From a virus, in the IMG/VR virus record IMGVR_UViG_3300025127_000023, positions 1-64,000 of that record: 64,000 bases of DNA; one strand, 5' to 3'. The notes below the pieces were generated by a model. The model was not told where the DNA came from and did not search any database. It worked only from the letters and a program-made list of their open reading frames with translations. Of this stretch, positions 1 to 64,000 are shown piece by piece (the stretch's first letter is position 1; each line of letters starts with the position of its first letter). A program made the translations under genes and the position numbers.

Positions 1-1
1 A

Positions 2-3000
2 TGCGAAATACAGAAAAAAAAAATCTTGGAGAAAAAAATTACAGGGCGCGCAAACACGATAATTTTGCCCTTAACCGCTACCTTCAAGGCTGTTCACCGC
101 CTCGCCTGTGTAATGCTGTTCGCCAAGATGGTTGATGAGTTCCGTGATATGGGACTGATTACGAAGGCGAAGAAGCGCAAGAAACAGGACGAAGCGACCC
201 GTTTGAAGTTTGAAGAACTTGACAAGAAAAATGCGCGAGCGACAGGGCCATTGATGAACCGAGAGTTCAACCGAATGGTGTTTCAAGAAAAGATGAGTCC
301 TGCTGACGCACTTGAGGATTTGACCTTGTTGCTCAACGAACGGTTCGCGGAGATTATTTCACACGACCCCGACACAGTAAGCGAGGCAGGGATTGACTAC
401 GATGAACAGGAGTTGATTACACCCGCGATGAGCGATTGGTTGAAAGGTAAATACAATGATTTGGTGAAAGCCGGAGAGATTGCACAAGATGCCTTAGACC
501 CTGCTATTTTTACCGCGACCACAGAATCAAACTCACACCCACATTGGTTGGGAATGTTGCCTTCGTCCATACGCGACGAACCACAGAAGTCTGCCAACAA
601 TTTGGTGTATGAAGAGCATGCGCTTGGTGCGGCATGGCATGAGTTCTTGGAGGGTGCAACCGAAGATGGTCGCTTTGAGTTGGACGAGAAGGCGATGCAG
701 GACTTTTATGCGGCTCGCGCCGAGCGAAAAAGATTAGCCCAACAGCAACGAGAAGACGCGGAAGCAGACTTTGAACGCGATGATGAAGAATCACCAATAG
801 GTGATGATTATGGCAAAGACCTCACAGAAGGAGAGATAGATGACACATACGCTCAAACAGACCGGGCCAAGAGAGGTTACGAGCGATTCTTTTCCCGACA
901 GCGATTGCGACCGAGAGGTGGCGAAAGAGAGGGTAGCGACATCAAACCTATTGGCAAATACAGCGACATGGCAAGCACACTTGCGGACATGCTGATTGAA
1001 AGCACAAAGGGTGAGGTTGACCGCCTTTATGACTCCTACCATAAGGACAAACAGATGCAAGATTGGAACGACATGCAAGAGCGTCATGACAAAGAAGTAA
1101 GGCAACCAAGCAAAGACCCGAATAGGAAGGGACGACTACTACCAAAGAAGGTAAGAGAGCCGATATTGCGCAGACAAGAGCAAGAAATCTCACAATGGAA
1201 CGATTACCAAGAACAACTCAAAAACCGCTTGCGATACATGGCAAGGAACGAGAAGTTTCAAGCCATGCAACAAGAGGTGAATGAACACGCTCGCGAGGCA
1301 TTGAGAGTGCGAAACATTGGTTTGGTTGGAAGCAAAAAAGGGCGCGCACCAAACATTGTTACACCTGCTTTGAAGCAAATGGCAAAACTGTTGGACCTTG
1401 ATGTTCGCGGAGTAAACGCGCCCGATGTTATGCTTGAACCCCTCAAGGTTTTGATGGGTGATAAACCCCGTCGCGCTCTTGTGTCAAGTTCCTACCAAAC
1501 CGAACTCGGAAGAGAGTTGGATAAATGGATTGAGGGAGGCAACAAGGCTCACCCTGCTATTGAAACGAGCATCAATCCCGGCGGACACATGCACACTGCG
1601 GGTCTTGTGCAACCAATGGGAGATGAACGCGGTGGTGGTCCGGGCTTGTCTATGTCCGGTGATGACGCGGGCGAAGGATATGTCGGTGAAGGTGGGGGCG
1701 GTAGGTTTGATGAGGCCATAGAAGAAGAAGGCGGGCAAGATGTCAACCTTGCGGGAGATGATGCCGCTTCACCGGAGGCGGCGACACGCGTTGATGACTC
1801 TTCGGCTTTGGGTTCGGGTTCAACACAACTTGACCCAAGCGATGATAAGATGCGCGCAAGGGCTATGGCTCTTATTCGCGATAAAAGCAAGGGTGGTGTC
1901 TTCGGAGAAGAGCAACGAGGAAGATATGAAGGGTCGTTGTGGATGAGTCATAAAGACGAATTGATGCGCAAGGTCAAGCGTGGCGAGATGACAAAGGAAC
2001 GCGCTCTCGCTGAACTTGGCGAAGCCTATTTTGACGAACATGAGTTCAACCCCGAACACGGATATGCGATTCATAGCATGGACCAAATACCCGAAGTCCA
2101 CGACCCCTCGCACCCGCTTTACGGTAAAGACGCAAATGAGCGACAGATGTTCGCGGAGAAAATGTTAGACAGTATCATGGGAACATTCGGTATGATTCAA
2201 GGTATCAACGCTATGCAAGACGCTAAGGCCGCAGGTGATGAAGAAGGTTGGGCGCACAATGATTCGTATAGAGTCAACAATGTAGGCGACTTGAAGAACT
2301 TGTTTACTGCACCCGCGATACACGAACACGGCGATGAAGACCGAGCCGAAGAGGACGAAGCCGCGTTTGCTCAACAGCAATTCGCAGGACGATACTTGGA
2401 ACAGTCAAGTGAACTCATGCGAAAGTTTGAGCAACTTGGTGTGGACTACAACGATGTTGTCAATGAGATAGTTCGCGTTGTTCAAAAACGCGCACGACGC
2501 GCTCAAGGGCGACAGGCAGAAGACGAAGAACCATTGAGTGATGACCAAGCGTTTCAAGAAGCATTCATGAACATTGTGACAGGCGCGGGCAATCAACAGT
2601 TTATGGCTCAAGCAACTGAACAAGAACAGCGAGAGATGGAAGACCAAATCCAACAACTTGAGGAAGTTGTTGATTCGCACCGACAAATGTATGAGATGAC
2701 AGGTGATATGACCGATGAATACAGAAGTGCGCGAAGACAACTTGCCGAGTTAAAACAGAAGTTGCAATCGGCAAGAAGAGAGGGTGGTAGCACCTCCGCA
2801 CTACCTTTTGCGCGCAGTATTTTCTATGCAATGAAGAACCGAATTGATGCACGAAACGAAGATGAAAACTACATCAACAAGGTTAAACGACAAACTCACA
2901 ATCTCATGGGAGGCAACATTGCAACCAAGAAAGATTGCGACGCGTGTGTTGGTAGCAAAGAACACTTTGTCAATACAACAAAGAGGGCTTCGCACAGCAA

Positions 3001-6000
3001 TTCGCATGAAAAGATTAACCGAGCGCGAGGCGCACAAAGCCCATTCGTTTACATGAAAGTCAATGTTCCCGACCTCAAGAACATACCGCGAGAAGGCAAA
3101 AGTGGACAAGCCAATTTAGAATCAATGGCTGACTTCTTGGGGTTGGATTGGAACATCTTAGACAACTACACCGACTACGCTATCAAAGACATTCTGTATG
3201 AAGCGATGGTGAAAAACAAGCAAGACGCAAAAAACATCAGCGAACATTTCAATCTCGTTCCGCGACCGCAAAACCTTGAGCCTGTGGGGGCGGCGACAAT
3301 GAACCCTGCACAGTTGGTGCTGATGTCGCGTTTGTTCCCCGACGATTACAATGCATTCCGAGCGCGTGAAGAAGAAAACGACATCATGACGCAACAGCGT
3401 CAATCAATTACAAGCGCGCTCAATCTATTGCACGAATTGCAAACAACGGGTTTCAAGTCAAAAGTCAACATGAACAAACTACCTTTGAGCAATCGCGACA
3501 AAAAGAAATTGATAATGGAAATCTTAGTGCATGGCGGTGGTCGCAAAACAAGCGAGTTGAAAGACCAAATGCAACAACTCAAAGAACGCCGCGCAGGTCT
3601 TGGTGAAGAGTTCAAAGAGTTCTTCGCAAATCAAAACAACAGTGATTTGTTTGCTACATACAGCGACGCAAGAAAAACAGTTGAGGGCAAAGACCCCAAC
3701 ATCTTTGGCGACTTGCGCGCAAGAGTTGATGCAAAAAAGAAAGAACTCGGACGACGCGTTAAACTACCAAAAGGCACTGCAATGAGTGGAGAAGACTACT
3801 TGAACGAGGTGTTCAACGCTTACCAAACTTATGACCGAGAGATGGCACAATTAAAGGAAGCATACGATAAAGCAAAAGAAAATGTCAAGCAATACGACAC
3901 GCAGGGAATCGGCGCGTTGGTGCAGATGGCGAACGAGATTGTTCCGTTCTATACCAAACAAATGAAAGAGCAGAAAGGAAAACCGGAAGGTGATTCTCTC
4001 CCTGTCAAAAATCGCGCTACAAAGAAGTTTATTGAGAACATGATGAAACAGTATTACACTGAACCAAACGGTATGCCTTCGCGATTTGTATTTGTAGGAG
4101 CAGAAAAACCTCCTGTTCTTGATGAACCCACTCGCCGTCGCGGAACAAGTTTAGCAGAAGCACCTTATTCGTATGATGACAAACCTGTTCTTCGCAGACA
4201 AAAACTTGGTAGCGAAAAACAATGGGTGACAGGTTCGGGTGCTACACTGCGTCATGGTGGCGACAGAAACTTTGGTTCAATCTTTGGTGCAGAACAAGGT
4301 GTGTTCTCAATACCTCACATCAAGAACATTTCGGAGATACCCGCGATGTTGAAGATTATGAAAGAGAACGGTTGGGAAGGTGAGATTGACGAAAGCCCGG
4401 CTGAAACAGAACGCATGAAGCGCGACAAGAACTTCTTTGAAGGCATGTTTGGCAAAAAGGAGGCCGAAGAAGCACCGCCGGAAGAAGACGATGGTTTGAT
4501 GTCCGAGTTAGAAGCGCGACGACGCAATCAAAGTGATATGACAACCAATGCAGATAAGCGCAACAGGGACAATCAATTGGGAACACCGTCGCATTGTGGT
4601 TTTTGTCGCGGGCATGGTTCTGTGCCGATTGAAAAACTTGCAACTTATTTTGCGGCACACAATTCCGACCTTCGCCATCTCAATCATTATGACGAAGAAA
4701 TGATGCACTATATTTCGCAACACGGTCGCCCTGTCAACACACCTTCGTTTGACCACCATCGCGAACAGCATGGTGAGAACGCATACCACGACCACGAACA
4801 CGCGGCATACGCGTGTCCCGATTGTCAACACGAAGACAGCAGTGTAAGGGGAGGTCTATGTTCCGATGGTCTATGCAATCACTGTTTAGGTCGCGGAGAA
4901 ATTGACCCGAAGGATAAACCAAGAATGGCTGTGTTGATGAATGAACGACTGAAACATGACCATCACTTTGGCACTCACGCAACACTTGAGGATTTGTCCC
5001 GCAGACTTGCTCGTATGCCGTGGACGCATAACGCAATCAAAGGCATGGGTCTTGATGATGTAATCAACATACCTACGCGTGTTGACGAAGACACTCCCGG
5101 CAGTAGTGAAATGAGCGAGAAAGACATTCAAGAGTTGCTTGCGCGATTCCCTGCTCGCAACAATGACGCGTTGATGCCGATGGAGATGCTGTTTGATTCA
5201 GCAATGAACGGAGAGTTCCCGAATGTTTTGTCCCCCGACCAATTACGCGAGGCAAGAAAGCGACGACAAGCCGCAGAAGAAAAGCGAGGTCATCTTCGCG
5301 CAATGAAGCACGAAAAGGTCAAGCGAGAAGAGGCGGCAGACGAATTGGGCTACCAAGATACTGCAATGCGCGAATCCGACCCAATGCGAGAAGCAATGTC
5401 ATTTTTACCTTCTCACGCTGTTAGACAGACGCAAAACGGAGTGCTTAGAAAATTACTAATGAATCATCTTGGAAGATTGACAACGAAGTTGCAAGACCTC
5501 AACGCTGATGAGTCGGTCATGAAACACGCGCAAGAATTGGTTGATGAGATTACAGAAGGTATTGAAATTAAAGTAGAACCAAACTCAAACTTCATTTTAG
5601 GCGGCTCGGCTCATTTTGGAAGCGACGCGCATTTTGATAACAGAACACTCAACCACATGTTTTCACAATTGCAAAACTTGGTCAACAAAGAGCAACGCAA
5701 GCACCACGCACCATTAGAGGAATTGGCATCGGAGGCGGCACAGGATAGAGATGTTGTTGATGACGACGCGCCACCACCAATGGGACAACAAGAAGAAGTC
5801 AATCCCGCTAAGGTGTTCAACAAAAAGCATCACCAATTCAACCACCCTATGCTTTACTTCCACAAAGGACGAATGATGACACACGCTGAAATGCGCGCAT
5901 ACGACGACCATGACGGTTTTGATTCACATGCTGTGTCGCCACATAAGATAGAAAAGTGGTTTGCGCGCAATGGCGACCCAACGCAACGCATGAAGATGAA

Positions 6001-7531
6001 AGACTACAAAAAATTGTTGAAGAATAGAAACTATCCGTTTGACCTTTATGCACCGCACCCCGATGATGACCCGTTGCGATTCGGCAACAAACCGTCCGAT
6101 ATATTGGGCGCGTTCAAAAGGCAAGGACCAACTGCTCGCGAAGCACAAGATTATGACAAGAAGCGAGCCGAAAAAATGAAGAAAAGAATTGCTGAAATGG
6201 AGGCTGAAAAAATAAAGCCGTTCATGAAAGGACGCACAATACTCCGCCATAACAATGAGTTCAACCAACTCGCGGACGAGTTAGGGATGCCGGTTGACAG
6301 CGATGAAGGCTTTGCGGGTAAGTTCTTTGAAGGTCATCAATTGCATTATTCACTGCAAGATTTCCACGACGAAGCGCAGAAATGGTTTATGCCAACCGCG
6401 CCAACATTAGACGACAAGGGTAAGCCGATACCGGGTGCTTATCAACAACCGATTGAGGGTGAAGCCCCACTTCATACAGAATTGTCGGACGCGATTGACA
6501 ACCACCTTGAGAAAGAGTTTGAGCAATTCCTAAGAATGAAAGCAATCATGCACACCATCAATATGCAAAGAGAAGGTGATGCGCCACCACAGGAGGGTGA
6601 AATAACGGTAGCGCAATTCCGTCAAATGAATCAACCGGCTGAAATGGGTGGTGATGTCAAGGGAATGATGAACTTGAACGCGAAGATTGACGCAATTATT
6701 GAAGGCGCGAAGGGTCAAGATAGCGAAACAGGCAGAACAATTTATCGCTTTGGTGATGAAGACATATCACAGCACGACTACATGGATATGCGCTACAATG
6801 ATTTGCAAGATGCAGGTCAAAGCGAACCCGATATGTTCACAGATGGCACACACAAAGGTCTTGCTGACATGCTTGATGCATACTTTGTCAACTACGAGAA
6901 AAACCCAATGGTTGCGAAGGACAAAAAGTTGGTCAAGTTTGGCGCGAACATGTATAAAGCGCATTTTTATCCGAACATGATGTTTGAATCGCTGATGAAG
7001 CGCAACGATTTGCGCGATTATAATGATTTAGAGCGCGCGTTAAAGGAAGACCCGGAGTTTGCGCAACAATATGCAATGACGATAGGGTTGGTTGAAGCGC
7101 AACACCCGAATTGGCAAGGACTACCGATTGATATTAGCGAACACCTTGATGACTTGAGCCATGTTGGTGGTGTAATGAATGATAAATATGTTCCAAAATA
7201 CGGCACAGCGAGTCATCCGTTGTCGCAAGCCTCTCCTGTTGTGCCACAGAAGCCGGACTTGTCGCAGGAGATACAGAACATTCGCGTAATGCAACCTCAA
7301 ACCGCAACTCAACCCGGAGATTACCCGGTAGTGGGTAGTGAATACGGATTATCACCGGATGACCCAATGATGACAACCCCAATCTCGCAACAGATACCTC
7401 CAATCACAGGTCAAGAGCAAGGCGGAGAGCAGACAACGCCGCGACCAATGCCCGCGATGATGAACCCTCAATACCCCGGTGTGGAGATACCACCACCTGC
7501 TGACGATGACACGCCACCGCCGATGAGTTGA
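2..7531 (+). CDS. Giant multidomain protein with DnaJ-like zinc motifs, function unknown; 5' end probably outside the window
   Basis: The frame is open from base 2; the first possible start is TTG at 26 (2,501 residues), with no clear ribosome binding site, so the true start probably lies upstream of the window. Seen: a long, charged, Gln/Glu/Lys-rich, mostly helical-looking protein with coiled-coil stretches near residues 860-930. It has a Cys pair (CDAC) near 972, and a zinc-binding region near 1520-1625 with two CxxCxGxG motifs (CGFCRGHG and CNHCLGRG) plus a CPDC pair and many histidines between them, like the DnaJ Cys-rich domain. The C-terminus is Pro-rich and ends in PPPMS. No J-domain HPD signature was noticed, so it is not a DnaJ chaperone as such. 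The size and position in a structural gene block suggest a virion-associated protein, which is inference. I do not recognise a family for the whole protein. Confidence 0.8.
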   Translation, partial: CEIQKKKILEKKITGRANTIILPLTATFKAVHRLACVMLFAKMVDEFRDMGLITKAKKRKKQDEATRLKFEELDKKNARATGPLMNREFNRMVFQEKMSPADALEDLTLLLNERFAEIISHDPDTVSEAGIDYDEQELITPAMSDWLKGKYNDLVKAGEIAQDALDPAIFTATTESNSHPHWLGMLPSSIRDEPQKSANNLVYEEHALGAAWHEFLEGATEDGRFELDEKAMQDFYAARAERKRLAQQQREDAEADFERDDEESPIGDDYGKDLTEGEIDDTYAQTDRAKRGYERFFSRQRLRPRGGEREGSDIKPIGKYSDMASTLADMLIESTKGEVDRLYDSYHKDKQMQDWNDMQERHDKEVRQPSKDPNRKGRLLPKKVREPILRRQEQEISQWNDYQEQLKNRLRYMARNEKFQAMQQEVNEHAREALRVRNIGLVGSKKGRAPNIVTPALKQMAKLLDLDVRGVNAPDVMLEPLKVLMGDKPRRALVSSSYQTELGRELDKWIEGGNKAHPAIETSINPGGHMHTAGLVQPMGDERGGGPGLSMSGDDAGEGYVGEGGGGRFDEAIEEEGGQDVNLAGDDAASPEAATRVDDSSALGSGSTQLDPSDDKMRARAMALIRDKSKGGVFGEEQRGRYEGSLWMSHKDELMRKVKRGEMTKERALAELGEAYFDEHEFNPEHGYAIHSMDQIPEVHDPSHPLYGKDANERQMFAEKMLDSIMGTFGMIQGINAMQDAKAAGDEEGWAHNDSYRVNNVGDLKNLFTAPAIHEHGDEDRAEEDEAAFAQQQFAGRYLEQSSELMRKFEQLGVDYNDVVNEIVRVVQKRARRAQGRQAEDEEPLSDDQAFQEAFMNIVTGAGNQQFMAQATEQEQREMEDQIQQLEEVVDSHRQMYEMTGDMTDEYRSARRQLAELKQKLQSARREGGSTSALPFARSIFYAMKNRIDARNEDENYINKVKRQTHNLMGGNIATKKDCDACVGSKEHFVNTTKRASHSNSHEKINRARGAQSPFVYMKVNVPDLKNIPREGKSGQANLESMADFLGLDWNILDNYTDYAIKDILYEAMVKNKQDAKNISEHFNLVPRPQNLEPVGAATMNPAQLVLMSRLFPDDYNAFRAREEENDIMTQQRQSITSALNLLHELQTTGFKSKVNMNKLPLSNRDKKKLIMEILVHGGGRKTSELKDQMQQLKERRAGLGEEFKEFFANQNNSDLFATYSDARKTVEGKDPNIFGDLRARVDAKKKELGRRVKLPKGTAMSGEDYLNEVFNAYQTYDREMAQLKEAYDKAKENVKQYDTQGIGALVQMANEIVPFYTKQMKEQKGKPEGDSLPVKNRATKKFIENMMKQYYTEPNGMPSRFVFVGAEKPPVLDEPTRRRGTSLAEAPYSYDDKPVLRRQKLGSEKQWVTGSGATLRHGGDRNFGSIFGAEQGVFSIPHIKNISEIPAMLKIMKENGWEGEIDESPAETERMKRDKNFFEGMFGKKEAEEAPPEEDDGLMSELEARRRNQSDMTTNADKRNRDNQLGTPSHCGFCRGHGSVPIEKLATYFAAHNSDLRHLNHYDEEMMHYISQHGRPVNTPSFDHHREQHGENAYHDHEHAAYACPDCQHEDSSVRGGLCSDGLCNHCLGRGEIDPKDKPRMAVLMNERLKHDHHFGTHATLEDLSRRLARMPWTHNAIKGMGLDDVINIPTRVDEDTPGSSEMSEKDIQELLARFPARNNDALMPMEMLFDSAMNGEFPNVLSPDQLREARKRRQAAEEKRGHLRAMKHEKVKREEAADELGYQDTAMRESDPMREAMSFLPSHAVRQTQNGVLRKLLMNHLGRLTTKLQDLNADESVMKHAQELVDEITEGIEIKVEPNSNFILGGSAHFGSDAHFDNRTLNHMFSQLQNLVNKEQRKHHAPLEELASEAAQDRDVVDDDAPPPMGQQEEVNPAKVFNKKHHQFNHPMLYFHKGRMMTHAEMRAYDDHDGFDSHAVSPHKIEKWFARNGDPTQRMKMKDYKKLLKNRNYPFDLYAPHPDDDPLRFGNKPSDILGAFKRQGPTAREAQDYDKKRAEKMKKRIAEMEAEKIKPFMKGRTILRHNNEFNQLADELGMPVDSDEGFAGKFFEGHQLHYSLQDFHDEAQKWFMPTAPTLDDKGKPIPGAYQQPIEGEAPLHTELSDAIDNHLEKEFEQFLRMKAIMHTINMQREGDAPPQEGEITVAQFRQMNQPAEMGGDVKGMMNLNAKIDAIIEGAKGQDSETGRTIYRFGDEDISQHDYMDMRYNDLQDAGQSEPDMFTDGTHKGLADMLDAYFVNYEKNPMVAKDKKLVKFGANMYKAHFYPNMMFESLMKRNDLRDYNDLERALKEDPEFAQQYAMTIGLVEAQHPNWQGLPIDISEHLDDLSHVGGVMNDKYVPKYGTASHPLSQASPVVPQKPDLSQEIQNIRVMQPQTATQPGDYPVVGSEYGLSPDDPMMTTPISQQIPPITGQEQGGEQTTPRPMPAMMNPQYPGVEIPPPADDDTPPPMS

Positions 7532-7666
7532 GTTCTTGATTTCTCGGTCTTGTCTTGAACAATACATTTATCGTTATTGTAGCGATAAAGAAACAAGAAA
7601 ACAAGAATAAGGTGAATCAAATACCTTTATTTGATGCACACTTCACCCTACAACCGAGGGAACGCT
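7532..7666 (+). promoter_or_regulatory. Longest non-coding gap, with an inverted repeat; probable regulatory region
   Basis: At 135 bases this is the longest gap in the window, between the first giant gene and the GTPase cassette. It holds a perfect 7-base inverted repeat, TTTATCG at 7567-7573 and CGATAAA at 7583-7589, around a 9-base loop. A second small palindrome, CAAATA/TATTTG, lies at about 7618-7633, and the rest is AT-rich and CAAG-rich. There is no T-run, so an intrinsic terminator is not clearly shown. The most likely roles are a promoter or operator for the downstream cassette, or a processing hairpin. Confidence 0.4.
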
Positions 7667-8206
7667 ATGCAATCGGGCAGTAATCCACATAACAAAGACG
7701 AATTGAGAATACTTGGGCTGATTTCTTTCGTATCAGTCTTGGTGGGGTGCGCTGTCGCGGTGTTTGACGCAGAATTGTGGCTTGTTGACCACAATAGCGT
7801 CCGCACGAACGCGCTGACATACACAATGGGCGCATTTACGCTACAAGGAATGTCATATTTCCTTTGGAAGATGCTTGCACAAGACTCAATGGACCAAAAA
7901 GCAAGTCTTGCAAACATGCAAAAGACCATGACGCGACAAATGCAAAAGCAACAGATGGGATTCGCGCAAAAACAGATGGAAATTGAGATGAAAAAGCAAG
8001 AAATCCTTTTCGCTAACCAATTACAGCAACTTGAGGATGACCCGGAAGTAATTCAATACCTGCAATTGCAACAAGAGATGCAAGAGGCGGCAGAAGAGGC
8101 TATGAACGCACCAAATCATGAAGCGAAGAGCAAAAAACCAATGAAATTAGGTGCTAATCGCGAGAGAAACGCTGACGGCACTTACAAGAAGAGCAAAAAG
8201 GAGTGA
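7667..8206 (+). CDS. Membrane protein with two transmembrane segments and a C-terminal coiled coil, function unknown
   Basis: First gene of the GTPase cassette. I chose ATG 7667 because GAGGG sits six bases upstream; ATG 7634 in the same frame lacks a well-spaced site. The protein has about 179 residues. Near the N-terminus are two hydrophobic segments, one starting at LGLISFVSVLVG and one around TMGAFTLQGMSYFLW. A long Gln/Met/Lys-rich amphipathic helix follows, and the tail is basic (KKSKKE). This architecture fits a membrane anchor that presents a coiled-coil arm to a partner. Its last codons hold the ribosome binding site of the next gene, so the two are translationally coupled. No family recognised. 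Confidence 0.8.
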   Translation: MQSGSNPHNKDELRILGLISFVSVLVGCAVAVFDAELWLVDHNSVRTNALTYTMGAFTLQGMSYFLWKMLAQDSMDQKASLANMQKTMTRQMQKQQMGFAQKQMEIEMKKQEILFANQLQQLEDDPEVIQYLQLQQEMQEAAEEAMNAPNHEAKSKKPMKLGANRERNADGTYKKSKKE

Positions 8207-8211
8207 AGACG

Positions 8212-8448
8212 ATGGGTTGGTTGTTCAAAACCCCAAGCGATGACGCTACCGAAGCGACATTACGCGCATTACACACTCAAAATACACTTGATACCTATTA
8301 CGAGCGCGGAAAGGGTTTACTTTTTGCAATTTTGCTCGCGGCAATGACAGGATTAGGCGTATCATGGTTTGAATACGGCACAGATTTTAGTCTGTGGGAA
8401 AATACTGTTGAATGGGCGCGAAATAAAATTGTAGGTTGGGTTTCTTGA
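8212..8448 (+). CDS. Small single-pass membrane protein, function unknown
   Basis: A 78-residue protein starting at ATG 8212, five bases after a GGAGTGA ribosome binding site that overlaps the stop of the preceding gene. A GTG at 8203 in the same frame is less likely. It has a polar N-terminal half, then one hydrophobic segment (around GLLFAILLAAMTGLGVSWF), and a short amphipathic end. It sits directly between the two-TM coiled-coil protein and the GTPase, with one base to the GTPase start. It is probably a subunit of the same membrane complex; this is inference from position and topology only. Confidence 0.75.
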   Translation: MGWLFKTPSDDATEATLRALHTQNTLDTYYERGKGLLFAILLAAMTGLGVSWFEYGTDFSLWENTVEWARNKIVGWVS

Positions 8449-8449
8449 T

Positions 8450-9172
8450 ATGGTCGCGACAATGGCGGGTAGCGCGCTCATGGGTGCTGTCGTTTATGGT
8501 CGCGAACTGTATAACTTTCTCAAACCGCGCAGAATTGGCGTGTATGGACCAACTTTAGTCGGGAAAACCACGCTTGATGCGTTTATGAGAACACCGGGAG
8601 AGATGGAAGAGGTTGAAGAGCGAACAATGCACCCAAAACGCATCTTGGCAAGCGGTCATGTGCTACCAAAAGCAACAAGAAAGCGTATTCGTTGGAAAGG
8701 TGAGAAAAGAGTCGTGCATTCGGCAGATATTGGAGGCCAACAGCGTTTTTGGAATCTATGGATTGATGATATGGTGGATAGGCAAGTGGAAATCGTTATT
8801 TTCATGACTGATACTCGCGCACTAAGGGGGAACGGCTCACAAGTTATTGATGTTGTTGGAGGATTGGAGTTTCTTGTTGATGCGATGATTGAAAAGCGAT
8901 GGAATTATCGTCGGTTAAAGACGCGATTGAAAGGAAAACGATATGCTCCGAAACAAGTGTGGATTATTGCAAACAAAGCGGACGAATGGTGGGATGAGAA
9001 TGCAAACATTTTGTGGCAATCTAACCGTCTTCGCGAACATAAAGTGTTTGATGTTCACAGACCTGCAATGCGCAGACTACAAAAAGCGGGAATCCCTTGC
9101 CGCGTGTCAATGATGGCTACAAACATAGGGTGGAATGTTGAAAAGACACTGCTTGAAATGCTTACATGGTGA
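8450..9172 (+). CDS. Ras/Arf-like small GTPase, probably membrane-anchored
   Basis: A 240-residue protein with the motifs of a Ras-superfamily GTPase in order. G1 P-loop is GPTLVGKT at residues 33-40, G3 is DIGGQ at 93-97, G4 is NKAD at 175-178, and a G5-like MMATN lies near 224-228. The WDIGGQ-type G3 and position of the segments resemble Arf/Sar1/SRP-receptor-beta and bacterial MglA more than translation GTPases. The hydrophobic N-terminus (residues 3-16) before a basic KPRR patch suggests a membrane anchor or amphipathic helix. Residues 44-90 (switch I region) and 148-168 are longer than in typical small GTPases. It lies in the middle of a run of membrane proteins, so it probably switches a membrane-bound complex. 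Such a GTPase inside a viral structural gene block is unusual. Confidence 0.85.
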   Translation: MVATMAGSALMGAVVYGRELYNFLKPRRIGVYGPTLVGKTTLDAFMRTPGEMEEVEERTMHPKRILASGHVLPKATRKRIRWKGEKRVVHSADIGGQQRFWNLWIDDMVDRQVEIVIFMTDTRALRGNGSQVIDVVGGLEFLVDAMIEKRWNYRRLKTRLKGKRYAPKQVWIIANKADEWWDENANILWQSNRLREHKVFDVHRPAMRRLQKAGIPCRVSMMATNIGWNVEKTLLEMLTW

Positions 9173-9178
9173 TGAAAT

Positions 9179-10072
9179 ATGCTTAGAAATAAATCGCAAA
9201 CCGAACTATTACGCCTTGCCGCACAGACGAACATGCCCTTAGCGCAAATGCAACAGCAAGCGCAATTACAAGCCGCGATGCAAGAGCATTCGGGCGTAAT
9301 TGAAGTGCCTCAAGTTAATTTTTACCCTTCACGACACCCTAACCCGGCAAAAGCGCGCCGCAAGGACATTAAGCAAGCATATCGCTTGTTGAAACCGACA
9401 AAGAGGAGCATTTTTTCACCTCGCAGATGGTTTTTTGGTGGTAAATACCGATACAACACCAACACAATGCGATGCGTTATTGATGGGGCAGATGTTGAGA
9501 ATCTTATCCGTTTAGCGGGCAACATTTACGACCAAATTATTGATGATGAAACGGGCAAGTCCTTGTGGGAGTTGTATTTTCACAATCCGGTCACAGGAGA
9601 GCCGGAAGCGTTTGTAGCGCGCGAAAATGTGACAAGCGGGCGCAAATTACGCGGAACTTACTGTCCCGAACATTTGCATTTGTATCACATGCTGACAAAA
9701 TGGGAACGCGAAGAAGAAGCCGAGCAAGAAGCGAAAGGAGGAACGCTCAAGGCGAAACTCAAGAAGGGTGTGTCGGTGGTAGCAGTTCCTATCAACACCA
9801 TCAAGAAAAAGGACAACACGCCACCAACACTTGCTAAATACCAACCATTCTTTGAAATGCTCAAGCAAGACAACATTCCTGTCACTCACATGACGAATAA
9901 CGCGACAGGGGTGAACGACTTGGTTGTTGTTGTCTTTGATATGCGCCAATTCCAATCGGGAGGCAACACAAGGGTGCTTTTTGACGCGTTAGCGATGCAT
10001 CAAATGCAACAACAGGCCGCGCAAATGCAACCAATGCCCTTACCGACAGAATCAAATGATGGGAGCGCGTGA
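9179..10072 (+). CDS. Protein of the GTPase cassette, function unknown; possible GTPase partner
   Basis: A 297-residue protein with ATG 9179 preceded by GGTGATG overlapping the GTPase stop, so it is translationally coupled to the GTPase. The N-terminus is Gln/Ala-rich and predicted helical, a basic aromatic patch (RRWFFGGKYRY) lies near residues 81-91, and a mixed domain carries CVID and TYCPEHLHLYH, whose Cys and His residues might bind metal. Residues around 180-205 are highly charged and Lys-rich, and the C-terminus is Gln/Met-rich. No transmembrane segment is evident. I do not recognise a family. Its fixed place next to the GTPase makes an effector, adaptor or regulator role plausible. 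Confidence 0.75.
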   Translation: MLRNKSQTELLRLAAQTNMPLAQMQQQAQLQAAMQEHSGVIEVPQVNFYPSRHPNPAKARRKDIKQAYRLLKPTKRSIFSPRRWFFGGKYRYNTNTMRCVIDGADVENLIRLAGNIYDQIIDDETGKSLWELYFHNPVTGEPEAFVARENVTSGRKLRGTYCPEHLHLYHMLTKWEREEEAEQEAKGGTLKAKLKKGVSVVAVPINTIKKKDNTPPTLAKYQPFFEMLKQDNIPVTHMTNNATGVNDLVVVVFDMRQFQSGGNTRVLFDALAMHQMQQQAAQMQPMPLPTESNDGSA

Positions 10073-10081
10073 GGTGGTATC

Positions 10082-10660
10082 ATGGTGTGGCCTTTCAATG
10101 GTAATCAGCAACAACAGCAACCGCAAGGTGCATTGAATCTTGGTTTGCCGAACGGACAACAACAAGTGTCAAATCAACAACAGCAGTGGGGACAGCAACA
10201 GCAATACGGTTTCCAATATCAAGCACCTCCTTCGGAGATGGAGATTTTGTCCGCGATGATAACAAGCAATCCAATGATTGACAAATGGCTCTCCGATAAC
10301 AACGGAGAGAACATGAACATGCTTGTTTCGTTGTTAAGTAGTCTTGTCGCGGTATCAATGAACACGATTCTTGCAAACACGCGCTTAATTGAAGATGGGG
10401 ACGGCTACAAGTTTGATTTTAGCGGCGTTCAAGGTATGCCAACGGCTGATAGCGTCATGATGAGTCAAACACAAATCCTCAACAAAGCGTCTAACAATGT
10501 TCAGCAAAAAACCATGCAGTTTCAACAAATGGTTAATGTAGCCAATCAAGGAATTATGCAAGGTATGTTGAATGAAGCGATGACTGACCCCGGTATGATG
10601 CAAAGTGTTGGTGGCGGTCTTGGTTCGTTAGTGCGCGGATTAGCAACAGGTGGTCGTTAA
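10082..10660 (+). CDS. Gln-rich low-complexity protein with hydrophobic core, function unknown
   Basis: A 192-residue protein starting at ATG 10082 behind GAGGTGG. The first 45 residues are Gln-rich, with runs of four and five Gln. They are followed by a hydrophobic stretch around residues 78-100 (NMLVSLLSSLVAVSMNTILA) that could be membrane-inserting. The C-terminal half is Met/Gln-rich and ends Gly-rich (GGGLGSLVRGLATGGR). Similar Gln/Met-rich ends occur in the flanking 297-residue protein. It is likely a structural or membrane-associated member of the same cassette; no family recognised. Confidence 0.75.
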   Translation: MVWPFNGNQQQQQPQGALNLGLPNGQQQVSNQQQQWGQQQQYGFQYQAPPSEMEILSAMITSNPMIDKWLSDNNGENMNMLVSLLSSLVAVSMNTILANTRLIEDGDGYKFDFSGVQGMPTADSVMMSQTQILNKASNNVQQKTMQFQQMVNVANQGIMQGMLNEAMTDPGMMQSVGGGLGSLVRGLATGGR

Positions 10661-10661
10661 G

Positions 10662-10907
10662 ATGCAAAGTGGAGATTGGACGGGCGGTTTGTTCACCGCC
10701 ATTAGCGATTTTAGCAACATGCGTAAATCAGTCATCGTTGACATGATTATGGTTCAACTTATCAGTCTAACACTTGGCTGTTTTATCATCATCGCGTTCA
10801 ACAGCAACAGCATGAGTTCAACAAACTTGTCGTATTTGCTTGTTGTTCTGTTTGCGCTATTCAGTTTTACCGGAATTGTTTATCGCAGATTTGCGCATCA
10901 AGGTTGA
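10662..10907 (+). CDS. Small two-pass membrane protein, function unknown
   Basis: An 81-residue protein. ATG 10662 is seven bases after GGTGGT, which lies in the end of the preceding gene; the in-frame GTG at 10650 would overlap it and lacks a site. Two hydrophobic segments are separated by a short polar loop (NSNSMSSTN): the first around MVQLISLTLGCFIIIAF and the second around YLLVVLFALFSFTGIVY. It is the last gene of the GTPase cassette. The final 51 bases overlap, tail to tail, with the antisense zinc-ribbon gene. Possible roles include membrane pore or anchor. A holin is conceivable from topology alone, but nothing specific supports that. Confidence 0.75.
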   Translation: MQSGDWTGGLFTAISDFSNMRKSVIVDMIMVQLISLTLGCFIIIAFNSNSMSSTNLSYLLVVLFALFSFTGIVYRRFAHQG

Positions 10908-11153
10908 CCACTTACCAATCGGGCATTCGCTTGACCTTAGCGTTGTTTTGAAGTTCATGAAACAGCCACATAATTCACAACGCGGAGCATCATAGTGTTC
11001 GCAAGTGTGGCAAACCTTCAATCTTCTATCGCGCTCTTCATTATCCACCTTTCTGTTCAGTAAAGAGTCTTTAACACCCTTGCCAAGACTGATTGCGGCA
11101 GTTTTGTTAAGCGGAATGCCCGCAATTCGGGGTGTCTTTTTCAAAGGGCGCAT
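10857..11153 (-). CDS. Phage-type Cys4 zinc-ribbon protein, the only antisense gene
   Basis: A 98-residue protein on the minus strand, ATG at 11153 (an in-frame TTG lies just upstream). The core has the pattern CHTCEHYD ... CELCGCFM ... CPIGKW. This is the signature of a small zinc-ribbon protein found widely in tailed phages (established by general familiarity with such proteins, function unknown). The conserved core maps to about 10908-11040, exactly the space with no + strand gene, which supports it as real. The C-terminal tail overlaps the end of the + strand membrane protein. It is divergent from the next + gene with only 18 bases between ATG starts, so both promoters must share that region. 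Confidence 0.85.
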   Translation of the reverse strand: MRPLKKTPRIAGIPLNKTAAISLGKGVKDSLLNRKVDNEERDRRLKVCHTCEHYDAPRCELCGCFMNFKTTLRSSECPIGKWSTLMRKSAINNSGKTE

Positions 11154-11171
11154 CAAAAACGCTATAACACA

Positions 11172-11873
11172 ATGATTTTCAAGTGTTTCGCCATGCCCTT
11201 ACATGTGGGCGAAAGAATTACGCGAGCATCTTGTAACTTTTGTCAAGACCCGGAACGCGATATGTTGGAAGAATTGATGCGTGATGGAATTATCACTGCG
11301 AAGCAATTGGATAAAGACAAAGGTTGGCGCGAAGGAACAGCAGACCGCCACTTCCGCAACCACATGGGTGAATACCACATGGGCGCAAACAGCGATTGCG
11401 CGTTTTGCACATCGCCTAAACGCGAGTCGCTTGAAAAAGCATACTATAATGCAACGATGACTACAAATGAAATCGCAGAAGACATCGGTATGCCGGAATC
11501 AAGCGTGTATCACCATCTCAAATATCACTTCAAGCCTATTGTGCAAAAAGGTGCGGCGGACATCATCGCTATTGAAGCAGGAAACGAAATGACATCAATC
11601 CGCAATAATCTAAATCGTTTGAATGGTGAATTGGGTTTCTTTCTTGATGATGCAGACCGTAATGACCCACAATATGTGCGCAACATTGTATCGCTTCACA
11701 AAGAAGTTCGCGACACAATCAACATGATGATGAAGATTCAAGACCGCGCCGCAGGTAATGTGACAGAAAATATCAACGCGCAAACGATTAACATTCTCAA
11801 GGTTGAGTTAGCGAAGGAATCTCCCGAAGTGTGGCGCAGATTGCGAGGTAAACTGATGGGTGATGAGGCATGA
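11172..11873 (+). CDS. Probable small terminase subunit with duplicated zinc/helix-turn-helix modules
   Basis: A 233-residue protein. The start may be ATG 11172 or ATG 11193, neither with a strong ribosome binding site; being divergent from the antisense gene, it may be read from its own promoter. Two copies of a module are visible: CNFC followed by HFRNH about 37 residues later, and CAFC followed by HLKYH at similar spacing, with helix-turn-helix-like sequence between the metal ligands (TTNEIAEDIGMPESSVYHHL). The C-terminal half is helical (HKEVRDTINMMMKIQDR), as in small terminases, which bind packaging sites via N-terminal helix-turn-helices and oligomerise. The location upstream of the large terminase agrees. 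It could instead be a transcription regulator. Confidence 0.75.
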   Translation: MIFKCFAMPLHVGERITRASCNFCQDPERDMLEELMRDGIITAKQLDKDKGWREGTADRHFRNHMGEYHMGANSDCAFCTSPKRESLEKAYYNATMTTNEIAEDIGMPESSVYHHLKYHFKPIVQKGAADIIAIEAGNEMTSIRNNLNRLNGELGFFLDDADRNDPQYVRNIVSLHKEVRDTINMMMKIQDRAAGNVTENINAQTINILKVELAKESPEVWRRLRGKLMGDEA

Positions 11874-12298
11874 ATGAAGAGAAGGCAGTGTATGTGCCAT
11901 TTATTCAATGCGATGACATTACAGACAACGACCTGTTGTTGTTGAGTCGCCCATTAACGACAGAAGAGTTCCCGCGTTTTTTCAAACTTACACATCATGT
12001 CATTGACCGATGGCATCATGCAGTGAGCAATATGGCTCCCTCCATTTATGCGGAGTATCATACGCACAGGGGTATTCTTCGCGATGTTGAAACTCAATTC
12101 AAAATACTCATGGTTGATGATGGCGAGAAGTTCATTCAAACAAAGAGCATACTCGCGCATCAATTAAGCGCAGTTCATCTTATTTTCACCTCTTACGCGT
12201 CTGCATTTACGGGTAATGAAGATGTGTGCATCTTCTATTACAACATACCGAGTGTTCTCCAAAGGTCTTTTGAAGCGATATGCAATGGTGATGACTAA
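11870..12298 (+). CDS. Hypothetical protein
   Basis: A 142-residue protein whose ATG overlaps the preceding stop (ATGA) behind GGTGATGAGG, so it is coupled to the putative small terminase. The sequence is a mix of acidic and hydrophobic segments, predicted mostly helical in the middle (FKLTHHVIDRWHHAVSNM), with no Cys clusters, signal peptide or transmembrane segment. It ends by overlapping the next gene (TAATG). No family recognised. Confidence 0.75.
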   Translation: MNEEKAVYVPFIQCDDITDNDLLLLSRPLTTEEFPRFFKLTHHVIDRWHHAVSNMAPSIYAEYHTHRGILRDVETQFKILMVDDGEKFIQTKSILAHQLSAVHLIFTSYASAFTGNEDVCIFYYNIPSVLQRSFEAICNGDD

Positions 12299-13581
12299 TG
12301 CCGATGGGAGAGGGGACAGGTAGCACATCGGGATTGAGATTCAATCCGCGATATAGCGCGGAAGAATTAGAAGAAGATTCAAACACAGGTCGCGAAGACT
12401 CGGAAGAGCGAGCAAAGCACAATGCGAAGAAGCAAGAGAAGCAGGAGAAGCGCGCTCGTTTGTTGCAAGGTATTCAACACTTACAAATCAAAATACCACA
12501 GCAAAACAAAGAAGATGAAGAACGACCTACCGAAGAAGCAGGTGAACTTGCAGGGCAAGTCGGACAGGCTGACGCGATTGATGGTGCTAATCCACGCGCT
12601 AACGGTCAAGGCATGGGTGTTATGACAGGCGAACCAATGGACCTCGCGTTTGATGTCATAAAAAAAAAGTCAAAAGACGAACCCAAATACGACAGGGACA
12701 AGCCTCAACCCACTACAACCATTGACACTGTTCGTGCGCGACAACGCGCAGAAAGAGGCAGAAAGAGAAGCAAAGGTAAGAAGACTCTTGAAACTGTGAA
12801 AAACAAGCGACGCAAAAGAGAAGGCAAACCGCTAAGGACAGGTTCAAAGCGTAATACAAAAGGTGTCACGCGACAAAGAGCAGGAACGCAAGCCGGATTG
12901 CTTTCACCTGCTTACAGCAGAATGTCCCCAATTTACTCTCGTTATGTAAGTCAATTTACAGGGCGAGGGCAACGATATGCGCGACCGGCAATTGCGTTCG
13001 CCAATCCAAGAGCAAAAGCGGCACAGCGACAAAGAGATGAAACAAGAGAACAGCAACCAACTCAAGATTTAGCACCTCCAATTCCTACCATTACCACAGA
13101 ATCAAGAGTGCCACACGCTCGCCGTGGTTCGCCGGAGCATCGCGATGCGTTACTTGGGCCAAAAAAGATTCACACGCCCCGCAAACCAAAAACACCAATG
13201 GGTGCGGAACACTCACAGGCCACTGATTTGGCAATGGGCGGCTCATCACCACTTGGAGATTCAGCAGTTCTTGCGTCGCTTGAGTTCATCAAGAAAGGAC
13301 CGATAGGCGATTACTTGAGAGCAAGAGCGTCAAGACCGCGCATGACTCATGCTGACAAAATTGAGTATCGCAGACTCGTTGCTAAGTTGGAGAAATTGTT
13401 ACGCGGATTGCGTAAAGCCGACGCTTCGCTTGACCCTGCACCCGATGGTCCAACTCCTAACGCGCATCGTCGCATGACTTCTTCACCAACAGGCGCGACA
13501 GAATCCGACCCGGATGATGACCCTACAATGTGGGGCGCACACGCTTACGGTTTGTATGTGAGAAGGGGTGGTATGACATGA
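12298..13581 (+). CDS. Large basic low-complexity protein, function unknown
   Basis: A 427-residue protein whose ATG shares the last base of the preceding stop. It is disordered-looking and very rich in Lys, Arg, Glu and Gln, with a strongly basic region at about residues 135-200 (KRKR-like clusters and GKKTLETVKNKRRKREGK) that could bind nucleic acid. Pro-rich linkers follow, and a helical part lies near 350-385 (IEYRRLVAKLEKLLRGLRKA). It opens with MPMGEGTG; a GEGTG element also occurs in the portal tail. It is probably a virion-internal or DNA-condensing protein; this is inference from composition. Confidence 0.75.
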   Translation: MPMGEGTGSTSGLRFNPRYSAEELEEDSNTGREDSEERAKHNAKKQEKQEKRARLLQGIQHLQIKIPQQNKEDEERPTEEAGELAGQVGQADAIDGANPRANGQGMGVMTGEPMDLAFDVIKKKSKDEPKYDRDKPQPTTTIDTVRARQRAERGRKRSKGKKTLETVKNKRRKREGKPLRTGSKRNTKGVTRQRAGTQAGLLSPAYSRMSPIYSRYVSQFTGRGQRYARPAIAFANPRAKAAQRQRDETREQQPTQDLAPPIPTITTESRVPHARRGSPEHRDALLGPKKIHTPRKPKTPMGAEHSQATDLAMGGSSPLGDSAVLASLEFIKKGPIGDYLRARASRPRMTHADKIEYRRLVAKLEKLLRGLRKADASLDPAPDGPTPNAHRRMTSSPTGATESDPDDDPTMWGAHAYGLYVRRGGMT

Positions 13582-15413
13582 TTATCTTGAAGGGTAAGGG
13601 TGTATTCAAGCAACTGCCCGATGGCACATTGGTGCGTATGTCGTTCCCCGGCCCGGATTCACCACACGATGAGATGTCCCACTTTCACATAGACCATAAA
13701 ACCAACAAACCACACGCGGAGATTCCCGACGATATGCGTTATTGGCCGAAAGAAGCGGCGGCTCGCTTCTATGCTGACGAACTTATCGCGCAAGGTTATC
13801 CGAAAGAGAAGGCTTTGGGTTTCGCGAAGAATGTGATGAACCAAGCAACGGCACGATTCAACGCAATTAAGAATAAACACGGTGATGACAAAAACAAACT
13901 CCCGCGTCCGTTTGACGAGAACGGTGAATTGAACCCTGCTTACAAGACAAACACATACGGCACTCACGAAGCAAGAAGAGTTCCTTCATCTCGCAGAAAA
14001 ACAACCAACCACCGTGGTGATGTTATCAATCTCCACGCTAACAACGCGCCACACCCAACAGCAGGTCGCGCATTGGAGTCTGCCGCGTTCCATACTCACA
14101 AAGAGTTTCAAGACCTCAACAAAGAGTTGGGTTTTGAGAGTCAATTGGGGTTAAGGTCAAATGTTCTTGAACCTCAACATATCATACGCGCACCGGGCGA
14201 AGATGGAAAAATGCGTGGACTGTTGCGACGATACAATTCAAATGAGCGCGACCCTACTCACCCCGATAACACACATGCATTCCCCGAACATCATCGTGAA
14301 GCGCGACGCAATCAAGCCTTTTACGGTCAAATCAGTCCGTTTGATATTCTTGCAACTGTGGCTCAAAGACACCCGCGCTTCTTTATTCCACACACAGGGG
14401 CAGGTCGCCCTCCTGCAAATGTCATTGAAGACTTGATGGCTCAAGGTGTAGGTAAACAATTGGCAAATCAAATGGCTCGCGCACCTATTGCTCAAGCCAT
14501 GTTGGGGCGAGGTAAACAAGGTTCGGGAACTCAATTCAACAACTTGCTCAATTCAATTAGCAACCACTTGGAGATAAAGCAAAATCCCGATGTTGCCAAT
14601 CTATATCGGAAACACAAGGGTCAATTCGCGAAGAAAATCAAAGGAATGGATAGAGGACGAACCGATGGTGCAATTCGTTTGATGGCGATGTTGAAAACAG
14701 CGCAAGAGTTAGATTCCGATGTGAATGCGGCTCTTGGTTCATCTCCCGCCCCTCAATCAGTCATTGAAGGTTGGAACTCATTTTCTGTCCAACAAGGGGG
14801 CGAACCTGTTGACTTTGAAGCAATGGGTATCGCAGATGACCACCATGTAATGAGCAATAGAATTGACCCCGACACAGCGCACTATTACGACACAATCCCT
14901 CATCACATTGACATGGACGACACAGCAGGTGCGCCGGGTGGCGCGTTGCCTCCGCCCGATGGTGGCGATGGTGGAGCAGGTGGCGGTCCACCGTTAGACC
15001 AACTTACTCAAGAGCCATCTGCTGATGACCCGTTCGCGGCTCAAGGTGGAAGCACAGGATTCCGCGCAACAGGTGGGTTCTCACCGTTTCCCGCATTCGC
15101 GCCACAGTTTGACCCCGACCAATTCAAGTTCTCCGAAGACGACCCGATGGGTGCTATCGCGACAATCATGGAACGCGTTCAGCGACACGATACATGGGAA
15201 GATGCGAGCATCATGAAATCTGTTTCACGCGTCAATCTCAATCCAAAAAACGCACACGACATGCGATTTTTGGCAAAGAAAGTTGAACTTGAACCGGCTG
15301 ATGTTCGCGCTATCGCGATGAGTATTGGGGATTGGGATAGAGTTGCGAAACATTTTCAAGTAGGACGCGATGTGGTTGATATTATCAAAGCGTCATGCAT
15401 GGAGGTCTTATAA
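13578..15413 (+). CDS. Structural-type protein, function unknown
   Basis: A 611-residue protein starting at ATG 13578, which overlaps the preceding stop (ATGA) and follows GGGGTGGTA; an upstream in-frame ATG at 13530 has no such site. The N-terminus (IILKGKGVFKQLPDGTLVRM) looks like a beta segment, and the centre is rich in His, Asn and Gln. There is a Gly/Pro-rich acidic linker near 440-500. The last 75 residues are compact and helical (AHDMRFLAKKVELEPADVRA, DRVAKHFQVGRDVVDIIKAS), resembling a helix-turn-helix. Near 505-535 it has FSEDDPM, a motif also present as FSEDPM in the next protein, suggesting related or co-assembling proteins. Confidence 0.75.
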   Translation: MIILKGKGVFKQLPDGTLVRMSFPGPDSPHDEMSHFHIDHKTNKPHAEIPDDMRYWPKEAAARFYADELIAQGYPKEKALGFAKNVMNQATARFNAIKNKHGDDKNKLPRPFDENGELNPAYKTNTYGTHEARRVPSSRRKTTNHRGDVINLHANNAPHPTAGRALESAAFHTHKEFQDLNKELGFESQLGLRSNVLEPQHIIRAPGEDGKMRGLLRRYNSNERDPTHPDNTHAFPEHHREARRNQAFYGQISPFDILATVAQRHPRFFIPHTGAGRPPANVIEDLMAQGVGKQLANQMARAPIAQAMLGRGKQGSGTQFNNLLNSISNHLEIKQNPDVANLYRKHKGQFAKKIKGMDRGRTDGAIRLMAMLKTAQELDSDVNAALGSSPAPQSVIEGWNSFSVQQGGEPVDFEAMGIADDHHVMSNRIDPDTAHYYDTIPHHIDMDDTAGAPGGALPPPDGGDGGAGGGPPLDQLTQEPSADDPFAAQGGSTGFRATGGFSPFPAFAPQFDPDQFKFSEDDPMGAIATIMERVQRHDTWEDASIMKSVSRVNLNPKNAHDMRFLAKKVELEPADVRAIAMSIGDWDRVAKHFQVGRDVVDIIKASCMEVL

Positions 15414-17032
15414 TGAATATGAAAGACGAAATACAATGGAATAGTAGCATGATGCAAGATGGGGTAATCCTCGGAACAATGGAATATATGTATAAAAAAG
15501 GACACACTTTGCAAGAAGCAAATTATGTCCTCTTTGATGACACCGACAACTCTTACGCGCCTATTCTAAAGGCGATGTCAAGCGTCAACCAAACTCACCC
15601 CGACATTCTTCTCAAAGAAATGATTACCAAGAATCCACAGGCTCAACAGTTGCAACAGCAACAACGACCGCAGGGGCAAGCACTTGCAGGGGCAGGTGGT
15701 GCAACTCAATTTGGAGGCAACGCCCCGCGTGGCATGATAATGGACCAATCACAAAACTACCGCGCTACAAGTGCAGGAGATATGCGTCGCGAAGGACGAG
15801 CCAATCGTGCTGAAATAAAACAACAACGCAAAACTCAAAGATTGCAAGAGCGCGCGGAGGCAGGTAAACCTATAACAGCAGGTGAATACGCGAGTGCCGC
15901 AGGTGCTAAAGCGAAAGAAATGGGCGGTCGCGCTCTTGATGCGGCAGGTCGCAGTATCGCGGCAGGTGCAAGAGGCGCAAGAGAAAAAGGGCGACAGGCT
16001 CTTGGTGCGGCAAAAGATTTCTTCTCCGGCAGAATGGGTCGCGAAGCAGACGGTTCAGCCAAAGAGGGATTCCGCGCAAGAATGTCAAGATTGGCACAAG
16101 GTATCAAGAACACTCCAAAAGCGATAGTTGAAGGCACAACCTCAAGGCGCGGTCGTATCAGCAACGAAGGATTAAGAACAGACCAAGACGAGGAGATTCG
16201 TCGTTACAAAGACAGTATGCACAGTGGTGGAACTCAAGCCCAAAAGGATGAGTTGAAAGAATTGGAAGCGAAACGCGCGGAAACTCAAGCGAAAATAGAT
16301 GACCCAAGAGCGAAGATGAGTTTGCGACGCAGGATTAGGGACATCGGAGAACGCGGAACATCACTCCCTCTCCAAGAAGAAGAAGCACCTCCAATGACAG
16401 AAGAAGCACCTCCAATGACAGAAGAAGCACCTCCAATGACAGAAGAAGCACCTCCAATGACAGAAGAAGCACCGGCAGATACACCACCACCAATGGAAGG
16501 GCCGACAACAGCAAAGCCCGAAACAGCATCACCAATCCCAACACCTGTGGAAGCAGTTGAGGGAGGCGCAAGCGCACCGGCTGTTGAAGCGGCGGCTACT
16601 GACACAGCAATGCCGGAAGAAGACCTTTACGCGAACTTTTCGGGAGATGAAGCGTTCGGTGGTGCAAAAACAACGCGAGGTAAAACTTCTCGCGCACTTG
16701 TTGATGCAATGAGAGGCTACGAAGGAAAAGACTTTGGTGAGTTAGAAGAGGCGGTAAGAGGCGTTCCTACAAAGAGTGGGGGTAGGCGAAGACTGACACC
16801 TTATCACCGAAGAATGATGGAACAACACGCTAAGAGGCGAGGATTTGGACCGGATATGGACGACGATTCACCGCCACCAATGGAAGCACCAAAAGCACCG
16901 AAACCACCGAAAGCCGACGAACCACCTCCAATGGAAGAAGAAGAAGAAGTCAAAGCGCGACCTTTGGTTGCCTTTAGCGAAGACCCGATGAGTAGCGCAT
17001 GGAACGCGTTGATGATTTTGAAGCACAGGTGA
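15413..17032 (+). CDS. Low-complexity protein with tandem APPMTEE repeats, function unknown
   Basis: A 539-residue protein starting at ATG 15413, six bases after a perfect GGAGGT; the stop of the preceding gene overlaps it (TAATG). The N-terminal 60 residues look folded. A Gln-rich then Ala/Arg/Lys-rich helical section follows (about 120-300). Next come four perfect copies of a seven-residue repeat (EEAPPMT) near 323-350 and several PPPME motifs. The C-terminus is FSEDPMSSAWNALMILKHR, combining two motifs that recur elsewhere in the window. The composition suggests a disordered scaffold or linker protein packed in or near the head; this is inference. Confidence 0.75.
   Translation: MNMKDEIQWNSSMMQDGVILGTMEYMYKKGHTLQEANYVLFDDTDNSYAPILKAMSSVNQTHPDILLKEMITKNPQAQQLQQQQRPQGQALAGAGGATQFGGNAPRGMIMDQSQNYRATSAGDMRREGRANRAEIKQQRKTQRLQERAEAGKPITAGEYASAAGAKAKEMGGRALDAAGRSIAAGARGAREKGRQALGAAKDFFSGRMGREADGSAKEGFRARMSRLAQGIKNTPKAIVEGTTSRRGRISNEGLRTDQDEEIRRYKDSMHSGGTQAQKDELKELEAKRAETQAKIDDPRAKMSLRRRIRDIGERGTSLPLQEEEAPPMTEEAPPMTEEAPPMTEEAPPMTEEAPADTPPPMEGPTTAKPETASPIPTPVEAVEGGASAPAVEAAATDTAMPEEDLYANFSGDEAFGGAKTTRGKTSRALVDAMRGYEGKDFGELEEAVRGVPTKSGGRRRLTPYHRRMMEQHAKRRGFGPDMDDDSPPPMEAPKAPKPPKADEPPPMEEEEEVKARPLVAFSEDPMSSAWNALMILKHR
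16379..16462 (+). repeat. Four perfect 21-base tandem repeats
   Basis: Four identical copies of a 21-base unit (beginning GAAGAAGCACCTCC) run head to tail in frame, followed by a partial fifth copy. They encode EEAPPMT four times. The perfect identity at DNA level implies recent expansion or ongoing copy-number change. Confidence 0.97.
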
Positions 17033-17041
17033 TGATGGGCT

Positions 17042-18442
17042 ATGGAGGGCTTGAGCCTTGAAACCCTTGAAGAAATTGACTATGAAGTAGCGAAGCGCGA
17101 CTTCAAGTTCTTCTTTGAGGACATTCTCGGCTTTCAACTCTCATGGCATCACGAAGAATGGTTCAACAATCTTGAAGCACAACGCAGATATTGTGTTAAA
17201 GCGGCGCGTGACCACGGTAAATCAACACTGTTTCTCGGCTACCTTCTGTGGAAAGTCGCGTTCAATCCAAAATGCAAGGCTGTTCTCATCAGCCACAGTT
17301 TGCACCAATCCATTCACCACATGAGGACACTCAACGACCTCATAGATGGCATACCGTTTCTCGCGAAGATGAAGAAAGCAGATTCGTGGTCAAAGACATT
17401 CTTTGGTTTCACGAACGGTTCAAACATCAGCGCGAAGTCGGTCGGTGGTGCAATTCGTGGTATTCACCCCGACCTCATTCTTTGCGACGACATTCTGTGG
17501 GGAACGACAGATACGGAACTACAAAGAGTCGCGAGTTGGTTCTATGAAGTTCTTGTGCCAACCCTGCACCACTCGTCAAAACTGATGATTGTCGGAACAC
17601 CGTTTACACCAACTGACCTTTACACCGAATTGGAACAGCGTGAGGGGTATTTGGTTGAAACTTATCCCGCAATTGATGCGAAGGGTGTCGCTCTTTGGCC
17701 GGAACGATGGGACTTGGAATCGCTTGATGCGCGTCGCAACGACATGCCCGCCATTGCATTTGCGCGTGAGTATTTGTGCGAACCAATGGACGATATGAGC
17801 AGTTTGTTCCCGTCTGTTGTTTTGCAAGCCGCGAAGGACAGCGACTTGACATTGCTCAATCGCGCAGTTGGCGACCCCGATGACCAATACTTCGTCGGTT
17901 GGGACCCTGCTATTTCATCGGACAGAAGTGCTGACTACACGGTTATGGTTGTGCTTCGTCGTCCATCAACGAATCCCGAACTGCTTGAGTTGGTTCATGT
18001 TGTTCGCAGAAAGAACATGGACTTCCGCACACAGATTACGGAGATTCAAAAAATCAACGCGAAGTTTAATCCCGATGTGATTGAACTTGAAGCCAACAAC
18101 TTTCAGCGTGTTTTTGCAACTGAACTTCGCGCGGACACAGACTTACCAATTAAGACATTTATATCCACACGCCAACGCCGAGAGTCGCTACTCATGGGTT
18201 TGGTCATGCGTTTTGAGAAAGAGCAAATGAGGCTACCGTGGGGCGATGAGTCTTCCCGAACCCTTATGAGCGAGTTAGAACGCGAACTACTCATGTTTGG
18301 TATGTCCAAGAAGGGCAAGTTGGATAGCATCGGTCGCCACGATGACTTTGCTATCGCTCTCGCATTGGCGCATTGGGGAACAACCGAGTTCCGCGAACGA
18401 ATTGTGGATATTGACGAAATGATGGCGGGGTTGATTGATTGA
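17042..18442 (+). CDS. terL: Terminase large subunit (TerL), packaging ATPase/nuclease
   Basis: A 466-residue protein with the two terminase domains. ATPase: Walker A AARDHGKS at residues 54-61 and Walker B LILCDD at about 145-150, where DD gives the catalytic acidic residue. Nuclease (RNase H-like): first Asp in FVGWDPA near 287, acidic VIELEA near 346, and a final HDDFA near 431. ATG 17042 follows GGTGATG after a 9-base gap. TerL binds the portal, pumps genomic DNA into the prohead and cuts at the end of packaging. The length is normal for the family. The 3' end overlaps the next gene. Confidence 0.95.
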   Translation: MEGLSLETLEEIDYEVAKRDFKFFFEDILGFQLSWHHEEWFNNLEAQRRYCVKAARDHGKSTLFLGYLLWKVAFNPKCKAVLISHSLHQSIHHMRTLNDLIDGIPFLAKMKKADSWSKTFFGFTNGSNISAKSVGGAIRGIHPDLILCDDILWGTTDTELQRVASWFYEVLVPTLHHSSKLMIVGTPFTPTDLYTELEQREGYLVETYPAIDAKGVALWPERWDLESLDARRNDMPAIAFAREYLCEPMDDMSSLFPSVVLQAAKDSDLTLLNRAVGDPDDQYFVGWDPAISSDRSADYTVMVVLRRPSTNPELLELVHVVRRKNMDFRTQITEIQKINAKFNPDVIELEANNFQRVFATELRADTDLPIKTFISTRQRRESLLMGLVMRFEKEQMRLPWGDESSRTLMSELERELLMFGMSKKGKLDSIGRHDDFAIALALAHWGTTEFRERIVDIDEMMAGLID

Positions 18443-18852
18443 CTGAATACGAATACATAATGCATGAGCCGATTACGGCAGAAGAATTAGCGATGATGAG
18501 TGATGAAGATATTGCAAAAGAAGTTTCATTTTGCAATTGCTGTTCACCTTTTGAATTGGCAAATGAAGTTCTCAAAGCCAAAAAAAGAAGTAAACCATTT
18601 CACGGCTACAATCCAAACAAGCACAGTCGCAAGGGTGGATTGAATGCTAAAGGTCGTGCCGCCGCGAAGCGAAAAAGTGGCGCGAATCTCAAACCACCTG
18701 TCACAACGAAACCGAGCAAATTGAAAGCCGGTAGTAAGAAGGCCAACCGCCGCAAATCTTTTTGCGCGCGGATGGGTGGCGTAAAAGGTCCGACGAGTAA
18801 GAAAGGCAAACTTACACCGAAGGGCGCGGCGTTAAGGAGGTGGAATTGTTGA
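18439..18852 (+). CDS. Small basic protein with a C-terminal domain common in marine phages (DUF6321-like)
   Basis: A 137-residue protein if it starts at TTG 18439, whose last bases overlap the TerL stop (TTGA); ATG 18460 is the alternative. The N-terminal 40 residues are acidic with a CNCC cluster. The C-terminal 80 residues are strongly basic, with GGLNAKGRAAAKR, KSFCARMGG and a RRWNC end. I recall this pattern from small marine phage proteins annotated as DUF6321; the name is from memory and should be checked. It lies directly after TerL, so an accessory role in packaging or DNA binding is plausible. A strong GGAGGTG at its end serves the next gene. Confidence 0.85.
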   Translation: MTEYEYIMHEPITAEELAMMSDEDIAKEVSFCNCCSPFELANEVLKAKKRSKPFHGYNPNKHSRKGGLNAKGRAAAKRKSGANLKPPVTTKPSKLKAGSKKANRRKSFCARMGGVKGPTSKKGKLTPKGAALRRWNC

Positions 18853-19079
18853 AGCCAATAGATGAAGCATGGTATGTATTAAAAGAAGATAATGACGATG
18901 ACGCGAAAGCAAAAAAGGACATCATCGCTTGCTTGAAAAAAGAAGGCGGTGCTTGTAGTTTAGACGACTGTTGTAAAGCATGTGGTCAGTCAAAAGAGGA
19001 TTGTAAGAAACTCATCAACCAAATGGATAATGTCAAAATTAGCCCTCATGGTGATGTCATTTTGATGGACGGACTGTGA
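18849..19079 (+). CDS. Small winged-helix-like protein
   Basis: A 76-residue protein. The start I favour is TTG 18849, six bases after GGAGGTG and overlapping the preceding stop (TTGA); GTG 18840 would lie inside that ribosome binding site. The sequence begins MKPIDEAWYVLK, an N-terminal motif shared in spirit with other small proteins here. It then reads as a compact winged helix: KKDIIACLKKEGG, a Cys-rich recognition segment (CSLDDCCKACGQS), and a beta wing (ISPHGDVILMDGL). It may be a DNA-binding or regulatory protein. Confidence 0.7.
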   Translation: MKPIDEAWYVLKEDNDDDAKAKKDIIACLKKEGGACSLDDCCKACGQSKEDCKKLINQMDNVKISPHGDVILMDGL

Positions 19080-19083
19080 TAAT

Positions 19084-19284
19084 ATGAACGAAGAATGCAA
19101 TTGCGACCATTGCGTGTGCAACAATGCCGCGTTTGAAATGTTGGAGAAGAAACTTTGTCCCGCAGGTAAAGCGGCGGCGAAAAGAAAGTTCAAGGTTTAT
19201 CCGTCTGCGTATGCAAACGGTTGGGCTGTTCAATACTGTCGCGGTAAGTTCCGTGGCGGTAAAAAGAAGGGGAAGAAGAAATGA
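19084..19284 (+). CDS. Small Cys-rich basic protein, phage type
   Basis: A 66-residue protein, ATG 19084 behind GTGATAAT. The N-terminal half has CNCDHCVCN, a cluster of four Cys that may bind zinc. The C-terminal half (CPAGKAAAKRKFKVYPSAYA, then an YCRGK and a Lys/Gly-rich tail) is a pattern I know from small marine phage proteins of unknown function. It overlaps the next gene by four bases (ATGA). It is part of a run of four tiny genes between TerL and the LAGLIDADG protein. Confidence 0.8.
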   Translation: MNEECNCDHCVCNNAAFEMLEKKLCPAGKAAAKRKFKVYPSAYANGWAVQYCRGKFRGGKKKGKKK

Positions 19285-19493
19285 TACCAAGTGAAGCACT
19301 TGAAGAAGCGTGGGGCTTGATGAAGGGCAAGAAAGATGCTCCGAATTACAGACCATGTGAAAGCAATAAGTGCTGTGGCAACTGCAAAGCATGGGACGAA
19401 TCAGCGACAGATAATCCAAAAACAGGCTATTGTGAATGGTATGATTTTACTTGCCGCGCAGATTACACATGTGATGCATGGGCCGGTAAGTGA
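19281..19493 (+). CDS. Small Cys-rich protein, likely metal-binding
   Basis: A 70-residue protein starting with an ATGA overlap. It begins IPSEALEEAWGLMK (the AW..LK-type motif), then has seven Cys in about 40 residues, arranged as C....CCGNC..W followed by GYCEWYDFTC and YTCDAW. The Cys/Trp/Tyr pattern recalls small HiPIP-like or zinc-knuckle phage proteins. The exact ligand cannot be told. The gene ends six bases before the next ATG. Confidence 0.8.
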   Translation: MIPSEALEEAWGLMKGKKDAPNYRPCESNKCCGNCKAWDESATDNPKTGYCEWYDFTCRADYTCDAWAGK

Positions 19494-19498
19494 TTGTC

Positions 19499-20902
19499 AT
19501 GTGGTCGGGGTCAATTCTCAAAGACGAAGCGTTTGAAAATGTCTTTGAGTCGCTATTGAAAAACTCAATTCAAGGCGGTAAAATTGGCGATGGTGAACCT
19601 ACAACTTCCGCAGGTCAAGGAGAATTAGCCGGTGCGACTGACCCACCAAAACCAAACAAGATACAGGAAGAGGAAGAGGAAGACAAAATTGTTGATGCTG
19701 TCACACAACGACTGAAAAAGAACATGCCGCAAAACGGTTGGTTTCAATCAATGTTTGGTAAAGACGCGGAAGCGATGGTCAAAGAATTGCGAATGGCTCG
19801 TCGCGAAAGAAAGGATATGCGAGATGATATTGACCTTGCAATCAACGCCATACGATTAGCAAAGCGTGAAGAGGTTGATTCAACACTCAAGTCAATTTCA
19901 TGGACGGAGAATCACCTTTCATCTATACGCGGTCTTGGTGTGTCCGACAGGGACTTGCAAGCGTTGAGAAAACACGGTTCTTCGCGAGAGTTTGCTTTGA
20001 GGCGAGCATGTAGTGAATGGGAGAAGGCGAATGATGTCATCTCAAAATTGGCTCAAGTTGAAGGTGATTTTGACGAAAACCAATTGGAAATGTGGTTGCA
20101 AGCAAATCAAATGAGAAAAGACGCGAAGAAGCAATGGAAGCAAACATTGCATTCAATTGACAATATCAAAAAGCAAGAGGCCATTTGGCTTACGCGCGCA
20201 ACAAATGTCCTTACAGAAAGAGGACCGCTATCATCAAATGAGATTTTTAATTCAATCGGTTCTCCGAAACATCTTAGCGTTCGCAAAATGGCATCGCTGT
20301 TGAAGATGCATGGTGTTGAATACGACATTGAGAAAATAGGGACGAACTACGGAATAGTCCGCGATGACTTTGTTATTGTCAAGGATATTTGGGCTTATGC
20401 GGCAGGTTTCCTTGACGCTGATGGCTACATCACAATTACGAAGCGAGGCGAACCAAGAGCCGGTTTTGTCGCGACGGGTGGCCGTGGTAAGATTCATTGT
20501 GAGCAGTTGCACAAATCTCTCGGTTGTGGTGTGCTACAAACTGATTTGAAAATACACAAGAACAGTAAACGCACACAACATCGTCTTCAATTCTATGGCG
20601 CGGATGATTTGAGAAAACTACTGAAAGGTATTCGCCCACATTTGCAAATGAAGAAAGCACAGGCTACTGCTGTCTTGCAGTTGCTTGATTTGAGGGGGGC
20701 TAAGAGCAACCTTGTGAAAGCAAGAAGGGACGAACTTTACCGCGTAGTGAAGTGGGAAAATTGGAAAGATGTTCCCGAAGAGCGCGATAAGTTGCTCCGA
20801 GAGTGGAAAGTTGAAGAGCATGAAGTTCTTGCATGGGGACAACGGGACAACGAAGTTATCCGACTCGTTGATGATGTTCACCGCATAGAGAGGTTGATTT
20901 GA
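19499..20902 (+). CDS. LAGLIDADG-endonuclease-like protein fused to a long helical and winged-helix N-terminal part
   Basis: A 467-residue protein (ATG 19499; the in-frame GTG 19490 overlaps the previous gene). Residues 1-230 are acidic then helical/coiled coil. A winged-helix-like segment follows (LTERGPLSSNEIFNSIG, then a beta wing GTNYGIV). The signature AAGFLDADGYITI near residues 300-312 is one LAGLIDADG motif with the catalytic Asp in place, followed by FYGADDLRKLLKGIRPHL and a KKAQATAVLQLLDL helix as in single-motif homing endonucleases. It lies between packaging genes and overlaps the portal start. It may be a selfish endonuclease or one recruited for packaging, as HNH proteins beside terminases are in HK97-like phages. 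Confidence 0.85.
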   Translation: MWSGSILKDEAFENVFESLLKNSIQGGKIGDGEPTTSAGQGELAGATDPPKPNKIQEEEEEDKIVDAVTQRLKKNMPQNGWFQSMFGKDAEAMVKELRMARRERKDMRDDIDLAINAIRLAKREEVDSTLKSISWTENHLSSIRGLGVSDRDLQALRKHGSSREFALRRACSEWEKANDVISKLAQVEGDFDENQLEMWLQANQMRKDAKKQWKQTLHSIDNIKKQEAIWLTRATNVLTERGPLSSNEIFNSIGSPKHLSVRKMASLLKMHGVEYDIEKIGTNYGIVRDDFVIVKDIWAYAAGFLDADGYITITKRGEPRAGFVATGGRGKIHCEQLHKSLGCGVLQTDLKIHKNSKRTQHRLQFYGADDLRKLLKGIRPHLQMKKAQATAVLQLLDLRGAKSNLVKARRDELYRVVKWENWKDVPEERDKLLREWKVEEHEVLAWGQRDNEVIRLVDDVHRIERLI

Positions 20903-22746
20903 TGGCAGAAGAAAAGAGAGGCGTAGTTGGCCGTTTTCTATCTTCGCTATCAAAACCATTCCGAAGACGAACCACACCCGAACCTATTATGCCTTTATGG
21001 AAGGCAGGTATTCAAGAGCCTGTCCTTGTTCAAGGTGTGAGCATTCCTGCTCTTTACGCGACAGTGCAAGAATCTGTTGTGTTGAGAACAACAATCAACA
21101 CGCTTTGCCAAGAAGTGTTTAGGCGCGGTCATTATTGGCAAAAGAAGTTTCACAAGAAATGCACCAACTGCGGAGAAGAATACAAACACGACACTGTTGA
21201 GCAATGTCGCGTTTGCGGCAACGAAGAGTTTGATGTTCCCGATGTTGACCAAATCCTTTACCCGCGTTGGTTTTTGGAACAAAGAAACAGTATGGACCAA
21301 TCATTTATGGATGTTATGCGCGAGATTGAGTGGGACTTGGATATTGTTGATGACGCATTTCTAATTCTCATCAAGGAGTATTTTATTGACCCCGATAACG
21401 GAGAGATTTCGTTCTTCCGTATTAAAGAAATCATGCGTGGCGACCCAACCTTCATGCGAATAGTCGCTGATAAAAGAGGGTCGCGTGGTGGCAGGTATCT
21501 TATTTGTCCTGTTCACCGCGACAAAACTTATCCTCACAATGGCGACCATCACAACTGCGATGTAGCCGGATGCGGATTACCTCTCCAAGATGTTCATTAC
21601 ATCAACACAGCAGGTAGTGGTAAAACGCAGTATTACATTGACGGTGAGATTATTCACACAAGCAAATACAATCCGTCAAAACTGTATGGTCGTAGCCCTG
21701 TTGCTACAATGTGGCGACAGGCACAAACACTCACAGCGATGGACAATTACATTTACCTCGCGTATCAAAAGCGAAGAATACCTCGCGGTGTTCTCGCAAT
21801 CACAACCGATAACATTCAATCAACTGCATCGTTTTGGAAGGGCGCAGAAGAAAAGATGGAGCGCGACCCTCACTACATTCCGAAAGTTGGTATTGAATCA
21901 GCATCGGGTCGTGGTAAAGTTGAGTTCGTGCGTTTTATGGATAGCCTTGATGAAATGCAATACGCGCAAGTTCGTGATGAAGTAAGAATGCGAATTGCCG
22001 CGTTCTATGGCGTATCAAGCATTTTCATGATGGACGCGGGCAAGTCCGGTGGACTCAACAATGAGGGTATGCAAATCCTTGTAACAAATCGCGCTGTTGA
22101 ATACGGACAGAAAATCTATGCGAAGAATCTTTTTCCGCGATTACTTCAAGCGATGGGTGTTGAAGATTGGGAATTGACACTTTATCCGAACGAAGAAGAG
22201 GATGATGTTACAAGACTACGCCGCGATGAGCAAGAAGTCAATATCGCACAGCGTATGCAACAACTTGGTTTCCAAGCAGAACTTACAGAAGATGCAGGTC
22301 GCGACATACGATTCGTTTACTCAAAGCCCGACCCACAGGAACAACAACAACAACCACCACAAGGCGGAGGCGGCGCACCTCCGATGGGTGGCGCACCTCC
22401 TATGCCCGGTGGCGGAATGCCTATGCCGCCACAACAAGGGCTACCTCCGGGCGGGGGAATGATGCCACCCGGAGGCGGGGGGCTACCTCCGGGCGGCGGA
22501 CCTCCGCCCGGCCAACAAGGGCAACCAATCATGATGATGGAGAAAGGGGGCATGGTTGGTCTTGGTGAAGGCACAGGGCAACGCGATAACGGACCTGCGC
22601 CTCTTTCATCCGAAACTCATCTAAGCGGTTCTCCGAAAACAAAGAAAAATCAACGCGGCTCGGAAAAAACCATTACTGAACAAGCACTTGATGCGGTTGA
22701 TGCCGCGAAAGACCCAACAAGCAAGAACAAAGAAAGCGGGTTTTAA
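20902..22746 (+). CDS. Portal protein with two inserted zinc-binding segments
   Basis: A 614-residue protein; ATG 20902 overlaps the previous stop (TGATG) behind GAGAGGTTGAT. Portal features: LYATVQESVVLRTTINTLCQ near the start, a wing/stem with KLYGRSPVATMWRQAQT, and AAFYGVSSIFMMDAGKSGG in the C-terminal clip part, as in phage portals of the SPP1/HK97 type. Portals form a dodecamer at one head vertex through which TerL pumps DNA. Odd: a zinc ribbon (CTNC ... CRVC) near residues 87-107 and a second Cys/His segment (CPVH ... CDVAGC) near 201-225 are inserted. The last 130 residues are Pro/Gly/Met-rich (GGAPPM repeats), then polar. Confidence 0.9.
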   Translation: MAEEKRGVVGRFLSSLSKPFRRRTTPEPIMPLWKAGIQEPVLVQGVSIPALYATVQESVVLRTTINTLCQEVFRRGHYWQKKFHKKCTNCGEEYKHDTVEQCRVCGNEEFDVPDVDQILYPRWFLEQRNSMDQSFMDVMREIEWDLDIVDDAFLILIKEYFIDPDNGEISFFRIKEIMRGDPTFMRIVADKRGSRGGRYLICPVHRDKTYPHNGDHHNCDVAGCGLPLQDVHYINTAGSGKTQYYIDGEIIHTSKYNPSKLYGRSPVATMWRQAQTLTAMDNYIYLAYQKRRIPRGVLAITTDNIQSTASFWKGAEEKMERDPHYIPKVGIESASGRGKVEFVRFMDSLDEMQYAQVRDEVRMRIAAFYGVSSIFMMDAGKSGGLNNEGMQILVTNRAVEYGQKIYAKNLFPRLLQAMGVEDWELTLYPNEEEDDVTRLRRDEQEVNIAQRMQQLGFQAELTEDAGRDIRFVYSKPDPQEQQQQPPQGGGGAPPMGGAPPMPGGGMPMPPQQGLPPGGGMMPPGGGGLPPGGGPPPGQQGQPIMMMEKGGMVGLGEGTGQRDNGPAPLSSETHLSGSPKTKKNQRGSEKTITEQALDAVDAAKDPTSKNKESGF

Positions 22747-22787
22747 GTGCCGATACCTTCAAGAGTCGGGCGGTAGTGGGGTTATCC

Positions 22788-23129
22788 ATGACCGACCTAC
22801 TGAATAAGATGGACCCGATGGTTCGTAAGTTGGAAACCGCGATGGCGGAGTTCAAAGTTGCTCTCGCAAACAACGACCTTGTATCAGCAGAACAATTTCT
22901 GCGCAGTATTCAATCAACAAGCGATTATCTCGCTGATGATGTCACCGCGATTTACAAATCGCAAACTGATAACAAAATTGAAGGTGTCAACGACCGATAC
23001 GCGGGTGGCGTTCCTGTAATGCAATTCAACAGTATTGAAAATGTCATTGCTAAAGGAGAAGCGCGACCTTTGGGCTATATTGGCCCGGACAGAATCGGCG
23101 GCGTTTTCAAAAAGCAAGGGCAGGTGTGA
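22788..23129 (+). CDS. Small helical protein after portal, function unknown
   Basis: A 113-residue protein starting at ATG 22788 (an in-frame GTG 22776 is possible); GTGGGGTT lies upstream. The first 70 residues are a long amphipathic helix pair (DLLNKMDPMVRKLETAMAEF), probably a coiled coil. The rest (ARPLGYIGPDRIGGVFKK) is Gly-rich. The position between portal and protease is typical of head-assembly accessory proteins; no family recognised. Confidence 0.75.
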   Translation: MTDLLNKMDPMVRKLETAMAEFKVALANNDLVSAEQFLRSIQSTSDYLADDVTAIYKSQTDNKIEGVNDRYAGGVPVMQFNSIENVIAKGEARPLGYIGPDRIGGVFKKQGQV

Positions 23130-23132
23130 TAC

Positions 23133-23483
23133 TTGAGTGATGAACCCAACGCTATGTTATTGATGAAAGCACTCATTGGTAAAATGGAGAGCATGGACGC
23201 GGAATTGAACATGTTGCGAAAGCAAGTGTCTAATCCTCAAGCCATGCTTCGTAAGTCGGGATTTGTCAAAGCCATAACACCTGCGAGCGAAGATGTATGG
23301 GGCGACCCACTTCGCGGCGACCGCGACGAAGTTATCGCTAAAGCAGGTGATGGAGTCAACGAAAGTTTAGGTATAGCAATGCCATCAACAAATGAAGAAT
23401 GGCACGAAATGAGTTGGGAAGATATTCACGCGATGGCAAATGTCGCCGCAGAAGCAGAAGGAAGGAGGATTGACCCACAATGA
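23133..23483 (+). CDS. Small protein carrying a SWEDIH motif, function unknown
   Basis: A 116-residue protein starting at TTG 23133, with GGTGTGAT in front that overlaps the previous stop. The N-terminal 40 residues are helical (MLLMKALIGKMESMDAELNM). The C-terminus contains EMSWEDIHAMANVAAEAEG, closely similar to the very C-terminus of the prohead protease protein (MSWDDVHRLADKALRGE). The shared motif suggests that both proteins interact with the same partner, perhaps inside the prohead. It overlaps the next gene (ATGA). Confidence 0.75.
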   Translation: MSDEPNAMLLMKALIGKMESMDAELNMLRKQVSNPQAMLRKSGFVKAITPASEDVWGDPLRGDRDEVIAKAGDGVNESLGIAMPSTNEEWHEMSWEDIHAMANVAAEAEGRRIDPQ

Positions 23484-23818
23484 AACCAATGAAAGTTGAA
23501 GCAGGTGAACACGCGCCCGATTTAGAAGCACTACTCAAAGAAGCCAAAGCCGTTGAAGGCAAGTTTGGTTCAAAGAATGCTGACGCGTTCCAAAGTGTTC
23601 GCGGTGTTGAAACTGTCAAGCCCGGTTATTATTGGACGAATCAAATGCCGGTTGATGTTGAAGATGTCAAGCGCGCTGAACCAAAGGCCGAGTCTGTTGA
23701 CCTAAGCAATATCAAAGCGAATCCACATGAAGGCGCACTACCTGCTCACGAAAACAACGCAGGTGGCGACCCGGATAAAAGCCCACCAAGCGCGTTTAAT
23801 CTAACAGACTACTATTGA
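23480..23818 (+). CDS. Small acidic protein, function unknown
   Basis: A 112-residue protein; ATG 23480 overlaps the previous stop and follows GGAAGGAGGATTG. It is acidic and probably mostly extended: a short helix (DLEALLKEAKAVEGKFGS), a segment PGYYWTNQMPVDVEDVKRA, and a polar end (PPSAFNLTDYY). No transmembrane segment, Cys cluster or known motif. It sits just before the 2,022-residue gene. Confidence 0.7.
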   Translation: MKPMKVEAGEHAPDLEALLKEAKAVEGKFGSKNADAFQSVRGVETVKPGYYWTNQMPVDVEDVKRAEPKAESVDLSNIKANPHEGALPAHENNAGGDPDKSPPSAFNLTDYY

Positions 23819-23830
23819 GGTGGTGGTCGT

Positions 23831-26800
23831 GTGTCAAAAGAGAATGCAGTTCGTTATCACCAACGCGTGATGAACGACTACATTCAAGCACGATTCATTC
23901 ACAAATCCGAAGCACTCAACGAAGCCGCAGATGTTCTGTTCAGCAGAAACAATTTGCTCAATTACGGCTACGCGCTACCACCATTTATTCGCGAAGTTGA
24001 AGCGCATATCCAAAAGGCTGTTGAGATTGAAAGAACAGCACAAGACCAACAGCCCGGCGCGCCGAATGTAGGCGAGCAGGGGTATGGTGAATCCGCAACC
24101 CTCTCCGATAGAGCATGGCGGCGTATGATGCGTGAAGGCCACGCAGGAGCGCAGACAGGTGTGGGTAAACGGCACTCGCGAAAAATGCGCGATGTTGTCG
24201 GAAGAGATTTAGACACAGATGACCCGAATCCAAAAGCGCGCAGAAGGGCGTTAGAACGCATATACCGTTGGCGAGGTAATCACAGCGAAAACCGTCAACA
24301 CACCGAGTTCCAACCTCATAAGGCGCATCATTTAGCAAAACTCGGCTTCTTTGGTCGTCCGGGCGCAACACCTAACCTACACGGTCATACTCCGTTGGCC
24401 TTCAATCTCATTCAAGAAACATATCATCGTTCACCCGGCAAATTGGACGAGATGATGATTGAGGCTGAAAAGCACATGCCACCTGCCACGACAAGCGACC
24501 TCATGCTTGGTAAGTGGAGTGGTGATGGTGTCACACATGATAAATTGAGAAAGCAAGCGTTGAGAAGGTTTAGGGAAGCGCATAGAGAAAAGTTCCCTCA
24601 AAGCAGACAGCCCGACATCAATGATTTTTTCCACCACAAGATGTATGAGTTGCGCGGCGTTCCAAGCGACCAATTGTTTGATAGCGACTTGTATGACCAA
24701 GACACAGGACAGATGACCTACGCGAACATTGATGACATGGTGAAACAAAACCGACATCGCGAGATGGGATTCTTACCCGTTATGCTTGGTATCACGATGC
24801 TTGACTATGAAGACCAACTCAAAGTAATTGATTGGATGGTGAGTGGCGGAGGCGCAAAAACAGACGAGAACGGGAAGTTCCTTGCCTCCGAGAGTTTTGA
24901 TGATTCGCTACTTGAAGAGGCGTTTGGTAATGAGCGACATGCGCGCGGTTTCGTATCTCGCAACATGAAGTTGTTTTCCAAAGCATTGCATCAACTCTAT
25001 TCCGGCTTCCCCGGCAGTTCACATGCAGGAACAGTCGCGGGACGACCAAGCGATGAGCAGATGAAAGGGTTTCAAGACCGTTCACCAAAACTTGTTTTGG
25101 ACGCAGAAGGTAATTGGCAACGCGTCGCAGGTAAGAACTCAATCCAAAGAAGGCGCGAAGAGTTTGCGAAAGACCCCGAAGCGGTCAATGACAGTTGGCG
25201 ACAGAAGGGTATCAAGTTTGACGCAGACCGTTATGATGAGATGATTGAAGAAGTGCTTGGTAGGGATATAGCGGCGAACATTCGTAAAGTGACAGGCATC
25301 AAACACAAGAAGGAAATGCCGATTATTCCCGACTTTGAATATGCAATCAAGTTGGGTATCGTGTCGCCCGAAGATGTGCAAGAAGCACAGAATCACATTG
25401 TAGCGAGCGCGAATCATCAAATATCCACGGCAGAACACTTCGGTTTGCTTGAGAATTACAACCACACTCACAAATTGAAAGACCACACTTTTCATCCGAA
25501 GGACAAACCGGAATACGAAGAAACACCGCTTGACTTTGTTGTTCACGCTTTAGGTAATGGTATGGGTTCACTTTCGCGCGAATGGCATGAGATAGCAGAC
25601 GCTTTTGCGGAGTTTGCCCCCGGTGTGTTTTTCAGCAACTTGGCGAAAGAAGTGCCTCCGAAGATTTTCCCTTCTCGCGGCCTTCCCGATACGAGAGGCA
25701 ACTACAAAGGCAACAAACCCGTTATGCAAAGTTGGCAATACACCGACGACATGAGCAACGCTGAAAGGATTGAACACGCCAAGTCTTTGCGAAGATGGCT
25801 CAATGAAATGGGCGCGAGTAAAGAAGAAAAGGATAGCGCGGAAGCGAGATTAGCGGACGGTAAACGAGTTGAATATGAAGCCTATCCAAGCCGACCCGAT
25901 GGTAAGTCGCAATCACAAGCAACGCGCGAAATAATGTCTTTGCCGGAAGATGAAAACAGACCGGGAGAGGGTAGCCTTGATTTGGACTTCTCTCAAGAAG
26001 AGTTTGAGATGGCTTTGAAAAACAATCCTCAATACTACCCCGCGTCGCCGGGATTGAACTTCTTGCATTGTTTACTCCCTTACAGCATAGACATGCCGAT
26101 GGGTGGTATTCTGTCCGCAGAAGCAAAGTCGGGCAGAACCAACAACAACTATTCCTATCACCCTTCATCAACGCATAGAGCGCAAAGAGCCGCCGCGATG
26201 AGAGAAGCGGATGACGGAAGGACATTTCGCAGTGGTCAACAGATTTACAGTGAATTGGAACAGGCGACCAAAAAGCGTGGATTTTACGACCATTCATACA
26301 ACACCAATCTAACCAAAGACGACGCTCTCGCGATGTTAGCAAGAAAGCATTTGTTGGTCGCTAACGCGCATCATCATCCGACAACTCACGATGAAAAACA
26401 TCACGAAGAGTGGAAGGAGAGAGCCGCGAACTCAAAGTCAATCCTGTCGTCCAAAGACCACAAAGATGTCTTGGGGCGACCCGACGCTGATATGGCAAGT
26501 GAGTTGGTTGGCACTGAACCATTTGAAGACTACGGCAGTGCGATATACGACAGCGAGCAATACACGAAAGCGTTGGGTGCGCATGGTGATGGTAAGATTT
26601 TGAGAGTTCAAGCCTTGCACAACAAGTCATTTGCAGGATTGGGGGAACTGAAAGAGTTCATTCTCGCGAACACAACCGACGCGAAAGGAACACCTGTTGG
26701 TGAATTGGACTATGGCACACGAAAAAGAATCTTGGAGAGTGCAGAAGAAGGAGAGTTCAAAGGCTTCTATGTCAATGATGAGGGACAAGTGAAACGCTTG

Positions 26801-29800
26801 AACAGCGCGCCTTCCGAGCAACAACACTATCAGTGGGCTTGCAAAACAATCCGTGAAAGAGTCCGCGATGCAGTAAGAGATGGTAAAGAGGACATCGCTG
26901 ACTTGGCAACTCAACAACTGCATCAACAAATGAAACACGCGCACAAAGTAACGGGTGTCAATCCAACACCATCTCCACATGAGCGTATGCAATACGAAAT
27001 AGACCACGCGCTACAAACACATGAAGCAACAAAATTAGCAACAAAAGTCTTCATTCCTCTTATTCAAGCAACTCACCCTAACGCTCTCCGCACAGGAACA
27101 GCGCGAGAAAACAACGAGGCTCACCCGAACATGGCAGTTGTTTACAACATGGCTGAACGGTTTATGCGAAACAAGACACCGGAACAGCGCGAGAAGTTCC
27201 TTAGAGATGGCAAAGTGCATTATCTCAAAGAAGACGGTGATGTTGGAGAACTTGACATAGCGGACTTTTGTAGTGAAGATTTGAGAAATGAAATCCGCGA
27301 CTTTACAGTTCCGCGCATGTCGTTTACTGAACCTGCGCCGGACTTGAGAAACGCGGAACAGCACTTCGCACCTTTGGCAACCAAAGGTCAAGAACCAACG
27401 GGCAATCATGTGCTTGAAGCGTTTGTCAATGGCGATATAGGTCGTCAAGACCCCGAATTAGGAAAGGAATACAGAATTGTTCAAACCGTCTTTAATAGAG
27501 CGCGTAATGCATGTAAGGACAAAAACAGCACCGAGGAATTGATGAAGCGAGTGTATGCCCGATACATTCCTCACAACAAGGACAGTCAAGAACCAATTGA
27601 GAACGCGAAGCATAATTTCATTCGCAATTTAGGCGACCATCATCATGAAGGAACATATCGCGTGGACGGTCAAACTGTAATCCCGTTGATGAGTGGCGGA
27701 GAGGGGGTTAGTATGCATGAGGCTCATGGTAATAGGCGGCGTAATGAGTTTATCTCACAAAGGACAGAAATCAAGGCGTTGAACGCTGTGTTGCAGGACA
27801 TCAAATCTCAAACACAAGGCACACCTTATGCCTCCGACTTGGGCGACACATTTACCTTGATGGCTCAAAAGAAAGCGATGCAGAAACTACCGAGAAAATT
27901 GAAGGAGGTCTTCGCTGAACTCGCGAACCCAACGAAGTTGAAAGGTGAGAGGGGAGCCGCACCTGCTAAATTGATACAGCAAAAAGTCGGAGGTCGTCAT
28001 CCCGACCACGCGCCTCTTCCTGCTATCAGTGATTGCTTGGCGGGTAAAGACCAAGTAGGAATAACTGCTGACCCTGCCTTCTTATTCCGCGATGCTTACA
28101 TGGGACATGAAGACCCCGAAAGCAACAAACTGTTGTTGGATAATCCGAAGAAGAACCACTTTCACCAATCAGCAGGGCGGCATGTAGCGCATGTATCTCC
28201 CGATTTGCTGAAAGATTGCTTTGAAGGAATGAACAATTACGATGGTTCAATTTACCAAAACCATGAGCAACAACCATTACAGATTACTTCTTCTCAACTA
28301 CCGGCGGGAGAGGGCATGAACACAGACCAACGCGCCGCACAAGTCGCAATGGACGCGGCAACCAACAACTCGCAACAGTTCTTTCAACTGTGCGCGGATA
28401 GGGTCACAGACGATACTTTACTCATCAAAGATGATGGCAGACCTGTTCCTATCAAATCAATGCACAGAATCTTTGACCTTGATGATTTGAAACACCTTCG
28501 CGGATTTAGCGGCGATTGGATTGCTTCGCACATACCAAGCGGTGAGCCTGTCATTCTGCAAAAGAAAGGTAAGCGCGTCAAAGCATACAACGCGGAGATG
28601 AAACTTGTTGAGTTAGCAGACTGTTGTGAAGAGGACATTCCTAAAGTGAATGACAAAGATTTCGTTGTTCACGCCGTCGTTGGTGATAGGATGGTTTACT
28701 TCATTGATTTGCTTGAAGCAGGTGATGAGAAGACACACAACATGCCCGCCAAAGATAGGGTAAGACACTTACGCGCACAATTTGAATCAACAGAAACCGT
28801 CAAGATGCCCGAACCATACAACACAAAACGCAGTGATGATGCAGGTTTGGCGCAAGCGGTTTCGTTGTTGCGCGACGAAGCACCAAGCGATATTCTGTTG
28901 CGCGATGCTTCTGCTACCTACATGAGAGGCGAGATACGACACCCGAAGTGGATTTTGTTAAGCAAGGAAAAGAAGGTTGATGTCATCGTTCTTGACCGCA
29001 AAGGCACAAATTATCGCATCGGTGTTGGTCCAATCATGCACCCCGAAAACTACGGTTCGCGTTCTGTTGAGTTTGAAGGCAATCATTACATGGATATTGG
29101 AAGCGCGAAAGGACCGAGAGGTTTTGACAAAGGGGAGTATGTGAGTGTATTCTGCACAGGCGTTTCATCCAATCAAGCCGAACACCCTGTATTCACAATC
29201 CGTTCTGCGCGTATTGACCGTGATGCTCACCCTCAAGCGGCGGATAGCGTTGAGTCGCTATCCATCATGCTTGGTGAATCCAAAGTGCCACACCGAGCGC
29301 GATTGAAGAAAGGTCGCATTCACATTGAGTTCCCTGCGGTTCATGATGAAGTCATTTACGATGTCATCAAAGAAGACGGTGGTTGGATGCTGAAACCACA
29401 GAAGAGTATGTGGGGGACTGATGATTACTTGTTCAAACTGTCCGAAGATATGCGACAGTTTTGGCAACCAATTGCAACAGTGTTGTTGAAGCGCGACTCC
29501 GAGAAGATGATTGACAGGGTTAATCGCGATGAAGACGATGAAGTGAAACCGGAAGAACCCGCAGGACACAGAAAAGAACGAAAAAAGATACTCCCGAAAG
29601 AAGAAGAAATCATCAAACGCGGTCTTGAGTTGCTTGAGCGATTGCGTAAGGAGAAGATAACACACACCGGAGTTGAAGGTCTTGGTGTTGATTTCGCAGA
29701 TGCAGATGTTGAGTCCCCGCGAGGTCCAACAACCAACATGAATGATGACACAATGCCGGACTTTGACCCTGCGGCTCGCGAATACAAAGAAAAACCTGCC

Positions 29801-29899
29801 GAAACCAACAAAAAAACGAAGCGTATTCGCACCACTGAAGGCGAAGAAGCCATCACTGACCATCGCGGCAACATCACAATTACTGACCCGCGCGTTTGA
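23831..29899 (+). CDS. Giant protein with a C-terminal degenerate ATP-dependent DNA ligase-like core
   Basis: A 2,022-residue protein starting at GTG 23831 behind GAGGTGGTGG. Residues 1-1530 are His/Asp/Lys-rich and unrecognised. Residues about 1535-1800 follow the layout of an ATP-dependent DNA ligase: an adenylation-domain start (GDWIASHIPSGEP, 1561-1573) and a GKRVKAYN strand. Then come FVVHAVVGD and YFIDLL (motif III/IIIa area, 1611-1628), SDILLRDASATYMRGE (motif IV area, 1686-1701), HPKWILLSK (motif V area), and an OB-fold-like tail (YMDIGSAKGPRGFDKGEYVS). The catalytic Lys of motif I is Ile1568, and the acidic residues expected in III and IV are Ala/Ser. It is therefore probably an inactive nucleotidyltransferase fold reused for DNA binding or structure. 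The tail (1840-2022) is charged. Confidence 0.75.
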   Translation: MSKENAVRYHQRVMNDYIQARFIHKSEALNEAADVLFSRNNLLNYGYALPPFIREVEAHIQKAVEIERTAQDQQPGAPNVGEQGYGESATLSDRAWRRMMREGHAGAQTGVGKRHSRKMRDVVGRDLDTDDPNPKARRRALERIYRWRGNHSENRQHTEFQPHKAHHLAKLGFFGRPGATPNLHGHTPLAFNLIQETYHRSPGKLDEMMIEAEKHMPPATTSDLMLGKWSGDGVTHDKLRKQALRRFREAHREKFPQSRQPDINDFFHHKMYELRGVPSDQLFDSDLYDQDTGQMTYANIDDMVKQNRHREMGFLPVMLGITMLDYEDQLKVIDWMVSGGGAKTDENGKFLASESFDDSLLEEAFGNERHARGFVSRNMKLFSKALHQLYSGFPGSSHAGTVAGRPSDEQMKGFQDRSPKLVLDAEGNWQRVAGKNSIQRRREEFAKDPEAVNDSWRQKGIKFDADRYDEMIEEVLGRDIAANIRKVTGIKHKKEMPIIPDFEYAIKLGIVSPEDVQEAQNHIVASANHQISTAEHFGLLENYNHTHKLKDHTFHPKDKPEYEETPLDFVVHALGNGMGSLSREWHEIADAFAEFAPGVFFSNLAKEVPPKIFPSRGLPDTRGNYKGNKPVMQSWQYTDDMSNAERIEHAKSLRRWLNEMGASKEEKDSAEARLADGKRVEYEAYPSRPDGKSQSQATREIMSLPEDENRPGEGSLDLDFSQEEFEMALKNNPQYYPASPGLNFLHCLLPYSIDMPMGGILSAEAKSGRTNNNYSYHPSSTHRAQRAAAMREADDGRTFRSGQQIYSELEQATKKRGFYDHSYNTNLTKDDALAMLARKHLLVANAHHHPTTHDEKHHEEWKERAANSKSILSSKDHKDVLGRPDADMASELVGTEPFEDYGSAIYDSEQYTKALGAHGDGKILRVQALHNKSFAGLGELKEFILANTTDAKGTPVGELDYGTRKRILESAEEGEFKGFYVNDEGQVKRLNSAPSEQQHYQWACKTIRERVRDAVRDGKEDIADLATQQLHQQMKHAHKVTGVNPTPSPHERMQYEIDHALQTHEATKLATKVFIPLIQATHPNALRTGTARENNEAHPNMAVVYNMAERFMRNKTPEQREKFLRDGKVHYLKEDGDVGELDIADFCSEDLRNEIRDFTVPRMSFTEPAPDLRNAEQHFAPLATKGQEPTGNHVLEAFVNGDIGRQDPELGKEYRIVQTVFNRARNACKDKNSTEELMKRVYARYIPHNKDSQEPIENAKHNFIRNLGDHHHEGTYRVDGQTVIPLMSGGEGVSMHEAHGNRRRNEFISQRTEIKALNAVLQDIKSQTQGTPYASDLGDTFTLMAQKKAMQKLPRKLKEVFAELANPTKLKGERGAAPAKLIQQKVGGRHPDHAPLPAISDCLAGKDQVGITADPAFLFRDAYMGHEDPESNKLLLDNPKKNHFHQSAGRHVAHVSPDLLKDCFEGMNNYDGSIYQNHEQQPLQITSSQLPAGEGMNTDQRAAQVAMDAATNNSQQFFQLCADRVTDDTLLIKDDGRPVPIKSMHRIFDLDDLKHLRGFSGDWIASHIPSGEPVILQKKGKRVKAYNAEMKLVELADCCEEDIPKVNDKDFVVHAVVGDRMVYFIDLLEAGDEKTHNMPAKDRVRHLRAQFESTETVKMPEPYNTKRSDDAGLAQAVSLLRDEAPSDILLRDASATYMRGEIRHPKWILLSKEKKVDVIVLDRKGTNYRIGVGPIMHPENYGSRSVEFEGNHYMDIGSAKGPRGFDKGEYVSVFCTGVSSNQAEHPVFTIRSARIDRDAHPQAADSVESLSIMLGESKVPHRARLKKGRIHIEFPAVHDEVIYDVIKEDGGWMLKPQKSMWGTDDYLFKLSEDMRQFWQPIATVLLKRDSEKMIDRVNRDEDDEVKPEEPAGHRKERKKILPKEEEIIKRGLELLERLRKEKITHTGVEGLGVDFADADVESPRGPTTNMNDDTMPDFDPAAREYKEKPAETNKKTKRIRTTEGEEAITDHRGNITITDPRV

Positions 29900-29926
29900 T
29901 ATACTTGTAGCGCATGAACGAAGACA
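29893..29926 (+). promoter_or_regulatory. Possible archaeal-type promoter for the head genes
   Basis: A 27-base gap precedes the protease gene, which lacks a clear ribosome binding site. TTGATATACTT at about 29895-29905 is centred roughly 26 bases before ATG 29927, the distance expected between a TATA box and the start of a leaderless archaeal transcript. This is a weak, position-based call. Confidence 0.25.
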
Positions 29927-31372
29927 ATGGCAATTCTTGCACCCTCTCAATCCACCCCTCTTGTTCTCAAGGGGTTCGGTGATGATTTGGTTGTCGCAGG
30001 TTATGCTTCTGTTGAGATGGTTGACAAGCAAGGCGACCTCATTACTCGCGGTGCTTTGAAAGATGCGTTTAACGGATTCATGAAAGCAGAAGGATTCCGC
30101 AATGTGCAACTTGCACACTCTAACATTCAAGTGGGAACAGTGATTCCCTCTTACACTGACAGCAATGGCCGCGTATGGAAGTCCGAAGTGGACGATACCG
30201 GAATGTTTGTTGTCATTCAACTACGCGGCGATATTGAAAAGGCTCGCGAAGTTGCATCCGAAATCCGCAAGGGCAACCTGCGGTCGTTCTCAATAGGCGG
30301 TCAAGCCTTTGAGCGCGTCAACAAAAGCGACGCTACTCGCGGAGATTACCGCGAGATTCGTCGTATGGAACTCCATGAGGTTACGATTTGTGAGAAGGGT
30401 ATCAATCCCGAAGCGCAGTTTCGCATTCTCAAGGAAGACACAGGTGATACAATGACTGACCCAATGAGCGAACTACAAAGCGTATTAGAAAGGCTATCCA
30501 AGAAATTGGATGACGAAGAAGACGACAAGAAAAAGAAGGACGAGGATTCCGAAAAAGGGAAAATGCCTCGTTCACTTGACCCCGATGGCGACGGCGACCC
30601 CGGACCATTCGGTGATAAACCAAAGATGAAAACTCCACCTCGCGACGACGACGACGACGAAGACCCGGAAATGGGAATGTATGAGGACGACGACGACGAC
30701 GAGGATGACGAGAACGAAGACATGATGTATGGTGATGACATGACAGCAAAAGCAGAAGATATGATAACGATGGACTATCTCAATTGGCTTGAGCAAACAG
30801 CAAAGAGTCAAGGACATGACATTGCTGACGCTCGCGCCCATTTTGATAGCGTGAACAAAGGATATGGACCGGGCGAGCCGGGCTACACCCACCGAGGACA
30901 AGGTTCTCTTGAGGGTGCAGGTGAAGGCGAATCCTCCAAGCGACCGAAAATGGACTTTGGTGCGGCTCCAAAAGGCAACACCAATGTCATCAAAGCGACT
31001 GAATACTTGAACAGTGAAAATGTTTCACAGTCCGATATTGAAGCCGCTTACGAAGTTTACAAGGCGGCGGCTACTGAACAGCAGTTCAAAGGCTCACTTG
31101 GCAACTACTTCGCAGAAAGGCTCGCGGCAGAACAGACTATCGCGAAGAACGAGAAGGCAAAGACCGAGTTTGATGCTCGCAAGCCTCTTCTTGAACTCCA
31201 AAAGGCTGTTGTCGCGCTTGACCAACGCATCAGCAATGTTTCAACCACAGGAGAAACTTTCGCAAAGAGTGCTGACAGCACTTCAATTCGCGTTCCCGAT
31301 ACTACTGAAATGGCAAACATGTCGTGGGATGATGTTCACCGACTTGCCGACAAAGCATTGAGGGGAGAGTGA
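29927..31372 (+). CDS. Prohead protease fused to an acidic scaffold-like region
   Basis: A 481-residue protein. Residues 1-165 are an HK97/XkdF-type prohead protease (MEROPS U35-like): GYASVEMVDKQGDLI, the likely catalytic His64 in QLAHSNIQVG and the likely catalytic Ser122 (or 120) in LRSFSIGG, then EVTICEKGINP. Residues 170-275 are extremely acidic, with two runs of five or more Asp encoded by GAC repeats (30644-30658 and 30686-30700). The rest is helical and probably acts as scaffold. In this family the protease matures the prohead by cleaving scaffold and capsid ends. The C-terminus (MSWDDVHRLADKALRGE) matches a motif in a small upstream protein. The stop overlaps the start region of the capsid gene. 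Confidence 0.9.
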   Translation: MAILAPSQSTPLVLKGFGDDLVVAGYASVEMVDKQGDLITRGALKDAFNGFMKAEGFRNVQLAHSNIQVGTVIPSYTDSNGRVWKSEVDDTGMFVVIQLRGDIEKAREVASEIRKGNLRSFSIGGQAFERVNKSDATRGDYREIRRMELHEVTICEKGINPEAQFRILKEDTGDTMTDPMSELQSVLERLSKKLDDEEDDKKKKDEDSEKGKMPRSLDPDGDGDPGPFGDKPKMKTPPRDDDDDEDPEMGMYEDDDDDEDDENEDMMYGDDMTAKAEDMITMDYLNWLEQTAKSQGHDIADARAHFDSVNKGYGPGEPGYTHRGQGSLEGAGEGESSKRPKMDFGAAPKGNTNVIKATEYLNSENVSQSDIEAAYEVYKAAATEQQFKGSLGNYFAERLAAEQTIAKNEKAKTEFDARKPLLELQKAVVALDQRISNVSTTGETFAKSADSTSIRVPDTTEMANMSWDDVHRLADKALRGE

Positions 31373-31377
31373 TTAAA

Positions 31378-32544
31378 ATGGCACGAAATTATGTAAGAAC
31401 AGTTCAAGACATGGAGCGATACTACTACGGTGGTGCGGCTCAAACCGGATATACCTACTCAAGTGGCGACATTTTGAAGGCTGACAGCCCTCTTATGTCA
31501 ACCACCGCAGGAACTTACCAAGCAGTTTACGGACGCAAAGTTTGGTCGCAGTTGAACCAAGAGTTCAACGCGTTTTCAATCTTGCCGAAGAAGCCGTGGG
31601 AGCGCAGTGGATGGCGTATTCTTACCGAGCGCGCCTCCTTCACAAAGGGCGGCGGTGTTGCTGAAAACGCAACGCTACCGGAAACCTCCCGACCGGAGTT
31701 CCTGCATGTGGCCGCAAAGCCAAAGACCATCGCGCATACTTTTGACTTGTCCGAAGTGAGCATGTTCTTGTCCGACAAGGACGATGGTATGGGCGATGTC
31801 CGCCAAGTTCTCAAAGAAGAGATGGGTAAGCACCACGCGGAGCATGTCAATCTCATGATGCTTGAAGATGTTACGACTCCTGCCGGAAACGACTTTGAAT
31901 CTCTTGACAGGCTCACTTCCGACCCTGCCAAGCAGACCACCACGCAAGGTGCAGTGAACACCCTTACCGACCACGACATGTATTCAATTACTCGCGACGG
32001 TAGTGCGGCATTCCACAGTGCAGAAGTTGACATTGGCGGCGACGCTTCAACTTCCGCGACCAACCGAAACCTATCGCTGAACCAACTTGATGGTCTATTC
32101 CAACAGATTTGGACTCGCGGTGGTAATCCAAAGGTCATGCTAACAGGATATGATACGCTTATGCGCACTCAACAACTGTTGCAATCCCAACAGCGATTCA
32201 TGGACTCCAAGAGAATCACACCTACTTACTCCGGTGTGAAAGGTGTTCCGGGTATTGAAGCAGGTTTCATCGTTGCTACTTACAACGGTGTCCCAATCAT
32301 CCCAACAAAGGATATGCCGGACGACAGCGCGACCTCCGCAGGTTCACTGTCCCGTATCTATTACCTTGACACTGACTACTTGTGGTTCCAAACTGCTATA
32401 CCAACGCAATACTTTGAGTCCGGTATTGAAACCGGCGACCCATTCGCGATTAACCGTCTTGGACAAGAGGGGCTTTACCGAACAATGGGCGAACTTTGGT
32501 GTTCGTTCTTTGGTGCAAGCGGGAGTATTCGCAACCTACAATGA
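31378..32544 (+). CDS. Major capsid protein, HK97 fold
   Basis: A 388-residue protein starting at ATG 31378 behind GGAGAGTGAT (an in-frame GTG at 31369 overlaps the protease stop). It directly follows the protease, as in HK97-type modules. An N-arm (RTVQDMERYYYGG) is followed by an E-loop-like part with KPWERSGWRILTE and GGGVAENATLPETSRPEF. A spine helix region follows (EEMGKHHAEHVNLMMLEDVT), then P- and A-domain segments (GGNPKVMLTGYDTLMRTQQL; NGVPIIPTKDMP; YYLDTDYLWFQTAIPTQYF). This pattern is typical of tailed-virus capsid proteins, including archaeal ones. It forms the icosahedral shell. Confidence 0.92.
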   Translation: MARNYVRTVQDMERYYYGGAAQTGYTYSSGDILKADSPLMSTTAGTYQAVYGRKVWSQLNQEFNAFSILPKKPWERSGWRILTERASFTKGGGVAENATLPETSRPEFLHVAAKPKTIAHTFDLSEVSMFLSDKDDGMGDVRQVLKEEMGKHHAEHVNLMMLEDVTTPAGNDFESLDRLTSDPAKQTTTQGAVNTLTDHDMYSITRDGSAAFHSAEVDIGGDASTSATNRNLSLNQLDGLFQQIWTRGGNPKVMLTGYDTLMRTQQLLQSQQRFMDSKRITPTYSGVKGVPGIEAGFIVATYNGVPIIPTKDMPDDSATSAGSLSRIYYLDTDYLWFQTAIPTQYFESGIETGDPFAINRLGQEGLYRTMGELWCSFFGASGSIRNLQ

Positions 32545-32559
32545 AGGAGATGATGAAGA

Positions 32560-32958
32560 ATGGCAATTACATACACAACGAGTGGAAGCGCAGTATTTAC
32601 AGAAAGTTTTAGTTTGGACCTCTATGCGGGGACTCTTACTACCGATGAAGAATGGCTCAAGGGTGGCGCATCAGCCGCATACCCCGGAAACCTTGATGGA
32701 TTCCTTGCCGCGAACACCGAGGCAAACCCTGCTACAACGGGGTTGAAATTGGTTTGCGGTAAGTTCACTACCGTCCTTGCAAATGACGAAACCGTGACCC
32801 TTTCGGGCGATGCATCAAAGATTGTTGCAGTGCTTGTCGGTGCTACGAGTGTCGCCAACGCGGGTGTTGATTTGAAGAACATCACCAATGGTGTTGCTCA
32901 ATTCACTGTCGTCGGCGCACCGGGAACGAATGTCACCGCATGGATGATTGTTGCTTGA
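32560..32958 (+). CDS. Small beta-rich protein, putative head decoration
   Basis: A 132-residue protein, ATG 32560 preceded by GGAGATGATGAAG. It is rich in Thr, Ala, Val and Gly and reads as alternating beta strands (LKLVCGKFTTVLANDETVTL; ASKIVAVLVGATSVANAGVD; AQFTVVGAPGTNVTAWMIV), with no charged clusters. Its position directly after the capsid gene suggests a decoration or cement protein on the head surface. No direct family match recognised. Confidence 0.75.
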   Translation: MAITYTTSGSAVFTESFSLDLYAGTLTTDEEWLKGGASAAYPGNLDGFLAANTEANPATTGLKLVCGKFTTVLANDETVTLSGDASKIVAVLVGATSVANAGVDLKNITNGVAQFTVVGAPGTNVTAWMIVA

Positions 32959-32969
32959 GGCTGATTTCC

Positions 32970-33341
32970 ATGCCTACTGTAACCTATCGCGGCGAGCAAA
33001 AAGCCGGTCGCAATATGGGTCCGATGGGGTATTGGATTTGGGGTAAACCCGAACACAAGAGTCAAGAATGGATTGACGAGTTCGCGAAGGGTCTTACGAA
33101 AGACTTCTTGGTTGACGGAGTTCCTTTTGTTTTGTCCGCGTCGGAAGACGAGGGCAACGATGGGCTTCCCGACATGAAGTGGACGAAAGGCGACATCATG
33201 ACTTGGATGGATGACAACGGCGTTGAATACAGCGCACTGAACACCAAAGCCAAGTTGCTCGCGAAAGTGGACGAACACCTTAACCCAACCGAAGACTCTA
33301 TGACCGAAGGCGACATGGAAGACACAACAGGAGATGAATAA
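32970..33341 (+). CDS. Small protein with a SAP/HeH-like DNA-binding motif
   Basis: A 123-residue protein; ATG 32970 follows TTGAGG (an in-frame ATG at 32940 would overlap the upstream gene). The N-terminal half contains a YWIWGKPEHKSQEWIDEF segment. Residues 70-103 (WTKGDIMTWMDDNGVEYSAL plus a Lys-rich second helix) have the helix-extended loop-helix pattern of SAP/HeH domains, which bind DNA. The tail is acidic. A second SAP-type protein lies at 38710. The position among head genes suggests a DNA-contacting head or neck component. Confidence 0.75.
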   Translation: MPTVTYRGEQKAGRNMGPMGYWIWGKPEHKSQEWIDEFAKGLTKDFLVDGVPFVLSASEDEGNDGLPDMKWTKGDIMTWMDDNGVEYSALNTKAKLLAKVDEHLNPTEDSMTEGDMEDTTGDE

Positions 33342-33343
33342 AC

Positions 33344-33589
33344 ATGGCATTTACAAGCGATAACAGACCACATGTATTGGGAGATTTGATAGCAATTACC
33401 GGCACTGTCGCCAACGGCGACACAAGTGTTGACCTTAGCGACTTCATGAGTGAGATTCTCATGGCGCAAGTTCAACCTTCCCACGCGTCGGGAACTGCAA
33501 GCGTAGCGAAGGTAGCAGGAACAACTGTTTCCTTCTCGGACATTTCTCACGCATCGGGCGGGCGACTATTTGCACTTGGCAAGCGGTAA
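33344..33589 (+). CDS. Small head-region protein, function unknown
   Basis: An 81-residue protein, ATG 33344 behind GGAGATGAATAAAC and two bases after the previous stop. It is Ala/Ser/Thr/Val-rich, with strand-like segments (GDLIAITGTVANGDTSVDLS; ASVAKVAGTTVSFSDISH) and a short basic end. It resembles in style the small beta proteins next to it (32560 and 33601), perhaps a decoration or stabilising protein. Confidence 0.75.
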   Translation: MAFTSDNRPHVLGDLIAITGTVANGDTSVDLSDFMSEILMAQVQPSHASGTASVAKVAGTTVSFSDISHASGGRLFALGKR

Positions 33590-33600
33590 GGTGATTCACC

Positions 33601-33765
33601 TTGCCTGTCACTGTGCATGAGTTCACACCCAATCAAGCAACCATTACAGATGCCACCATTGCCGGTGGTATCGCGACGGTTCTAAACGGTATTGGAGGCG
33701 CGCCTATTTTGGCTGTCACGGCTTACGCGTGTCAAGGGAACATCTATGTAGTCGTCGTCCAATGA
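33601..33765 (+). CDS. Very small beta-rich protein, function unknown
   Basis: A 54-residue frame starting at TTG 33601, five bases after AAGGTGAT, which itself overlaps the previous stop. The product begins PVTVHEFTPNQATITDATI and continues with two hydrophobic strands ending in YVVVVQ. The good ribosome binding site, tight fit between neighbours and beta-rich style like the flanking genes support it as real, though it is short. Confidence 0.65.
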   Translation: MPVTVHEFTPNQATITDATIAGGIATVLNGIGGAPILAVTAYACQGNIYVVVVQ

Positions 33766-33778
33766 AGGCGGTGATAGC

Positions 33779-34051
33779 ATGGGACTGACAGCGCAAGACA
33801 TTCACAGAATGGCAAAGCAGGGTTGGACTCATGCCGAAGGCGACATGGTGAAAACCGATGAGCGCGACAAGTTAAAAGGCGTTATCAAACAGCAGAACAT
33901 TCGTTCGCGAAACATTCGCGATGTTCTCAACATCGGTAGCGGCACTCGTTGTCGCCACTGTGGTATGCTTCACTTCTGTTATCTTGAGCGTTGCGGCTCT
34001 TGCAGTAAACCGATGGAATACAACCTCGGTAAAGTGGAGAAGGTGATTTAA
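33779..34051 (+). CDS. Small zinc-ribbon protein
   Basis: A 90-residue protein, ATG 33779 with GGTGAT in front. The N-terminus is LTAQDIHRMAKQGWTHAEGD, similar to the SWEDIH motif of other proteins here. Residues 57-77 form a Cys4 zinc ribbon: CRHCG, a spacer, then CGSCSKPM. The last base of its stop is the A of the next ATG (TAATG). The role is unknown; position suggests an accessory head or connector protein. Confidence 0.8.
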   Translation: MGLTAQDIHRMAKQGWTHAEGDMVKTDERDKLKGVIKQQNIRSRNIRDVLNIGSGTRCRHCGMLHFCYLERCGSCSKPMEYNLGKVEKVI

Positions 34052-35646
34052 TGCCGACCGTGTTTCAAACAGGAGAGCGCGCACCAAGACCGCTTGACCC
34101 AACACGACTGTATTACACAACACCGCAGAAGGTCGCAGACATCTTACAGATACCACTACCCGACCCTGTTTATCTTGTAAGCGATACCAACACAAGCGGA
34201 ACAACAGCGACAATCACAGCAACCGATTTTCGCCACACCGGATTTGAAGTTGGTGATAAGATTGAGATTGCAAGCGATGTTGAAATGGGTGAAGAATTAA
34301 CCCTCACCAATGTTTCGCGCGATGGTAGCAATGTTATCTTAACATGGGTTGGTGGTGTGGCGGGAGATTACGATACTGCCGATAACGCGTATGTTCAACC
34401 GCTACAATCATTCACCAATGGCAAAAGAAAGGGTATAACCAAATCAGCCGTTGAAACGCTTATCTTGCGAACGCAGGATAAGATTGACAACCTCACAAAC
34501 AACTCATGGCGACCGATGTTGCAGACAGCCGAGTATGTCAATTTTGACACCTACAAACCATACCGACGAAGATACTACACTGATTATGTTGGTTCTGTCC
34601 CTCTTTACTTCCGCAATGTTCAGCAAGTGTTGAGGCTTGAAGTATGGCAGGGGCATGAGTATCGCGAAGTCGCGGCGGCAGAATGCAGATTGAAGGTTCT
34701 TGATTTCATGAAACTGACAGCAGACACAGACAAGGTGTTCTTGTGTCCGGGTGGTGGCGGCATCGCTACACTCACTGTTGGTGATGGGGCTTCCAAGTTC
34801 CGCGCGCAATTTGACAATGCCTCCACAGCACAGCAGTTATCCGACCTCATCAACAAAGACTTGCGAAGAGGTAAGAATGGTATTGTGTTCTCACCATCGT
34901 TTAGTTTTGACGATGCGGGAGGCACAGATGGCTCGGTTGTCGCGAATGTTCATCATGAGTTTATGTCATCAGCAAATGCTGACTACGGTAGCGCGCAAAT
35001 CAAAATTACATCTATGCGCAGGGGTGAAGGTGGCGAAACATCAACCATCGCGATAACAGATGAAGACGGAATACAGATGTCCGGTTCGGAGTCTTGTCAA
35101 GGCACTGTTTCATCATCAACCACCGGACCAAATACAATCACATTCACCACAGGTAGCGAGTTTGCTCCGTTCGGCCTCATCAAGATTGGCACATCTATTG
35201 GCTACTACACAAGCATTGCAAGCGGTGTCATGAATGGCGTTGTCAATCTTCATGGCGACATCATGGCGGCGGCTACAAACGGTGCTATCATCCACCAACG
35301 CAAGTTTACCATTGATTATGTTGGTTCAACAACAGGTGATGAAGCGCGTCTTCGCGATTGGTGGGCTGATTACGACTTGGGTATCATTTACTTCAACAAC
35401 ACATACCCCTATTTCTCATGGAACGCGGTCAAGGTATCGTATGTTTATGGTGAACGATATGTTGAGAAAGCCATTGAGGACATTTGCACGAAACTTGTCG
35501 CGATGGATTTGATTCTATCCGATGACCGAAGCGTGTTGCTACCCGAAGGAACACAGAATGTGGACTTGGGTTCAAAGTATCAATTGCTCAAGGCTCAAGT
35601 GGCAGAAACCCTACCGCGCTATGTGGAGGTGATGACGCTTGAGTGA
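34051..35646 (+). CDS. Putative head-tail connector (adaptor) with inserted beta domains
   Basis: A 531-residue protein, ATG 34051 behind AAGGTGATTT. The two ends look like a phage connector of the HK97 gp6/gp15 type: ITKSAVETLILRTQDKIDNL near residues 129-148 and a C-terminal helical part (YVEKAIEDICTKLVAMDLIL; KYQLLKAQVAETLPRYVEVM). Between them are long beta-rich insertions with Gly/Thr/Ser-rich segments (residues 45-115 and 225-400). This makes it much longer than the usual 100-200 residue adaptor. It would join the portal to the tail. The call rests on order and helical signatures, so it is moderately sure. Confidence 0.7.
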   Translation: MPTVFQTGERAPRPLDPTRLYYTTPQKVADILQIPLPDPVYLVSDTNTSGTTATITATDFRHTGFEVGDKIEIASDVEMGEELTLTNVSRDGSNVILTWVGGVAGDYDTADNAYVQPLQSFTNGKRKGITKSAVETLILRTQDKIDNLTNNSWRPMLQTAEYVNFDTYKPYRRRYYTDYVGSVPLYFRNVQQVLRLEVWQGHEYREVAAAECRLKVLDFMKLTADTDKVFLCPGGGGIATLTVGDGASKFRAQFDNASTAQQLSDLINKDLRRGKNGIVFSPSFSFDDAGGTDGSVVANVHHEFMSSANADYGSAQIKITSMRRGEGGETSTIAITDEDGIQMSGSESCQGTVSSSTTGPNTITFTTGSEFAPFGLIKIGTSIGYYTSIASGVMNGVVNLHGDIMAAATNGAIIHQRKFTIDYVGSTTGDEARLRDWWADYDLGIIYFNNTYPYFSWNAVKVSYVYGERYVEKAIEDICTKLVAMDLILSDDRSVLLPEGTQNVDLGSKYQLLKAQVAETLPRYVEVMTLE

Positions 35647-35899
35647 GATATTTAGCAAAGACATGCTGAAAGACATCAAGCCGGTTATCGCGAAAATGCG
35701 CGAGCAAATGATATGGTCAAGAGAAGGACGCGTTTACCTTGTCGCTTCTGCTGACGCGTATGGCTATGAAGTCAACAGTCAAGGCGACATTCTTCTCAAA
35801 GACGGTTCAAAGATGACACCTAAACACCCCGACTACAACACGATTGTGGGTAAAGCAAAGCAAGAGGCTCGCAACAGTCCGATATGGGGGGAGTTTTGA
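35639..35899 (+). CDS. Small protein of the connector/tail-completion cluster
   Basis: An 86-residue protein starting at TTG 35639, with GGAGGTGATG just upstream and an eight-base overlap with the connector gene. Helical N-terminus (MLKDIKPVIAKMREQMIW), then a beta hairpin (GRVYLVASADAYGYEVNSQG) and a Lys/Arg-containing end. It lies where head-completion or neck proteins are usually encoded; no family recognised. Confidence 0.75.
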   Translation: MSEIFSKDMLKDIKPVIAKMREQMIWSREGRVYLVASADAYGYEVNSQGDILLKDGSKMTPKHPDYNTIVGKAKQEARNSPIWGEF

Positions 35900-36336
35900 T
35901 GGCTCTTGAATCCGTTGAACTCATCAAGAAATTATTCAATGAGGGTTGGAATCGTGGCAACACATCGCAAAGAAAGCCAACCATTCAAGACATCACAACC
36001 GTTGACCCCGGCGGTAAGCGTCTTGACTTGGCGCGTTCCGATGCAATTGTTCTATACGAAACAGCGCACAACGAAGAGCAACCCGAAGTGTTTTACGATT
36101 TCGTCCACACGCGTATAAATGTGACAGTGGACGCGAGAACAATGGAGGGTCGCGCTCAACTGTCAAAGATGGAAGACGAGGTTCGGCGCATCGTCCACGC
36201 GAACAGAAAAGGCGATGGGCTTAATTTTGACCGATTACTCTATAAAACAAGAACTGACCTTTCGGACAGGACGAAGCGGTTGCACCGCATGACATTTCAA
36301 GTTGAGATAGTAATATTCAGCGAACTGATAGCATAA
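35899..36336 (+). CDS. Putative tail terminator/completion protein
   Basis: A 145-residue protein, ATG 35899 overlapping the previous stop (TGATG) behind GGGGGGAG. It starts with a helix (SVELIKKLFNEGWNRGNTS), then an alpha/beta region with FYDFVHTRINVTVDART, a helix (QLSKMEDEVRRIVHAN) and a final strand (HRMTFQVEIVIFSELIA). That order resembles tail terminator proteins (lambda gpU-like), and the gene precedes the tube gene as expected. This is inferred from order and predicted fold. Confidence 0.6.
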   Translation: MALESVELIKKLFNEGWNRGNTSQRKPTIQDITTVDPGGKRLDLARSDAIVLYETAHNEEQPEVFYDFVHTRINVTVDARTMEGRAQLSKMEDEVRRIVHANRKGDGLNFDRLLYKTRTDLSDRTKRLHRMTFQVEIVIFSELIA

Positions 36337-36352
36337 TGAAGAGGGAAAAAAG

Positions 36353-38287
36353 ATGGCATCAACGATATACAAGGGTGATTTGGCAGAAGTGACATTCGGA
36401 CACGAATGTGGAATAGTGATAGCGCATGGGTCGTTTGGCGGAGTGGATTTTTCCATCGCTACAAGCGGCGACATTTCAACGATTACATTCGCGAACGGCG
36501 CAAACGGTTTCTTCTCATCCGGTTCAAATCTGCGATACCCTGCCGGAATGCTTGTTGGTTCACAACTACGCGTTATTGGCGGAAACGCTTACGCAAGCGA
36601 TGACTTTTCAACAAAAGGACACACTTACACCATTGTCGCGAACAGTGGAACAGAACTCAAAGTTTCTCCTGCTATGAAATCAACCGGCGCAAGTGCCGCA
36701 GGTGATGAGTTAATGATTGACACCATCGGAACACCAACCGTTGACACAGGAATGGCATACCACGCTAACGCTTTATCATCCGATGAAACCGTCCTTACTG
36801 ACCAATTCGTTGGTCTTGCCGCAACCATCGCGTTGCCGGAAACCAAAGTGGAAATCCGCCGAAGCCATGTTGTTGGCATTGGCCGTGATGTTGTTATCCA
36901 AGAACCTCAAAGCATGAAGAACGAAGGTGGCTCTATGGAGATGATGTTCAACAGTGCGCGTTGGCTATACTACGCTCTTGGCGCGTATGTTGTTGATGAG
37001 CCTTCTGCTGTCAAAGCGACATGTTCGGGACACACTGAAAAGGACATCGCCGCAGGTGATACCTACTTTGCATTTACAGGAACAATGAGCAACAAACCCA
37101 CTGTTGGTGAATACCTGCTTATTGTTGACGGCACAGCCGTTGACTTCCCTCGCGACAACCCTGCCGCCGCTTCAAAGAAATGGGGTGCTGATGGTGTTGG
37201 AACTGATATGGAAAACGCAGAACGCAATGAGATTCGCCGTGTTATCGCGATTGATGAAACATTGACCGAGCGAAGAATCCATGTTGATGAACCATTTACC
37301 TTTGACCATGCCGTTGGAAACATGACGCAAAAAGTTCTTGCTTACGATGCCGCTTCTTCAAACGGTTCTCCACATTTTGACACCGCCGCAGGAACATTCG
37401 GTGCAATCACCAACCGACAATCCCACTTAATTTATCAAGGCGCAACCGTTCCTTCGTTTACACTTGAGTCAAGCATCCGCACACGCAATACCGGCTCATT
37501 CAACGCTAACGCGTTGTCCGACAAGTCGTTGGCCGCGCCGGGAACTGCAAGTGATAGTAAACAACTTACGCGCGTTTGGCGAGGTTGCAAAGTCAAAGAC
37601 TTCTCACTCGCGGCTGACGCTGATGCAGAAGTAAAACTCTCCATCAACTTTGATGCGCTTTACTGCTACACCGATACAGGTCGTCTTGAAAACAGCAACA
37701 AAGGCGACCGATACACCGCACATCGTATGTTTGAAAACATTGCAAACAGTGGTGTAAACCGAAAGATAGCAGGTATCGCACCAAACACCGAGAAACCTTA
37801 CTTCTTTTACAACGGTTCAATCACTGCATTTGGTATCAATCTCGCGCAAATCACAAACTTCAACATTACAGGCAATAACAACATTGAGAACATTTTGACC
37901 GTTCGCGGTTCTTCTCTTGCAGAAGCACGAAACAGCGCAGGACAGTCGCTTGAGCAAGTGCCATTCGGCGGCTCGCGATTCCCGTCTTTGACTATTGAAA
38001 AGCAAGTTGAGTATGAATGTGCATTGACTATCATCGTTGCAGACCCACTTCTATGGCATGAATACCGAACCAACCGTTCTCACGGTAGCGACGAACCAAT
38101 CACACTTTCACTTACCAAAGCGGGCGCAGGTAGCAACCGCGAAGAGGTCACAATTGTCATTGATGACTACATCATCAGCGAAGCACCGCTACCAATCCCC
38201 GAAGACAAAGGGCCAATCAAATCGGAAATCAAGATTATGCCAAAGCACATGCGCGTAATCTCACATGATGCATTCTTAGGACTGTGA
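36353..38287 (+). CDS. Putative major tail tube protein, enlarged
   Basis: A 644-residue protein, ATG 36353. It is beta-rich, Gly/Ala/Ser/Thr-rich and without Cys clusters or membrane segments. Segments such as ITAFGINLAQITNFNITGNN, ILTVRGSSLAEARN and VTIVIDDYIISEAPLPIPED in the last third look like tail tube or tail-sheath-family beta barrels. The N-terminal 250 residues may be an added surface domain. It lies between connector/terminator and chaperone genes, the normal place of the tube protein. At 644 residues it is two to three times the usual tube size, so inserted domains are likely. Confidence 0.7.
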   Translation: MASTIYKGDLAEVTFGHECGIVIAHGSFGGVDFSIATSGDISTITFANGANGFFSSGSNLRYPAGMLVGSQLRVIGGNAYASDDFSTKGHTYTIVANSGTELKVSPAMKSTGASAAGDELMIDTIGTPTVDTGMAYHANALSSDETVLTDQFVGLAATIALPETKVEIRRSHVVGIGRDVVIQEPQSMKNEGGSMEMMFNSARWLYYALGAYVVDEPSAVKATCSGHTEKDIAAGDTYFAFTGTMSNKPTVGEYLLIVDGTAVDFPRDNPAAASKKWGADGVGTDMENAERNEIRRVIAIDETLTERRIHVDEPFTFDHAVGNMTQKVLAYDAASSNGSPHFDTAAGTFGAITNRQSHLIYQGATVPSFTLESSIRTRNTGSFNANALSDKSLAAPGTASDSKQLTRVWRGCKVKDFSLAADADAEVKLSINFDALYCYTDTGRLENSNKGDRYTAHRMFENIANSGVNRKIAGIAPNTEKPYFFYNGSITAFGINLAQITNFNITGNNNIENILTVRGSSLAEARNSAGQSLEQVPFGGSRFPSLTIEKQVEYECALTIIVADPLLWHEYRTNRSHGSDEPITLSLTKAGAGSNREEVTIVIDDYIISEAPLPIPEDKGPIKSEIKIMPKHMRVISHDAFLGL

Positions 38288-38292
38288 GGGCA

Positions 38293-38706
38293 ATGAAAGA
38301 ACTGAACATAGCATGGGAACTTCTCAAGATGGGAGAAGACTACGGCGATGTATCAATCGCGTTAGACCAACGAGCAGAAGAAGAGCGCGCAAGAAAGGAT
38401 GCCATTGAGCGACACAACGCAATGGCGCGTAAGCGATTGATGGAACAGATGCAATATCCAAACATGGCTTTACAACGAGGGGATGACCCTAAAGAGGTTG
38501 CTATGCACCATCCATCAATGAAGATGCCAAAGAAAAAGGACAAGATAAAGTTTCCAAACCTCATGACTGACAGCCCGGAACGCCTACGAGAACTTGCTCC
38601 TAACGCGAACTTGGTGGATAGCAACGCGCCGCCTGTTCCGCAGACCGACCCAAACCCTCTCGGTTTGAGTATGGATAAGTTGAAAGAGTTGCAAAGGCAG
38701 GGATAA
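38293..38706 (+). CDS. Small charged helical protein, function unknown
   Basis: A 137-residue protein. I prefer ATG 38293; GTG 38284, which overlaps the previous stop, is an alternative. It begins MKELNIAWELLKMG, an AW..LK motif shared by other small proteins in the window. A long charged helix follows (DQRAEEERARKDAIERHNAM), then a basic segment (MPKKKDKIKFPNLM) and a Pro/Asn-rich end. Position between tube and chaperones suggests a tail-assembly accessory role. Confidence 0.7.
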   Translation: MKELNIAWELLKMGEDYGDVSIALDQRAEEERARKDAIERHNAMARKRLMEQMQYPNMALQRGDDPKEVAMHHPSMKMPKKKDKIKFPNLMTDSPERLRELAPNANLVDSNAPPVPQTDPNPLGLSMDKLKELQRQG

Positions 38707-38709
38707 GAC

Positions 38710-39117
38710 ATGAGAAAGAGTTTGCACCTCGGAGATGAGCGAAGAGTTCCACTTGAAGAAGTGATTGAAGAAGTCGTTGAAGAAGAAATCTTCAATCCCG
38801 AAGCCGCGAAAGCGGATGATAACCCATTCCCCGAAGAAGAAGTGGTTGAGGAAACCACACCTCTTGAAGAAGAAGGACCCACAGATTACGATTCCATGAC
38901 CGTTGAAGAATTGCGCGCGCTTTGCCGAGCGCGAGGATTGCCGGTTGCAGGAAAGAAGGCGGATTTAGTTGCCCGTCTATTGGACGCGGATGCCCCCTCG
39001 GAAGAGGCTGTTGAAGTGGCCGAAGATGCCCCCTCGGAAGAGGCAGTATCAAGCGACGAAACAGGAAGTGTAAGTAATGAATCCGAACCAAACGAAACAA
39101 CCGACGCAGTTGGTTGA
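38710..39117 (+). CDS. Acidic protein with a SAP domain
   Basis: A 135-residue protein, ATG 38710. It is very acidic apart from residues about 62-94, which form a clear SAP domain: MTVEELRALCRARGLPVAG followed by KKADLVARLL. SAP domains are short helix-extended-helix DNA-binding folds. A 20-base direct repeat near the 3' end encodes DAPSEEA twice. The gene's end overlaps the G chaperone gene by 41 bases. A DNA-binding motif in the tail region is unexpected; it may bind DNA near the connector or be regulatory. Confidence 0.85.
   Translation: MRKSLHLGDERRVPLEEVIEEVVEEEIFNPEAAKADDNPFPEEEVVEETTPLEEEGPTDYDSMTVEELRALCRARGLPVAGKKADLVARLLDADAPSEEAVEVAEDAPSEEAVSSDETGSVSNESEPNETTDAVG
38989..39044 (+). 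repeat. 20-base direct repeat pair in the SAP-protein gene
   Basis: GATGCCCCCTCGGAAGAGGC occurs at 38989-39008 and again at 39025-39044, 36 bases apart and in frame, encoding DAPSEEA twice. The identity at DNA level suggests a recent small duplication. Confidence 0.9.
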
Positions 39118-39466
39118 CAGCGCAGTAAGCCTACTTGTAAAAACGAGTGCAATTGAACATATGATACGAGCAGACCCCGACAACCCGGACATCGGGTTGA
39201 AGATATGGGTTCGCGAGTTATCCTTTATGCAGATGCAAAACGCACTCAAGACATTCGTAAACATTGGCACTGACGGTTCTATTGACATTGACCTCGCCTC
39301 CTATTGGAAGCACATGTTCGCGGAGTGTATTGAAAAGACCGAGCCGCGCATCACTCCAACACAGATGATGCAACTTAACCCATTCGTAGCCGGACAGATT
39401 ACCGCGCTACTCCCACAGCCACAGGATTTGATTTCAACCCCTTTGAGCGATGGGGCAGACGAATAG
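39077..39466 (+). CDS. Tail assembly chaperone G (upstream partner of a -1 frameshift)
   Basis: A 129-residue protein, ATG 39077 inside the end of the SAP gene, behind AGGAAGTG. The helical core (KTSAIEHMIRADPDNPDIGL; ELSFMQMQNALKTFV; ASYWKHMFAECIEKTE) and the position just upstream of the tape measure identify it as the G-type tail assembly chaperone, which coats the tape measure during tube assembly (family knowledge from lambda). A -1 slippery site near its 3' end lets some ribosomes continue into the GT extension, giving a fusion of about 222 residues. Confidence 0.8.
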   Translation: MNPNQTKQPTQLVDSAVSLLVKTSAIEHMIRADPDNPDIGLKIWVRELSFMQMQNALKTFVNIGTDGSIDIDLASYWKHMFAECIEKTEPRITPTQMMQLNPFVAGQITALLPQPQDLISTPLSDGADE

Positions 39467-39494
39467 ATGAAGTCTATTCGTTCATGAACGCCCC
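39439..39494 (+). promoter_or_regulatory. Programmed -1 ribosomal frameshift signal (slippery heptamer plus stem-loop)
   Basis: The heptamer CCCTTTG (39439-39445) is read in the G frame as C-CCT-TTG, the canonical X XXY YYZ arrangement. Six bases downstream, GGGGC (39452-39456) can pair with GCCCC (39490-39494). Enclosed within it, ACGAATAGA (39459-39467) pairs perfectly with TCTATTCGT (39473-39481) around a five-base loop. The G stop codon (39464-39466) lies in the stem. The -1 frame is open from 39379 to 39744. Confidence 0.85.
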
Positions 39495-39744
39495 CAATCA
39501 GCAAGAACAGGTTGACATTGAAATGATAATGAACGCGTCCGCATACTTCGTAGCAAAGCACTATGGTCTAAGCATGGGTCAAGTGTGGGCTATGGACGCA
39601 AAAGAGTTTCAAGAATCGTTCGCGTTTGCAAGCGCGGCTGAACGCCTAAAGGCAGAAGAGATGGAGAAGATGAAGAAAGAATCTAAGGGCAAGATGCGCG
39701 TAGCGGGAACAGACGCGGCACAACCGATGCCATTTAGCGAATGA
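39445..39744 (+). CDS. GT (T-domain) extension of the tail assembly chaperone, made by -1 frameshifting
   Basis: After slippage at 39439-39445 the reading continues ERWGRRIDEVYSFMNAPNQQ and then about 80 more residues, ending PMPFSE. The segment MNASAYFVAKHYGLSMGQVW is typical of the T part, which contacts tube subunits in lambda-like GT proteins. ATG 39484 in this frame could start a free form of 86 residues, but it has no ribosome binding site and lies within the frameshift hairpin, so the fused product is favoured. The gene ends ten bases before the tape measure start. Confidence 0.8.
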   Translation, partial: ERWGRRIDEVYSFMNAPNQQEQVDIEMIMNASAYFVAKHYGLSMGQVWAMDAKEFQESFAFASAAERLKAEEMEKMKKESKGKMRVAGTDAAQPMPFSE

Positions 39745-39754
39745 GGGATAACAG

Positions 39755-41536
39755 ATGGCTGACGCAGTGAGAGCAACAGTGGCCGATTTAGACGGCCTTG
39801 TTGCTGTCATGAAAGAACTTGGTCTTGTCACCAAAAATCAAGAGAAGAGCGATGGTATCTTTGAGAAAAGGCGACGCAGTATCAAGAAGACATTTGAGAA
39901 GAGTCCGTTTGGTAAAGCGACAAAAAGCCTCAAAGGGTATTTCAAATCATTCAAGCAACTCGGAGAATACACCGTTAAAGCGCGTAGCGTAGGTGATGAG
40001 AAATTAGCACAGATGGAAGAAGAGATGACGGGATTGACAAAACTCACCGCTACAATGGTGTTTCACACAGGCATAGCGAAGATAATGAACAAGGTTGCAG
40101 GAAAAACCAACAACATCTTTGCAAGGTTGCTAATGAGCATTCTCTCACTCGTTTCAATTTTCGCGATGGTAGCGTTTGCTTTCGGTATATTGCTGTTAGC
40201 GTTTCAAGGGGCTGATAGCCCGATATTAGACCTAACAGACGGTTTGTTTGGTATAGACCAAGCCGCGCAGGGTGTAATCATGGCGTTTACAGGTGAAGGC
40301 GAAGGTGGTTTGATGGGTGCTATCAATGTCGTCGCGGCGGCTATGGCTGTCGCAGGAGTGACTTATTTGGCGTTTGGAGGCACAGTAGCGTTGATAGCGG
40401 GCGGTGCATTGCTGATAGTCGGAACATTCCAACTGATGAAAAAACAGTTTGATGACAACATCGCCGCTTTTGCGGCGGCAACTGTTGTGACATTGGTGTT
40501 GGTAGCCGCGTTTATCAAGTGGAAGTTTGCCGCGCTTGCGGCAAAAACCGTGACATTAGGTGCAGTGAAAGCCACTGTTGGTAGTTTGCTACTCGGAGTT
40601 GCCATCATTGTTGGCGGTCTAACAATGCTGTATTTATTCGCGACAGGCAAGGTTAGCGGTTGGGTTGGTTGGGCTGTTGCTCTCTTAGGTGCAGGTGCTA
40701 TCGCCGCAGGTTTGGCTATTTTCTTGGGTCTTACTTGGCCGGTTGCTCTTATCATCGCGGCTATTGCTCTTGTTGTTGCCATCGTATATCGGTATTGGGA
40801 TGAGATTTACGCGTTCTTCAAACCTGCAATAGATGTCATTATTATCGCGGCTAAAGCAGTATATGCCGCATTTTTGGTTGCTGTTGATGTTGCGGCGGCT
40901 ATCGTGATGGGTGTTGTGAAAGCGGTTTGGTTTGTCATCAGTGGCATTTTCAAAGCATTCGTGTTTACATTCAAACTGCTTTGGAAGGTTGTTTGGGGAG
41001 TCATTCAGTTGGGTGTCAAACTCGTTATTGGCATATTCAAAATCCTTTCTTGGCCTTTCGTTCAAGCATTCAAGGGTATCAAGTGGTTCTTTGGTTGGCT
41101 AATGGGAATGCCGGGTAAAATCAAGGACGCGTTTATTGGTGGTGTTAAGGCACTCGTCAACGCGATTGCGGGTATATGGAACAAGACGGCAGGTAAATTG
41201 CAATTTGATATACCCGATTGGGTCCCTAAAATTGGTGGTGGCAGATTCGGCATACCAAAGATACCGTTGCTCGCAAAGGGTGGTATTGTTAATTCACCAA
41301 CGCTTGCAGTGGTTGGTGAGGATGGACCGGAAGCGGTAGTGCCGTTAACAAAGAAAAACAATCCACAAGGTATCGGTTTGGGTGGCGGCAACGGACCAAT
41401 CACGCTTAACATCAATGTAGGCGGAGTGACAGACAGAACCGACAAGCGCGCACTTGCTCGCGAAATTGGTGATGCTATCCGCGATGAGATGTTCCGTTCG
41501 GGTCGTTCAATGGGAACAAGGAGAGGTGCATTGTAA
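39755..41536 (+). CDS. Tail tape measure protein
   Basis: A 593-residue protein, ATG 39755 behind GAGGGAT. The N-terminal 130 residues are polar and helical. Residues 130-480 are a run of long hydrophobic helices (for example VTYLAFGGTVALIAGGALLI; GAGAIAAGLAIFLGL), as in tape measures that enter the host membrane during injection. The C-terminus carries LLAKGGIVNSPTLAVVGEDG and EAVVPLTK, a hallmark of tape measure proteins, then AREIGDAIRDEMFRSGR. It sets tail length: at about 1.5 Angstrom per residue this gives a tail near 90 nm (rough estimate). It is short for the family and follows the G/GT chaperones as expected. Confidence 0.93.
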   Translation: MADAVRATVADLDGLVAVMKELGLVTKNQEKSDGIFEKRRRSIKKTFEKSPFGKATKSLKGYFKSFKQLGEYTVKARSVGDEKLAQMEEEMTGLTKLTATMVFHTGIAKIMNKVAGKTNNIFARLLMSILSLVSIFAMVAFAFGILLLAFQGADSPILDLTDGLFGIDQAAQGVIMAFTGEGEGGLMGAINVVAAAMAVAGVTYLAFGGTVALIAGGALLIVGTFQLMKKQFDDNIAAFAAATVVTLVLVAAFIKWKFAALAAKTVTLGAVKATVGSLLLGVAIIVGGLTMLYLFATGKVSGWVGWAVALLGAGAIAAGLAIFLGLTWPVALIIAAIALVVAIVYRYWDEIYAFFKPAIDVIIIAAKAVYAAFLVAVDVAAAIVMGVVKAVWFVISGIFKAFVFTFKLLWKVVWGVIQLGVKLVIGIFKILSWPFVQAFKGIKWFFGWLMGMPGKIKDAFIGGVKALVNAIAGIWNKTAGKLQFDIPDWVPKIGGGRFGIPKIPLLAKGGIVNSPTLAVVGEDGPEAVVPLTKKNNPQGIGLGGGNGPITLNINVGGVTDRTDKRALAREIGDAIRDEMFRSGRSMGTRRGAL

Positions 41537-42747
41537 TGCCAAAGATACGCCTTGTGAGAAAGGACGGTGGGTTGCTGACCCTTGACGCAACATCGTTTAG
41601 CATATCCATGAACCGTTCTGTGCCTGTAATTCCTATTCCTGTTCTTGCTGAAAGAATGGGTATTGATACGAACACTGTCGCGACAGACATACAGATTGAC
41701 TGTATTTTGGTTGATGATGATTGCGCGGCTACGGAGTTTTTGAGTAGGGCGGCATCTTGCACGATTGACTTTGGTGCAGGTGCAGATACGAGCGCAGGGC
41801 AAACACAGCAATGGTTCGGGGGCAGTGTTGCACTGTCGGACTTGAACGGTAAATCGTTCAACATATCATCGCTGTATCAGTCTTCAAGTCGCATCATTCC
41901 CCCTATTCGCGTTTTGTTTGATACTTCAACAGCAAGTCATTCATCGTCCGGTGGAGGTTCTAATCCAACAACCACTGTCGGTATTCAAGGTATCACCACT
42001 GCCGCGCAGTTAGCATCAACCATCAAGACGGCTCTTGACGCATCCGATTACTCACCAACGCAAGTTGCGACATCGGGCGCGACAACATTCGCGAGTGTAT
42101 TCTCCACATCAGTCGGGGCAGGTAAACTGTCTGCAACCGGCAACTCAAAACTCACCATTACGCAGGTTGAATTGGGTGGCAACGGCAACAACGCAACGCC
42201 GATATTTTGGACTGATGCAGACAATGAAGACTTGTCAAAACCCTTCCACACATCGTTCAAAGGTGGTAGCGCGCACGATTGCAGAAGCGCAGGGGATAAG
42301 TTGCAAGACCTCATCGGGTATGTTGGTAATGCTTCTTTGATGGGCGCAGTTGGGAGCGTGTTTGATGTGTTTGGTAGCGAAGCCGGTGGAGAAGCCGGTG
42401 GGTTTGACATGACAGGAGAACTCTCAACCATTAGCGGAGATTTGGGAACTGACTACATTGTAGGCATACAAATCCCCTTTAATTCCTTGATACAGAAAAC
42501 AGCCGTAAATGCTGACGAGAATAGTTATGTTACGCGCAATCTGCTTATTGTTTCCGGTTTGAATAGCGCGGAAGCCCAATCATCAAAGGGCAACACATTA
42601 CCTTCCGGTGTGGTATTTGATGTGAGCGATAAGTTCACAGGCATACGCGGGACGGTAGTGGGAATGAGTTTTTCCTACGATGCAGGAAACAACATTTACG
42701 AGGGAAGCCTAACATTCCAACCTCTTGATTTCATGGTGGGATTGTAA
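41536..42747 (+). CDS. Putative distal tail/baseplate protein
   Basis: A 403-residue protein, ATG sharing the last A of the previous stop (TAATG) behind GAGGTG. The beta-rich N-terminus (KIRLVRKDGGLLTLDATSFS; SMNRSVPVIPIPVLAERMG; DIQIDCILVDDDC) resembles tail hub proteins. A low-complexity Ser/Gly/Thr-rich middle follows, and a C-terminal part with AEAQSSKGNTLPSG and ends in strands. It lies directly between tape measure and giant tip gene, where distal tail proteins are usually encoded. The assignment rests mostly on order. Confidence 0.65.
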   Translation: MPKIRLVRKDGGLLTLDATSFSISMNRSVPVIPIPVLAERMGIDTNTVATDIQIDCILVDDDCAATEFLSRAASCTIDFGAGADTSAGQTQQWFGGSVALSDLNGKSFNISSLYQSSSRIIPPIRVLFDTSTASHSSSGGGSNPTTTVGIQGITTAAQLASTIKTALDASDYSPTQVATSGATTFASVFSTSVGAGKLSATGNSKLTITQVELGGNGNNATPIFWTDADNEDLSKPFHTSFKGGSAHDCRSAGDKLQDLIGYVGNASLMGAVGSVFDVFGSEAGGEAGGFDMTGELSTISGDLGTDYIVGIQIPFNSLIQKTAVNADENSYVTRNLLIVSGLNSAEAQSSKGNTLPSGVVFDVSDKFTGIRGTVVGMSFSYDAGNNIYEGSLTFQPLDFMVGL

Positions 42748-45700
42748 TGTCAATGTTCGGCAAGACAAGTCATGCGCTATACTTCAACGGAGTTAGCGAT
42801 AGCGTTGTCTGCCCTCAAGGTGGGTTCACCCAAACAGGACACAAACTGATTGACGGTAGTGGTAATGTCGCAAGAACTTCCGCGCATGTTGTAAATGACG
42901 GGGACGCGTTGCAACACGCGTTCTCCAAGAACCAAGCCCTCACTTCATTCACTATTGAAGCATGGGTGTCGCCGGATTGCGGAGGAATTATTGCAACGAA
43001 AGAAGGCTCATTTACTTTGAGAATGGGTAGCGTAGGCGCACCTGCACCTGCTTCGTTTGAAGTTGTGTTGGACAACGGCGTATCAGTTGCCGCACACTCA
43101 AAGCACAATTACCCAACAAATGCAGAATCGTTTATCGCGAACAATAACGGGGTAAGCACCGCGCAAAGAGAACTGTATCATATGTGCGGAGTCTTCACAG
43201 GAGAGCAAGTCAAACTCTATGTCAATGGAGAAGTCATGGCAACTGAAAAGTTGAACGGTAAATACCGAACCAAAATCAATGACCAAGATTTGTATATCGG
43301 TGGTCAAGGTGGAGAATATCGTGGCTACATTGAATCCGTTCATTGGCAACGCGGTCCTAAATCAACCGACCTCAAACCTATTGCGTTCATGAAAGGGTCA
43401 TCAACAATTGGTCTTTGGAGATTTGAAGAGCCGGTTGAGATTGACGACAATGTTTACCACATCAAATCAAACGCGTTAGCGGGTGCTACCACACTCACAC
43501 TTGACACCACGCAAGTGCAAACGCTTTACCGTTCCATCAGTGGCAAAAGCGACACATTCACCGGCACATACACTCCCGAAAGTCTTGGCAACTATCGCGT
43601 TATGAACTCAACACAAAACACAGTTGTTGATGTCGCGCATAGTCAAATCAATCTTCTCATCAATCCAACCGGAACTGACATCAACACAACGCTACCAAAC
43701 AGCAAACCACCCGAAAGAGTAAGGTTGTTGAGCATTCAATCAACAGGCACTATCACGGTATCAAGCACACACCTTGATTTCAACACAACTCCAACGAACG
43801 GGTTGCGAGGTATCTTACATGCGCGCACAGCCTATCATGTAGGCAACAACTTGGCTCACGATAGCACTATTGTCGTGATTCGTTCCGATTTGTTGATTGA
43901 CAGCCAAAGCGGTAAACCGTATCAAATGCAAGGTATGGGAACACAAGCGATTGACAGAAACGGTTCTATGGTTGTTGACGAAAGCGGAAATGATTTTCAT
44001 GGATTCGTCTATTCAAGGCGTTGCTCAATCAACGAAGGCGGAAACCCATTTACTGTTTCTGCCGCAAATTGGACTGTTGACGACAGGTTTCAAATCGGAC
44101 ACAACGGGCGACACAGATACAATCACACCGAAGGTCATTCTTTTTTGAGAATGTTGCCTCCTACATCAAAAGAAGTGATTGAGCGAACGATTGACGGTGT
44201 TGCCGATTCAATGAGAGCGACATTCCCTGCCGCGCATATCGGCATCAAAGAACAGTTGCCAATCAACTCTCGCGTATCAATGTCCTATACAGCCTTCACA
44301 GGTTCTATTCGCAGAATCAAAACAGACGCAACAACAACGCATGTTGTCCTCAATGGTATGAGAACACACGCGTTAAACAAAGACGGCGTTCTTGCGATAG
44401 GTGTTGATGACATACGACCATTTCTTCTCAAAGGGTTTGGGGTTGACAATGTGGATGACGATAGCACCACTCACAAAATGCACTTATTGCCCGAAGACAA
44501 ATCCCGTATTGCCATTATGGAGGTATCGGGAATATCATCGCTACCGTATGTTGAGATTCACTACAACGCGATTGATTTGACAGGCTCAAAAATGGGTGTC
44601 AACAAACCATGTCTGTTGGTTGAAAAGACTGTGCCAAGTGCAAACACAAGCATTGACGGTGATACAGTCGCCGGACACATTGCAACTGCGGTAGGTGCAA
44701 CAATTCATTCTGCCGGTGGTATTGTTTCAATCAGCAAAGACAGCGTTGGTGATGCGCATACGGTAATGAACCCGCACCGTTTAATTGGTGATAACACAGG
44801 TGGCACAGAAAAAGAGATTGAAATGGACGAGTCGCGATTACCTGCTGTTTACACACCTACTAATGCAGAAGACTTGCCTCAATCAGCACCAATTGCTATT
44901 CCTTCATCAAACGAAGAAACCTCCCACCCTTCTGTTTATCATCGGCTTATTCTTTACCCGAACGGAAGAGCGCAAAGCGACCCTCCTATCAATGAAGCAC
45001 CCGCGCATTATCAAGAACAAGTGCAATTTGCATCTCAACAAGGCGCGGCATTTGAAGTATTTGATGTGATTGACAATTACCAACTCAATAACGAACATCA
45101 CATTATCATTCAACCTGCACAAAAAAATCGCTCAATGCAGTTATCAAGAACTGTTGGCGCAAGCGATGACCCTAATGACCATACCTTCGCAAGCCTTGAG
45201 TTTATTCAAGGTCAAGGAAGAGTCAACTCATTCCAAGTTGTTGAGAAGAAAGGTAGTCGCGAAGTTGTGTTAAGAGCGCGCGGACTGATGGCAGATGTCG
45301 CAGACCAAAGCGCGACATACACAGGTGATGCATCACCGGATTCTCACGGTGTCAAAGAAATTATGCCGGGCGCGCCTGTTGTAGCAATCACGCTTGGTGG
45401 TGCGGGTCAAGGCGCAATCAACACAAAGCCATCTTGGGACCCATCTTCCTTATCTCGCGTTGGTTGGAACACAAGAAGAGCGTGTGGCGCAATCATCACT
45501 GCCACACAAAACACCTCAACAGGCTCATTGGATTGGCCGTTTGTCAAAACAGCAACAATAACCGTTGCTCCTCTTAACAACGAATCACCCAATCTTGGAA
45601 GTTGGGGAACATACTGCTTCCCGCCGGTTGGTAAAATCTATCTTGACAATGGGGCTTGTGCGCATTACATATCACGAACAGGAACAGATTTCACATTTGA

Positions 45701-48700
45701 TTTAGAAGCAAACGCATATGCGTTAAAATACGGAAGAGAAGGTGTATTTCTTAACGCGAATGGCACAACAGCCGATTCGTTTCACGCATGGAAATTAGCC
45801 AACACTATCAAACCCGGAACTCAAATCCTTGTTGATGACAAGTTTGACGAACAAAGCATATGCGCTGATGGCACAACTGTAAACGACAGATTGTTTCAAT
45901 CGTTGGGAACAATATCGCACGATTACCAACTCGGCACTCAATACGCTTCAACTCGCGCGCTTGTTGAAATACCAATCTTCCCCAATCAATTTTTTGAAAA
46001 TCGCGAAGCGGGGATATTCCCCGGACCCGATAACAGCATGAAGTTGCATCTTGATGCGACCATGACCGCGCATACTTGGTGTCCTTCACCTGTTGGGCGA
46101 AGAAGTCAAAATCGCAACGCAAGAGATGACGAGATATTTGGACCGTATTACGAACGCAATTACAATGACGAACCTATCCGCGTTGAGGTAGCCAAAGTCT
46201 ATCAACAAACAGTCAGTGGCAGTATCGGTTATTTTGCTCGGTTGATACCAACACACATGACAAGAGTGCCACACAGTAGCCTCACAGCAAGTGGTAGCGT
46301 AAGAGGTATGAACGGTCAAAATTGGTTAAGAAAAGTCTATCTTGAAAATGGTGAATGGTGCTATTATGTCATCAACGATGCTTCACCAAGAAACGACACC
46401 ACCAATAGCAGAATTGAATTGTTGACATTCGCGACACACCACAGCGAGAACTTCTTTCAAGACATTCAAGCAGGTTCAGTTTTAACAATCGGGCAATTAC
46501 CTTACAAGGTCTTCAAACCTCTTGCAAGTGATACCTCGCAGAATACAAAAACTTCTGCTAATGAATACAGAAGGCCATACTACTACGACCGCGCAAACAT
46601 GCAGACACAGGGAGGAAACTTGGACTATGGTTTGCGACAGTATGTGAGTGCAATTGAGTTCAAAGCAGGGCCATTATCCAACCCTCACCTTCCCCGTATT
46701 GAAACAGGTGTCGCGCAAATCAAAGTGTTAAGTGTTGTAGCAGTAGGACCGCCCACAGTTGTTGAGTTTGAGAACTTCAAAGGAGTCCTACCAAAAGGAG
46801 AATTACCAACCAATTACTTCTATTCCTACATCAACCTCGCGAACGGAGATGTAGGAACAATTGTTTACCAATCATCAACAGAAGAAACACAAGTCAGCAT
46901 TGTTCATGGTGGAACTGCGCCTGTTGCGGGCGACATCATTGAGATAACCGGAATAACCTCAAGCACTGAATACCCTCAAACCATTCAAGACGGTTGCTTA
47001 AACGCGACATGGAATTATCCGTTTTGTCCGGGTGGATTGCGCTATGGTGATACAATTTGGATGAACATGCACTACACAAACCCTCACGCCATAGAAGGGT
47101 TGTTCGCCAAGTCGCGAGGCGTATTGAATGAACACGATGTATGGAACGGGTTTAACGGTGGTAAAGGTGAGTTGGCAACACAAGCGCGAGATTCATTACC
47201 GATTGAAAACTTCTTAATTGGTAATACCTGCATTGAAACTGCGCGTAATTTTGTTCAGCATGTCAACAAAACCATTGAGTTAAATTGGACTGAACTCGGA
47301 CATTCAACAAACCCTCCCGTTGTCGCATATCTTGACCCTTACCTAAGCACCGAACAGCATTCTCGCGTTTTACTTTACGATGTTGCACACGACCGTGAGT
47401 TTATCGCATTCCATGATTTACACATGCAAGTTCAATCAAGCGCGGCAACTCCAATTATCAATGAACTTGATGTGGCCGCAGGATTCGCAACTCAAAGAAA
47501 GGACAAAAACCCTGCTCGCGGCTCTCCAATTACTCAAACAATCAATTCAGTCAGTTATGGATTTGAGGTCATGCAAGGACATTCTCAATTTATTGAGGGT
47601 GCATACGCACACGCTTCTTGGTATTTGATGGACTACGGCTACCAAACCGCATCAACAGGTCAATTTTCTAAGGCCAATCGTCAAACTCCACACATTGTTA
47701 AAACGACTTCTCTTATCAATTCAAAAGAACATGACCGGCTTGAACCATCGGTGTTAGATAACGCGCAAGCACAACTCCGACATGCAGAAAACATGCTACA
47801 CAATGATTCTGCAAAGATACGCGCAAATGCTTCGGATGCTTACAAGTTCACATCACGCTTCTTTGATACCCCGGACGGAACGCGAGTCATACCTGCGTTC
47901 CTTTGCATGAAGGGTAATCGCAGTAGCAACATAACCTCAATCAATAGCAACAATGAAAGCGCGAGATTGCAGAACTTACCTCATTGGTATGCGATGGATT
48001 TCACAAGAAGACTTACAGTTGATTTTGGAGAAGTAGGAATACGCGATGGTGTCACAGACATAGAAGCCGCCGCAAAAGAGATTGTTCGCCTTATCAATCA
48101 AGCGGGTGCAAAGAATGGTAAGAGTAGCCAAAGGCGACCCTCCGACCAATACCCCGGCGAAGGAGAACGATTTGACATTAACAGGCGCGCAGTATCAGCA
48201 AGTGGTGAAAATACATTTGAACCAAGCGACCCAACATCAGCGCACCATCATGCAGACTTTGCAACCACAGGTAGCACACATGACCCTGCTCCGTTTTGGG
48301 ATGACAGCGCATTTACATCATACGATAGAGGTTCGCACATGGGCTATCTTCGCGCTCATATAGGTCGCGTTGTTGAAGACATTGACGGCAACGAAGGTTT
48401 CTCAATCATTATTCACAGCACCGTTCCCGGTGCGACAGGTCGCAATTTTTGCGTGTGGATGGATAATAGCAAAGGCCAAACAGAATACAAACCGCAATAC
48501 CTTATTGGTCATGGTGGTCATTTCCGCAACTTCTTTTGCTCACAGCCCGAAATATCCGGCGAAAACATGCACCCCGCGCCTATGCCAATTGACAAAAACG
48601 GGAAACCTTTTGCTCCTATCACTACGCTACGACAACACTTACCCATTGATGAAGCACATGGGGACGCGAAAAACTCACAGAATCTTGGTAGCGATGAAGA

Positions 48701-51700
48701 ACTGAATACAAACACTGCGCCAACCCTCAACGATGAAGGAGGGTCAACTCCAAACAGTGAAGCAACCACAGGTCGCAACTCAAACACAATCAACATGGAG
48801 TCGTTTGAAGATGAAGGACAGAAGTATGCTGTTCGCGAAGGTTTGACAAGAGGCACTACTGCGTCCGCAAGAGTCAATTTTGGTGGTATTGTCGCCGCAG
48901 GTATTCCGGGTTTTTGTGGCGACGCGGGTAAGTGGGGCTTCGGTGAAAACGCTGATGCTGAAAACCGATTCCGCAACATTTACGGACAAAATGTTCCAAC
49001 TACGCACAATGGTTATTCGGTGTATTCTTCTTATGTTCCAAGCAACGAAATTGATGGTGATAATCTTGGTGTAGGCACAGACCTATACGGGCTAAAACTC
49101 ACAGACCATCTTGGTAAAAATCACATTATTCGCTATGTGTATCGCCAAAACGATGTTGAATACACTCACAAAAATACAGCAATTCCTCCAACTGCTGATG
49201 AAGAAATCGTCATTCATTTTGATGACCGCGATGTATCACAAGGAGGTTTTACTATTGGTAGCCGAATGTGGGGTTATGGCGCAAGCGGCACACCTGTTGA
49301 AGAGTTGCAACCAACATCTTCAAGCCAAAAGAAAGTGTGGCGAGGCAACACATTCCGAGGCGTTTACGCTCCAAACAGCGCGTATTCGGTCACTGTATCA
49401 CCAAAGACTGTTCTCAAAACAGGTAGCCTTAGCGGAACAGGTCATGCATTTACGGCAGGAACAAGCGGCTACGCGGCGGCTACAACATACAATGTTATCA
49501 TGCAATCTCGGATAGGCGGTGCGGCGGGTAGCGGAGGGCAAATCCAAGTGACAGTAAACGGTTCGGGACAGGTCACAGGCATTTCAGCACTAACAACAGC
49601 CGGAACAGGATATGCTGTCGGTGATGTATTGATTATTGATGGCGGTTCGCGAGATGCAACAATTACCGTTGCAAGCGTTACGGCATCAGCCAATTACGCG
49701 CACCCTTCAACTTTGATATTGAACGAAGCAGTAGGATGCGGTATTGATAACACCGGAATATGGCACAACCTTCCCAATGTGGACGATGTTCTTGGTTGGT
49801 TGGGCTTCCCCGATAGCGGTTTGATTTGGGTTGCGATTGATGATGGGAACAATACATCAGCCACAGTTCACGCCGGACCTGCGGGGTTGGTGTATCGCTA
49901 CGAAGGTAGGACACATAACAGCAAAACGGGAACTCACGCGTTCTTTGGATTAACAGGTCCGGGCGCAGACGATTTAGACACATTCTTCAATGTCAATACT
50001 CAAGGTCCTCTTTCAACTGCTGACGCAAAAAACCCTGTTACCATCAGCCCATTCCTCAATCAAACAACCCTCATCACCGATGAATTGATGGCGGCGGCAA
50101 CGGCGGCGGCATTTGATTTTGAAGGCGAAGACGGAGAAGTGATGTATTTTGATTGTAGCAAAATGTTCACTCCCGATGGACGAACATACGCAGATTGGAT
50201 GGGTGAGAAGGCACAAACTGCTATTGCTATCAAAGCGTTTAATCCAAAGAAAAACATACTTCCTCTCAAGGATTTGTTCAGTATTGAGTTGAGTAGGGAT
50301 TATGGCATTTTATCATCATCAGCAGAAACCTCCGCATCAGCAAGCGGTGTTTCGGGCGCGGGAGCAAACCCGCACATGGGTGGTTTAACGCGACAAGAAA
50401 TAAACGAAGGAGTGATGTTTGATGCCGGGTATCTGCCCGAAACATTGCTCAACATTACAACGCGTTATCGCGGACACAATGCGAATACCGCCACTCCGGT
50501 CATTGTTGATTCCAACAACAACCCAATCAATGTAAACAATTGGAGAAAGCATTTGCGCGGAGATTATCATACTCGTTATCGTGGCGACCACATCACACCT
50601 ACATTCAACAACATGCCGATTAAATTGGTTGAGGCTTCTCGCGGAGGCATAGAGTTTGCTACATCAGCCGGTGGCGGAGGTCAAAATTGGAACGAAGAGG
50701 AAGCATATGAAACGCACACACTCATAGGTAGTGGTAGCGGTGCGCGACACGGTTTGTATTTTGATTGGCGAGGTGCAAGGCTTGCGAAGGACTTTGTTCG
50801 CAAAGGGGCAGGTTATGAAACAGGAGATACTTACGCGCTTTATGGTTATGAAACGCGCGTAGGCGAAGGAGCAATCACAAAAGGTGTCTTCAACGGCGAT
50901 GGTTTGGATTATGTCAATTCCGGCGGTCTGCAAGGAGGTGGTTTTACAATCACAAACGGAGGGACAGGCTACAATCAATCCGGTTTTTATGATGTTGAAG
51001 CAATTACAGGCAACGGTGTTGGAGGTAAAGTCAATATCACCGTTAGCGGAAGCAATGTTATTCTCTCAATTCCCAATGTTCATCATTTTGAAACAGGCGC
51101 GGGTTATGCTGTTGGAGATACATTCAAAGTTCTCGCGGGTAATCTTGACAGCATTATTACCATCACTGCTGTTTCCGGCATCAATTACAATCCCGGTCCT
51201 TTGTCTGTCACAGGAACAGGCGCGGCAGATATTCAATTGCAAGTCAATGCATTTGGTAAACCAATTGGGTTTGCAGGATTTGTCAACGCGGGAACGGGAT
51301 ATTCTGTCGGTGATACATTTTTGATTACAGGCACAGGAGCAACCAACAACGCGGTCTTTACAGTCACAGAAGTTTCGGGAGGTATGGGGACAGGTTACGC
51401 GTCCTCAACAACATACAACCTACAAGTGGGGGGTGTGACTAAAGGACAAGCCCGACTAAAAGTTGACAGCGCGGGAGTTATAGAGGGCATTGAAGCGTTT
51501 GTTCAACCGCTTGAATACGGATTGACTTACTCACAAGCATTAGATGTTGTTGGTTCGCCGGGTTCGGGAGGTAAAATACAGATTGCAGTTCCGTTTTCGG
51601 CAAACTTCACAGTCGGTGTAGTTTCACCGATTGATAGATACGAAGACCAAGATTACAGATGGGGCGCAGACGGGAGTTATCTTCTTGGGCCTGTTGGTCG

Positions 51701-54700
51701 CCATCGCGCTTTTGCTACAAACAACCTTGACCCGACATCATCACCGAATTACAACCCTGCCGGAGTTCAGCAATTTGGTCGCGAGTTTGCATGGACTGAA
51801 CCAACAAAGTTGTTTTTGACAGAACAATTCTCGGTTCTCGTTTATCCAATAGGCGATAAATACATGTTCTTGGGAGCAGATACAACCGAAGGTATTGAAC
51901 AGATTTGGAGGTTGCAATTGGAGAAATCGTATCAAGTCGGTTTAGGTTCTCGCGTTCAAAATGTTGAGGGTATTGATGGTCGCACACTGCGTCTATTTGG
52001 ACAACGCTACAAAGATACAACCAATCGGATTGCGGGTATTCGGTTAGACGGAAGCAAAAATGGCGAACCATTGACTTATTTCCGTGGTGCGCATGACAGT
52101 GCAGACCACAGCATACCGCTATACTTTGGTGGAGGGTTTAGCGGTGTTACGCTTGACATCAACGATGGTAGCAAAACAGACTACACCGAGCATAACGAAC
52201 ACCCTTACGCAAGCGGACCAACAGGTAGCGCGGGTATGCAAGACATTGGTGAAAAAATGGGAGCATACGCGTTGCTTGACACAACAGCAATGATGGCAAT
52301 GTTCCCCGGAACTCCGTTGTGCGACCAAATGCATGGAAGCACAATACCTCCGTTTGCTAATCAAGATGCAATACTTTCAACCGATATGGACGCAGGAGCA
52401 AACTCTCATACCATACCAAACTCAATGACTTACACCGATGTCAAAATTACGCAACCTGCGCCAATTGTTCTTCGCTTTGCTCATCCATACGCGCGATACA
52501 CAGACAGCAACAACAGCGTTGCATACATTATCTTTGGTCCGGGTCAAGCCGCACCTAAACATTGGAAAGGTGAAAGTCAATCAATGACCACATCGGTTGA
52601 GCCGTCCGGTAAATGGACTGTTGCCGCGAAGCATTACATGACGCAAAATGGAGCGTCTAACACATTTAACTTACTTACCGAAAGCGGTCTTGGATTACCA
52701 AACGAATTGAGCAATACAACCCTTAACGGAGGCACAGACCAATTCTTACCAAGAACCACAGCATACAACACAAGAGATGTTGGAGCGCACAAACTGTTTA
52801 CGCATTGGGAAACCCCACTTGGTTCACCAAACACCAACTTCAATCAAGCATCATCGCTACATTCTCTCTATGTTTCTAACCACTTTGGTGATGCATCAAC
52901 ACTTGATACAGCCGCTACAATTTACGCGCACCCATATTCTCACTACCGAATCCAACCAAGATTTGTAAACAACGCTTATTCTATTTCTCTTGCGTCAAAA
53001 CAAAGCGTCGCGCAATTTCATCTTGATGGTGGTTATTCTCCCGGTGGTTCTTGGTTTGATGACACCATTCGTAAGAATCCGCCACACCCAATTACAAGCG
53101 CAATCATTCAACAATCACAAACAGCAACGGTCAACGGGGTTGTCATCACGACAGGACTCAACGCGACTATGTTCCGAGTTGGTTCGCAAGTAGCAACAGG
53201 TTATGACAAAGATGTTGATGAGGCAAATCCACCGACTGATACATTTCTCATTGACGCAACGCGCTGTCAAAACAGCGAAGAGTTGGGTGCTGTAATCGCG
53301 GCGGCTATCAACACATGGCCCGGTCCTGCAAACCTCAAAGCGATTGGTGGTTCATTCTTGCCATCGTTCCAAGATGCGCAACGCCAAGACAAATACGGTT
53401 GGGTTGATTGTTTGGCACTCAATGCTTACGATGGCACACACGGCATTATTACTGCGTCTAACACATTACCCGACACCCTACCGGACAGTGGTTGGATTCG
53501 CGTTAGCAACAAAGTTGGAGGTGGAACTGATGTCTTTTACGCTCATTACTCAAACAGAACATCAACACAATTTATTCTTGGTCCAAACTACCGAAGCAAC
53601 CAAAATGTGCTTGAAGACCCAACAAAAAGCACATCATCCGGTGGTGCGCAATATGGCGTTGTTTCTTCACTTACACCTTCGGGTCATCGCATCTATGTTT
53701 GGTCTAAAACCGGAAATCTAAGATGGGATAACGGGGCGCAAGAATCACTTATTGGTAGCCGAAACACAGGTGCAACTGCGGCAGACGCACCAACAAATAG
53801 CGCATACGACCACTTTGCGGCAACTCAAGTTCACTTTTCGGGAGTAGTTGATGCAGTTGATAGAACGCGAGCAGTAGGCGCAGTGGGTTGGCATGGTGAG
53901 CGTTATTCCTATCTCAACAGTCTTACAGTTGATGGCAAGATAGCGGCAGGTCTTGGTGCTTGGCTACCCGCGTCCGGTTTCAATCCATACGGGCCATCGC
54001 AAACATGCCACACAATCAACACAATCAAACACTCAATTACAGCATCAGTGAACGAAATATCAAATTACAATGTTGTATTCAGCATTGACTCACACCCCGC
54101 AACATCGGGAACACACCAACGACATTATGTTGCAATCTCATACGAGGGCGACCTACCTATTATTGCTAAAGCCGCGCGAAACGGACAGTCCACTTGTGGA
54201 GATATGTTGCAAATGAAGTGGCGTGATACAGGCACAGGCACAGCAACAATGGGAGGCACAGTTGTTGCGTATCACAATGAGCGTTTCAACAATGACCGAT
54301 ACAGTGCTGAATCAAACGCAGGGCCACATGTTGAAGCATTCTATGATAGTCAAACGCGTAATCCACTTGACCCCGATGCCGCTATGCAATCCGGCGCATC
54401 AACTCAAGCAACACTATTCCAAATGGACGCGTGTTTGTTCCCAACAGGCGACCTTTTCTTCAACAGCGATTACAACCCCGGAGTCAAAAATTGGTCCGAA
54501 GGAACCGAAACCGAACATCTATTTGATAACGAAGACGCAATCAGCAGGTCAAAAGGATTTACCGATTACGGAAACCACCTTGACAACATTATGACATACG
54601 GTAAAACACGCTACGCAGGACGCAATTTCTTTGTTGAGCATGTTGTTTGGAAAAGAATGAGTGGAGGCAACATTACGCTACCCGCACCAAATGCTCGCGG

Positions 54701-57700
54701 TCTTGGTTCTGTGCCGTGGCAGATGCACAAAGTTGGTGGCAATTATGTCAAGTTTGGTGAGAAAATCTATGGCAACACGCGATTCTCATTTGAAACAACA
54801 AACAATTCTATGTTCCCAATTATTCAAGCGCAAGAATTAGCGCACCCATCGTTGGCTGAACAATTCCCGTATGAAATACGCAACGCTCTTGCCATACCAA
54901 ACGAAGAGTTGCAGTTTGAACAAATGACTGTTGTTGACGATACAGGGCAAGAGCATACCCTTGCGGGAGGTTCACCGCTTGGTATTGTTGTTCGCGACTT
55001 TAGCAAAATACAAGACCGCGCAACAGAAGGACTTGCACCTGCTCTTGCAGGTTCGGGTGTTGAACCGAACATGAAGATTCAATTGCCAAACCATGACGGC
55101 ATTCCTTCAAACATTCTTGTTCGTAGCGGATATGACAGATTGCAAGCATACCAACACGAAACAATCGGTGATGGTGGACTACAACACCCATCGCAACCAA
55201 GCGCGTCTGTAAGCACTGCATTTGCAAGCGATGGCAAAACACCAACAACAGCCCCGTATTGGGAACAGTTGGGTTATGAACACATTGACCCTCACCCTAA
55301 CCTCTTCCCCGACAGCACCAACAAACTCAACGATGATGATATTCTCAAAACCTCATATGAGCCTCATGACCGCGCGTTGTATTTCCATATTACAAAGATG
55401 GGCTACTCATACACAGAACGCGAACCGCTTGGTATCGTCAATGGTGTAATGACACACAACCCTTTGACTGTTGCTGAAATAGGAAGCAATTTTATTGCTA
55501 CTAACGAAGACATTGAATCCTTCATATGGCAACAAAACCCTACTCGCGATGGACGATACTTCTTATCAATTAACGGAACAATTGCTACATTTACAGGATT
55601 GCAAGATGCAAGCGGGGGAGGGGGTTCACCAAAGAGAAGGTTTAGCGGAGTTGTGTTCGCACCGGACTTTACAGCCAAAGCCGATGATACCATCAAGCCA
55701 TCGTATTACATTCCCGCAGGAACAACAAGGCACTTTGCGGCTCGCAGATTGCGCGACCACGCAGAAGTAAGTGGCAACAGCCCGGACAAACCGCTTACCA
55801 ATTGGGCGAGCGTAGGAGCAGGTGTCAGCCCCGCTACTGTTGTTCGTAGTGCTAACAAACTCACACCAATGCCTTTGCCGCGCATGGGACATCATTATGT
55901 CACGCCAACGATGGCAACCATGCCGGGTCATTTGGCTCACCCTGTTTATCAAACACAAGGACAGAAATCCTTTGCTTGTTCTGCCGCAACAATTTCTTCC
56001 GAAGCAGAAGAAGGATATGCCAATGTAAAAGAGCATCGCGATACGCTTGTTTGGTTCTCCGGCACAACTGCACCATCTCCACCAAGCGATGTTCACGGCG
56101 ATGGATTTACCTTGATGACCGAAACCAAAATCCGATTTGACGGTTATGGCATTGCAGATGACAGCGCGGCTTGCAATGCGGCAGGAGGACACAGAATTAC
56201 TCTTGAGAAGGGAACGAATTACAATACATCGTGGAACTTCCCCGACCCAATGGAAGTAGGTGCATATCAAATTGTTATTCAGCCCAACTTGTTCAGTCAG
56301 CAAGTCATGGGTAACAATGCAAACACAGTGTTTGGTTCAACAAACGCGCCTGTCAATGCGTCGGGTGTAGCGCAAACAACAAAGCCACTGCTAACCGACC
56401 AACTTGTAGCGACGGTTGTATCACTCCAATGGAACACCGACAGATTTGACCTCATTCTTTCGGAAGCAACAATGGCTGATGTGCGCGGTTGCGAAATCTA
56501 TCTCAACGAAATTATGTTTGATATTGACCCATCATCGCGCGAACAATTTACCAACATACCTATGCTTGGTTTGCAAAATCCGTTTGGTATCAATGCGTCA
56601 TCATCCGGCGCATTTACTCGCCGTTCACTACCTTATCACCCTAACATGTTCCGACGCGCTACTCCTGCTCGCACAATCACAGTTCCGTGGTGGGCTGTTG
56701 CTTACGCAACTCCCGGTGGTGGTTATCCGGTTATGTCAAACGGAGGTTGGGGAATGACTGAACATTACCATCCCGACGACTATTACCATTTTTGCCGTTC
56801 AACACTTGGCGGAGTTGGCTGTCAATTGACAATGACCGGCTATCCTTCTCATTACCTTGATGTTTATACCGAGTATCTTGTGTCGCTAACACCGACATGT
56901 ATTATCAAGCGTCTTGACAATGGTTCAAACCCTACAACGCGCAAAATCTATGTTGACAACAACGCTTTGTTCCCTCTTGTCGGTCAAGACTACAAGAACC
57001 ATAAGTTAGCAATTGAAGGCACAGACGGAGTAGTTTACAATTTACCATATCAATATCGCGGATATTCAAGCAACCCAACAGCAGGTAGCAACACAACAGT
57101 GTTTGAGGGCGTGTCAGCCTCCGCGTATGTTTGGGGTAAAATTGCAGAAGGTGCTACGGTTCGCTTAACCGGACCATCGGCTACGCTTAACGCAGGAGAA
57201 GTTTACACAAACTCCGAAGAAAGCGTAGCCACAAGAAACCTACCTCAACTTCTAACAGGAACGCGCGATACCAATTCTGCTAATCCTGCGGACGCGTATT
57301 TGTGTCTATGGCATTACAATCTTGGTCGCCCAATGACATGGTTTTCGGATTCCGTAGCAAATAGAGCGAGTCCAAACGACCCTGCTTACAACCACGCGGC
57401 TCACAACCACTTGCCGGAACACTTTGAAACAGTCCACTACCATGAGTTTGTTTACGCAATGAGCGATGGGCCATTCAAGTTCCGTATGCGCGGTTGGGAC
57501 GGACCCGGAGATGGATTGGTTTACGATTGGACCGATTCAAACTTCCCTCACCAAGCAGGAACAGATTCAATGACTTCTCCGCGAGAATATCACTACGGTG
57601 CATTTTGGCCGGGCGGTCATCGCTTTGGCGCACAAATGAGTTCTCTCACTCTTTACGGAACAGCATCGGTTGGTTGGAATCCGACTATTCAAATTGATAA

Positions 57701-59720
57701 CGGAACAAGCGGACTTGCAAACAAAGGTTTGCAGATTACTGAAACAGACCCCGCAACCATTACCGATAGTATAAATAGTGTCAGCACAAAACGACGCATA
57801 CCTCTTGGTTATCGCGTATCAGTGCGACAACCATACAACCGTCCGCGTTGGGCTATCAAAGGCGGTCAAGGTTTGCGCGACCCGTATGCTTCTTATCACT
57901 TCAATGTTGATGGGCCATTTGTATCACAAGAAGCGGGGACAGGTAGCACATTTACAGAAACGGGCGGTGGTGGTGGAGCATCAGCAGTTAATTCATCAGT
58001 AAATTACACCTCATCATACACAGGTATTCTTGAACGCCACACTAACGCAAGCGCGCTAATTGGTAGCGATTTGAAAGGACAGCAAGTAAAATACAGTGAT
58101 GGTCGCAGAATGACAAAATCATTTGGTTGCGCAGTGCGCAACATCGTCAATCCAACAACAGCATTTAGACTATTTCATGGCGATACACCGGCAGGTCTTG
58201 AAGGCACAAATGTTGTCAATCAAAGAGTTAGCCTTGCGCTTGCTCAAGCACACTACATGGTGGATTGGTGGGGCAACACTGCCGGAGAAGAAGTGCGTCG
58301 CTTCCCTGTTCGCGGATTTGGTGTGCGCCCGTCTTGGGACCCCGAAGACTCATACAACGCAAACGACAGAACAGTGAGCGATGAACCAATGGTGGCGCAA
58401 AGGTCAAACACAGGCGCGGCGTTAGCCGTTGTGGACTTTTACAATCCTGCAACAGCAAAGCGTGTAGGCGACCGAGGCGATGGGCGCGGTGCAAGATGGC
58501 CTTCTGTTTTTAATGAAGATGTATTGCAATCAGTTGATACCGCGCTACAATTGTCCGGTATGGTGTTATCTCATCATACCTCCGAACCTCCATTTACAAA
58601 CGGGTTTATTCGCCCGTCTAACCTTGAACTTCAATCATACGAACTACCTCGCGGAATTAGCAACAGGTTGCAAATCAACGCTGATGATGGATTACTTCAA
58701 CCTGCGGCAATGGTTGGTTCTAACACTGCGGCAACAGAAAACAAGTTCTTACCGGATGGCATGTCTATTCAAGAACCAATATCGCGGACTTCACCGAAAA
58801 TTGGTATTGATGCTCACACGCTCGGACAGGAAGACAAGACATACGCAATTATAGGAACAGAAGCGGTTAGTCTGCATACCGACCGCGCGGTAGGTCAACG
58901 ATTTATTTTGGAAGGTGGCATTGGAACAGCGAATAGAAACATATCCGACTACGATTTGACAGTGTTAAATCTATCAAACAACAACAAACAGGTTATGAGG
59001 TTCGGACAAACGCATGGTGTTCCTGCTCTCGGTGGTTCGTTCATCCTTGAAGTGTCATCTTACACTGCACCTATCAGCGATTTGGGTTGGGGTCGCGCTG
59101 GTGCAAGCGCGAGCAACAGAAGTAGTAATCCGTATCAAACAACCGACAACAATCCGGTTGGTGTAGGTGCTGTTAGAACAAACACAAATGACAAATCAAT
59201 CAAGTTCTTGTTGCGCCCTGTTAGAGTGTTAGACCACAAGCACATTGAGATATTCCGAACAGACAGAACTCACTTTTTGAGTGCAACAGCAGGTGGTCGT
59301 TATGGAGTATTTACCTACGATACTCCTTCCGCAAGAGCAACGGAAGGCACATCAACTTACCTGCGAAGCACTAATCCATCACAAAACAACGCGCCTTATC
59401 CTCCGGTCTATTTGTTTGATGAAGGGTCAAGCACTGCCGCGCCTGTAAGTTTTGGTCCAAAACTACCGGGTAGTAAATCACCGTCATTTACACTTACGCT
59501 TAAACAAGCAGTGACAAGAATGATTGTAAGCACAAACACGCTACAACATTATCGTGGCGACGCAAGCAGAAAGCAATCAGTCAGCAACAGCAATGAGTCT
59601 TTCATCCGTCATAATTTTTCAGTGCAACCAAGATTTACACAAATGCTTTATCCGGGCGATAACCAAAACACAGCAAGCCACGCAAGCGAAAGCAATAGAG
59701 CAGACAATAATTTGGATTGA
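42747..59720 (+). CDS. Giant tail-tip/fibre adhesin-like protein (5,657 residues)
   Basis: A single uninterrupted reading frame of 5,657 residues, ATG 42747 overlapping the previous stop (TAATG) behind GGTGGG. Residues about 40-225 are a LamG/concanavalin-like jelly roll (FTIEAWVSPDCGGIIATKEG; LYHMCGVFTGEQVKLYVNGE; DLYIGGQGG), a carbohydrate-binding type of fold. Around residues 2225-2315 and 2725-2940 are repeats with GTGYAVGD, GAGYAVGD and GTGYSVGD cores, known from phage fibre proteins. The rest is beta-rich, Asn/Thr/Gly/His-rich and unrecognised. No signal peptide, membrane segment or obvious protease or lysozyme signature was noticed. It probably forms the tail tip and host-binding apparatus. 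It is among the longest viral proteins, taking 17 kb. Confidence 0.9.
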   Translation: MSMFGKTSHALYFNGVSDSVVCPQGGFTQTGHKLIDGSGNVARTSAHVVNDGDALQHAFSKNQALTSFTIEAWVSPDCGGIIATKEGSFTLRMGSVGAPAPASFEVVLDNGVSVAAHSKHNYPTNAESFIANNNGVSTAQRELYHMCGVFTGEQVKLYVNGEVMATEKLNGKYRTKINDQDLYIGGQGGEYRGYIESVHWQRGPKSTDLKPIAFMKGSSTIGLWRFEEPVEIDDNVYHIKSNALAGATTLTLDTTQVQTLYRSISGKSDTFTGTYTPESLGNYRVMNSTQNTVVDVAHSQINLLINPTGTDINTTLPNSKPPERVRLLSIQSTGTITVSSTHLDFNTTPTNGLRGILHARTAYHVGNNLAHDSTIVVIRSDLLIDSQSGKPYQMQGMGTQAIDRNGSMVVDESGNDFHGFVYSRRCSINEGGNPFTVSAANWTVDDRFQIGHNGRHRYNHTEGHSFLRMLPPTSKEVIERTIDGVADSMRATFPAAHIGIKEQLPINSRVSMSYTAFTGSIRRIKTDATTTHVVLNGMRTHALNKDGVLAIGVDDIRPFLLKGFGVDNVDDDSTTHKMHLLPEDKSRIAIMEVSGISSLPYVEIHYNAIDLTGSKMGVNKPCLLVEKTVPSANTSIDGDTVAGHIATAVGATIHSAGGIVSISKDSVGDAHTVMNPHRLIGDNTGGTEKEIEMDESRLPAVYTPTNAEDLPQSAPIAIPSSNEETSHPSVYHRLILYPNGRAQSDPPINEAPAHYQEQVQFASQQGAAFEVFDVIDNYQLNNEHHIIIQPAQKNRSMQLSRTVGASDDPNDHTFASLEFIQGQGRVNSFQVVEKKGSREVVLRARGLMADVADQSATYTGDASPDSHGVKEIMPGAPVVAITLGGAGQGAINTKPSWDPSSLSRVGWNTRRACGAIITATQNTSTGSLDWPFVKTATITVAPLNNESPNLGSWGTYCFPPVGKIYLDNGACAHYISRTGTDFTFDLEANAYALKYGREGVFLNANGTTADSFHAWKLANTIKPGTQILVDDKFDEQSICADGTTVNDRLFQSLGTISHDYQLGTQYASTRALVEIPIFPNQFFENREAGIFPGPDNSMKLHLDATMTAHTWCPSPVGRRSQNRNARDDEIFGPYYERNYNDEPIRVEVAKVYQQTVSGSIGYFARLIPTHMTRVPHSSLTASGSVRGMNGQNWLRKVYLENGEWCYYVINDASPRNDTTNSRIELLTFATHHSENFFQDIQAGSVLTIGQLPYKVFKPLASDTSQNTKTSANEYRRPYYYDRANMQTQGGNLDYGLRQYVSAIEFKAGPLSNPHLPRIETGVAQIKVLSVVAVGPPTVVEFENFKGVLPKGELPTNYFYSYINLANGDVGTIVYQSSTEETQVSIVHGGTAPVAGDIIEITGITSSTEYPQTIQDGCLNATWNYPFCPGGLRYGDTIWMNMHYTNPHAIEGLFAKSRGVLNEHDVWNGFNGGKGELATQARDSLPIENFLIGNTCIETARNFVQHVNKTIELNWTELGHSTNPPVVAYLDPYLSTEQHSRVLLYDVAHDREFIAFHDLHMQVQSSAATPIINELDVAAGFATQRKDKNPARGSPITQTINSVSYGFEVMQGHSQFIEGAYAHASWYLMDYGYQTASTGQFSKANRQTPHIVKTTSLINSKEHDRLEPSVLDNAQAQLRHAENMLHNDSAKIRANASDAYKFTSRFFDTPDGTRVIPAFLCMKGNRSSNITSINSNNESARLQNLPHWYAMDFTRRLTVDFGEVGIRDGVTDIEAAAKEIVRLINQAGAKNGKSSQRRPSDQYPGEGERFDINRRAVSASGENTFEPSDPTSAHHHADFATTGSTHDPAPFWDDSAFTSYDRGSHMGYLRAHIGRVVEDIDGNEGFSIIIHSTVPGATGRNFCVWMDNSKGQTEYKPQYLIGHGGHFRNFFCSQPEISGENMHPAPMPIDKNGKPFAPITTLRQHLPIDEAHGDAKNSQNLGSDEELNTNTAPTLNDEGGSTPNSEATTGRNSNTINMESFEDEGQKYAVREGLTRGTTASARVNFGGIVAAGIPGFCGDAGKWGFGENADAENRFRNIYGQNVPTTHNGYSVYSSYVPSNEIDGDNLGVGTDLYGLKLTDHLGKNHIIRYVYRQNDVEYTHKNTAIPPTADEEIVIHFDDRDVSQGGFTIGSRMWGYGASGTPVEELQPTSSSQKKVWRGNTFRGVYAPNSAYSVTVSPKTVLKTGSLSGTGHAFTAGTSGYAAATTYNVIMQSRIGGAAGSGGQIQVTVNGSGQVTGISALTTAGTGYAVGDVLIIDGGSRDATITVASVTASANYAHPSTLILNEAVGCGIDNTGIWHNLPNVDDVLGWLGFPDSGLIWVAIDDGNNTSATVHAGPAGLVYRYEGRTHNSKTGTHAFFGLTGPGADDLDTFFNVNTQGPLSTADAKNPVTISPFLNQTTLITDELMAAATAAAFDFEGEDGEVMYFDCSKMFTPDGRTYADWMGEKAQTAIAIKAFNPKKNILPLKDLFSIELSRDYGILSSSAETSASASGVSGAGANPHMGGLTRQEINEGVMFDAGYLPETLLNITTRYRGHNANTATPVIVDSNNNPINVNNWRKHLRGDYHTRYRGDHITPTFNNMPIKLVEASRGGIEFATSAGGGGQNWNEEEAYETHTLIGSGSGARHGLYFDWRGARLAKDFVRKGAGYETGDTYALYGYETRVGEGAITKGVFNGDGLDYVNSGGLQGGGFTITNGGTGYNQSGFYDVEAITGNGVGGKVNITVSGSNVILSIPNVHHFETGAGYAVGDTFKVLAGNLDSIITITAVSGINYNPGPLSVTGTGAADIQLQVNAFGKPIGFAGFVNAGTGYSVGDTFLITGTGATNNAVFTVTEVSGGMGTGYASSTTYNLQVGGVTKGQARLKVDSAGVIEGIEAFVQPLEYGLTYSQALDVVGSPGSGGKIQIAVPFSANFTVGVVSPIDRYEDQDYRWGADGSYLLGPVGRHRAFATNNLDPTSSPNYNPAGVQQFGREFAWTEPTKLFLTEQFSVLVYPIGDKYMFLGADTTEGIEQIWRLQLEKSYQVGLGSRVQNVEGIDGRTLRLFGQRYKDTTNRIAGIRLDGSKNGEPLTYFRGAHDSADHSIPLYFGGGFSGVTLDINDGSKTDYTEHNEHPYASGPTGSAGMQDIGEKMGAYALLDTTAMMAMFPGTPLCDQMHGSTIPPFANQDAILSTDMDAGANSHTIPNSMTYTDVKITQPAPIVLRFAHPYARYTDSNNSVAYIIFGPGQAAPKHWKGESQSMTTSVEPSGKWTVAAKHYMTQNGASNTFNLLTESGLGLPNELSNTTLNGGTDQFLPRTTAYNTRDVGAHKLFTHWETPLGSPNTNFNQASSLHSLYVSNHFGDASTLDTAATIYAHPYSHYRIQPRFVNNAYSISLASKQSVAQFHLDGGYSPGGSWFDDTIRKNPPHPITSAIIQQSQTATVNGVVITTGLNATMFRVGSQVATGYDKDVDEANPPTDTFLIDATRCQNSEELGAVIAAAINTWPGPANLKAIGGSFLPSFQDAQRQDKYGWVDCLALNAYDGTHGIITASNTLPDTLPDSGWIRVSNKVGGGTDVFYAHYSNRTSTQFILGPNYRSNQNVLEDPTKSTSSGGAQYGVVSSLTPSGHRIYVWSKTGNLRWDNGAQESLIGSRNTGATAADAPTNSAYDHFAATQVHFSGVVDAVDRTRAVGAVGWHGERYSYLNSLTVDGKIAAGLGAWLPASGFNPYGPSQTCHTINTIKHSITASVNEISNYNVVFSIDSHPATSGTHQRHYVAISYEGDLPIIAKAARNGQSTCGDMLQMKWRDTGTGTATMGGTVVAYHNERFNNDRYSAESNAGPHVEAFYDSQTRNPLDPDAAMQSGASTQATLFQMDACLFPTGDLFFNSDYNPGVKNWSEGTETEHLFDNEDAISRSKGFTDYGNHLDNIMTYGKTRYAGRNFFVEHVVWKRMSGGNITLPAPNARGLGSVPWQMHKVGGNYVKFGEKIYGNTRFSFETTNNSMFPIIQAQELAHPSLAEQFPYEIRNALAIPNEELQFEQMTVVDDTGQEHTLAGGSPLGIVVRDFSKIQDRATEGLAPALAGSGVEPNMKIQLPNHDGIPSNILVRSGYDRLQAYQHETIGDGGLQHPSQPSASVSTAFASDGKTPTTAPYWEQLGYEHIDPHPNLFPDSTNKLNDDDILKTSYEPHDRALYFHITKMGYSYTEREPLGIVNGVMTHNPLTVAEIGSNFIATNEDIESFIWQQNPTRDGRYFLSINGTIATFTGLQDASGGGGSPKRRFSGVVFAPDFTAKADDTIKPSYYIPAGTTRHFAARRLRDHAEVSGNSPDKPLTNWASVGAGVSPATVVRSANKLTPMPLPRMGHHYVTPTMATMPGHLAHPVYQTQGQKSFACSAATISSEAEEGYANVKEHRDTLVWFSGTTAPSPPSDVHGDGFTLMTETKIRFDGYGIADDSAACNAAGGHRITLEKGTNYNTSWNFPDPMEVGAYQIVIQPNLFSQQVMGNNANTVFGSTNAPVNASGVAQTTKPLLTDQLVATVVSLQWNTDRFDLILSEATMADVRGCEIYLNEIMFDIDPSSREQFTNIPMLGLQNPFGINASSSGAFTRRSLPYHPNMFRRATPARTITVPWWAVAYATPGGGYPVMSNGGWGMTEHYHPDDYYHFCRSTLGGVGCQLTMTGYPSHYLDVYTEYLVSLTPTCIIKRLDNGSNPTTRKIYVDNNALFPLVGQDYKNHKLAIEGTDGVVYNLPYQYRGYSSNPTAGSNTTVFEGVSASAYVWGKIAEGATVRLTGPSATLNAGEVYTNSEESVATRNLPQLLTGTRDTNSANPADAYLCLWHYNLGRPMTWFSDSVANRASPNDPAYNHAAHNHLPEHFETVHYHEFVYAMSDGPFKFRMRGWDGPGDGLVYDWTDSNFPHQAGTDSMTSPREYHYGAFWPGGHRFGAQMSSLTLYGTASVGWNPTIQIDNGTSGLANKGLQITETDPATITDSINSVSTKRRIPLGYRVSVRQPYNRPRWAIKGGQGLRDPYASYHFNVDGPFVSQEAGTGSTFTETGGGGGASAVNSSVNYTSSYTGILERHTNASALIGSDLKGQQVKYSDGRRMTKSFGCAVRNIVNPTTAFRLFHGDTPAGLEGTNVVNQRVSLALAQAHYMVDWWGNTAGEEVRRFPVRGFGVRPSWDPEDSYNANDRTVSDEPMVAQRSNTGAALAVVDFYNPATAKRVGDRGDGRGARWPSVFNEDVLQSVDTALQLSGMVLSHHTSEPPFTNGFIRPSNLELQSYELPRGISNRLQINADDGLLQPAAMVGSNTAATENKFLPDGMSIQEPISRTSPKIGIDAHTLGQEDKTYAIIGTEAVSLHTDRAVGQRFILEGGIGTANRNISDYDLTVLNLSNNNKQVMRFGQTHGVPALGGSFILEVSSYTAPISDLGWGRAGASASNRSSNPYQTTDNNPVGVGAVRTNTNDKSIKFLLRPVRVLDHKHIEIFRTDRTHFLSATAGGRYGVFTYDTPSARATEGTSTYLRSTNPSQNNAPYPPVYLFDEGSSTAAPVSFGPKLPGSKSPSFTLTLKQAVTRMIVSTNTLQHYRGDASRKQSVSNSNESFIRHNFSVQPRFTQMLYPGDNQNTASHASESNRADNNLD

Positions 59721-59725
59721 TTTAC

Positions 59726-61501
59726 ATGTCTTACGCAATACCTTCACCAACAAACGCAACCTATGTTGCGCGACCTACGGGAAGAAGTGATGCTGTTCAT
59801 GATGAAGTTGCAAGCAAAATACAGCAACCGAAGTTTGTTGATAATGCAGTTCACCATGTTCGCTACGAAGCGGCATCTATTGGTGATACAAACGACAGAA
59901 CAACAGTGATAAAAAAGCCATTACCAAACGATTTTGCAATGACGCATGAGCGAAGATACACTTACGCAGAAGAAGAATCAGCATTGCGTTTATCTCATGT
60001 TGATAGGAACACACAGCCGTATTACAACGGCGAGTTGATGACAACCACTTCAACACTGCCCCCACTACTTCTTGATGCAGAAGACGCAGGAAACAGATTA
60101 GCACCCGAACGAATTATTGATACAGAATATGGTTCGCGCTTGATACTCAAGAACATGAGAGGTAAAACATTGGAAGATTTCAAAATGGGACAAACAACTC
60201 ACTTTCGTTTAGCGCACATGATTTCTGTTGGATTGAGAACCACCGACCTTGTTGAGAGATTATTCACCAACTCACTACACGGATTAAACAGTGTAAGTAT
60301 CGGCTTACCTATGAACGCGGCAAACAACAGTCCAAGCAGACTAAAGCACAGCAGAACATTTCTCGCAAAGGACTTCTATGACACAGCCATTCCTGCCGCA
60401 ATACGCGCAGTAGCAAGACACGACCATTACTCCTTGTTCCATGACAGGTTCGGCAATTTCATCTATGCTCCAAAAATGTTCAAGGTGATTGATAGAGAAA
60501 TAGGGCAGAAGCGCGGTGCAGGTTCGGTTTCAAGCGACCCAATCACAGAATCAGCAAACAGAATTATGTTGCAGGGTAAACCACAAGCACTGAATGATGA
60601 AATCTCAATCATCGTTGATGATGCAGAAGCGCAGAAAAAAGAAGGAGTAATCCGACAAATGAGAGTTCGCGATGCAACAGCAACAAATATCACAAAGGGT
60701 CGCAGAAGCGCAAATCAGTTTTTGAGGCTTAACAGAAAAGCGCAAGGTGCAATTAAAACAGACCAACACGCGCGCTCTTGGGATTTAGAACCGGGCGAAG
60801 TTGTTGATTTCAAAGCACCATCGTCCGATGTAAACACCAAGAAAGCAATTATTGAATTAACGCACGAATCTATTGGTGAGTCAGCATTCCAACTTGCGTC
60901 TTACGAAAGTGGACTTGAAGGTGTCATCAACGCATTTGCTGATGACGCGGACGCAGATAGTGAAGACAAAGCACCGGACAGGTCAAACCAAATACAGGTC
61001 ATTGAAAAAAGCGGTGTAGGTCGCGCACAATTCAAAACGATAGGTGCAGTGTCAACGCGAACAGTATCAGCCACAACTGCGAGAATCAAAACAGACGCGA
61101 CTATTACTCACGCCAACCTTGCTCCGAATGTGCATTCGGGTTTTCTTATCGGGCATCGCCATGCAGATATGACAGGCGCAAGCCGTGGTGCAATTGGCAG
61201 TGGTTTCTCAAAGAGAACAAGCGGAACATTCAGCACTACAACAATTACAGTGGGGGCAAACGAAACAGACCCATTCCCAAGTGCAGGGTATCTAACATTG
61301 ATTTTCATTGATGCGACACCAACTTACAGCGTCGCGACAGTCGCATACACCGGCAAAACGGCCACTACCTTTACGGGCGTTAGCATTGTAGCCCCAAGTG
61401 GCGGAACCATACCCGCGACCATTAGCGAAATTAAATTACTACGACCACGCGCGCATGAAATGAGGACTGTAAAGACATTGAAGAAAACGAGGAGATTGTA
61501 A
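59726..61501 (+). CDS. Putative tail fibre/tip-associated protein
   Basis: A 591-residue protein, ATG 59726, five bases after the giant gene's stop (an in-frame TTG at 59717 overlaps it). Polar, rich in Ser/Thr/Arg/His. It contains PQALNDEISIIVDDAEAQKK and HARSWDLEPGEVVDFKAPSS in the middle, which look like a tip beta domain, and a final Thr/Ala/Val-rich beta part. It is directly coupled to the giant gene and likely co-assembles with it at the tail tip. No specific family recognised. Confidence 0.7.
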   Translation: MSYAIPSPTNATYVARPTGRSDAVHDEVASKIQQPKFVDNAVHHVRYEAASIGDTNDRTTVIKKPLPNDFAMTHERRYTYAEEESALRLSHVDRNTQPYYNGELMTTTSTLPPLLLDAEDAGNRLAPERIIDTEYGSRLILKNMRGKTLEDFKMGQTTHFRLAHMISVGLRTTDLVERLFTNSLHGLNSVSIGLPMNAANNSPSRLKHSRTFLAKDFYDTAIPAAIRAVARHDHYSLFHDRFGNFIYAPKMFKVIDREIGQKRGAGSVSSDPITESANRIMLQGKPQALNDEISIIVDDAEAQKKEGVIRQMRVRDATATNITKGRRSANQFLRLNRKAQGAIKTDQHARSWDLEPGEVVDFKAPSSDVNTKKAIIELTHESIGESAFQLASYESGLEGVINAFADDADADSEDKAPDRSNQIQVIEKSGVGRAQFKTIGAVSTRTVSATTARIKTDATITHANLAPNVHSGFLIGHRHADMTGASRGAIGSGFSKRTSGTFSTTTITVGANETDPFPSAGYLTLIFIDATPTYSVATVAYTGKTATTFTGVSIVAPSGGTIPATISEIKLLRPRAHEMRTVKTLKKTRRL

Positions 61502-61848
61502 TGCCGATGCTAAATGCCGTAAAACGAAGACTTGTTGAGAACCTTGCAGGTCTTGTCAATGAGTTGCACATTGGAAGCGACGGAACAGTAGCCTCATCGG
61601 AAGACGGAGGCGCAAGAACAATGGCTCGCGTTAGCCCCACGGTAACGATTATTGACGACAGCAGTATTTTGATTGAGGGTTCATTTAACACATCGCATGT
61701 TTTTTCAACGCCTATCAAAGAAGTTTACTTGCAATACAAAGACCCTACAACGGGAGAGTTTGTGCCTGTTTACCGCGCAGATATTAACCCGCTAACCAAG
61801 AACGCACAGAACGAAGTGCGATTTTCATTCATTATGGAGTTAGATTGA
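61501..61848 (+). CDS. Small tail protein, function unknown
   Basis: A 115-residue protein whose ATG shares an A with the previous stop (TAATG). An N-terminal helix (MLNAVKRRLVENLAGLVNEL) is followed by a beta sandwich-like part (ARVSPTVTIIDDSSILIEGS; IKEVYLQYKDPTTGEFVPVY; NEVRFSFIMELD). It looks like a small fibre or tip accessory protein. Confidence 0.75.
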   Translation: MPMLNAVKRRLVENLAGLVNELHIGSDGTVASSEDGGARTMARVSPTVTIIDDSSILIEGSFNTSHVFSTPIKEVYLQYKDPTTGEFVPVYRADINPLTKNAQNEVRFSFIMELD

Positions 61849-61849
61849 G

Positions 61850-63913
61850 ATGACGAAGGACGCACTATCGGGACACACAGCCGCGCAAAATACGCTTGGC
61901 GCAGACGGATTGAGAGATGGAGATGCGATGTCATCAGCGACATTGACGAATACGCTACAAGGCATTCATGGTAGTGGACTTCTGCGCTTGGAAGACAACG
62001 CATTCACCGCGTCAAACCGCAACAACCCTATGCTTCAACCGGGCGCAATAACAAGAGCATCAGCATTCACTTTGACAATCACAGGAGGATATGTTGTGCT
62101 TGATGGTGTGCTATACGAGTTCGCAGGTGGTCCGGGCGGTAGCGCAACAATGACATTGGGCGACGCAAATCACGGTTCGGGTGGTGTTGCTTTAGCCGCA
62201 ACGGGAGAAGAAGCACTGTATGTCATTTATGTCGCGGCAAACAACGGAATATCCAATGTTCACTACGAAGGTGGGAGTCCGGTCAATGTTTCAAATGGCC
62301 TTTATCCGACCATTCCTTCTCAATATCTTACAGATTATGACACTGCAAACGCAAACACCAACATGAAAACGGTTGTGTTGGCTGTTGTTCGCGTCAAATA
62401 CAAGTCATCGGGTGGAGGCTCGCATAGTGTTGACATTCAAGAAATCAACGATAAGCGCGTATTCCTGCCTTCTTCTATTCGCTACATGCCTCCGGTATCG
62501 TCGGGTGGTTTAGCAAGCAACAGGGTAAGTGATGGAAGCGCAGAAGGTATCAACACAATGACGCACCTCAAAGACTTGCTACACACAGCAGGAGATGCGG
62601 GCGATATAGCAGTAGGCGACAGCATTACTGCGCTATGGCCGAGCCATCCACGATACGATTTATCGGCAGACCCGCAAGTAGCCGCAACATCAAGCAACCC
62701 CGGATTCGGTCAAGGACCATCGCGAGGAAAAGACCTTGATGGGAATTATGTCAAGAACGCATTGTATTTTGCAGGACGCAACAACGAAGGCACAGGACAT
62801 TACTCGGTGCGCCTTGACGGACAAGGCGTTGAAGGGTCGCAAACAGAAATCACAGGGAGCATCACAAAAACAATCACTTCCGATGGAGATTCTTTTATCA
62901 TGCTCAAAGTCGCGGCAGGTCAAGCCGTGACACTAAACCCCGAAAGAGATGCAAGCGCGAACTACAAGTTTCCCGAAGGCCATATCATTGAAGTCTGCAA
63001 CGAGGGTGTTGCGGGCAAAGGAAACATTGTGTTTGACAATCAAACATCACCTGCGGGCGTAAACGCAACATTGACTCCCGGCGACCGCGCTACTTTCGTG
63101 TATGAGGGTAGCAAGTGGATGAGTTGCAATTATCCGATTGCGGGCGGTGGAGTGACAGATGGCGACAAAGGCGACATTACCGTGAGCAGTGGTGGCAATA
63201 CTTGGACGATTGACAACGACGCAGTGACTTACGCGAAGATACAAGATGTGTCCGCAACAAACAGATTACTCGGTCGTGATAGCGCGGGTGCAGGTGTGAT
63301 TGAAGAAATCAGCCCTGCTGATGTGCGGACCATGTTGAATGTCGCTGATGGCGCAACAGCCAATGCGGGAACAGTGACGAGCGTAACCGGCACACTACCC
63401 ATCAGTTCAACGGGTGGTGCAACACCGGCAATCAGCATCGGGGCGGCATCGGGAACTGCCGCAGGTTCAATGAGTTCCGCGCACTTCACTAAACTAAACG
63501 GAATTGCTACGGGCGCGACAGCATATACTGACCTCAATGCGGTATCGGCAGTTGAAACCGCAGGTTCTATCACATTAGCGACTACGGCGACTTTTAGAGC
63601 ATCAAGAAGCATTGTTCTGCCCGTCGCCGCCGCGACTCTTCAACTTGATAGAGGATTACACGCGGGAGTGGTTGTGATATGCCCCGGTGGTCAAGCAGTC
63701 AATCTCCCCGACCCTGCGGCGGCACAAGACGGAGATACCTATGTGGTTATCAATGTCAATGTGCCTACAACGGGAGCGATTACAATTGATAGAAGCGGCT
63801 TTGGTGGTCAAGTTTTGAACGGTGCGCCTACAAATGGTTCGCTTCCCGCGCATGAGGCTGTTACTATAATTTACACAGGCGCGGTGACAGGTTGGTATGG
63901 AATAGGATTGTGA
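61850..63913 (+). CDS. Tail fibre protein
   Basis: A 687-residue protein, ATG 61850 just after the previous stop. The N-terminal 300 residues are beta-rich (FTLTITGGYVVLDGVLYEFA). Residues about 470-560 hold classic tail fibre elements: LLGRDSAGAGVIEEISPADV with RTMLNVADGATAN, a Thr/Ser/Gly section (TSVTGTLPISSTGGATPAIS) and SAHFTKLNGIATGATAY. The last 100 residues form a small beta head domain with GQAVNLPDPAAAQDGDTYVV, likely the receptor-contacting tip. It belongs to the adhesion apparatus with the giant protein. Fibre ends are the fastest-evolving parts, so this is where host range may be set. Confidence 0.88.
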   Translation: MTKDALSGHTAAQNTLGADGLRDGDAMSSATLTNTLQGIHGSGLLRLEDNAFTASNRNNPMLQPGAITRASAFTLTITGGYVVLDGVLYEFAGGPGGSATMTLGDANHGSGGVALAATGEEALYVIYVAANNGISNVHYEGGSPVNVSNGLYPTIPSQYLTDYDTANANTNMKTVVLAVVRVKYKSSGGGSHSVDIQEINDKRVFLPSSIRYMPPVSSGGLASNRVSDGSAEGINTMTHLKDLLHTAGDAGDIAVGDSITALWPSHPRYDLSADPQVAATSSNPGFGQGPSRGKDLDGNYVKNALYFAGRNNEGTGHYSVRLDGQGVEGSQTEITGSITKTITSDGDSFIMLKVAAGQAVTLNPERDASANYKFPEGHIIEVCNEGVAGKGNIVFDNQTSPAGVNATLTPGDRATFVYEGSKWMSCNYPIAGGGVTDGDKGDITVSSGGNTWTIDNDAVTYAKIQDVSATNRLLGRDSAGAGVIEEISPADVRTMLNVADGATANAGTVTSVTGTLPISSTGGATPAISIGAASGTAAGSMSSAHFTKLNGIATGATAYTDLNAVSAVETAGSITLATTATFRASRSIVLPVAAATLQLDRGLHAGVVVICPGGQAVNLPDPAAAQDGDTYVVINVNVPTTGAITIDRSGFGGQVLNGAPTNGSLPAHEAVTIIYTGAVTGWYGIGL

Positions 63914-63917
63914 TACC

Positions 63918-64000
63918 ATGTGGGGAATGACAGCGATGAAGAAAGGCACTTCTATGAAAGACAAGAAGAAGCGCGCAGGTGGAGGTGCGCCACCATCAAC
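63918..64000 (+). CDS. Start of a further gene, cut by the window edge
   Basis: ATG 63918 follows GTGATACC and opens a frame that stays open to the last base (27 codons). The product begins MWGMTAMKKGTSMKDKKKRA and then GGGAPPS. It is basic with a Gly/Pro end; too short to assign. Confidence 0.6.
   Translation, partial: MWGMTAMKKGTSMKDKKKRAGGGAPPS

Follow-up and report, generated by a model that had tools for sequence, protein, structure and literature searches.

A giant viral head-module protein carries what is very probably a dead DNA ligase core

Results

It is very probable that the C-terminal module of a giant protein encoded among the head genes of the virus studied here is a dead DNA ligase core, and the presence of such a core in a capsid-module protein appears to be new. 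The window, which is the whole stretch of DNA that was analyzed, comprises 64,000 nt of a virus record of 69,532 bases. The giant protein is a 2,022-aa open reading frame (ORF) with a GTG start (23831-29899, plus strand, as for all its features given below), delimited from the ORF list and from full-length homologues. In a limited literature search, no description of a dead ligase was found among virion or capsid-module proteins. As far as this search went, the statement of the first-pass annotation that no case had been described holds for proteins of this kind; for viral ligases without activity as a whole it does not hold, given the example of poxvirus A20 (PMC11142717).

Ligase fold of the C-terminal module

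Judged from sequence profiles and a predicted structure, residues ~1517-1815 of the ORF are an ATP-dependent DNA ligase core, made up of a nucleotidyltransferase and an OB subdomain. The domain of the window protein alone gives no Pfam match, and the relationship was detected by aligning 39 family sequences (alignment A1) obtained from 80 related viral contigs that had been retrieved with the capsid protein. When the profile of this alignment was compared with the PDB, the five best sequences were archaeal DNA ligases (E 0.02-0.5). The alignment follows the successive motifs from IIIa through V, and motif I is covered by a second, weaker stretch. Matches to Pfam DNA_ligase_A_M were obtained for 16 of the 39 members (E<=10), a single one of which, L079, passes the curated cut-off (27.7 versus 26.2 bits).

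The AlphaFold2 model of the module, computed without templates, has a core pLDDT of about 82-93. In the Foldseek search with this model, every one of the best 50 PDB matches is an ATP-dependent DNA ligase (E 3e-14 downward, probability 1.00), and most of the leading named matches in a viral structure library are DNA ligases as well. The TM-scores against DNA ligases are moderate (0.34-0.50), possibly because the orientation of the two subdomains differs and because the C-terminal extension has no counterpart in these enzymes. On the N-terminal side of the nucleotidyltransferase domain, no DNA-binding domain of the ligase type was recognized. Given that a one-to-one hhalign comparison of the module with the HGTV-1 ligase was not significant, the case for the fold is carried by the profile search, the Pfam matches, and the structure search; these are independent of each other and lead us to reject a chance resemblance to ligases.

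The adenylation subdomain (aa ~1517-1710, 28379-28960) is defined by the predicted structure, by the profile alignment to PDB ligases, and by the Pfam matches of the relatives. It is followed by the OB-like subdomain (aa ~1711-1815, 28961-29275), recognized from the strands of the model, which extends to a degenerate motif VI region where an ADSVESL-type stretch is retained. A conserved alpha/beta extension (aa ~1816-1895, 29276-29515) is seen in the model beyond this point, and the protein then continues into a tail (aa ~1896-1997, 29516-29821) with the conserved columns KEKIT..G..GLG...SPRGPT...PDFDP. An adenylation plus OB core had been proposed in the first-pass annotation for 28430-29230 (aa 1534-1800), from a series of short strings that are all present in the ORF in the order given there, and it had named AlphaFold and Foldseek as the means to check it. 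The profile, the Pfam score of L079, and the structure search all point to DNA ligases; the core lies where it was placed, but it extends beyond those coordinates as far as the OB/motif VI region (~1815), and the conserved tail continues to ~1996.

Loss of the active site

The residues that perform catalysis in DNA ligases were surveyed in 97 distinct domain sequences, and their loss throughout the family is strongly supported by these sequence comparisons. At motif I, I1568-P-S-G-E-P1573 (28532-28549) replaces K-x-D-G-x-R, so that Ile1568 and Ser1570 stand at the positions of Lys and Asp of KxDG. This register agrees with the profile alignment to the Thermococcus ligase, in which profile position 68, two residues past Ile1568, falls on the motif I Asp. 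None of the 97 sequences has a lysine at the first of these positions, which is occupied by W (54), Y (22), I (10), F (5), S (3), or M (3). At motif III, H1614-A1615-V1616 (28670-28678) replaces DGE, and the Glu is absent in 97/97, its position being always hydrophobic (I/V/M/L). The stretch from motif IV to motif V, LLRDASATYMRGEIRHPKWILLS (aa 1689-1711, 28895-28963), is the most invariant of the protein. It has R1691 at the position of the motif IV Lys (Arg in 96/97), mostly K, D, or other residues at the position of the motif IV Glu, and L1709 and S1711 in place of the motif V lysines, the first of which is replaced by L/M/I/V in every sequence. Motif VI, RxDK, is degenerate, with the Arg and Lys lost, although the A-D-S-V-E-T-L-like stretch that follows it is retained. 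The loss of catalysis that had been called from the window sequence at motifs I, III, IV, and V extends to the whole family.

The basic positions on the phosphate side are partly kept, with the motif I Arg retained in 67/97 sequences, Arg in place of the motif IV Lys in 96/97, and R1703 invariant. Near-invariant basic residues include R1546, R1643, R1648, R1691, R1703, and K1706. Invariance reaches 97% or more at 34 positions, most of them within LRDxxxTYMxGExRHPKW. Nonetheless, the module is acidic, with a net charge of about -4, unlike a typical DNA-binding surface. The dN/dS of the module is 0.02-0.12 (ten pairs), which indicates strong selection and makes the module a maintained pseudoenzyme; together with the near-invariant stretches, it rules out a decaying pseudogene.

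The giant protein and its gene neighborhood

Full-length homologues of the ORF range from 1776 to 2577 aa (81 distinct sequences in the loci compared), and in these the ligase-like module stops 120-166 residues short of the C-terminus, or 258 in one case. Column conservation is ~0.2 over the first 1500 residues, rises to ~0.6 from residue ~1517, and stays high into the tail. The N-terminal ~1500 aa (23831-28378) evolve fast and have no recognizable fold or homologue, given that Pfam, PDB-profile, and hhalign comparisons, the latter with halovirus head proteins, gave no match. The C-terminal tail, which has no counterpart in the other proteins of the window, may act as a signal for cleavage, packaging, or docking.

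The place of the gene between those of the portal and the protease, as described in the first-pass annotation, is fixed. The portal protein (20899-22746, plus strand) was identified by PHROG (2.5e-75), Pfam Phage_portal, and halovirus homologues, and its gene lies upstream in 53/53 loci with room for it. The prohead S78 protease (29927-31372, plus strand; Pfam Peptidase_S78, 2.8e-9) is encoded directly downstream, with a gap of -64 to +47 nt, in 137/137 loci with room. It is followed in the window by the halovirus-like major capsid protein of HK97 type (31369-32544, plus strand), assigned by PHROG, Pfam, and homologue comparison, and the terminase, portal, protease, capsid, and tail-tube genes of the record are all on one strand. 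From this arrangement we infer that the giant protein is present in the virion, while synteny does not prove incorporation.

Other ORFs of the window were also noted. Between terminase and portal, the ORF at 19490-20902 has similarity to HNH endonucleases (PHROG, 4.6e-11) and weak methyltransferase- and Gam-like similarity. A single open reading frame of 5,657 aa occupies 42747-59720, downstream of the tail genes, and an open frame of more than 2,500 aa without a Pfam family (2-7531) runs off the start of the window.

Identity of the virus and distribution of the module

The best assignment of the virus is to the magrovirus-type archaeal tailed viruses (Caudoviricetes) of marine archaea. Its capsid and portal proteins are 22-33% identical to those of the Haloarcula tailed viruses (Druskaviridae) and of two methanogen viruses, and a TCP-1/cpn60 chaperonin gene (Pfam 3.6e-108) is found on the opposite strand just past the window (67993-69513 of the record; 7993-9513 of L088). 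Given that magroviruses have been placed beside Druskaviridae (PMC8651126) and contain chaperonins (PMC10768690), these features lead to the assignment. PolB is absent from this 69.5-kb fragment and present in 11 related records.

No relatives were found in cellular genomes or in 50,697 annotated phage records, and a search of PHROGs gave no meaningful family. Large proteins are likewise encoded between portal and protease in the haloviruses HCTV-1 (gp106-109) and HVTV-2 (gp113-115), but these have no homology to the giant protein or to its ligase module detectable by hhalign or profile search, and the proposal that the giant protein is a homologue of the halovirus head proteins finds no support in either.

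A second ligase-like protein

Matches to PF01068 in the long magrovirus-type records fall only inside the giant protein, save for a weak one in record G018, and no intact NAD-ligase was found in nine of these long records. In the 11 related records that carry PolB, the domain of the giant protein is the sole clear Pfam ligase match. The weak match corresponds to a standalone protein of 459 aa (L202, G018:74278-75654) encoded beside an RFC-like ORF. It belongs to a second ligase-like family (A4; L202-L206, L208, L209, L214-L247, L255-L257), with members of ~415-525 aa that are nearly invisible to Pfam and that were found in all 11 PolB-bearing records. In record G010 (20484-21748) the second ligase-like gene is split in two frames (L207/L210) and PolB is also frame-broken, possibly as a result of sequencing or assembly errors.

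The AlphaFold2 model of the second protein has a pLDDT of 85.6 and matches archaeal and human DNA ligases in Foldseek over ~570 alignment columns (E 1e-16), which is consistent with a predicted DNA-binding domain followed by nucleotidyltransferase and OB domains. Weaker matches were to snurportin and to poxvirus A20/A22 complexes. KxDG is absent from every member of this family, including three divergent ones, and aligning the two ligase-like families with hhalign gives a co-linear match that is not significant. From their sequences, the magrovirus-type viruses thus seem to possess a pair of dead ligases but no recognizable active one, with the reservation that an active enzyme may have escaped recognition or that parts of the genomes may be missing.

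Discussion

The reading that we favor is that the module acts as a non-catalytic clamp or scaffold in the head, in packaging, or in ejection, and we regard it as having close to an even chance of being correct. The long variable N-terminal part would be a protein of head assembly or of the head interior. The module derived from the ligase, in which basic positions of the nucleotidyltransferase and OB subdomains are retained, would hold viral DNA (an end, a nick, or the packaged strand) or else a nucleoprotein partner, either at the portal or inside the head, during assembly, packaging, or ejection. The basic positions kept on the phosphate side speak for DNA binding, and the role of DNA or nick/end-binding element put forward in the first-pass annotation is plausible. 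Protein binding is favored by the negative net charge and by the precedent of A20. On balance we place DNA binding slightly ahead of protein binding, with DNA as the inferred ligand of the module.

A somewhat less probable explanation, which draws on analogy, is that the dead core serves as a protein-protein scaffold, docking the prohead protease, the portal, the capsid shell, or the viral replisome in the manner of A20, whose inactive ligase middle domain links parts of the poxvirus polymerase holoenzyme (PMC11142717). The strict adjacency to the protease gene would fit this role, as would the acidic module and the many invariant residues that are not basic, e.g., D1552, W1563, D1626, Y1697, M1698, W1707, S1806, and W1878. 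The near-invariant RHPKW and R1643/R1648, however, resemble contacts to nucleic acid or phosphate.

It is unlikely, in turn, that the old nucleotide pocket still binds a nucleotide or a nucleotide-like ligand without chemistry, by analogy with snurportin-1. The aromatic residue (W/Y/F) that replaces the motif I Lys in 81/97 sequences could then stack on a base, and weak Pfam SPN1_m3Gcap_bd matches occur in 12 of the 39 members. Nonetheless, the window protein has Ile at this position, the remaining nucleotide-contacting residues are gone, and the snurportin matches are below the cut-off and expected from the common fold.

It is very improbable that the module is an active enzyme with displaced chemistry, as its ligase fold and the description of magroviruses with an ATP-dependent DNA ligase (PMC12999244, PMC10768690) would have it, because the motif I Lys, the motif III Glu, and the first motif V Lys are missing in 97/97 sequences and motif VI is degenerate. 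Least probable of all is an artefact in which a different fold merely resembles ligase motifs: the window sequence alone has no Pfam match and the hhalign comparison with the HGTV-1 ligase is not significant, but profile search, Pfam matches in relatives, and template-free fold search agree independently.

A wider reading, which we put forward as tentative, is that these viruses maintain two ligase pseudoenzymes, one a clamp for DNA ends or the portal within a giant virion or head-assembly protein, and the other an A20-like polymerase cofactor in the replication module. They would themselves lack an active ligase; the "ligase" credited to their replisome would not ligate, and the host enzyme would be needed. 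Magroviruses carry their own ATP-dependent ligase in the current view and replicate with little help from the host. If both ligase-like proteins are inactive, the magrovirus-type viruses must use the host ligase, and a likely misreading would be corrected for some very abundant marine archaeal viruses. As a dead DNA ligase within a capsid-module protein of a virus, the module would be without a described precedent, and it would add a second viral lineage, besides the poxviruses, for the conversion of a ligase fold into a scaffold. A part usually credited with DNA joining has probably been given a new use in the virus particle, where it would bind or serve as scaffolding.

Comparison with known systems

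Snurportin-1 has an m3G-cap-binding domain that is a non-catalytic relative of the nucleotidyltransferase fold and binds the m3G cap. This domain (PF21974) shares with the module the loss of catalysis, and receives weak Pfam matches from family members, but snurportin-1 is a cellular nuclear-import adaptor for the cap nucleotide and does not have the paired nucleotidyltransferase and OB domains of DNA ligases. A non-catalytic role is also known for yeast DNA ligase IV (PMC3694833).

The middle domain of the poxvirus processivity factor A20/A22 is a parallel in that it is viral and an inactive ligase, with catalytic subdomain and OB, kept as a scaffold (PMC11142717). It differs in belonging to the replication holoenzyme of a eukaryotic virus, in its size of ~240 residues, and in the lack of a connection to capsid genes and of demonstrated sequence homology to the module. 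The window protein lies in the head module and does not share the place of A20 in replication machinery; the second ligase-like family is found beside an RFC-like ORF in one record.

In magroviruses, an ATP-dependent or DNA ligase is listed among the replication genes (PMC10160649, PMC12999244, PMC10768690) and treated as an active gene of replication or repair, whereas the giant head-module protein lacks the catalytic motifs. Given that the domain of this protein is the only clear Pfam ligase match in the 11 PolB-bearing records, the published annotations may partly refer to it. The ligase homology of the module has probably been annotated earlier, apparently without remark on the lost active site.

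With the archaeal LigI-type ligases (Thermococcus, Pyrococcus; DNA_ligase_A_M, A_C), the module has in common the nucleotidyltransferase and OB fold and the motif order I-III-IIIa-IV-V-OB-VI. In contrast to these enzymes, it lacks the catalytic Lys, the Glu, the motif V/VI residues, and a detected preceding DNA-binding domain, and it is fused to a head-module protein of ~1500 aa and to a conserved tail.
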